Source: Pseudomonadota bacterium (GTDB lineage: Bacteria > Desulfobacterota > Desulfobacteria > Desulfobacterales > Desulfobacteraceae). Taken from it: 36,329 nt of DNA. Numbering within the stretch: position 1 is the stretch's first letter; each line of letters opens with the position of its first letter. The notes beneath the pieces were generated by a model. It was not told the origin of the DNA. It ran no database searches and worked only from the letters and a program-made list of their open reading frames with translations. The DNA lies in the NCBI GenBank assembly GCA_018812385.1, contig JAHJDU010000072.1, positions 1-36,329 on the forward strand. The letters run 5' to 3'. The position numbers and the translations under genes were made by a program. Positions 1 through 36,329 of this stretch are shown here, in pieces.

Positions 1-1
1 A

Positions 2-403
2 TTATTGGATATTCGGTCTTGCGACCTAGAAAAAGACCCTGTAAATGGGTTTAGCGACCCTGTAAAAGAGTTTAGCGACTCAAAAAAAGACGTAAAAAAT
101 ATCACGTACGACGTAAAAAAAGACCTAGAAAACAGGCTTCCCGACCTAGAAAAAGACCTAGAAAGCAGATTTAATCTGACTAAAAATCAGATACTGATAA
201 TAAAAGGCGTGCTGGAAAATAAAAAAATCACCCAGCAATTATTATCTGAAATTGTGGGCATATCCCCGAAAAACATACGTAAAAATATGCAAAAACTTAA
301 AGAAAATGGAATCTTAAAAAGAATAGGCCCGGATAAAGGCGGGTATTGGAAAGTGCATGTTAATCTGTCTGAAACAGATATAAAAAATAATGAGCTGAAA
401 TGA
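2..403 (+). CDS. C-terminal part of a RecG/AAA_4-type (putative DNA-binding/ATP-binding) protein with winged-helix domain; probably 5' truncated by the window edge
   Basis: The frame is open to the window start. The C-terminus LTKNQILIIKGVLENKKITQQLLSEIVGISPKNIRKNMQKLKENGILKRIGPDKGGYWKVH resembles the winged HTH at the end of AAA_4/RecG-like proteins, and is preceded by a repetitive charged linker. Confidence 0.55.
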   Translation, partial: LLDIRSCDLEKDPVNGFSDPVKEFSDSKKDVKNITYDVKKDLENRLPDLEKDLESRFNLTKNQILIIKGVLENKKITQQLLSEIVGISPKNIRKNMQKLKENGILKRIGPDKGGYWKVHVNLSETDIKNNELK

Positions 404-611
404 TACCCGCCATCCTTTCACAGCAGTTAAAACAAGGGGCAGAGGATTTTTTAAAGAACAGGCATTTGATCTCCTGTCCGGACTCGGTCTTCATCCGTTA
501 ACAGGTGATTTAAAAAACTTTTGGGCGGTTGCCGTTTCCGGGAATTGGCGTATTATTTTTCGATTTGAAAACAATAACGTCATTGATGTAAACTACGACG
601 ATTATCATTAG
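399..611 (+). pseudogene. HigB-type (RelE superfamily) toxin remnant, internally shortened and without a proper start codon
   Basis: The frame encodes ...TAVKTRGRGFFKEQAFDLLSGLGLHPLTGDLKNFWAVAVSGNWRIIFRFENNNVIDVNYDDYH*, matching the HigB C-terminus (LHPLKGDLKGFWSV.VNGNWRI.FRF...V.DY.DYH). The central ~25-30 residues are missing, and the in-frame upstream stop (396-398) leaves no ATG. Confidence 0.7.
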
Positions 612-636
612 TTTTAAATAAATAAGGATTAAGAAA

Positions 637-942
637 ATGGTTATGTTTGATCCACCACACCCGGGAGAAGCGATAAGAGAATTTTGTATTGAGCCTCTTG
701 GATTGACAGTTACAGAGGCGGCAAAAGGACTTAATGTATCCCGTAAAACTCTTTCAGCCCTGCTTAATGGTCGTTTCGGGATATCTCCGGAAATGGCTAT
801 AAGATTATCAAAAGCATTTGGCGGGAGTGCAGAAAGTTGGTTGATACAACAGGCGCAATATGATCTCTGGCAGGCAAACCATAAGGGAACAGAATTTAAA
901 GTAAAATCTTTTATTCCAACTTCCCCTGAGTTTAGTTATTAA
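637..942 (+). CDS. higA: HigA family antitoxin (XRE HTH)
   Basis: 101 aa: [80 protein letters not shown] is the classic HigA pattern. It lies directly downstream of the higB remnant. Confidence 0.93.
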
Positions 943-2861
943 GATTCCAAAAGCCCTAGTTCATGAAGCTTTTCTGCCGTTGGATAGCCGGTTTCGGGAT
1001 TCCATCCTCGTAATTGATAGAACTCATCTCGCATTTTTTTGAAGACTTCCCGATCCAAGGTCTGGCCTTTACGGCTTAAAACGATATCACCCTCACCGGG
1101 TACAAGCACATCAGTGTTCATAAAAACGGCTTGAACCGGATCAGTGAAATTGAATTCCGCAACTATATCATCAGTTTTTGGATCCCAACCTTCCCGCAAA
1201 AGGATGGCACGCTGTTGATTAAAGATGGTTTCACCGAATTTCAGCAGGGCATTCTCATCCAGATCTTTTCCGGTTACTGCATTGAATATGCGGGCCTCCA
1301 AGGTTGTATCACCCACTTTATCTTTTGTATGGTTTGAAAACATCAATGGCCAGCAGGAATCACACAGCCCCAGACTGTCCTTAACATAGGTACGATCTAT
1401 GATGCGTGTGGCAGCCATGGCTTTGCCTTCATGGGTATTCAGGTCCCAGGCCTTATCATGGCACCAGAATTTGGCTGCAGCCGCCCGGTAAACATCTGCG
1501 GAAACCGGTGTTGATCCGGGATATTGCAAGTTCATTACCCAGGACCCAATACTCCTGCTCACCTCATGCAGCATGGCAATGGGCTGCCGGGGCTCAAAGG
1601 CATACAGCAAACCGTTCATCAAATATTCTCTTGCCGAATAGGTAGCACCATCGCCCACTCCTGCAACTTCATTGGCAAAAAGTTTTTTGGCTTCTATGCC
1701 GAGGGTTTCTCCAGCCCTCAGTAGTCCTTCAGCCAGGATATCACCAAATCCCTGGCGATAAGCTATCATATTGCAGAGGTCTTTAAAAAATTCCCACGTT
1801 CCAAGTTTGCTGATTTCAAGATCGGTTTGGGAGTCACTCAGATAACCTGCCTTGTAACCGGCACTGATCCACTGAACAATATTGGCCATCTCCATGGTAC
1901 ATAAAGATAAATCGTTGCAAAGTCCGGTTGCATCCAGAGCCGTTTCGGCAGGTTCCCCTGGACGTCCCATAACCCAGGGAAAGTATACAAACATGGCCTG
2001 GCACTTTCTAACAACCTCTTTGTTCGATTGGGTTCGGAAGGTGGATCGCATTATACAGTCCAAACCGCACTGAAAGCAGGAGGCCTTGCCTGCACGGGAA
2101 ATTTGATCTGGAGGGTATGGATTGAATGTAGTGTCACGCTGATTTAACTTTATTGTCAAACGATTGAGCTCTTTTAATGCCTCGGGATCACAAACCCGAG
2201 GAGATTGAGTCCCTACAACAGCAATGGCATTTAGATTTTTAGCACCCAAAACCGCTCCAAAACCACCTGTTGCGCTACCCTCATTATCAGTCATCAGATT
2301 GGCATTGCGGCACAGGTTCATCCCGGCCGGACCAGTGGTAATGAAATGGGTGTTTTTGCCATGTTTTTGTTTTAAATACTCTCCTACTTTTTTAACCCCA
2401 TCAAGATGAATTGTGTCGGCATCTTGAAGCGTTGCTTTTCCATCTGAAATGAATAAATAAACAGGTCGACTAGCTTTCCCGGATACCATTAGCCCATCAA
2501 AACCAGCTCTTTTTAATGCAGGCCCCCAAAATCCGCCCATGTTTCCGTAGCAGAATCCTTCCGGCATCAACATAGGTGATTTTCCCACAACCTCAAAACG
2601 TGATGCTCCTTGAGCACCTGTTGCTGTCAAAGGACCGGTTATGAAAATCAAATGATTTTCCGGGTCAAAAGCCCTGGCCGTGACAGGGACATATTCCCAG
2701 TAAAGGCGGGTGGCGATTCCCCGTCCACCTAAAAACCGATCTGCATAAGGATGAGTGTCAATCTCTGTGATGGTTTCTGAAGAAAGATCGACACTTAAAA
2801 TTTTTCCCTGCCAACCGTAATTTGAAGAATTCAAAGCATCTGTTTTTTTGTTTTCATCCAT
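939..2861 (-). CDS. Aldehyde:ferredoxin oxidoreductase family protein (tungstopterin)
   Basis: 640 aa; N-terminus [20 protein letters not shown]...[41 protein letters not shown], and Fe-S motif [12 protein letters not shown] with later [15 protein letters not shown] lies just upstream of the ATG. The stop overlaps the higA stop (convergent). Confidence 0.93.
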
Positions 2862-2884
2862 ATTCGCCTCCTATTTAATTCAGT

Positions 2885-3073
2885 TCAAAATTCCATAAAA
2901 ATCAAAGGTATCATGAAGAGCTGATAAATAACAGTTGAAGATATCAGAAATAATGCAATCATTACTGCAGTAATAAAGGATAAACAAATCCTTCTTGCAA
3001 GGGGGATAAATTTCCCAAATAAAAAATGTTCAGTACCATATTTTTCTAAAAAGGCAGCACTATTGATGCTCTT
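2885..3073 (-). pseudogene. Possible remnant of a membrane protein (DedA/SNARE-like motif), no start codon
   Basis: Open frame KSINSAAFLEKYGTEHFLFGKFIPLARRICLSFITAVMIALFLISSTVIYQLFMIPLIFMEF*. 'KYG...FLFGKFIPLAR' resembles the DedA 'KHG...ligRFiPgvR' signature, followed by hydrophobic segments. No upstream ATG/GTG/TTG in frame before the stop at 3074-3076. Confidence 0.25.
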
Positions 3074-3275
3074 TTAATCGTTGCCTGATCTTGCGGGGAA
3101 GCTTGATATTTAAATTGTTTATTAAAAATTCTTTGAACTCTGAAAGTGCTTGAATTCTGCCTTCAAGGAATTTTGCTTTTTCAGGTTCATTTGAAGCATT
3201 ATCAACACATTTTTTTGCTTCATTTAGTTTTTTATCTATTATTTCATGAAGGTTAAGTAAATATATATAGGCCAT
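3060..3275 (-). CDS. Small hypothetical protein (71 aa), paralog of the neighbouring 66-aa ORF
   Basis: MAYIYLLNLHEIIDKKLNEAKKCVDNASNEPEKAKFLEGRIQALSEFKEFLINNL...; similar size and pattern to the 3294-3494 product. Confidence 0.6.
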   Translation of the reverse strand: MAYIYLLNLHEIIDKKLNEAKKCVDNASNEPEKAKFLEGRIQALSEFKEFLINNLNIKLPRKIRQRLKEHQ

Positions 3276-3293
3276 TTTATTTCCTTAAATATA

Positions 3294-3494
3294 TCATTTA
3301 TAATACTTATGGGTGTCAAGATCGATTTGATCAGTCAAGTATTTTCTGATACTGAACAATTCTTCTAACTGTCCATCATAAAACTGCACATTTTCAGAGT
3401 CATCAAGGCTTTTTGCCTCTTTTTTATTTTTTTGTGCGGTCTCTATTTTTGATGTCAGATAATCATGGATTTTCACTGAATATTCATGTGCCAC
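3294..3494 (-). CDS. Small hypothetical protein (66 aa), tandem paralog
   Basis: MAHEYSVKIHDYLTSKIETAQKNKKEAKSLDDSENVQFYDGQLEELFSIRKYLTDQIDL...; shares the (L/I)H-(E/D)-x-(I/L)-x-x-K-(L/I)-x-x-A and F-(L/Y)-(E/D)-G-(R/Q)-(I/L) pattern with its neighbour. Confidence 0.6.
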   Translation of the reverse strand: MAHEYSVKIHDYLTSKIETAQKNKKEAKSLDDSENVQFYDGQLEELFSIRKYLTDQIDLDTHKYYK

Positions 3495-3511
3495 TTAATA
3501 TATCTCCGCTC

Positions 3512-3922
3512 TTAATACATTTTATTGAAATCCACACAATATTTCAGAGGGGCACCCGATTGAAACCGTTGAAAATTTTCCATGAAAATGGGAGCGATAT
3601 CGATTGGAAAGCTTATAGCAGCCGTATGGGCCGTAATGAGAATCCCCTTGGTTTTCCAGAAAGGGTGATCAGGTGGCAATGGTTCTGTCTTGAACACATC
3701 CAGCACAGCTCCGGCGATATGCCCATTACGGACGGCATTCAAAAGGGCGGCCTCATCCAGGACAATGTTCACCTCTTCACTATACATCTCAGCCTCGTCC
3801 GGGGTATTAGCGGCATGTACTTCAAGTCTTTCTATATCAGCATCCCGAAGAATCCGGGCGTAAGAATCCGAATCCCTGGCCAAAATCAGCAGTTTATTTT
3901 TAATAGATCCCATTGTGTGCAA
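3512..3922 (-). pseudogene. D-2-hydroxyacid dehydrogenase with internal in-frame deletion of the NAD-binding core
   Basis: N-terminus NKLLILARDSDSYARILRDADIERLEVHAANTPDEAEMYSEEVNIVLDEA joins directly to DEAALLNAVRNGHIAGAVLDVFKTEPLPPDHPFWKTKGILITAHTAAISFPIDIAPIFMENFQRFQSGAPL (canonical GhrA/2-HDH C-terminus). The Rossmann domain and catalytic Arg/Glu are absent. Confidence 0.75.
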
Positions 3923-3993
3923 AACTATATCCGTTCATGATTGATGTGGTCAAGTAAAACTCCATTTAATGAATGAAACAAAATTATTACACA

Positions 3994-5394
3994 TCAGCTC
4001 TTGAAATCGACCTTTCTGATACCGTGTTTGGAAAGAAGTTTATGGAGTTGTCGGCGGCTTATCCCTGCAGTCATTGAGGCTTGATTTATTTTACCTGAAT
4101 GGGCCTTGAGGACAGCGCATAGGTATTCGGTTTCAGCTTTGGCCACGGCCTTCTGCCGAATCTCTGCCAGGGTTCCCAGGTAAGTGCTGGGGGAAGGCAT
4201 GTTTGTTTTTGAGCCGGTGAAAAGGTCGGCCGGAAAGACCGAAACACCTAAAAAGGGCTTATCTCCAAGTATAAAGGCCCGCTGAAGAAGATTCTCCAGC
4301 TCCCGGATATTACCGGGCCAGGCGTAATTGTCAAACGCCTCCATGACTTCCGGGGTAACCCCTTTGATCTGTTTTTCATGCTTCGAATTGAGCTGATCTA
4401 TAAAAAAAGTGATGAAAAGTGGGAGATCTTTTTTTCTCAGCCTTAAGGCCGGGATTTCAATGGGGAAAATATTCAACCGGAAATAAAGGTCTTTCCTGAA
4501 CTCCCCCCGGTCGACCATCTGCTCCAGGTCACTGTTAGATGCGGCGATCACCCTCACATCCGTTGAAAAGGTTTTTTCACTGCCCACGGGCTGGAATGTT
4601 TTATCCTGAAGGACCTGCAGCATCTTGATCTGGGTTGCCGCAGTAACAGTACCGATCTCGTCCAGAAAAATCGTCCCCCGGGATGCCTGCTCAAATTTTC
4701 CTTTTTTATTTCTGATCGCCCCTGTAAAAGAACCTTTTTCATGCCCAAACAGCTCGCTTTCGATCAAAGATTCCGGTATTGCCCCACAATGGACGTTCAA
4801 CATGGGACCGGCCGAACGGCCCGATTTTTCATGAATCAGGCGGGCAATAATCCCTTTGCCAACACCTGTTTCTCCGGTGAGGAGCACCGTGGTTTCCGTC
4901 TGGCTGACCAGGGCAATTTTTTCAAAAACCCGTTTCATTGTTTCCGAACGGGTCTTCAGCATCTCTAAAAACCCGCTCTGGCTATCCTGGGTTATGAAAT
5001 GCTTTGCCTGCTGTGACGAGTCCATGTGCCTTAGGACCGATGCAACGGCCTTGTTCATCTGGGCAAAACCGGCAGGACAGAGCAGGTAACTGCTTGCCCC
5101 TGCTTCCACGGCTTTAATGGCTATTTGAATATTGCCCTTGGTGGTAAGGATAATAAACCGAGCCATCGGATTTATTTCCCAGAAATCTGAAAACAGTTTT
5201 TTAAAGGCTGAGCGGTCAGGCAGACCCGAAATTGCCGCATCAATCAGTACAACGGCTGTCTTCTGCGCTTCAAAAACCTGCAACCCCTTGTTCAATGACC
5301 TGGCCGTGAGCAGGTCAATATCAGGGCCAATCTCCCTGGTGATGGCCTCGATAATTATTTTTTCCTTTGAAATAAGCAAAACCCGGATTTTCAT
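3994..5394 (-). CDS. Sigma54-dependent transcriptional activator (NtrC-like: degenerate receiver, AAA+, Fis-type HTH)
   Basis: GETGVGKG Walker A, HEKGSFTGAIRNKKG (GAFTGA loop), FLDEIGTV Walker B, NYAWPGNIRELENLLQRA, and C-terminal SGKINQASMTAGISRRQLHKLLSKHGI. Confidence 0.95.
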   Translation of the reverse strand: MKIRVLLISKEKIIIEAITREIGPDIDLLTARSLNKGLQVFEAQKTAVVLIDAAISGLPDRSAFKKLFSDFWEINPMARFIILTTKGNIQIAIKAVEAGASSYLLCPAGFAQMNKAVASVLRHMDSSQQAKHFITQDSQSGFLEMLKTRSETMKRVFEKIALVSQTETTVLLTGETGVGKGIIARLIHEKSGRSAGPMLNVHCGAIPESLIESELFGHEKGSFTGAIRNKKGKFEQASRGTIFLDEIGTVTAATQIKMLQVLQDKTFQPVGSEKTFSTDVRVIAASNSDLEQMVDRGEFRKDLYFRLNIFPIEIPALRLRKKDLPLFITFFIDQLNSKHEKQIKGVTPEVMEAFDNYAWPGNIRELENLLQRAFILGDKPFLGVSVFPADLFTGSKTNMPSPSTYLGTLAEIRQKAVAKAETEYLCAVLKAHSGKINQASMTAGISRRQLHKLLSKHGIRKVDFKS

Positions 5395-5430
5395 GGTGAT
5401 TTTACCGGCACGCCATCTTTACGAAAAAAA

Positions 5431-7059
5431 TCAAGATGGACCTGCCACACTGCCCTCCCTCCTGATTTCAGCAATCCCCTGGAACTCTTTTTTTGTCTGG
5501 CATTGCATTGCCCCGTAAATGGCACCAAGGTAGAAAGAACGGGCTGATCGCCTGTCAATGGTGTATCCCAGGTTCTCCAAATGGGTAATGATCGACGGAT
5601 CAAACCGGTCGGCCTCCAGGCTGATCACACCTCCCATGGAACAGTGCATCCGGGGAAAATCAACAGCCTGGGCAAGGGAGCGTTCCCCGTCCACCACCTG
5701 AATGATAAACTGTGCCATGGCAGAAAAAATCCTTTCACTCCCCGGACTGCCAAATGTAATCCATGGTTTCCCCCTATGGAACAGAATGCTGGGGGCGACG
5801 GACGACCAGGGAGTGGCATTTGGCCTGAGATAGTGGGGGTGGCCCGGGTCCTTGATCTCCATGGTATTAATATAATTATTGTACAAAAAACCAAGCCCCT
5901 GGGCAGCGGTTTTTGATCCATAGATCGATTCAATGGACTGGCTGATGCCGATTGCATTACCCTCCTTGTCCATCACTGAAAAATGGGTGGTGTCATTGCC
6001 CGAGGACCGGGGATCTTTTACCGGAAGATACGGATCAATGGTCTGTTGGATTGATCTGGCCAGTTCAGATGCAAATGATGGAGATGTCATGGTCATATCC
6101 TGGGTCTGGGAATAAAGAGCAGGATGGATGATCTGCTGGCGTCTCTGAAGCAGGGCCCGGCGAAAGGTTTCAGCCAGCACATGGGCACTTTTCGAGGTCA
6201 TCTGACTGATAAACCCGGGCTTTAAATTATTCAGCATTAACAGAACCAGCAGCAGGGTTCGTCCGGCTGCCGGCGGCGGAACGGTACAGACGTCCACATC
6301 CCTGAAATTCCTCACCAAAGGATCTCTCTCAATGGGCCATGGAATCAGGGCAAGATCATCGCTCCTGAGAAAGCCGTTATTGGCTCTCATATCCTCACCC
6401 ATCTGCTGGGCAATCTTGCCAAGATAAAATGATCTGGGGCCATCATCGGCAATGATTTCCATCAAATTAGCCAGGTCTTTCTGTATAAACAGGTCTCCCA
6501 CATCATAGGGCACTATTCCATTTTTCAGGAAATACCGGGCAGCTGTATCAGATCTTGAATTTAAAAATGCTTTCAAATGGATTTTCTGGTGATAATTCTG
6601 CAATGGTGTTATCCGGTATCCGTACCTGGCAAGATCAATGGCAGGCCCGAGAATCCGGGACCACTCCAACCGGCCGTAGGTCATGTGCAGATACCCGATA
6701 AACGCCAAAAGGCTTGGCACTGTCGCTGACTGATACCCCATGGAATGCTGCTGGTCTGCAAAATGTCTGATATGGGCAAGGGAGGGGACCCTGCTCGAAC
6801 CATCCAGGGCAATGGTTTTGCCGTTAATATGGAGGATGGCCATGCCCTGGCCACCCAGCCCGCTGGACTGGGGCTCACAGACACAGAGAGCCAGGGAGGC
6901 TGCGCAGGCTGCATCCACGGCGTTTCCCCCTTTTTCAAGCATTTGAACGCCTGCCTGGGTGGCCTCGTTAAATGCAGTCACCACAATACCATTATCGGCT
7001 CTCCCGAACTTTTCATTTTCAGCTGAAGAAAAATAATTTTCAATCTTGTTCAGATCCAT
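5431..7059 (-). CDS. ggt: Gamma-glutamyltransferase family protein (GGT-1), no signal peptide visible
   Basis: EKGGNAVDAACAASLALCVCEPQSSGLGGQGMAIL, catalytic Thr region SSGNDTTHFSVMDKEGNAIGISQSI, and GSPGSERIF near the C-terminus. Confidence 0.93.
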   Translation of the reverse strand: MDLNKIENYFSSAENEKFGRADNGIVVTAFNEATQAGVQMLEKGGNAVDAACAASLALCVCEPQSSGLGGQGMAILHINGKTIALDGSSRVPSLAHIRHFADQQHSMGYQSATVPSLLAFIGYLHMTYGRLEWSRILGPAIDLARYGYRITPLQNYHQKIHLKAFLNSRSDTAARYFLKNGIVPYDVGDLFIQKDLANLMEIIADDGPRSFYLGKIAQQMGEDMRANNGFLRSDDLALIPWPIERDPLVRNFRDVDVCTVPPPAAGRTLLLVLLMLNNLKPGFISQMTSKSAHVLAETFRRALLQRRQQIIHPALYSQTQDMTMTSPSFASELARSIQQTIDPYLPVKDPRSSGNDTTHFSVMDKEGNAIGISQSIESIYGSKTAAQGLGFLYNNYINTMEIKDPGHPHYLRPNATPWSSVAPSILFHRGKPWITFGSPGSERIFSAMAQFIIQVVDGERSLAQAVDFPRMHCSMGGVISLEADRFDPSIITHLENLGYTIDRRSARSFYLGAIYGAMQCQTKKEFQGIAEIRREGSVAGPS

Positions 7060-7098
7060 ATCTATTCCAATTAATAATTCACATTCTCATCCAAACCA

Positions 7099-7119
7099 AT
7101 ATGGGAACTTTATGTTCCC
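7099..7119. promoter_or_regulatory. Palindromic element copy 1 (ATATGGGAACTTTATGTTCCC), putative activator binding site
   Basis: GGGAAC-N5-GTTCCC perfect inverted repeat; matches copy 2 at 18 of 21 positions with a compensatory change in both arms. Confidence 0.65.
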
Positions 7120-7329
7120 TTTTAATTCCCATTAGCTTTTCTTAGGTTGTCTCTAATAAAAAACTATCAGTTTTAATATAAATAATAATTCTTAATACCC
7201 CTTATTCTATAAAATTTACAAGAAAAAAATATAGCGGTCAAATGGCCTGGAATTCCAGATGTGGTAGTAATGAAAATTCATCAATACTATTTTAAAAAAA
7301 CGGGAATTAAAAGGCCTCAAATATTTTGG

Positions 7330-7350
7330 ATATGGGAATTATATATTCCC
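7330..7350. promoter_or_regulatory. Palindromic element copy 2 (ATATGGGAATTATATATTCCC), putative activator binding site
   Basis: GGGAAT-N5-ATTCCC perfect inverted repeat, about 100 bp upstream of the predicted sigma54 transcription start. Confidence 0.65.
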
Positions 7351-7424
7351 AAAATGAATGGTTCCGGATATTTCCCAACGTTGATAATAGCAAAACATCC
7401 TTATATTTCAATATATTATTATCG

Positions 7425-7440
7425 TGGCTCGATTATTGCT
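7425..7440 (+). promoter_or_regulatory. Putative sigma54 (-24/-12) promoter driving GGT-2 and the downstream transporter operon
   Basis: TGGCTCGATTATTGCT against consensus TGGCACG-N4-TTGCW: one mismatch, with the required GG-N10-GC spacing, 45 bp upstream of the GGT-2 start. Confidence 0.75.
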
Positions 7441-7484
7441 GACACTAATATTATGTTCGCACAAAATAAATACTGGGTGCTCCA

Positions 7485-9107
7485 ATGAATATCAAACAGG
7501 TTGAGCAGTCATTTCAGACCGATCTGGACGGTAAATGCAGTACAGCATCCCAGGGTATGGTCGCCACAGCGTTCCCGAATGCAACATATGCCGGTGTTGA
7601 AATGCTCCGGCGGGGAGGCAATGCCGTGGATGCCGCCTGTGCCGCCGCCCTGGCCCTGTGTGTGTGCGAACCCCAGGCCAGCGGCCTCGGCGGCCACACT
7701 ATGGTCATGCTCTGCCTTGGGAAAAGGTATTTATTTCTCAATGGATCGGGCCGGATACCGCTCAATCTCAATACAGGGATACTTGAGCCCGGAGACCTTG
7801 AAGCCGGCTACAGGTCTACAACCGTTCCGACGACGCTCGCCGTCCTTGACTATATGAACAGACATTTTGGCGCACTGAAGTGGAAAGATCTGTTTGGACC
7901 GGCCATTGCCATCGCTCGGGACGGTTACCAGATTACTCAGCTTCAGCATGCGCTTCAGAAAAAAACATTGCAAATTTTTCATCAAAACAGTTCGGAAATC
8001 GGGCAAGCTTATTTTTTAAAAAATGGGACAACCCCTTATGAACCAGGCGACCTTTTCAAGCAGAATGATCTGGCCCTGGTGCTGGAACAATTGGCCAAAA
8101 AAGGGGTCCGAGAATTTTACAATGGTGACATTGCCCATGCTATTGCAGCAGACATGGCCGAACACCAAGGTTTTCTCAATATAGAAGATCTTGTCAGGAT
8201 TCCCTGGCCGACTGAAACGACCCCACTAATTTTTCATCAAAAAGGACTGACGATTCATGTCCCCCCCCCTCCCTCTCCGGGCAGGGGCCTGTTGATGATG
8301 CTCGAGCTGATTGACCGAATTTCAAGCACCAGTACCAATCACTGTCTTCCCAGGGAGATGATTATGGCTGAAATCATCCGCACCACACTGACAACTTTAG
8401 CCTGTTCACCTGTGCAACCTGAAAAATATTGTCATAATCACGACCCCCTGCTTAACGATTCATATCTTAACAAGGTTTCGGAAATCCTTCTCACCCTGAA
8501 ACGTCCTGGAAATTCATCGATGATTCCCATGCCAAAAGGAGGGGAAACCACGCATCTTTCAGTGATGGATAAGCACGGCAACAGTGTGGGACTCACACAG
8601 TCAATTAACTCGGTATACGGTGCAAAAGTGGCTGCTAAAGGGATGGGGTTTCTATACAATAATTATCTCGTGGATTGTGACAGGGAAGACCCTTTGCATC
8701 CTCACTTTTTAAAGCCTTCCGGTCTTCCTGTTTCCATGGTGTGTCCGACCATTATCAGTCACAACCGCCGGCCATGGATCGTGACCGGAAGTCCGGGATC
8801 TGACAGAATTTTATCTACAGTTTTTCAATTTCTTTATCATGTGATATACTCTAACCTTTCCATTGACATTGCCACGAGCGAACCAAGACTGCACTGCAGG
8901 CCATCGGGCAATCTTACTGTGGAAAGCGAGCGTTTCCCCAGTAAAAAGATTGATGCGTTAAAGACTTTCGGATATGAATTTGACTGGCATGATCCCTGGT
9001 CCTTTTACCATGGCGCCATCCACACAACGTTAATGTGTCAGGAGAGCAAGGGCTTTCAGGGCGTTGCCGAGTTCAGGAGGGATGGTATTGCAGCGGGTTT
9101 GGATTAA
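7485..9107 (+). CDS. ggt: Gamma-glutamyltransferase family protein (GGT-2), no signal peptide visible
   Basis: RRGGNAVDAACAAALALCVCEPQASGLGGHTMVML, GGETTHLSVMDKHGNSVGLTQSINSVYGAKVAAKGMGFLYNNY, GSPGSDRIL. Confidence 0.93.
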   Translation: MNIKQVEQSFQTDLDGKCSTASQGMVATAFPNATYAGVEMLRRGGNAVDAACAAALALCVCEPQASGLGGHTMVMLCLGKRYLFLNGSGRIPLNLNTGILEPGDLEAGYRSTTVPTTLAVLDYMNRHFGALKWKDLFGPAIAIARDGYQITQLQHALQKKTLQIFHQNSSEIGQAYFLKNGTTPYEPGDLFKQNDLALVLEQLAKKGVREFYNGDIAHAIAADMAEHQGFLNIEDLVRIPWPTETTPLIFHQKGLTIHVPPPPSPGRGLLMMLELIDRISSTSTNHCLPREMIMAEIIRTTLTTLACSPVQPEKYCHNHDPLLNDSYLNKVSEILLTLKRPGNSSMIPMPKGGETTHLSVMDKHGNSVGLTQSINSVYGAKVAAKGMGFLYNNYLVDCDREDPLHPHFLKPSGLPVSMVCPTIISHNRRPWIVTGSPGSDRILSTVFQFLYHVIYSNLSIDIATSEPRLHCRPSGNLTVESERFPSKKIDALKTFGYEFDWHDPWSFYHGAIHTTLMCQESKGFQGVAEFRRDGIAAGLD

Positions 9108-9192
9108 TTGATTAAACTGGCGCACCAGAGAGTTCAGCCTTAATATATTTTTAAAAGAGTAACCCCTTAAACTTTTAACAGGAGGTAATCTA

Positions 9193-10734
9193 ATGAGTAT
9201 GAAAATGAAAACAATCTTTATGGCAATCATGGCATTGATGGTATTGTCTTTACCACTATCTGCCTCTGAAACACCGGTAAAAGGTGGTATTTTAAAAATC
9301 GTAATCGACTCTGACCCGCCCACCCTGGATGTGCACTCCACCCGGGCAACCCTTGCTGTGTTTGTGGCCGGTAACATGTATGAAGGACTCTATGCCTTTA
9401 CCAAAAAAGGCGAAATAAAACCCATGCTGGCCTCTGGCATGCCTGCCATCAGCGATGACAAACTGACCTACACCATTCCTTTACGCCAGGACATAGAATT
9501 CCATAACGGAAAATCCATGACTTCTGCCGATGTGGTGGCCTCCCTGGACCGCTGGGGGAAAGTGGCCTCTTATGGGAAACAGCTTTTTGCCCATATCGAC
9601 TCTGTCACTGCCAGAGATAATTATACAATAGTTATACAGCTTAAGGAACAATGGGGCACGCTGATGAGCTCCCTTGCCATGCTGCTGGGCGGTCCGGTCA
9701 TCTACCCTGAGGAAATATGCGTCAAATACCCGGCCAAACCATCATCCGAGTATATCGGTACCGGACCTTACATGTTTGTGGAGTGGCGTCCCAATGACCA
9801 CATCACCCTAAAACGGTTTGAGGGTTATAAAGCACTGGAAACAAAAAGCGATGGTTACACCGGTAGGAAAACAGCTTATCTGGATCAACTTGTCTTCTAC
9901 GGGATCTCCGAAGAGCCGGTCCGTGTAAATGGTGTTGAAGGCGGAGAATATGACTTTGCCGATTTTGTGCCTTCGGACGAGTACGACCGTCTCAAAAATG
10001 TGAAACATATGAAAACCTATATCTCTCCGCCCCGGGCCTGGTTTGTCTTTGTGCTGAATACCAAATTCGGTCCCACAAAAGATAAAAAAATCCGTCAGGC
10101 AATGCTGGCCACCATGGATGTAAAAGGCACCATGGCTGCCGGATATGGCGATCAAATTTTCTGGCGCATTGACCCCAGTCTTGCCTTGAAAGAGCAGGTG
10201 TGGCACTCCACTGCTGGTGAAGCTGCCTATAATCAGAATAACATTGAAAAAGCCAAAGCCCTGTTAAAGGAAGCCGGCTACAAGGGTGAAAAAATAGTCT
10301 GGATGTCCGGTCCCCTGGAATACAACCTTTGTGTGGCAGCCAAGGCCAATATGGTGAAAGCCGGTCTCAACATCGATCTGCAGAGCATGGAGTGGGCCAC
10401 GCTTCTCTCCAGAAGAAAGAACCCTGAGCTTTGGAGTGCTTTCAGTTCCGGATTTACAACCAAGCCTGACCCCTCCTTGACCACTGCCATGAATTTGAAG
10501 TACGGTGCCGGATGGGACCATCCAGAAGCAAAAAAACTGTATGAAAGCTTCTGTATCGAGTCAAAGTTTGAGGCACGGTACACGATTCTCGAAAAATTCC
10601 AGGAATTGGTTTATTCTGAAGTGCCTTACATCAAGGTCGGGGACTATAAGAATCTGCGGATCAGCAGCAATAAAGTGAATGGATTTGCCAACGAACTCTA
10701 TCTGTATTTCTTTAATGTCTGGAAGACAAAATAA
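9193..10734 (+). CDS. ABC transporter substrate-binding protein, family 5 (peptide/Dpp type), Sec signal
   Basis: Signal peptide MSMKMKTIFMAIMALMVLSLPLSASE; GGILKIVIDSDPPTLDVHSTRATLAVFVAGNMYEGL; EFHNGKSMTSADVVASLDRW; YIGTGPYMFVEW. RBS caggagg. Confidence 0.95.
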   Translation: MSMKMKTIFMAIMALMVLSLPLSASETPVKGGILKIVIDSDPPTLDVHSTRATLAVFVAGNMYEGLYAFTKKGEIKPMLASGMPAISDDKLTYTIPLRQDIEFHNGKSMTSADVVASLDRWGKVASYGKQLFAHIDSVTARDNYTIVIQLKEQWGTLMSSLAMLLGGPVIYPEEICVKYPAKPSSEYIGTGPYMFVEWRPNDHITLKRFEGYKALETKSDGYTGRKTAYLDQLVFYGISEEPVRVNGVEGGEYDFADFVPSDEYDRLKNVKHMKTYISPPRAWFVFVLNTKFGPTKDKKIRQAMLATMDVKGTMAAGYGDQIFWRIDPSLALKEQVWHSTAGEAAYNQNNIEKAKALLKEAGYKGEKIVWMSGPLEYNLCVAAKANMVKAGLNIDLQSMEWATLLSRRKNPELWSAFSSGFTTKPDPSLTTAMNLKYGAGWDHPEAKKLYESFCIESKFEARYTILEKFQELVYSEVPYIKVGDYKNLRISSNKVNGFANELYLYFFNVWKTK

Positions 10735-10736
10735 CT

Positions 10737-11681
10737 TTGCTAAGATTTTTAATAAAACGATTTTTCTCAATGGCACTGGTATTATTGGTGGTTAGCGTCA
10801 CCATCTTCATTGTCATGCATCTGTTGCCCGGGGACCCGGCTGCCATCATGCTGGGCCCCGAGGCTACCAATGAAGATATTGCTGCACTCCAAGCCGAGAT
10901 GGGCCTTGACAAGCCCGTCTGGATACAATTTGCTGACTGGATAGGCAGATTTTTGCAAGGAGACCTGGGGAAATCACTCTTTTTCCAGAACCGGTCTGTA
11001 TCCGATGTCATACTTGATCACCTGGAGGCAACAGTTCTGCTGACCCTGCTCTCGCTGACCATGGCCGCTCTGATCGGTATTGTCACCGGAGTACTGGCCG
11101 CTGCAACCCATGAATCGATCTTTGACCGGGGCTTTATGCTCTTCACTTCCATTGCCGTTGCCGTTCCCAACTTCTGGCTCGGGTTGATGCTGGTCCTGGG
11201 TTTTTCCATCATGGTGCCGATTTTCCCAGCTGCAGGATACAGCCCGTTGAGTAACGGAATCTGGTCCTGTCTGTCTTATCTTGTTTTGCCTTCAATTACC
11301 CTTGCTGCCGGAGCAGTTGCCCTTATTGCGCGTATGACCCGGGCCTGTATGCTGGATGTACTGAGGAACGAGTATATAAGGACAGCCAAAGCAAAGGGCG
11401 TGGGGCCAAGTCTTGTGATTTTCAAGCATGCGCTGCGCAACGCAATTATTCCGGTGGTAACCGTCATTGGCATGTCCTTTGCCAACCTCATGGGAGGGGC
11501 GGTAGTGACCGAATCCATCTTTAATATTCCAGGAGTCGGGCGGTTGCTGATCAAGTCTGTTTTTACCCGGGACTACCCTGTGATTGAAGGCGTGGTGCTT
11601 TATATCGCCATTGCCTGGACCCTGATCAATCTGCTGGTGGACATTATTTACACTTTCATAGATCCAAGGCTTGAATATTAG
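10737..11681 (+). CDS. Dpp/Opp-type ABC permease (DppB-like)
   Basis: TTG start; RFLIKRFFSMALVLLVVSVTIFIVMHLLPGDPAAIMLG..., EYIRTAKAKGVGPSLVIFKHALRNAIIPVVTVIG (EAA loop), IYTFIDPRLEY. Confidence 0.95.
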   Translation: MLRFLIKRFFSMALVLLVVSVTIFIVMHLLPGDPAAIMLGPEATNEDIAALQAEMGLDKPVWIQFADWIGRFLQGDLGKSLFFQNRSVSDVILDHLEATVLLTLLSLTMAALIGIVTGVLAAATHESIFDRGFMLFTSIAVAVPNFWLGLMLVLGFSIMVPIFPAAGYSPLSNGIWSCLSYLVLPSITLAAGAVALIARMTRACMLDVLRNEYIRTAKAKGVGPSLVIFKHALRNAIIPVVTVIGMSFANLMGGAVVTESIFNIPGVGRLLIKSVFTRDYPVIEGVVLYIAIAWTLINLLVDIIYTFIDPRLEY

Positions 11682-11683
11682 TT

Positions 11684-12541
11684 ATGATTAAGAAAGAAAA
11701 ATCCGGATTCAGACGAATACTTGGAAAATTCATGAAAAATCCGACAGCCGTATTCGGTGTGTTTATCATAATAGTGATGCTTATCATGGCCGTTTTTGCC
11801 AGCCAGATTGCCACTCATGATCCTTTGGAGATCATCCCCGAGGATCGACTTATGGCGCCTGGAGCGCAGCACTGGTTTGGAACGGATCGGATGGGACGCG
11901 ATATTTTTTCCCGCGTAGTTTACGGGTCTCGCATCTCCATGCTTGTCGGGTTTGTCGTAGTGATTCTGACCTCGCTTTTTGGAACGTTCCTGGGCCTTGT
12001 TTCAGGCTATTTCAAGCATCTTGATGAGGTGATCATGCGCATCCTGGACGGGCTGATGGCTTTTCCGGGTTTGATTCTCATGATCATGATCATGGCGGTT
12101 TTGGGACCTAGTCTTATGAATGTTATCATCACCCTTGCTATTGTCTATACGCCGCGGATGGCCAGAGTGGTGCGCGGTGCCGTCCTGGTTCAAAAGGAGC
12201 AGACCTATGTTGAAGCGGCCCGGGCTATTGGTGCCAGTTCATTTCGCATCCTTTTCCTTCATATTCCCCGCAACTGCATTGCACCCATTATCATCCAGGG
12301 GACCATGATTTTTGCCTATGTCGTACTGGCTGAAGCCTCACTGAGTTTTTTAGGGGTGGGCATGCCGCCGGAAACGCCAAGCTGGGGTGTGGTGATCAGT
12401 TCGGGAAAAGTTTTTTTACGCCGCGCACCGTGGATCTGTTTTTTCTCAGGAATCGCCATCTCGTTGTGTGTGCTTGCGTTAAACGCAATTGGTGACGGCC
12501 TGAGAGATGTGCTTGATCCCAGACTGAATCGGAAGGGATAG
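11684..12541 (+). CDS. Dpp/Opp-type ABC permease (DppC-like)
   Basis: FGTDRMGRDIFSRVVYGSRISMLVGF, YVEAARAIGASSFRILFLHIPRN, IGDGLRDVLDPRLN. Confidence 0.95.
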   Translation: MIKKEKSGFRRILGKFMKNPTAVFGVFIIIVMLIMAVFASQIATHDPLEIIPEDRLMAPGAQHWFGTDRMGRDIFSRVVYGSRISMLVGFVVVILTSLFGTFLGLVSGYFKHLDEVIMRILDGLMAFPGLILMIMIMAVLGPSLMNVIITLAIVYTPRMARVVRGAVLVQKEQTYVEAARAIGASSFRILFLHIPRNCIAPIIIQGTMIFAYVVLAEASLSFLGVGMPPETPSWGVVISSGKVFLRRAPWICFFSGIAISLCVLALNAIGDGLRDVLDPRLNRKG

Positions 12542-12542
12542 C

Positions 12543-13544
12543 ATGAATAGTGACCCATTATTAAAGATTGAAGATCTTAAACTGGAAGTCAAATTCGAAG
12601 ACTATACGGCCCAGGCCCTGAATGGCATTTCACTGCATATCAACCAGGGGGAAAGCCTGGGGATCGTGGGTGAATCAGGATGCGGTAAAAGCCTGACCGC
12701 CCTTGCCATCATGCAATTGCTGGAGGGCAATCTTTGCATCAAATCAGGCAGCATCACCTTTGAAAACAGAAACATGCTTACCCTCAAACGCAAAGCCATC
12801 CGAAAAATGCGGGGTAATGATATTTCCATGATCTTCCAGGAACCCATGACCTCGTTGAACCCGGTTTTCACCATTGGGCACCAGATAGTTGAGGCCATCA
12901 CCCTGCACCGGGACATCAGCAAAAAACAGGCCTATGAATTGTCGGTAGCCGCCCTGGAAGAGGTGGGCATCCCCTCCCCTGTAAACCGCTTAAAGCAGTA
13001 CCCCCACAATATGTCCGGCGGCATGCGTCAGCGGGTAATGATCGCCATGGCACTGGCATGCCAGCCCAAACTGCTCATTGCCGATGAACCAACCACTGCC
13101 CTGGATGTGACCATCCAGGCCCAGATCCTGCGGATCATCGACCGGCTCAGGAAGAAGCACAACATGGCAGTCATGTTCATCACCCATGACCTGGGCGTTA
13201 TTGCAGCCGTGTGCGAACGCGTGGTGGTCATGTATGCCGGCCAGATGGTGGAAAGCGCGCCGGTCAAAGATATTTTCAAGGCACCGCATCACCCCTACAC
13301 CCGGGGGCTGATAGCCTCCATCCCCCTTGTTGAAGGCAGTATACCTGAAAAATTACCCACAATCGAAGGGCGTGTCCCCTCCCTTCAGGACATGCCCGAT
13401 GGCTGCCGATTCAATCCCAGATGTGAAAGTGCCATGGAAATCTGCACAAGGGAAAAACCCCCGGCTTTTTTCATCCTTCCGGAGCACAGTGTTTTCTGCT
13501 GGCTCTACAATAAAAAAAGCAGTGAGCTTCCCAATGAATCCTAA
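12543..13544 (+). CDS. Dpp/Opp-type ABC ATPase (DppD-like)
   Basis: GESGCGKS Walker A, NMSGGMRQR signature, LLIADEPTTALDVTIQ, C-terminal Cys-rich oligopeptide domain. Confidence 0.96.
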   Translation: MNSDPLLKIEDLKLEVKFEDYTAQALNGISLHINQGESLGIVGESGCGKSLTALAIMQLLEGNLCIKSGSITFENRNMLTLKRKAIRKMRGNDISMIFQEPMTSLNPVFTIGHQIVEAITLHRDISKKQAYELSVAALEEVGIPSPVNRLKQYPHNMSGGMRQRVMIAMALACQPKLLIADEPTTALDVTIQAQILRIIDRLRKKHNMAVMFITHDLGVIAAVCERVVVMYAGQMVESAPVKDIFKAPHHPYTRGLIASIPLVEGSIPEKLPTIEGRVPSLQDMPDGCRFNPRCESAMEICTREKPPAFFILPEHSVFCWLYNKKSSELPNES

Positions 13545-14547
13545 TCAGCCCGGAGGCCCGCTCCTTGAAGTTAAACACCTGACCAAATGGTTTAATGACG
13601 GAAAAGGTCTTTTTTCAAAACCCAAATATGTAAAGGCGGTAGAAGGGGTCAGTTTTTTTCTTGAAAAGGGCAAGACGATTGGTGTTGTGGGTGAATCCGG
13701 ATGCGGCAAAAGCACCCTGGCACGCCTGATCATGCAGTTGATCCCGCTGGATTCCGGCCAGATAATTTTCAGGGGAGATGACATTACCGGAGTGAAGGGA
13801 AAGACCCTTAAAAATGTCCGCAAGAACATGCAGATGATTTTTCAGGACTCATACGCATCCCTGAATCCAAGGATGCGTATCGGAAATATCATTGCAGAAC
13901 CCTTGATCATCCATGGAGAAGGCTCATCCCGTGAACGAAAAGAACGGGTTGAACAGATTCTGGAAATTGTCGGATTGTCAAAAAAAAGCTTTTATAAATT
14001 TCCCCATGAATTTTCAGGGGGACAGCGGCAGCGTATTGATATGGCAAGGGCATTGGTCTTCAATCCCGATGTTGTTATCTGTGATGAAGCGGTTTCTGCC
14101 CTTGATGTCTCTGTGCAAGCCCAGGTCCTCAACCTGTTAAAAGACCTTCAGGTACGGCTGGATCTTTCTTATGTCTTTATCAGTCATGATCTGAGCGTGG
14201 TCAGGCATATCTGCGACACCATCATGGTGATGTACCTGGGCAAAACCGTTGAAACGGCGGATAAACACGATCTTTTCAATGAACCTTTGCATCCCTATAC
14301 CCAGGCCTTGCTCAGTGCATCTCCCCGTCCGGACCCGGAAGCGGTATCTCGACAGATCATTCTTTCAGGAGAAGTGCCAAGTCCTATGAATCCGCCTTCC
14401 GGCTGCTATTTTCACACCCGGTGCCCCCTTGCCGATGATCTGTGTAAAACCAAAATACCCGACTTAAAAGAGGTGGCACAAGGGCATTTTGTAGCCTGTC
14501 ACCAGGTCAGTAAAGAAAAGCGCCCGCGCCTTACTCCGGAAGGGTAG
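13534..14547 (+). CDS. Dpp/Opp-type ABC ATPase (DppF-like)
   Basis: Likely start MNPNQPGGPLLEVKHLTKWF at 13534 (the listed ORF start 13327 lies inside the upstream ATPase). [39 protein letters not shown]. Confidence 0.95.
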   Translation: MNPNQPGGPLLEVKHLTKWFNDGKGLFSKPKYVKAVEGVSFFLEKGKTIGVVGESGCGKSTLARLIMQLIPLDSGQIIFRGDDITGVKGKTLKNVRKNMQMIFQDSYASLNPRMRIGNIIAEPLIIHGEGSSRERKERVEQILEIVGLSKKSFYKFPHEFSGGQRQRIDMARALVFNPDVVICDEAVSALDVSVQAQVLNLLKDLQVRLDLSYVFISHDLSVVRHICDTIMVMYLGKTVETADKHDLFNEPLHPYTQALLSASPRPDPEAVSRQIILSGEVPSPMNPPSGCYFHTRCPLADDLCKTKIPDLKEVAQGHFVACHQVSKEKRPRLTPEG

Positions 14548-14593
14548 AATATTGAATTGGCATATACAAAGGAAAACATAACGGAGAAATACC

Positions 14594-16153
14594 ATGCACA
14601 CGGATAAAGAAAATCTTGATCAATTTACTTTGGATTTTTTTAATGAGTTGTTTATTGATAATGCTAACCAGCCTTCTCACGCACAGAAAAAAGAGATTGC
14701 CGAACTGGCAGGTCATGCAGACCGGCAAAACCTGACCAGCCCTATCATAGAGCTTTTTATACGGCTGAACACGTTTCAAAAAAAATTTCAGATCTCCCCT
14801 GAAAGTTTTGAACTTTCCAGAAAGGACCTTGAAAAACTGGCGGTTAAACACCAACAGATTGATGAGCACAGTGTCTCTATAGGCGGAAGAATCAGCAAGG
14901 CTCTCCCAATTGTGCAGGAAGCAATAGACAGGGTTGATGCTTATTTAACAGAAAAACAGGAAGTCGCCCCAAGTGGTATGGAGCTCTGGAATACTCTGCT
15001 TGAAAACAAAGAACGGATAAAAACCCATTTGAAAATCAGTGAGGATGAATGGAACACCTACCCCGGTCAGATCAAGCATTGCATTGACTCCATCGAGGAG
15101 CTGTCCAAAATCATCGACCTTCCCCCTAAAGTGATAAAGGAAGTAGCCCATGTGACAAAGACCTACCGCATGCGCCTGACGCCCTATTATGCCAGCCTTA
15201 TTCAACCGGGTGCGATCAATGACCCGATCCTTCTTCAGTCTGTTCCCACTGGAGAAATGGTGAACAATACCGGCATAGAAATCCCGCCCGTTGCAGCAGA
15301 CCACTCTCCGGCAAGGCTGATTGACCAGTTCTATCCAAGGGTTGTAACCATAAAAGCCACCAACATGTGCGCCATGTACTGCACACACTGTCTGAGAATC
15401 GCCCATATCGGCAAAAAAGACAGGATTTATTCCGAAGAAGCCTATGAAGAGGCATTCGATTATATCCGCAAGAACTCCCGCATACGAGACGTCCTTATCA
15501 CGGGCGGTGATGCATTTGTCCTGCCTAATAAAATCATCAGAAAAATCCTGGCTGCGCTTGACTCGATAGATCATATAAAAATGAAACGTCTCGGCACAAG
15601 AATTCCAGTGACCGCTCCCCAGCGAGTGGATAATGAACTTTTGGATATCCTTGCGGAAAGTAACGATAAAAAGCCGGTCAGGGTGGTGACGCAAATCAAT
15701 ACAGCACAGGAAATCACCCCGCTGTCCGGTGATGCTTTTAAGCGGATTTCAAAAAATGTATCTGCTGTTTTAAACCAGGCCGTCCTTCTCAAAGGGATTA
15801 ACGATACAAGGGTTAAAATGTGGAAGCTGTGCGAAACTATACAGGAAAATTATGTCAGACCCTACTATATATTCAACTGCTCTTACAGGAATCCCCAGTT
15901 CACCCATTTCAGGGTTCCTGTCGAGGTTGGCCGTGATATTGTTGAAAGCATGTACGGAAATATCTCAGGCGATGCCATTCCAAGATATATTGCCACGGCA
16001 GGCGGGAAAATCCCTCTTCATAAAAGCAATGTCCGGGGAGCGGAAGACGGCAACGTCATTCTGGAAAAACCATGGAATGGAGAAGTTGTCAATTACCCGG
16101 ATGCAGATGCTGCAATATATGCAGATGCAAATTTTTCCTTTCACAAACCCTGA
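14594..16153 (+). CDS. KamA family radical SAM protein (lysine 2,3-aminomutase-like) with long N-terminal extension
   Basis: Radical SAM CX3CX2C in ATNMCAMYCTHCLRIAHIG; RDVLITGGDAFVLP; TAGGKIPLHKSNV resembles the PLP-lysine region of lysine 2,3-aminomutase. About 190 aa precede the core. Confidence 0.9.
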   Translation: MHTDKENLDQFTLDFFNELFIDNANQPSHAQKKEIAELAGHADRQNLTSPIIELFIRLNTFQKKFQISPESFELSRKDLEKLAVKHQQIDEHSVSIGGRISKALPIVQEAIDRVDAYLTEKQEVAPSGMELWNTLLENKERIKTHLKISEDEWNTYPGQIKHCIDSIEELSKIIDLPPKVIKEVAHVTKTYRMRLTPYYASLIQPGAINDPILLQSVPTGEMVNNTGIEIPPVAADHSPARLIDQFYPRVVTIKATNMCAMYCTHCLRIAHIGKKDRIYSEEAYEEAFDYIRKNSRIRDVLITGGDAFVLPNKIIRKILAALDSIDHIKMKRLGTRIPVTAPQRVDNELLDILAESNDKKPVRVVTQINTAQEITPLSGDAFKRISKNVSAVLNQAVLLKGINDTRVKMWKLCETIQENYVRPYYIFNCSYRNPQFTHFRVPVEVGRDIVESMYGNISGDAIPRYIATAGGKIPLHKSNVRGAEDGNVILEKPWNGEVVNYPDADAAIYADANFSFHKP

Positions 16154-16227
16154 TAAACCTTTCAAGGCGGCAGTAAAGCAATACAACTTTCCTGCCGCCC
16201 CGGTCACCTAAAGGATATGCGTTTACC

Positions 16228-17403
16228 ATGAACATACAGCAGCAGATATCAACTTTCCTAAAAGAGCGCAAAACAGACATGTTAACCCTTTTAAATGAGC
16301 TGGTCTGCATCCAGAGCGGTACAAAAAATAAATCCGGCGTTGACAGGGTCGGCCAGGTCATTCTCAGGGAAATGAAAGCCCTGGGATTTACCTGCGAACA
16401 AAAAAAAGACAGTGATTTCGGGAACCATATCATTGCAAGATCCCCAGGATTTGATTCCGGGAAAAAACAGGTCCTGATTACCGGACATATGGATACGGTT
16501 TTTCCCCACGATACGGGCTTTAATTTTTTCAAACAGGATCATAAAAACTGTTATGGCCCGGGTGTTGCTGACATGAAAGGGGGGCTTGTTGTGGGAATTT
16601 TTGCCCTAAAATCCCTGGTCCGTGCCAATTTTATGCATAGGCTGCCCGTTACCTTCATATTTAATTCTGATGAAGAAATGGGGTCTCCAAGTTCACGATC
16701 TCTCATTCAGAATGAAGCCCGAAAAAGTAAAATAGCCTTTGTCCTTGAGGCCGGCGGACTGAACGGGGAGATTGTCACCGGCCGAAAAGGGAATGTATCT
16801 GTACAATTGGATGTTACCGGAGAAGCTGGACACGCTGCCTTTGCCGGTATTCACAAGGCCAGTGCCATCCTGGAACTTGCCCATAAAACAATTGCCATTG
16901 AAAAATTGAATGCCCCCCAAAAAGGCATTTCTGCCAATGTAGGTATGATTGCAGGTGGAATTGGTCCCAACACTGTACCCCAGCATGCAAGTGCCAGAAT
17001 TGATTTTAGATTTTTAAAATCAACCGATCAAAATGACTTGGAATCCGGTTTTACATCTATTTGCAATCAAATAATTATCCCGGGAACCTCTTCGACAATG
17101 ACGATTGTATCCAGCAGGCCGGCCATGCCAGAGACAAAAAGAAACCTGGCCGTGTTCCAAAAAATTCATAAACTTGCAAAAAGCCTTGACATTCAAATCA
17201 TTTCTGAATTGCGACAGGGGGTTTCAGATGCAAACCTGATTGCCTATGAGGGGATTCCTGTTATTGATGGATTAGGACCAATTGGTGCCAAAGATCACAG
17301 TGAAGACGAATACATTCAAACAAAGAGCTTATTTGACCGGTCCGTATTGTTCGGCAATATTCTTGCGAACTTATGCTTAGATTTAAAATACAAAAGGGTT
17401 TAG
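16228..17403 (+). CDS. M20 family metallopeptidase (CPG2/ArgE-DapE-like)
   Basis: LITGHMDTVFPHDTGF, YGPGVADMKGGLVVGIFAL, NSDEEMGSPSSRSLI, C-terminal IGAKDHSEDEYI. Confidence 0.93.
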   Translation: MNIQQQISTFLKERKTDMLTLLNELVCIQSGTKNKSGVDRVGQVILREMKALGFTCEQKKDSDFGNHIIARSPGFDSGKKQVLITGHMDTVFPHDTGFNFFKQDHKNCYGPGVADMKGGLVVGIFALKSLVRANFMHRLPVTFIFNSDEEMGSPSSRSLIQNEARKSKIAFVLEAGGLNGEIVTGRKGNVSVQLDVTGEAGHAAFAGIHKASAILELAHKTIAIEKLNAPQKGISANVGMIAGGIGPNTVPQHASARIDFRFLKSTDQNDLESGFTSICNQIIIPGTSSTMTIVSSRPAMPETKRNLAVFQKIHKLAKSLDIQIISELRQGVSDANLIAYEGIPVIDGLGPIGAKDHSEDEYIQTKSLFDRSVLFGNILANLCLDLKYKRV

Positions 17404-17609
17404 CGCAATTATGTCATATCTCTGAAGCCTGGCCAACAAATATTTTGCATTTGCAAAGGTTCCCACATTATCGATCATTTGGTGTACTATTTGTAATATC
17501 GATAAATTGCTCTCCCAGGGCCGAGGCATAGAAGAATACTATTATTCGATTTCAGATTCAAGATTTTCAAATAAAAATAAAATGAGAACATTGGTTCAAA
17601 CAAAAGCAT

Positions 17610-17645
17610 GCAAAAGCCTTCACAAAAAAATGTGAAGGCTTTTGC
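17610..17645. terminator. Strong hairpin between convergent operons (15-bp perfect stem)
   Basis: GCAAAAGCCTTCACA-AAAAAA-TGTGAAGGCTTTTGC, located between the plus-strand M20 gene and the minus-strand SBP gene. Confidence 0.75.
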
Positions 17646-17766
17646 AACAATTAAAAAAGTGGCATCTTATCCAATTCAATCTCAAGTTCTTGTTTAAGAA
17701 CAAATGCCATAAGTGAATATAATAATCATAATCGTCAGGAAGACTGCATAAGGATTATGAATCTAA

Positions 17767-19422
17767 CTATCCCCAGCTCCAGTCCTGAATATTCCATGTA
17801 ACATCAGTAACATAAGGATTAACTTCATATCCCTTGAGATCAGATTTTTTCCCATAGATAAAAACATAAGCAAAAATTGGAGCAAAAGGTACATCTTCAT
17901 GAAGAATTTCCTGAATTTTGTCATAAACTTCTTTGCGTTTTGCCATGTCTGAAATCAGCACACCCTGTTCCAGAAGTTTATCCAGTTCAAGATTTTCGTA
18001 TTGTACATAATTGGAACCAACTCCATGCTTTACTGGAATTTGTTTTGAGTGGCACCTTGCTGTGTAGTCGGGATCCATTCCAACGGTTGGTTCCCAGCCC
18101 ACCATAAGAGTATCGAATTGAGATTTAGTTGTATATTCGCCCCAGACAACTGATGCCGGCATATTTTTAATTTCCATGACTACACCGATTTCTTTCCAGT
18201 TTGACTGAACCATTGCTTCAGCCTGTTCCCTTGCCTTTGCACCGGCAGTAGTTGACATGGTAAATTTTAGTTTTACACCGTCTTTCTGGCGAATGCCGTC
18301 TGAACCGATTTTCCACCCTGCTCCTTCAAGCATTTCTGCAGCTTTTTTTAAATTAAACCCCGGGTCCTTTATTTTGCTGTTGTAGGCCCAATGGCTGGGA
18401 TGCAGATAAGATAATGTTCTGGGAGGAAGTCCATATTGAACATCATTTATCCATTTTTCCTTGTCACAGGCAAGGTATAGAGCCTGGCGGACAATTTTTT
18501 CTTTGAACTGTGGCTTACCACAGTTAAAGTAAATAAATTCAACCCATGGTTGGGGTGTTTTCAAAGAATCACGATTAAGGAGTGTTTTTGCCTCTTCAAA
18601 TCTTTCCGGCGGCACACCATGCAGTCCAAACACATCAATTTCACCGGTTTTAAACTGGGTGTATGCAACAGTCTGGTCGGGAATAAATTTATGAACAACT
18701 GTTTCTATGGCTGGCTGACCTCTATGATATTCAGGATTCCTTTTATATATCATATGACTGCCTGCCACACGTTTGTCAAGAAGGTAAGGTCCTGTGCCTA
18801 TGGGGTTCATGTTAAAAGCAGCAGTGTTGATATCCGGTACTTTGGATAAAATATGATGGGGTACGATGTGCATTTTTTGCCATGCCCAGGCAAAAGGAAC
18901 AAAAGGTTTTGCCAGGCTTATTTCCACATTGTAATCGTCAATTATCTTAAAATCAGAGATAAGATCAAATCCTGATCGGGATCTGATGGCGACCTTGGGA
19001 TTAATAATTGTCTGATATGTAAACTCCACATCTTTTGCATTGAAGGGAGCCCCATCATGCCATTTAATCCCCTTTTTAAGCTCTATTTTCCACAATTTTC
19101 CATCTGAAGATATTCCACCATTTTCAAGTGTGGGAACTTTAGCTGCCAGATTGGGGATAAATTCTCCTAGATGGTTCACATCCCAGAGCGCATCAAACAT
19201 ACATGCTTCCGGAACTTCTTCGGTTCCGGAGTTCACATAGAGAAGTGGATTAAAATTTACAGGTTCCTGGGTCATACCCACAATAACACTTTTTTTGGCA
19301 GCCCATGCAGGGTTTGTTATACCCAATACGCTGCCTGCGATTACAGTGGAAAAGGCTACATAACCTGTTGTCTTCATAAACTCTCTGCGCGTAAAATCGG
19401 ATGGTTTAGAATCTTTCATCAC
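17767..19422 (-). CDS. ABC transporter substrate-binding protein, family 5, with Tat-type signal peptide
   Basis: N-terminus DFTRREFMKTTGYVAFSTVIAGSVLGITNPAWAAKK (twin Arg); KWHDGAPFNAKDVEFTYQTI; PIGTGPYLLDKR. Confidence 0.94.
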   Translation of the reverse strand: MMKDSKPSDFTRREFMKTTGYVAFSTVIAGSVLGITNPAWAAKKSVIVGMTQEPVNFNPLLYVNSGTEEVPEACMFDALWDVNHLGEFIPNLAAKVPTLENGGISSDGKLWKIELKKGIKWHDGAPFNAKDVEFTYQTIINPKVAIRSRSGFDLISDFKIIDDYNVEISLAKPFVPFAWAWQKMHIVPHHILSKVPDINTAAFNMNPIGTGPYLLDKRVAGSHMIYKRNPEYHRGQPAIETVVHKFIPDQTVAYTQFKTGEIDVFGLHGVPPERFEEAKTLLNRDSLKTPQPWVEFIYFNCGKPQFKEKIVRQALYLACDKEKWINDVQYGLPPRTLSYLHPSHWAYNSKIKDPGFNLKKAAEMLEGAGWKIGSDGIRQKDGVKLKFTMSTTAGAKAREQAEAMVQSNWKEIGVVMEIKNMPASVVWGEYTTKSQFDTLMVGWEPTVGMDPDYTARCHSKQIPVKHGVGSNYVQYENLELDKLLEQGVLISDMAKRKEVYDKIQEILHEDVPFAPIFAYVFIYGKKSDLKGYEVNPYVTDVTWNIQDWSWG

Positions 19423-19480
19423 TTAAATCCTCCTTACTTATTGTTGAGTGTCTGTCCAATTTTAAGTCGAACGAGACGGT

Positions 19481-20392
19481 TTATGTCCACATTTTTAAAC
19501 GAGGGTCCAAAGCATCTCTTAGACCATCACCTAAAAAGTTAAAGCTCATAACTGTTAATGTTATCATGATGCCAGGCAAAATCGCCAGCCATGGGGAAAG
19601 ATCGAAATAAGCCTGGGCATTGGTTAACATATTTCCCCAGCTGGCAAGTGGCGGTTGAATTCCGTAACCCAAAAAGCTTATATAAGATTCCATCAGCACT
19701 GCATTGGCTACATTTAAGGTGGCTGATACAAGAACTGGAGCCATGGCATTGGGCAATAGTTCTCGAAACATTATGCGGCTGCCTGAAGCCCCTAAAGCAA
19801 AACTTGCTTCAATAAAATCCTGTTTTTTAATGTATTGGATCTGAGCTCTGATGATGCGAGCCACCTCCATCCACGAGGTAAATCCTATTATCAGGGCGAT
19901 TGATAGTACAGTTGGCGTAATAAAGGCCGCAAGAATCAGAAGTAAAAAAACCTGGGGAAAACATAAAATGGTGTCTGTAAAACGCATGAGGATACTGTCT
20001 ATCTTCCCACCGTAATAGCCTGAAACAAGCCCTACCAATAAGCCTGTTACAACAGTTGCAAACATTGCAGCTATGCCGACTATAAGACTTATTCTTCCTC
20101 CATGGAGCAGTCTTGCAAAGGTATCACGCCCCATTTCATCAGTCCCGAGAATGAAATGGGTATCTGTAAAGGGCTCAATAAAGCGGCGTGATGTGTCCAG
20201 GTCCAATGGATCATGGGGCGATATAAGGTTTGCAAATACAGCACTGATTAAAAGGATTAAAACGATGCATCCGCCTATAACGGCTAATCTGTGGTTTGAG
20301 AAACGTCTCCACAAGCGTTGAAGTTGCGTTTCATAGAATTCAACAGATTCGTTTTTTTGGGGCAGCGACAATTTTGATGGGCTATTTTTCAT
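19481..20392 (-). CDS. Dpp/Opp-type ABC permease (DppC-like)
   Basis: LGTDEMGRDTFARLLHGGRISLIVGI, FIEASFALGASGSRIMFRELLPNAMAPV, LGDGLRDALDPRLKM. Confidence 0.95.
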   Translation of the reverse strand: MKNSPSKLSLPQKNESVEFYETQLQRLWRRFSNHRLAVIGGCIVLILLISAVFANLISPHDPLDLDTSRRFIEPFTDTHFILGTDEMGRDTFARLLHGGRISLIVGIAAMFATVVTGLLVGLVSGYYGGKIDSILMRFTDTILCFPQVFLLLILAAFITPTVLSIALIIGFTSWMEVARIIRAQIQYIKKQDFIEASFALGASGSRIMFRELLPNAMAPVLVSATLNVANAVLMESYISFLGYGIQPPLASWGNMLTNAQAYFDLSPWLAILPGIMITLTVMSFNFLGDGLRDALDPRLKMWT

Positions 20393-20425
20393 ATTATTTT
20401 TTTTAATTCCTGTTCATTCTCATTT

Positions 20426-21379
20426 TTACTCCAGCGCAATTCTTGGATCTAAAACCGCGTTTATTAGATCTGCAATAAGATTCCCAAAAATTACGGCAAT
20501 TGCAGTAAACATTACCAGCCCCATTAAAACTGGGTATTCTTTCATAGTAAGGGAATCCACAAAAAGTCTGCCCATTCCGGGCCAGCCAAAAATTGTTTCC
20601 GCAACAAGAGCGCCACTGAAAAGCCATGGTAATTGGACCCCGGCAAGAGCAATGAGAGGAGCAATGGCGTTTGGAAGAGCGTGTATGAACAGTATTTTAG
20701 ATCCTTTTATGCCTTTGGATTTAGCCGTACGGATGTAATCCTGGTGAATTACTTCAAGAAAACTTGATCGGGTATATCGGCTCCATTGAGCAACCAGTAC
20801 AAGGGCAAGCACAACAGTGGGAAGCACCAGGTGCCGAAACAGGTCAAAGAAATCCTCTTCACCGCCAAGGGTAAACATACCGCCGGACGGTAACCATCCA
20901 AGTTTAAGACTGAATATGTAGATTGCCATTAACCCGAACCAGAAAGTGGGAAATGACAGTGCAACCATTGCTCCGGTGGTGGCAAGATAATCAAATACTG
21001 AATAACGTTTAAAAGCGCCAAGAATACCAATACACATACCCAGGATTATTGCAATGCTCATTGCAGATCCCATTAATAGAAATGTAGCAGGAATTCTTTC
21101 TACAATAACGTCAAAGACTTGTCTGCCGCCAAAAAAAGTTGTTCCCCAGTTTCCTGTGAACATACCCGTTGCCCATTTTACGTATTGTATATGAATCGGT
21201 TGATCAAGTCCCAGTATGACCTTGATTTTATCAATATCCTGGGCTGTAATTGACGGATTTAATGTATATACAGAAAGAGGTCCTCCAGGCGCAAGATGCA
21301 TTATGGAAAAAGCAATTATGGATACTCCAATGAGAAGAGGGATAGCCTGCAGCGATCTTTTTATTATATATTTAAACAA
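20426..21379 (-). CDS. Dpp/Opp-type ABC permease (DppB-like)
   Basis: MFKYIIKRSLQAIPLLIGVSIIAFSIMHLAPGGP, DYIRTAKSKGIKGSKILFIHALPNAIAPLIAL, LINAVLDPRIALE. Confidence 0.95.
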   Translation of the reverse strand: MFKYIIKRSLQAIPLLIGVSIIAFSIMHLAPGGPLSVYTLNPSITAQDIDKIKVILGLDQPIHIQYVKWATGMFTGNWGTTFFGGRQVFDVIVERIPATFLLMGSAMSIAIILGMCIGILGAFKRYSVFDYLATTGAMVALSFPTFWFGLMAIYIFSLKLGWLPSGGMFTLGGEEDFFDLFRHLVLPTVVLALVLVAQWSRYTRSSFLEVIHQDYIRTAKSKGIKGSKILFIHALPNAIAPLIALAGVQLPWLFSGALVAETIFGWPGMGRLFVDSLTMKEYPVLMGLVMFTAIAVIFGNLIADLINAVLDPRIALE

Positions 21380-21429
21380 AAGCTACTCCTTAAAGCATAA
21401 AAAATTAACGCTTATCACTATGGATATTT

Positions 21430-22401
21430 TCAAAATTTCAAATGGCATGCTACAAAATGGTTTTCCTTTCCTACTTGCTCCAAATAAGGCTCGCTCTTAT
21501 CACATGGTTCAAAACGATATGGGCAACGTGGGTGAAATCTGCATCCTGAAGGAGGATTGATGGGCGATGGCACATCACCTTTCAGTATAAACCGTTTTTT
21601 TTTAAAATCAGGATCAAGAACCGGAATAGCGGAGATGAGCGCCCTGCTGTACGGGTGAAGAGGCTCTGCATAAAAGTCTGTACTCAATGCTTTTTCTACT
21701 ATTTTACCAAGATACATAACTGCAATTTCATCAGAAATATAGCTTACTACGCTGAGATCATGAGCTATAATGATGTAAGCTAAGCCTAATTCTTCTTGCA
21801 GATCTTTCATTAAATTAAGTATTTGGGCCTGAATTGATACATCCAGTGCTGAGACCGGTTCATCCGCTATTATCAATTCCGGATAAAGGGCAAGCGCTCT
21901 GGCAATGCCAATGCGCTGACGCTGGCCCCCACTGAATTCATGGGGATAACGGCGCATGGCTTCAGATGATAACCCAACTTTTTTTAAAAACCCTGAAATT
22001 TTGTCTTCCATATTTTTACCATCAGCTAATCCATGAATTTCTAAGGGAGCCGCAAGAATGGATCCAATAGTGTGTCTGGGATTGAGTGAGGAAAAAGGAT
22101 CCTGAAAAATCATTTGCATTTGACGTCTGACTTTTTTCATCTCCTGCCGAGTATATCCTGTAATATTTTCACCTTTAAAAAATATTTGACCATCAGTGGG
22201 CTCTATAAGTTTCAGAATAGTCTTTCCCATTGTGGTTTTTCCGCAACCGCTTTCACCAACCAGGCCTAAAGTACGTCCGGGTTTTACGCTTAAACTGACT
22301 CCATCGACAGCGTGCACATGATCTTTTGATTTGAAAAAGAAACCGGGTTTTACAGGGAAAAGTTTTTTAAGACTTTTAACTTCCAAAAGTTTCTCACTCA
22401 T
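21430..22401 (-). CDS. Dpp/Opp-type ABC ATPase (DppF-like)
   Basis: [47 protein letters not shown]-terminal oligopeptide domain [15 protein letters not shown]. Confidence 0.96.
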
Positions 22402-22434
22402 TTATATTCTCCATTTCCACTGCATAATGCCTTA

Positions 22435-23433
22435 TTACGCTCTGTTTTGCACTATCCAACACCGAACATTATGATTGTTTTCGATATTAAGAAGTCTTGG
22501 TTTTTCTAATTGGCATATTTTTTCTTTGACATGACATCGATTAAAAAATGCGCATCCTTCAGGAAGATAGCACAGGTTTGGCACAATGCCGGGAATTTCT
22601 TGTAACCGGGTTGCTGAATCAATTTTATTGATTTTAGGAACAGAATTCAAAAGCCCTTGAGTATATGGGTGAAGAGGATTTTGAAAAATCGTTCTTACGT
22701 CCGCTTCTTCCACTATTTTTCCTGCATACATGACAGCTACTCTATCTGCTGTTTCTGCAATAACACCGAGATCATGGGTTATTAAAAGGATGCTTGTATT
22801 CAGTTTGTCTTGAAGGCTAAGCATGATATCCAGGATCTGTGCCTGAATTGTTACGTCAAGAGCTGTGGTAGGCTCATCAGCTATTAGTAGTTCCGGATCA
22901 CAGGCTAAAGCTAAAGCGATCATTATTCTTTGCCGCATTCCGCCGCTTAGCTGATGCGGGTATTCCTTTGCCCGCTTTTGGGGTAAAGAAATGCCAACCA
23001 TGTTCAAGAGCTCAATGGTCCGGTCACGGGCTTCTTTGGCAGTTATATCCAGATGGTTGATCATAACTTCATCTATCTGGAACCCTATGGAAAGTACAGG
23101 GTTCAGTGAAGTCATAGGTTCCTGGAAGATCATTGAGATAGATCGTCCTCTTATTGTGTTAAGCTCCTGTTCTGTCATTTGCAGCAAATCGTGATCTTTA
23201 AAAAGAATTTGACCTGAATGGAACTCAGCAGGAGGGATGTCAAGCAACTTTAAAATTGATAGAGCAGAAACTGTTTTGCCACATCCGGATTCACCCACAA
23301 GTCCCAATGTTTCTCCATGGTTAATATTGTAGGATACGCCGTCAACAGCTTTTGCCAAACCTTCTTTAACATTAAAATAGGTTCGTAAATCTTTTACTGA
23401 GAGCAGAATGTCTTTTTTGGGAACCATAATCAC
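22435..23433 (-). CDS. Dpp/Opp-type ABC ATPase (DppD-like)
   Basis: [64 protein letters not shown]. Confidence 0.96.
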   Translation of the reverse strand: MIMVPKKDILLSVKDLRTYFNVKEGLAKAVDGVSYNINHGETLGLVGESGCGKTVSALSILKLLDIPPAEFHSGQILFKDHDLLQMTEQELNTIRGRSISMIFQEPMTSLNPVLSIGFQIDEVMINHLDITAKEARDRTIELLNMVGISLPQKRAKEYPHQLSGGMRQRIMIALALACDPELLIADEPTTALDVTIQAQILDIMLSLQDKLNTSILLITHDLGVIAETADRVAVMYAGKIVEEADVRTIFQNPLHPYTQGLLNSVPKINKIDSATRLQEIPGIVPNLCYLPEGCAFFNRCHVKEKICQLEKPRLLNIENNHNVRCWIVQNRA

Positions 23434-23455
23434 ACTAATACGTAATCTTATTTTT

Positions 23456-23470
23456 AATGATTAAATCATT
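23456..23470. repeat. 15-bp perfect palindrome AATGATT-A-AATCATT upstream of the DppD-like gene
   Basis: Direct reading; 23 bp upstream of the minus-strand ATPase start at 23433. Confidence 0.5.
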
Positions 23471-23566
23471 CAATAACCTAATAAGGTATCCTGTCATTGC
23501 ATTTTAATCAAACATTTTTTTCTTTTCTCAAAACAAAAACTCGAATCATACCCTTCAGTCTTTATC

Positions 23567-24880
23567 TTATCCAATGACCGAGAAGCTGGAATTAGGATTT
23601 ATCTCCCGCAATCGGCTGTAGAAACCGATATTACACTCCCGCCTGGTATAATGCATGGTGAATTTTACCGGGTCGCGGTCGTGATCATGTCCATTTTCAC
23701 AGGCTTTGATCAACTCGGCCATGAGCACCCCCACCACAGGTGCATTTTTATACTGATTGCCTGATGTGCCGACAGCCATATAAAAGCCGGGTAAATCAGA
23801 CTTATCATAGATAGGAATCCAGTCATCTGATGCGTCGTAAAGATCCACCACTCCCTGGCTTTTTCCGGGTCCGGGTATGGGCAGATTTTCAAGGCGCTGG
23901 GCCACGCGCATGACCTGGGTCGTCCACTGGTCCGTAAAGTTTTGATTGTAATTGTCCGGGTCGTCTATGTATTCAAGAATGTCACACGCAGGATCTTCGG
24001 AGCCGATGAGGACATGATTGCCTATCTCCGGCCGTGAATAGCAGCCGACGTCGCCATCGGATATGATGGTTCCCAGATTATTGTAGTCAAACCCTTCCGG
24101 TGCAGGGACATGACAGACCTCTTGTCTAAGCGGCCGGGTCTTGATATTCATTCCATCTATCACGCCGGCCATCTGGTTCACTATATAGGAGTGAGGCCCG
24201 GCCACATTTATCACCACGGGTGCTTCTATCTTTGTGCCGTCGGCCAGCTTGATCCCGGCACAGCGGCCGTCCTTTTTAAGGATTTCCTTTACCTCAGCTT
24301 TGAAAAGGTATTCTCCACCGGCGTTCTCACCGGCCACCTGTACGTTGTGAACCGACTGCTTAGGGTCGCTGATAAGACCTGATTCCGGAACATAAATGGC
24401 ACCGGCAATGCTTTCGTCAGTAGGCTCGCCAAAGCCTGGATCACTAGAAAGCTTAGGGGGGCCAAACCCATGGGTATTAACGATGGGCAACATTTTTTTG
24501 ATTCCGTTACTATCCAGCTCCTCGTAGACCACGTGTATCGCATCCAGCGATTCCATCACATCTTTCAGGTAGTTGTTTTTTTGGGTTTTGATGACCAGAC
24601 AACCCGTGTTTATGTACTTGACCATACCTGTTTTGTCCACAGATCTGAGATACTTTAACCAGTCCAGCCAGTAGTAATAGCCCTCTCGTGCCATAGCTAC
24701 CCCGTCCGGGGTGGAGTAGTGCAGCCGGATAATAGCGCAGGATCCAGACGTGGAACCAAGGCCTGATCCGGACAGCTTGTCAACATTGAGAACTTTTTTA
24801 CCCCGTTTGGCCAACTCGAACCCCACACAGGCCCCGATAATTCCAGCCCCGATGACGATGGCATCATATTTTTTAGACAT
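23567..24880 (-). CDS. FAD-dependent oxidoreductase, DAO/sarcosine oxidase-like
   Basis: N-terminal dinucleotide fold YDAIVIGAGIIGACVGFELAKRGKKVLNVDK; C-terminal GFYMAVGTSGNQYKNAPVVGVLMAELI. Confidence 0.92.
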   Translation of the reverse strand: MSKKYDAIVIGAGIIGACVGFELAKRGKKVLNVDKLSGSGLGSTSGSCAIIRLHYSTPDGVAMAREGYYYWLDWLKYLRSVDKTGMVKYINTGCLVIKTQKNNYLKDVMESLDAIHVVYEELDSNGIKKMLPIVNTHGFGPPKLSSDPGFGEPTDESIAGAIYVPESGLISDPKQSVHNVQVAGENAGGEYLFKAEVKEILKKDGRCAGIKLADGTKIEAPVVINVAGPHSYIVNQMAGVIDGMNIKTRPLRQEVCHVPAPEGFDYNNLGTIISDGDVGCYSRPEIGNHVLIGSEDPACDILEYIDDPDNYNQNFTDQWTTQVMRVAQRLENLPIPGPGKSQGVVDLYDASDDWIPIYDKSDLPGFYMAVGTSGNQYKNAPVVGVLMAELIKACENGHDHDRDPVKFTMHYTRRECNIGFYSRLREINPNSSFSVIG

Positions 24881-24934
24881 GATTTTGAACTCCTTATTTA
24901 TCTAAATTTTTTATTAAAGAAAACCTACTGATTT

Positions 24935-26392
24935 CTATTTGCAGGTAAGCTCTTTCTCTCCTTGCATTTTGATCCGTTCCAATTCAGTCAGAACTCCCTC
25001 TGGCAAGCTCATGGGCTTATGGGTTTCCAGGATACGTCTGATTTCCTCTCTGACGTTGGTCTCTACATCTTTGGAACCCTCATCTTTCCAACGTTCAAAA
25101 GGCTGACGAGTGAAAACCCTGGATCTCCAAAGCTCCTTCCGGAAATGTTTCATGGTATGCTCCTGCTGAAGATAGTGTCCTCCAGGACCCACCTTACGAA
25201 TGACATCCAGGGCCAAGTGCTCATCACTTACCTCAAAACCGCTTAAAAATCTTTTAGCCATACCAATGACATCATTACTCATAACCAATTGTTCGACACC
25301 ACAGGCCATTGACATGTCCATATATCCAACATCATGAATAAGATTCAGGCCTGACTGACCCTGGGCTAAAATATGAAAAGCTGCTTCTGCTCCGGCCTGA
25401 GCATCCAGACATTTGGCATCTGTTGCCCCTGCCAATCCCCAGGTGGGCAAGCCCAGGGATTGAGCCACTTCGGCCTGGGCGGCAAGCGCCAGGCTCATTT
25501 CCGGAGAGCCGATGCTCATCAACCCCTGGGCCATGTCCAGAATGCCGAAGTTGCAACCAAGCCCTACGGGGCAACCCTGGCGGCGCAATTGGGCCACGAC
25601 TACACAAAACATCGACTCTGCCACACCCTGTGCCACGGCCCCGGCCATGGTCACCGGCCCGGTCGCTCCCGGCTGGATGGTTGGTCCCATCATTTGGGGC
25701 AGACCTCTATCGGCTGCGATTAAAATCCTGTCAGCCACCTCTGCCGGCATGATCAATGGTGAAATCGACTCTGGATAGAGGACCAGGAAAGGTTTCTCCC
25801 TGAGTTTGTCCATGCCGCCGGCCACCTCAGCAGCCATATCATAAATCAACTCAGTCCCACGGGGAGAGTAGGCTAAAAAAACGATCGGCTTGGTTGTGTG
25901 GGTTACAGTGGCAAAGAATTCGTGCAATTCAGCAGCCATGGCTGGTACATCCTGGGCCGATCCCATGGGCATGACCCAATCAATATTCTCAAGCGCATCA
26001 GCCACCTTGGCTGCACGTGCCAGATCTTCGACCCGGGTTTTGTGATATTCACCAGTAAGGGCATCCTTGGTATTCGGACTGGCCGTTGAGGTTCCATAGT
26101 AGCTGTTTCGACCGGAAACATCCAGTGCCCGATGGCCTTGTCGATCAAAAAGACTCCACCCCTTTGGCGCAGAGGATAGGCAGCCTTGAACAATAAACTC
26201 CGGTACCTTGACGGATTCACCCTGAACGATTGCGCCTGCCGACTGAAGCATTTTGCGTACTCCGCCATGCAAAACCTTAAAGCCGACTTCTTCCAATACT
26301 TTGAAAGCAGTTCGCTTGATTCTCTCAACCTGATCTTCGGTCAGCATCCGAAACTGTGGACTGGCCTTCAAAGTAGTATTTGTCTGTATCAT
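24935..26392 (-). CDS. Trimethylamine methyltransferase family (MttB superfamily), non-pyrrolysine member
   Basis: LTEDQVERIKRTAFKVLEEVGFKVLHGGVRKMLQSAGA, GPTIQPGATGPVTMAGAVAQGVAE, SPEMSLALAAQAEVAQSLGLPTWGLAGATDAKCLDAQAGAEAAF, VGPGGHYLQQEHTMKHFRKELW. Continuous ORF with no in-frame TAG. Confidence 0.92.
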   Translation of the reverse strand: MIQTNTTLKASPQFRMLTEDQVERIKRTAFKVLEEVGFKVLHGGVRKMLQSAGAIVQGESVKVPEFIVQGCLSSAPKGWSLFDRQGHRALDVSGRNSYYGTSTASPNTKDALTGEYHKTRVEDLARAAKVADALENIDWVMPMGSAQDVPAMAAELHEFFATVTHTTKPIVFLAYSPRGTELIYDMAAEVAGGMDKLREKPFLVLYPESISPLIMPAEVADRILIAADRGLPQMMGPTIQPGATGPVTMAGAVAQGVAESMFCVVVAQLRRQGCPVGLGCNFGILDMAQGLMSIGSPEMSLALAAQAEVAQSLGLPTWGLAGATDAKCLDAQAGAEAAFHILAQGQSGLNLIHDVGYMDMSMACGVEQLVMSNDVIGMAKRFLSGFEVSDEHLALDVIRKVGPGGHYLQQEHTMKHFRKELWRSRVFTRQPFERWKDEGSKDVETNVREEIRRILETHKPMSLPEGVLTELERIKMQGEKELTCK

Positions 26393-26472
26393 CTCCCCTC
26401 CTTTGAATATTTTTAGATTATTTTAATATCCTGATAAAGCCATAGGAATCTGTTTTTGATTTTATGGTAATT

Positions 26473-27798
26473 TTACGCCTTTGTTACTTTTGTTTCCTTG
26501 AATTTGATATCCCTGGTCTCAAGCTCTGCAAGCAGTGGATCATAAATCTCTTTGTAAATCGGGATTATCACTCCATGGTGATTTATTTTCCCCTCTGCTA
26601 CCATTTTTGCGGCTATGGCCACGGGCAGTCCAACGGTTCTGGACATGGAGCTGTCCCCACCAGGAATTCCCGTATTAATCATTGTGGATGTTATCTTCTC
26701 TTGTCTTCCATCAGGATATTTGGCAGTAAATTCATGATGCTGCACAAGAAGATCCTTTTCATTCTTATTATAGACAAGTTTTTTTTGAAGTATGTGGGCA
26801 AACATATCAAAGACAGAAGCCGTACCAATATTTATTTTTTCCTCATTAAAAAGACCCAGCCATTCGAGTTTTTTAAGTATAAGAGAATGTTCCGGAATTT
26901 CCAGGTAACGGGCAACATCTTTTATGACTTCAAGCCCTGGGCTTTTGACAATCTTTGCCAATACCTGTACGGGTGAGACCTCATTAAAATCAAACATGAT
27001 TTTTTGATTTAAAAGGCCTAATTTTTTAAAGTAATCCCATGTTTCACAGGAGCCGATATTCCGCAATGTACCCCGAAACATGTTCTTTACCGAGTTTATC
27101 CCGTAAAGATCCATATAGGGAATTGCATCCCGGTTGACATAGGCTTCAAAAACACCGGCCCCGGGAATGGTGATCAAATCATAATGCCTGAAAAGATCCT
27201 GTCCTGATACATTTATAATCTTGCCATCCAGAAGATAACGGCCGTCATTGTTGGCTGCAAGCATCACGCCATCAGGACTCCATGAAAATTTATATCCCAG
27301 AGGATTGTTATTGTTTTCAGGGGCAGGAAGTCCTCCGCAATAGGAGGCAAAACTTGTAATTTCACCCCCGGCTTCTTTAACCTCATTGATTATTTTCATT
27401 GCCGCCATATGGTCTATGCCAGGATCTACGCCCATTTCATTGAGAAACACAAGATTTTTCTCCCTGGCTTTTTCATGGAACGTCTGCATCTCTTTTTTAA
27501 CGTATGAAGCGGTTATCAGATGCTTGTTAAGCTCAAGACAAAAATCTGCAATCACTGGGTGAAAAATCCATGGAAGAAGGCTGACAACAACATCTGAATC
27601 TGCAATGGCATTCTTAAGGGATAGTTTATCATTCACATCAAGACAGATTGCATTTCCGCCTGGATTGTCTCCCACAAGTTCTGCAGCCTTGTTTTTAACC
27701 TGGTCTGCCACTGTAACGTAGAATTCCGACTGATTCAGCAAGTATTGAACAGCAGGTTTTGCAACCAGTCCTGCACCTATAATTAAAATTTTCTTCAT
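26473..27798 (-). CDS. Saccharopine dehydrogenase family (LYS9-like), paralog 1
   Basis: MKKILIIGAGLVAKPAVQYLLNQSEFYVTVAD, NEMGVDPGIDHMAAMKII, SYCGGLPAPENNNNPLGYKFSWSPDGVMLA, GIPGGDSSMSRTVGLPVAIAAKM. Confidence 0.93.
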   Translation of the reverse strand: MKKILIIGAGLVAKPAVQYLLNQSEFYVTVADQVKNKAAELVGDNPGGNAICLDVNDKLSLKNAIADSDVVVSLLPWIFHPVIADFCLELNKHLITASYVKKEMQTFHEKAREKNLVFLNEMGVDPGIDHMAAMKIINEVKEAGGEITSFASYCGGLPAPENNNNPLGYKFSWSPDGVMLAANNDGRYLLDGKIINVSGQDLFRHYDLITIPGAGVFEAYVNRDAIPYMDLYGINSVKNMFRGTLRNIGSCETWDYFKKLGLLNQKIMFDFNEVSPVQVLAKIVKSPGLEVIKDVARYLEIPEHSLILKKLEWLGLFNEEKINIGTASVFDMFAHILQKKLVYNKNEKDLLVQHHEFTAKYPDGRQEKITSTMINTGIPGGDSSMSRTVGLPVAIAAKMVAEGKINHHGVIIPIYKEIYDPLLAELETRDIKFKETKVTKA

Positions 27799-27824
27799 TT
27801 TATTTCCTTCTCAGAATTTTATTA

Positions 27825-29213
27825 TTATCTTTTTTTGGGTGATCCTGAATCCAATTTATGCCCCAGGATATTGGAAAGACTGCGCACATCATAATTTTCA
27901 ATCTGTTTTACATTATCCACGATCCTGGATGCAATATTGGAAAAAGAGTTTTGATCCGCTATACGGTTTATTTTGTTCTCAATCATTCCCATGTCCATGG
28001 GGTTTGCCGGGTCACCCAAAGGAGTTTTAACAAATTTTTCAAAATCTCCTTTTATTGAATGTATCACAATCCTGGCAGGAGCAAAATCCGGAAACAGACT
28101 GGTGAGTTCCAGATCCTCATAAAGCCTTATCTTTTCAGCAAAAAATATAATTTCTTTTCTGTGAATGAGATCAGGTTTCATGGGACAAAGCGCCTCTTTT
28201 CCTTCCACTGCAGCAACGGCCATGGAGTATTGGACACTATACTGTGCTCCCTCAAGGGTTTCAGGGCAGGTCTGGTTTGTCAGCATAAGCGCTCTTTTAA
28301 ACAGAAAAACATCAATGCCTGATATCTGTTCTTGTTTCAGATCATGGATATCCATTAAAATCAAAAGCGCATCAATTGCACTGTGAATCCAGCGGCAGCA
28401 GGCATAGGGCTTAAAATATACATTTTCAATGGCATAGTTTTTCCCAAAGCCTGAAATTATTTTTTTGGAATCATAAAACCCTGGATGGTCAAGAATGTCC
28501 AGGGGTCCTGAATAATTATTCCTGGCAAGCATAAGTGCTGAAAGTCCGGTTACCGTTGACCAGGGAATCCCTTCTTTAACATTGTTGCCCATGATTTTAC
28601 TATACCCGGAAGCGGATAATTCAGGCGCCTGAACGCCGGCAATGGATATTGCCTGGGCAAGTTTATGGGGGGAGAGTTTATACAACCAGCCACCAGCAGC
28701 AACAACCCCATATGGACACCATTTGCCAGAGGATAGTGTATCAAGTTTTTCATGATCCCTGGCCGATGCCACTCTTACTGCAATTTCATAGCCAATGACC
28801 ACTGCAGTAAGAAAATCTATCCCACTGGCATTTATCTCTTCAGCCACGGCCAGTGCTGCAGGAATTATGGCGGCTCCGGGATGGCCCATGGCCTTGCGAT
28901 GACCATCATCCAGGTCAAGGGCACTGGCAAAACTGCTGTTAACATAAGCTGCTCCCGGGGCATTAAGAGACTCTCCTGAGAACCATACAGAAGAAGTTCC
29001 CGTGGAAAACAGATCTTTTGCCATATCTTTGGCAGCCTTTGATGAAACCATTTTAAATCCTGCCAGAGAAGCTGCTGCAATATCAATAATACATTTTTTT
29101 GCTGTTTCAAATGCTGTAGCGGGAATCATATCCGGAGAAAGACTGGATATGAATTCTGCCAGAATTCCGGTTGTAAAACCGGATGATTTTCTTGATTTCA
29201 AAACAGGTCTCAT
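27825..29213 (-). CDS. MmgE/PrpD family protein
   Basis: AAYVNSSFASALDLDDGHRKAMGHPGAAIIPAALAVAEEINASGIDFLTAVVIGYEIAVRV; CCRWIHSAIDALLIL. ATG overlaps the upstream SDH stop (TAATG). Confidence 0.92.
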   Translation of the reverse strand: MRPVLKSRKSSGFTTGILAEFISSLSPDMIPATAFETAKKCIIDIAAASLAGFKMVSSKAAKDMAKDLFSTGTSSVWFSGESLNAPGAAYVNSSFASALDLDDGHRKAMGHPGAAIIPAALAVAEEINASGIDFLTAVVIGYEIAVRVASARDHEKLDTLSSGKWCPYGVVAAGGWLYKLSPHKLAQAISIAGVQAPELSASGYSKIMGNNVKEGIPWSTVTGLSALMLARNNYSGPLDILDHPGFYDSKKIISGFGKNYAIENVYFKPYACCRWIHSAIDALLILMDIHDLKQEQISGIDVFLFKRALMLTNQTCPETLEGAQYSVQYSMAVAAVEGKEALCPMKPDLIHRKEIIFFAEKIRLYEDLELTSLFPDFAPARIVIHSIKGDFEKFVKTPLGDPANPMDMGMIENKINRIADQNSFSNIASRIVDNVKQIENYDVRSLSNILGHKLDSGSPKKR

Positions 29214-30535
29214 TATAACTTTGTTGTTTTCCGTTTGAAATATAGGCCCAAATCTTTCATCTCTTTTAGCACAGGGATGTATATTTCAGAAGACAGGGGA
29301 CGATGCACTCCCTTGGCCTTTATTTTGCCATTAAGAATAAGTTTGGATGCAATGGCAGCTGGCAGGGAAACAGCCCTTGACATGGCAGAGTCTCCCCCGG
29401 GGATACCCTTGACAAGCATGGTACCACTCCTTTTTTCCTTGTGACCCGGGAATTGGGCAATGATCTCATTGGCAACAATAACCATATCTTTTTCATCCGG
29501 TCCATAGGACATTTTTTTTAACATGAGGTTCACAAGGACATCTGCATTGGTTCCCCTGGAAATAGAAATTTGATTATCATCAAACAGACCCAGCCATTTG
29601 AGCTTTTCAATGGAGTTTGAATCTTTTTCTATCTTGAGAAAATCCACAGCCTTATGCAAAATATCGTCCCCTGAATCAGCTCCCATGAGAGATGCTGTAA
29701 ACTGAGCATAGCTTGTTTCCTTAAATTCTTTTTCCTGGGTATTGTCCAGAAGGTTGAGCGCTATCATTGCATTCATTGTGCTGCACCATCCCGGGAACCG
29801 CAGGACTCCTCTGTATATGGAAACATCATCATCCAAACCAAAATGTTTCACATATCCTCTGCAATCGCGGTTGGGATAGGTTTCAAAGCTTCCGATCCCT
29901 TCCAGATCCACAGGTCTGTGGTGATGGAATAGTTCTTTTGCAGGCACATCGATTTTTTTCCCGTTTTTAAGATAAACCGCCGGAGTCTTGGCTGCCAGTA
30001 TCACACCCATGGGGCTCCAGGAAAACTTATAGCCAAAGGGATTATTATTATGTTCAAAAGAAGGGAGGCCTGCGCCATAGGATGTGAGACTGATAACTTT
30101 ACCATTCAGGGCTTTGATTTCATCTATCATCTGTTTGGCACCCATATTATCCAGCCCTGGATCTTCACCAATCTCATTTAAAATCAGGATATCCCTGTTT
30201 TGGGCTTCAAAATCCAATTCATCCATCTGGGGGCTGATATAAGAAGTTGTCACCATGTTTGTTTTATGCTTTAAACAAGCTTTTGCGACGGGGATATGCA
30301 TGTAAGGAGGTATCATGCTCATCACCAGATCAGCATCACTCACTATTTTGTCTAAAAGATCCAATTGATCTATTGTCCAGCAGACAGCTCTGCCTCCGGG
30401 CCTGTTGTTAATTAATTTTTCAGCTTCATCTTTTTTTATGGAAGTTAGTGTTACTTCATATCCGCATTTATCAAGAAAGTAATCCACTGCAGGTTTTGTC
30501 ACAAAACCTGAACCAAGAACTGCTATTTTTTTCAT
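29213..30535 (-). CDS. Saccharopine dehydrogenase family (LYS9-like), paralog 2
   Basis: MKKIAVLGSGFVTKPAVDYFLDKCGYEVTLTS, NEIGEDPGLDNMGAKQMI, SYGAGLPSFEHNNNPFGYKFSWSPMGVILA, GIPGGDSAMSRAVSLPAAIASKL. Confidence 0.93.
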   Translation of the reverse strand: MKKIAVLGSGFVTKPAVDYFLDKCGYEVTLTSIKKDEAEKLINNRPGGRAVCWTIDQLDLLDKIVSDADLVMSMIPPYMHIPVAKACLKHKTNMVTTSYISPQMDELDFEAQNRDILILNEIGEDPGLDNMGAKQMIDEIKALNGKVISLTSYGAGLPSFEHNNNPFGYKFSWSPMGVILAAKTPAVYLKNGKKIDVPAKELFHHHRPVDLEGIGSFETYPNRDCRGYVKHFGLDDDVSIYRGVLRFPGWCSTMNAMIALNLLDNTQEKEFKETSYAQFTASLMGADSGDDILHKAVDFLKIEKDSNSIEKLKWLGLFDDNQISISRGTNADVLVNLMLKKMSYGPDEKDMVIVANEIIAQFPGHKEKRSGTMLVKGIPGGDSAMSRAVSLPAAIASKLILNGKIKAKGVHRPLSSEIYIPVLKEMKDLGLYFKRKTTKL

Positions 30536-30581
30536 TAATTATTTTTTCCTGTATTTTTATATTTTATCGGGTTCTAACATA

Positions 30582-30598
30582 GTGATCAGTTGATACAC
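30582..30598. promoter_or_regulatory. Near-palindromic candidate operator GTGATCAGTTGATACAC
   Basis: Inverted core ATCA-GT-TGAT flanked by GTG...CAC, in the short gap between the XRE-DctP gene and SDH paralog 2. Confidence 0.35.
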
Positions 30599-30615
30599 AA
30601 AGGCACAATTCCTTG

Positions 30616-31785
30616 TCAGCAGGCATTTTCCATCTCCTGCCAGGCCTGTTTGGACAATATCCCCTGATCCATCATCTTTTTTCTGATTTCAAACATTTTA
30701 AGATGCCAGGGAAGCTTATCCACTTTAAGGTAAGCTGCCCCATAACGGCTGAGATTTAATTTTTCATTCTTTTTTTCCAATAAAACCACATTATGGGAAA
30801 AAATTTCTCCTGCACTGTCACAGGCTTTTTCCAATGAACTTTGAATATCAGGGGAAAAAGATTTATACTTTTCTTCTGAAATAAAAACTCCCAGAATACT
30901 GGGAATATCTCCCAAAAGGGTAACGTACCTTGCATATTCGCAATACCCGTTATGATAAAGCAGGGCTTTCATGGTGGGCAATAAATCCACTTTATGCATT
31001 TTTAAAGCTTCATTGACTTTTGACCAGGGTATAGTTACCGGAATTGCACCCATGTTTTCCCAGAATTTTGCAAGCACATCGGATTCATATACCCTTACTC
31101 TCAACCCTTTAACATCTTCCGGAGAAATAATGGGTTTGCGGGAAAGAAGAACCCTTTCCATGCCACGCATCCAGTTCCAGTTGGGGTTTAATAATCTAAT
31201 ACCATTTTTTAATAACTGGTTAATAACGTTTTCTTGAAAATAACGTGTCTTTAAAAATGCCTGCCTGTTTTCTTCGCTTCTGAAACAATATGGCAGGATT
31301 AAGTGTTTTAATGAAGAGGCCATTGATTCAAATAATTCAATTACTTCTATAAAAAGATCCAGGTTTCCCCTGAACCCATAATTGATCTGATCGGTAAAAG
31401 TTCCAAATTGGAACGGACCCATCGGGTTCAAAACAACAGCGCCATTAGTATAATCTATGATTTCTCTTGAAAACCAATGCAGTCCCTGGTTTTCAAGCCC
31501 TGCCACTGCACTGATAATATGTTTTTCCGGAAATGATTCCTCGTCTGCTTGAAATAAAAAATTTAAAGGAGTTTCCAGAATACTGCAAAGCTGGGTCAGA
31601 TTTTTTATGGATATGGTGGCTTTACCGTTTTCAATTTTTGAAAGCTGTCCCTGGGAAATGCCTGCCTTTGATGCAAGGGTTACTGTATTAAATTTTTTGT
31701 TACTGCGCAATTCCCTGATTTTTTTCCCCACATTTTCCTGAATTAAAGCTTCCTTAACGACCTTGTCAATTATATACCCAGGCAT
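30616..31785 (-). CDS. XRE-family HTH regulator fused to a TRAP transporter substrate-binding (DctP) domain
   Basis: HTH: VGKKIRELRSNKKFNTVTLASKAGISQGQLSKIENGKATISIKNLTQLCSILETPLNFLF. DctP-like: RKPIISPEDVKGLRVRVYESDVLAKFWENMGAIPVTIPWSKVNEALKMHKVDLLPT. No TM segment or signal peptide between or before. Confidence 0.9.
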   Translation of the reverse strand: MPGYIIDKVVKEALIQENVGKKIRELRSNKKFNTVTLASKAGISQGQLSKIENGKATISIKNLTQLCSILETPLNFLFQADEESFPEKHIISAVAGLENQGLHWFSREIIDYTNGAVVLNPMGPFQFGTFTDQINYGFRGNLDLFIEVIELFESMASSLKHLILPYCFRSEENRQAFLKTRYFQENVINQLLKNGIRLLNPNWNWMRGMERVLLSRKPIISPEDVKGLRVRVYESDVLAKFWENMGAIPVTIPWSKVNEALKMHKVDLLPTMKALLYHNGYCEYARYVTLLGDIPSILGVFISEEKYKSFSPDIQSSLEKACDSAGEIFSHNVVLLEKKNEKLNLSRYGAAYLKVDKLPWHLKMFEIRKKMMDQGILSKQAWQEMENAC

Positions 31786-31824
31786 TTTCCCCCTATTGCA
31801 ATCAAAAATTTTTAACCCTATTCG

Positions 31825-33018
31825 TTAATCTAATTCTTCAATCCTGTGATCCATCATTATTCCGCGTTTTTTTATTTCCTCAATAAATTCAAGGGGAGGG
31901 ACATGTTTCACAGGAGATAACACACCTGGCTGGGTAATTTTTCCTTCAAGGATCATAAGTGCGCCAATACTTGAGGTAAAGCCAACCGTTCGGTTCATGG
32001 CAAAAAGTCCTGTTTCAAGATCCCTGTAATCAAGAAGATCATAGGTGATTTTCACCTTTTTTCCCTTTTTAATCCCCCAGGCCTCAACCCTTAACAGGGC
32101 AAGATCCCTTTCTGTTTTTCCAAATTGAAGTCTTGGGGTGAGCCAGTTGGTAAGAAAAGCCCTGGGTGAAATATCAGCATTATTTATTTTAACGGTATTG
32201 TCTTCCAGAAGACCAAGATCCACCATGGTTCGCCAGAATCTTGAATGCCCCGGCCATCTTAAGGCAAAGCGGCCCATCTCCACAAGTTCTTTGCCCAGAC
32301 CAAAAATTTCCACATATCTTTCCGAATCCCCGTTGGGATATGCTTCCACAGCTCCAATGCCAGAGAACTCAATCTCATGGATATTCTCTTCTCTAAAAAT
32401 TTCATTGCCCGGCACAATATGAAGTTTACCGTTTTTGATAAGCCGTCCTTCACGGACATAAACGGCCAGCACCCGGTCAAAAATCCAGGAAATCTTATAT
32501 TTAATAGGACTGTTATCAGCGCATTCTGGAGCCGGCACCCCTCCGCCATAGGAGTACAACCCATGGACCTCATCAAGTTCGTCAATGGCAAGACGTCCCA
32601 TGACAAGGTCAATCCCGGGATCAAGCCCCATCTCGGGAAGAATAATGACACCTTTTTCCCTGGCAAGATCATCCAATACCTTTAAATCATAGGTGTAGTT
32701 TGAGCTTACAAAGGGAATCCCCGCATCAAGTGCAGCCCTGGCAGCTGTCAATGCCAGCTCAATGGGCAGCATACAGATAACCACATTGAGATCCAGGCGT
32801 AAAAATTTTCCTGCCAGATCCTTTTCTTTTAATATATCCAGCCTTATGGTTCTGGTTTTGGAATATCCCATTTTATTCAAATAATCATTGCCATGAGTCA
32901 GGCTGGTATCACTTTCAAAAATATCAGCAGCAAAAATCTGGCGGATAATTTTACTTTGTTCCAGATCATGGATAACAGCTCTGCCCTGTTGTCCCATGCC
33001 AAGTACAATCGCTTTCAT
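31825..33018 (-). CDS. Saccharopine dehydrogenase family, shorter divergent paralog 3
   Basis: MKAIVLGMGQQGRAVIHDL, LPEMGLDPGIDLVMGRLAI, SYGGGVPAPECADNSPIKYKISWIFD, MNRTVGFTSSIGALMILEGKI. Confidence 0.9.
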   Translation of the reverse strand: MKAIVLGMGQQGRAVIHDLEQSKIIRQIFAADIFESDTSLTHGNDYLNKMGYSKTRTIRLDILKEKDLAGKFLRLDLNVVICMLPIELALTAARAALDAGIPFVSSNYTYDLKVLDDLAREKGVIILPEMGLDPGIDLVMGRLAIDELDEVHGLYSYGGGVPAPECADNSPIKYKISWIFDRVLAVYVREGRLIKNGKLHIVPGNEIFREENIHEIEFSGIGAVEAYPNGDSERYVEIFGLGKELVEMGRFALRWPGHSRFWRTMVDLGLLEDNTVKINNADISPRAFLTNWLTPRLQFGKTERDLALLRVEAWGIKKGKKVKITYDLLDYRDLETGLFAMNRTVGFTSSIGALMILEGKITQPGVLSPVKHVPPLEFIEEIKKRGIMMDHRIEELD

Positions 33019-33077
33019 TTTTCTTGTATCTCCATTAATTGATTTGTACCTGATCCCAGATCAGGTTTTTTAATTGG

Positions 33078-34001
33078 TTATAAATTTTTCAATCTTGGAT
33101 CCAATGCATCCCTCAGCCCGTCTCCAAGGAGATTAATTGACAGGATTGTCATCATGATAGCAATACCTGGAATGGTAACAAGCCACCATGCATCTGTAAT
33201 ATATTCACGTCCCTCTGCAAGCATTCTTCCCCATGTGGGCATTGGAGGCGGAGTTCCCATGCCAAGAAAGGAAAGCCCGCTTTCCCAGATAATAATATTG
33301 GCAACCCTAAGAGTAGCAAGAACAATCAAAGGGGAAATAACATTGGGAAGGACATGGCGTAAAATAATGATTAAATCCGGTGTGCCTATGGCCCTTGATG
33401 CTTCCACAAACTCCTTTGTTTTTATGGAAAGAACACTTCCGCGAATCGTTCTGGCATAGGTAACCCAGTCAGAAATTCCAAGTACAAGAATAAGATTGAA
33501 AATTGAAGGACCCAACACGGCAATAACGGAAATGGTAAGCAGCATAAAGGGATACGCCATGAAAACATCTGCAATGCGCATGATAAAATGGTCGGTTTTC
33601 CCACCATAATAGCCGGAAACAAGGCCTAGAAATATTCCAGCAACGGATGCCACTAAAACTGCTGAAAACCCGACCAAAAGAGAGACCCTGCTGCCATAAA
33701 GCAGTCTTGAAAGAATGTCCCGCCCAAGATTGTCTGTGCCAAGAAGATGTTGCCAGGTGCCGCCCTCCTGCCAGACAGGTGGTGAAAACCGTGCCAGAAG
33801 GTCCTGGTCAAGGGGATCGATATGAAAGACAAGGGGAAATAAAACACTGGTCAGCAGAATGAGTAAAAGAAGGATTCCTCCCATCATGGCGCTGGGACGT
33901 TTGAGAATATCCTTCAATATTTCAAAGGCCCTGTTTATATTGGGCAAAAAATCTTCAAACATGTCGTCTATAAATTTTGATTTTGAATCTTTTGATTTCA
34001 T
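33078..34001 (-). CDS. Dpp/Opp-type ABC permease (DppC-like)
   Basis: LGTDNLGRDILSRLLYGSRVSLLVGFSAV, FVEASRAIGTPDLIIILRHVLPNVISPLIVL, LGDGLRDALDPRLKNL. Confidence 0.95.
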   Translation of the reverse strand: MKSKDSKSKFIDDMFEDFLPNINRAFEILKDILKRPSAMMGGILLLLILLTSVLFPLVFHIDPLDQDLLARFSPPVWQEGGTWQHLLGTDNLGRDILSRLLYGSRVSLLVGFSAVLVASVAGIFLGLVSGYYGGKTDHFIMRIADVFMAYPFMLLTISVIAVLGPSIFNLILVLGISDWVTYARTIRGSVLSIKTKEFVEASRAIGTPDLIIILRHVLPNVISPLIVLATLRVANIIIWESGLSFLGMGTPPPMPTWGRMLAEGREYITDAWWLVTIPGIAIMMTILSINLLGDGLRDALDPRLKNL

Positions 34002-34924
34002 TTTTCCTCGTAATAGCTTATCTGGGGATCCAGATATACATACAGGATATCAATAAGAAGATTTATTCCTACAAAGATGAAGGAAAATACAAAGACTATG
34101 CCCTGCACAAGGGGATAATCCCTGCCGAAAATTGCCTGTATCACAAGCCTTCCAAGTCCGGGCCATGCAAACACCGTCTCAATGATAACAGTGCCTCCAA
34201 TTAAAAAGCCAAACTGCATGCCCGCAACGGTAACCAGGGGAATGAGAGCATTTTTTAATGCATGTTTATAGATGACGACCTGCTCCTTAAGCCCCTTTGC
34301 CCTGGCCGTACGGATATAATCCAGACTCAGGACCTCCAGCATAACCGATCTTGTGAGCCTGGCAAACATGGCCATGAGGCTGAGTCCCAGTGATACTGCA
34401 GGCATGATGAGATGGGCAAATGTTCCCCTGCCCGATGTGGGCAGCCAGCCAAGATGGATGGAAAAAAAAAGCATCATCATGATTCCCAGCCAGAAATGGG
34501 GCATGGAAATCCCCAGTAAGGCGCCGAACATACTTCCCATATCAATCATGGAACCTCTTTTGACTGCCGAAATAATTCCCAGGGGAATAGCAAGAACCAG
34601 TGCAAATATCATAGCAGAAACGGCAAGCTCAAGACTTGCAGGAAGTCTTTCAATGATCAGTTCCATGACGGGTACATGGTAATATAAAGATTCACCAAAA
34701 TCGCCCTGGACAGCTTTTATGGCAAATCTTGCGTACTGGACATACAAAGGATCATTAAACCCAAGCTGCTCTCTGAGTTCCTCAATTTCCTGATCGCTTG
34801 CATCCCCGGGCAGCATCAGCATTACAGGGTCTCCGGAAAGATGGATAAAGAAAAAACTTATCATTGAGATGCCCACAATTACGTAAGCCGTGTGCCATAG
34901 TCGTTTTAATATATACCTTAGCAT
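33998..34924 (-). CDS. Dpp/Opp-type ABC permease (DppB-like)
   Basis: MLRYILKRLWHTAYVIVGISMISFFFIHLSGDPVMLMLPG, DYIRTARAKGLKEQVVIYKHALKNALIPLVTV, LYVYLDPQISY; 4-bp overlap with the next permease. Confidence 0.95.
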   Translation of the reverse strand: MLRYILKRLWHTAYVIVGISMISFFFIHLSGDPVMLMLPGDASDQEIEELREQLGFNDPLYVQYARFAIKAVQGDFGESLYYHVPVMELIIERLPASLELAVSAMIFALVLAIPLGIISAVKRGSMIDMGSMFGALLGISMPHFWLGIMMMLFFSIHLGWLPTSGRGTFAHLIMPAVSLGLSLMAMFARLTRSVMLEVLSLDYIRTARAKGLKEQVVIYKHALKNALIPLVTVAGMQFGFLIGGTVIIETVFAWPGLGRLVIQAIFGRDYPLVQGIVFVFSFIFVGINLLIDILYVYLDPQISYYEEK

Positions 34925-35009
34925 AATTTTATAAGTAAGCTGTTTTTATTTAAATTTATCAGGGAAAGTCCTTTAAAAATATAAAGGACCTTCCCCATTA
35001 AGATTTTAT

Positions 35010-36329
35010 CTAATTTTTGGGTTTTGCCCAATACATATTAAGAAAACCGTCCCTGTCCCCTTTATAGGAGACCTTGTTTGAGACACCGAATACTTCAGGA
35101 ATTACATAAAGATATGCCCAGGGGCAATCTTCATAGAGCAGGTGATCAAGTTTATTGTAAACCTTGGCCCTGTCGGTGCGATCAAGTATGGTTCTTCCAA
35201 GATCCAGAAGCATGTCAGCACTCTTGTTCTTATAGTAATAGTCCCGGCTTTCTGAATGAAATAAAGAGTACATATAACGATCCGGCTCTGGAGCATCATC
35301 CCACCAATACATATACATCTGATGTTGTTTGCCTTTATACCGTTCCCACATAACTGCTCTTTCAAAAGGTTCAAGCGTTACCTTTATTCCTGCCTTGGCA
35401 AGGTTTGCCGCAATGGCTTCAGCCTGTTCCTGGATCTGGGACATATAGGTTGGATAAGCAAGACGGACTTCAATTCCATTGGGGTGCCCTGCTTCCGTAA
35501 GAAGGGCCTTGGCTTTTTCAGGATCAAAAGAATAAGGTTTCAGATCAGGTGCACTGCCGAATGTCCTGGGGCTGATAGCGCCGTTACAGATAATCGCCTT
35601 TCCATCAAAAAGAGCCTTGTTGATAAGTTCACGGTCAATGGCATGGTTTACTGCCTGCCGTACCCTGACATCATCAAAGGGAGGAGAGTAGGTATTCAGA
35701 CCAATATAGGGCATTACACCCATTTGAGAGGTGAGATAGGCTTTGCCGGATTCTTCAATACTTTTTCTTTTGTGAACCGGAATTCCGCTCACCACATCAG
35801 CTTCTTCCGTGAGAAGTGCCGCAACCCTGGCAGAAGCTTCAGGAACAGTTTTAAAAATAACTTTTTCATAATAGGGTTTGGATGCATAATACCCTTCAAA
35901 GCGCTCAAGGATTACGGAATCACCCCGGATCCATTTTTCGAGTTTGTAAGGACCGCAGCCAATGGGATCAGTATTGAATTTTGTATCTCCGACTTCTTTG
36001 ATGTAATCAGGCGGAACAATGGGCAGATAGATGGCCAGCATATAAAGGCCGGGTGCAAAGGAATTTGTTGTCTTGATTTCAAATGTTAAGTCATCAATGA
36101 CCACTATTTCACTAAAGGCTGAAAGTTTTCCCTTGTGCGGAGACTTGATTTCAGGGCTTTTAATTCTGTCAAATGAAAATTTCACAGCCTGAGCATTCAC
36201 AGGTTCGCCATTATGGAATTTAATTCCCTTGCCCAGGGTAATTCTCCAGGCCAGGTCGCTGATCTGCTCCCATTTTTCTGCAAGAGCAGGTTTAACAGAT
36301 GCATCTTCCTGGGGGTGGAACAGCGTGTC
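35010..36329 (-). CDS. ABC transporter substrate-binding protein, family 5, 5' end beyond the window
   Basis: The frame stays open past the listed start to the window edge: DTLFHPQEDASVKPALAEKWEQISDLAWRITLGKGIKFHNGEPVNAQAVKFSFDRIK...DPIGCGPYKLEKW. Confidence 0.93.
   Translation of the reverse strand, partial: DTLFHPQEDASVKPALAEKWEQISDLAWRITLGKGIKFHNGEPVNAQAVKFSFDRIKSPEIKSPHKGKLSAFSEIVVIDDLTFEIKTTNSFAPGLYMLAIYLPIVPPDYIKEVGDTKFNTDPIGCGPYKLEKWIRGDSVILERFEGYYASKPYYEKVIFKTVPEASARVAALLTEEADVVSGIPVHKRKSIEESGKAYLTSQMGVMPYIGLNTYSPPFDDVRVRQAVNHAIDRELINKALFDGKAIICNGAISPRTFGSAPDLKPYSFDPEKAKALLTEAGHPNGIEVRLAYPTYMSQIQEQAEAIAANLAKAGIKVTLEPFERAVMWERYKGKQHQMYMYWWDDAPEPDRYMYSLFHSESRDYYYKNKSADMLLDLGRTILDRTDRAKVYNKLDHLLYEDCPWAYLYVIPEVFGVSNKVSYKGDRDGFLNMYWAKPKN

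Follow-up and report, generated by a model that had tools for sequence, protein, structure and literature searches.

The locus analysed here raises the question whether a single polypeptide that joins a DNA-binding domain to the receptor domain of a TRAP transporter is a genuine regulator and, if so, which genes it might control, what it might sense and where its sensor came from. The protein is encoded on a contig of 36,329 nucleotides from a genome of the Desulfobacteraceae; this whole stretch is referred to as the window.

Architecture of the XRE-DctP protein

The gene extends over positions 30616..31785 on the minus strand and is a single open reading frame with an ATG start and 389 aa (P0001). 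A sequence-only reading had described an XRE helix-turn-helix followed by a DctP domain without stating the strand, and the Pfam profiles confirm this order: HTH_19 covers residues 20-80 (E=1.8e-11, 44.2 bits, cut-off 30.2), HTH_3 residues 23-77 (E=2.9e-9, 37.3 bits, cut-off 23) and, C-terminal to them, DctP (PF03480, SBP_bac_7) residues 100-339 (E=1.3e-30, 107 bits, cut-off 23.4), all three scoring over their gathering thresholds. On the minus strand the XRE/Cro helix-turn-helix (residues 20-80) is encoded at 31546..31728, the putative recognition helix QGQLSKIE (residues 45-52) at 31630..31653, a flexible linker (residues 82-93) at 31507..31542 and the sensor domain (residues 100-339) at 30769..31488. 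Solved TRAP receptors are matched by the protein in phmmer searches with a best E-value of 3e-19. A structure prediction, which the sequence-only reading had proposed, was made with AlphaFold2 in a run that took in eight fusion sequences. The model (pLDDT 83.9, pTM 0.70) contains the recognition helix as a helix and drops below a pLDDT of 50 in the linker, and Foldseek found its fold to resemble solved TRAP receptors (target-normalised TM about 0.87; E=1.6e-20 to 4o94).

No signal peptide or transmembrane-like stretch was seen in the fusion when judged by hydropathy, without a dedicated signal-peptide predictor, in agreement with what had been read from the letters. The maximum over 19 residues is 1.26 and the N-terminus is occupied by the helix-turn-helix, whereas by the same measure two ordinary DctPs from the sister group reach maxima of 2.1-2.2 in their N-terminal regions. 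It therefore seems very improbable that the protein is still a secreted TRAP or ABC transport receptor with an incidental HTH-like N-terminus, as NCBI-type annotation has it. The TRAP receptor model NF037995 does score 83 on the fusion (cut-off 50) and the Mesorhizobium homologue is named dctP, but, besides the hydropathy profile, a genuine HTH over its gathering threshold, an operon without DctQ/DctM and the presence in that operon of an SBP5 receptor for the ABC transporter all speak against transport.

That the protein is a real fusion of an XRE helix-turn-helix with a DctP domain and not an artefact is confirmed. The source assembly is a MAG of 664 contigs, which could give rise to a chimera or an assembly error, but we consider this probability negligible and the artefact reading refuted, because the same architecture recurs in independent assemblies, among them those of complete Mesorhizobium plasmids and of Desulfospira joergensenii DSM 10085. 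A frameshift that would separate the two domains, a concern raised before, was not found either, and the complete architecture is kept in the ortholog of Ca. Desulfobacula maris, which is 88% identical (HTH 89%, DctP 88%). Between these two genes dN/dS is 0.18, and judged by this comparison the fusion appears to be under purifying selection with both domains equally constrained.

Solute-binding Pfam families are known, according to a review, to serve also as sensor domains in transcriptional regulators (PMC9602780). DsvR, for example, consists of an N-terminal HTH and a C-terminal SBP_bac5 domain (PMC13060122). The fusion, known here from sequence, resembles SgrR and DsvR as a presumed cytoplasmic one-component regulator whose C-terminal sensor has a transporter solute-binding fold. 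Those regulators, however, have a winged HTH and SBP_bac_5, whereas the fusion has XRE/Cro (HTH_3/HTH_19) and DctP PF03480, and operon, predicted operator and likely ligand differ as well; by its domain matches it falls outside the SgrR type on both domains. With TRAP receptors of the SiaP type it has the fold and the carboxylate-ligand arginine in common; unlike them it carries an N-terminal HTH, is without signal peptide and has Thr in place of Asn187, and its main operon, unlike TRAP receptor genes, comes without a TRAP permease. Profile, fold and arginine identify the sensor as a DctP domain, and the protein is not a TRAP receptor. XRE/Cro regulators such as the XRE-cupin proteins have the same HTH family and the helix pattern SQxQLSKIENG, and their palindromic operator near the -35 box would have its counterpart in the predicted operator of the fusion, yet the sensor of XRE-cupin is a cupin and that of the fusion a DctP domain of roughly 290 residues. 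LacI, LysR and Bacillus Btr likewise re-use the periplasmic-binding-protein fold as a cytoplasmic sensor, though from other binding-protein classes and with other HTHs.

Distribution of the family and possible origin of the sensor

A survey of the architecture and its neighbours, also proposed in the sequence-only reading, yielded 17 distinct HTH+DctP proteins, mostly from Desulfobacterota, with one from SAR324 and others from Mesorhizobium plasmids, and an operon conserved in ten genomes. Identity to the window fusion is 88% in Desulfobacula, 55% in Desulfuromusa, about 40-45% in several Desulfobacterota MAGs and 41% in SAR324; remoter members are the Mesorhizobium plasmid proteins (29-31%), Desulfospira joergensenii (25%) and the divergent L096 fusion (24%). 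The fusion is rare: among 398 sampled genomes of the phylum 3 have it, to which the L096 fusion in G124 is added, and among 297 of the order 6 have it, one of them in three copies. Distant surveys took in, for a Rhodobacterales genome, 399 genomes from its phylum and 395 from its class, and 200 and 150 genomes from the phyla of a Peptococcaceae and an Actinokineospora genome, respectively; full-length fusions were not found in any of these sets at thresholds of 1e-45 to 1e-55, which very divergent fusions could escape. The gene of Mesorhizobium japonicum pMLa annotated as dctP (WP_044552287; L099, 10010-11182) is an XRE-DctP regulator, and a plasmid of Mesorhizobium sp. 131-2-5 encodes the identical protein. 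H3-H6, L189 and L190 had been flagged as fusion-like by coverage or ORF length; H6, L189 and L190 were opened and proved to be ordinary DctPs. A published XRE-DctP or HTH-DctP regulator was not found in the open-licence full-text literature, and this absence is weak evidence because only open-licence papers were covered.

In a tree of the DctP domains 16 of the 17 fusions lie together on the same side of one branch (SH-aLRT 92), beside ordinary DctPs, and the L096 fusion is placed apart. From this position two independent fusion origins had been considered; we dropped this claim because a single clade of all 17 is not rejected by the AU test (p=0.46). The closest relatives of the fusion sensors are TRAP receptors. 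The locus L123 (5307-16033) holds a TRAP operon that includes DctM, DctQ, a hydantoinase/oxoprolinase and an SDH gene and has an XRE-DctP gene at each end; one of the receptors that neighbour the fusions in the tree is encoded in this operon, immediately next to a fusion gene. The arrangement suggests an origin of the sensor by duplication of a TRAP receptor. The L123 locus might be an evolutionary intermediate between regulator and receptor. At L131 a separate ORF of 204 aa with an XRE-like N-terminus (4955-5569) follows a TRAP operon whose DctP is a relative of the fusion sensors.

The conserved operon and its palindrome

The neighbouring genes listed next lie on the minus strand. Upstream are SDH1, a saccharopine-dehydrogenase-like gene directly adjoining the fusion here and in most relatives (31825..33018), OppC-type and OppB-type ABC permeases assigned by profile and by the relatives' loci (33078..34001 and 33998..34924) and an SBP_bac_5 ABC receptor (35010..36329), within which the contig stops. 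Its 5′ end continues on contig C416 of the same genome, which shares the last 311 bases (36019-36329) and bears the head of the operon. Downstream follow SDH2 (29213..30535), found at this place only in the two Desulfobacula genomes, an MmgE/PrpD-family gene (27825..29213), which in relatives with a preserved operon comes after the fusion directly or behind SDH2, and SDH3 (26473..27798), SDH2 and SDH3 being saccharopine-dehydrogenase-like too. The order oppD-oppF-SBP5-oppB-oppC-SDH1-fusion-(SDH2)-mmgE is common to ten genomes; this conserved operon and the palindrome that it shares are new here. DctQ/DctM permeases are absent among the main ORFs of the window scanned, as had been stated correctly, and TRAP linkage was seen in one relative, the L123 fusion adjoining its TRAP operon. 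Other fusions have different genes of an amino-acid type next to them: the SAR324 fusion adjoins Asp/Glu racemase-like and DAO genes, that of Desulfospira a branched-chain-type ABC system and an N-formylglutamate amidohydrolase, and that of Mesorhizobium genes for MmgE, an ABC transporter, an amidohydrolase and a peptidase.

Some further observations concern these neighbourhoods. AlaDH/PNT-like genes follow mmgE at L060 (10538-11842, where an AlaDh_PNT_N domain was found) and L062 (10527-11834), hinting at lysine-ketoglutarate-reductase or saccharopine-type chemistry. At L129 (11457-12449) the MmgE ORF ends in a reverse-transcriptase match, possibly a group II intron insertion. The window contains two more Opp-type ABC transporter clusters (7485-17403 and 17767-23433), one of them with gamma-glutamyltranspeptidase, radical SAM and M20 peptidase genes. 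Downstream in the gene run of the fusion lies an MTTB-family methyltransferase gene (24935-26392), perhaps a non-trimethylamine member since it scores 376.7 bits against a cut-off of 525 for TIGR02369 (trimeth_pyl). A small lone XRE HTH ORF of 101 aa (637-942) adjoins an aldehyde ferredoxin oxidoreductase gene.

We found a match to the palindrome AATATTCyTGnCArGAATATT, overlapping a TTGACA -35 box, upstream of oppD in each of the ten operons. The ten operon heads score 14-20 of 20 against a shuffle mean of about 12. With one strand read, the 0.21 Mb of fusion loci hold 8 matches of at least 18 and 12 of at least 17; for the 0.85 Mb of other loci the counts are 0 and 1, respectively. The Desulfobacula promoter sites are weaker (16 of 20, with ATGC instead of ATTC in the left half). 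The predicted site of the source genome, which scores 16 of 20, lies outside the window, upstream of oppD at G000:C416:2645-2659. The sequence-only reading had placed the operator at 30536-30615 or upstream of 33018, but the conserved palindrome is in neither region; within the window the only match, with one mismatch, is at 28518 inside mmgE, as chance predicts. In Mesorhizobium japonicum the fusion gene (L099) lies in a different operon and has two near-identical copies of the palindrome, one on either side. In the Desulfuromusa genome a pattern scan found two copies in an SDH-gene promoter on another contig (L178), a match to be expected because the fusion locus of this genome (L059) has its operon start cut off, which may lie there. 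The recognition helix is near-identical across the fusions whose loci have the palindrome and different in L064 and L096, at whose loci the palindrome was not found.

Not all of this signal need come from the fusion. The ten operon heads are orthologous and shared promoter ancestry therefore contributes to the conservation of the palindrome. Genome-wide counts with one mismatch exceed the reversed control even where a fusion is not known (12 against 1 in G052), and this background, together with the TTGACA inside the palindrome, indicates that similar words also serve other regulators or plain promoters. The matches G000:C89, which is inside a gene, and G645:C19 were rejected as targets, being without visible link.

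Since the predicted site lies over the -35 box of the regulator's own operon, we propose an autoregulated repressor that is released by a ligand in the cleft of its DctP domain. The fusion could instead be an activator or dual regulator of the same operon, with ligand-bound DctP aiding polymerase recruitment. The position of the palindrome alone would be compatible with this and two sites occur in each of L060, L126 and L178, but in several loci a consensus TTGACA -35 lies beneath the site and a plausible -10 follows at a distance of about 17 bp, which is the classical arrangement for a repressor, and we consider activation unlikely.

Putative ligand pocket and proposed mechanism

In a profile alignment to SiaP, Arg231 of the fusion (codon 31093..31095, minus strand) is aligned with Arg147, the carboxylate ligand, and Thr271 (codon 30973..30975, minus strand) stands opposite Asn187, which we take to be a ligand contact in SiaP. 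The sequence-only reading had rightly pointed out that the usual VDGQENP segment, in which Thr271 falls, here reads VDLLPTM. All 12 fusions that were aligned share Arg231. In SiaP this arginine selects carboxylates, and it is present in 96.8% of the DctP family (PMC4646407). The DctP part might nevertheless be a dimerisation or structural module without ligand sensing, the HTH being constitutive or partner-driven. The replaced Asn187 contact and the large divergence from TRAP receptors (about 25% identity) would fit such a module; given the invariant arginine, a DctP domain as constrained as the HTH and the complete receptor fold predicted, we regard it as improbable. For a sensing domain the neighbouring genes would make an opine-like carboxylate, or one derived from an amino acid, a likelier ligand than a plain dicarboxylate. 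Profile searches place the SDH genes of the window in the saccharopine dehydrogenase family, and iminodisuccinate epimerase belongs among the MmgE/PrpD proteins (PMC7347537); an opine or saccharopine-like N-carboxyalkyl amino acid is therefore a reasonable first guess, and a tentative one.

The sequence-only reading proposed a one-component regulator of the cytoplasm with a re-used TRAP receptor fold, tied to the SDH, MmgE and ABC genes, and on these points it is supported, with the carboxylate-binding arginine kept. We hold it to be probable that the fusion is a cytoplasmic, carboxylate-responsive and autoregulated repressor of the catabolic operon for ABC uptake, SDH and MmgE, and that its sensor stems from a TRAP receptor. 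We infer its DNA binding, repression rather than activation, dimerisation and ligand as follows. The protein would act as a one-component transcription factor whose XRE HTH, most likely as a dimer, binds the palindrome over the -35 box of its own promoter and represses. The DctP domain, having lost the signal peptide of the transporter receptor, would bind a carboxylate substrate or intermediate in the cytoplasm via Arg231; its lobes would close on the ligand, the HTHs would shift and the operator would be released, and the genes for uptake and breakdown would be induced jointly with the regulator.

For the family as a whole, we see an even chance that it is an undescribed one-component family whose sensor goes back to a TRAP receptor, probably a duplicate from a neighbouring TRAP operon such as that still present in L123; this receptor would have become a cytoplasmic sensor and would later have been recruited to control ABC operons for an opine-like carboxylate, one operator code being kept from Desulfobacterota to Mesorhizobium plasmids. 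The DctP/TRAP receptor would join the transport receptors that are re-used as intracellular sensors. The analysis also exposes a naming error: annotation models label XRE-DctP regulators as TRAP transporter subunits, and they are hidden in the databases because of this name. Predicted operator, operon and ligand-binding residue are offered here in one package, and the regulator could reveal which substrate sediment bacteria take up and degrade by this uncharacterised pathway.
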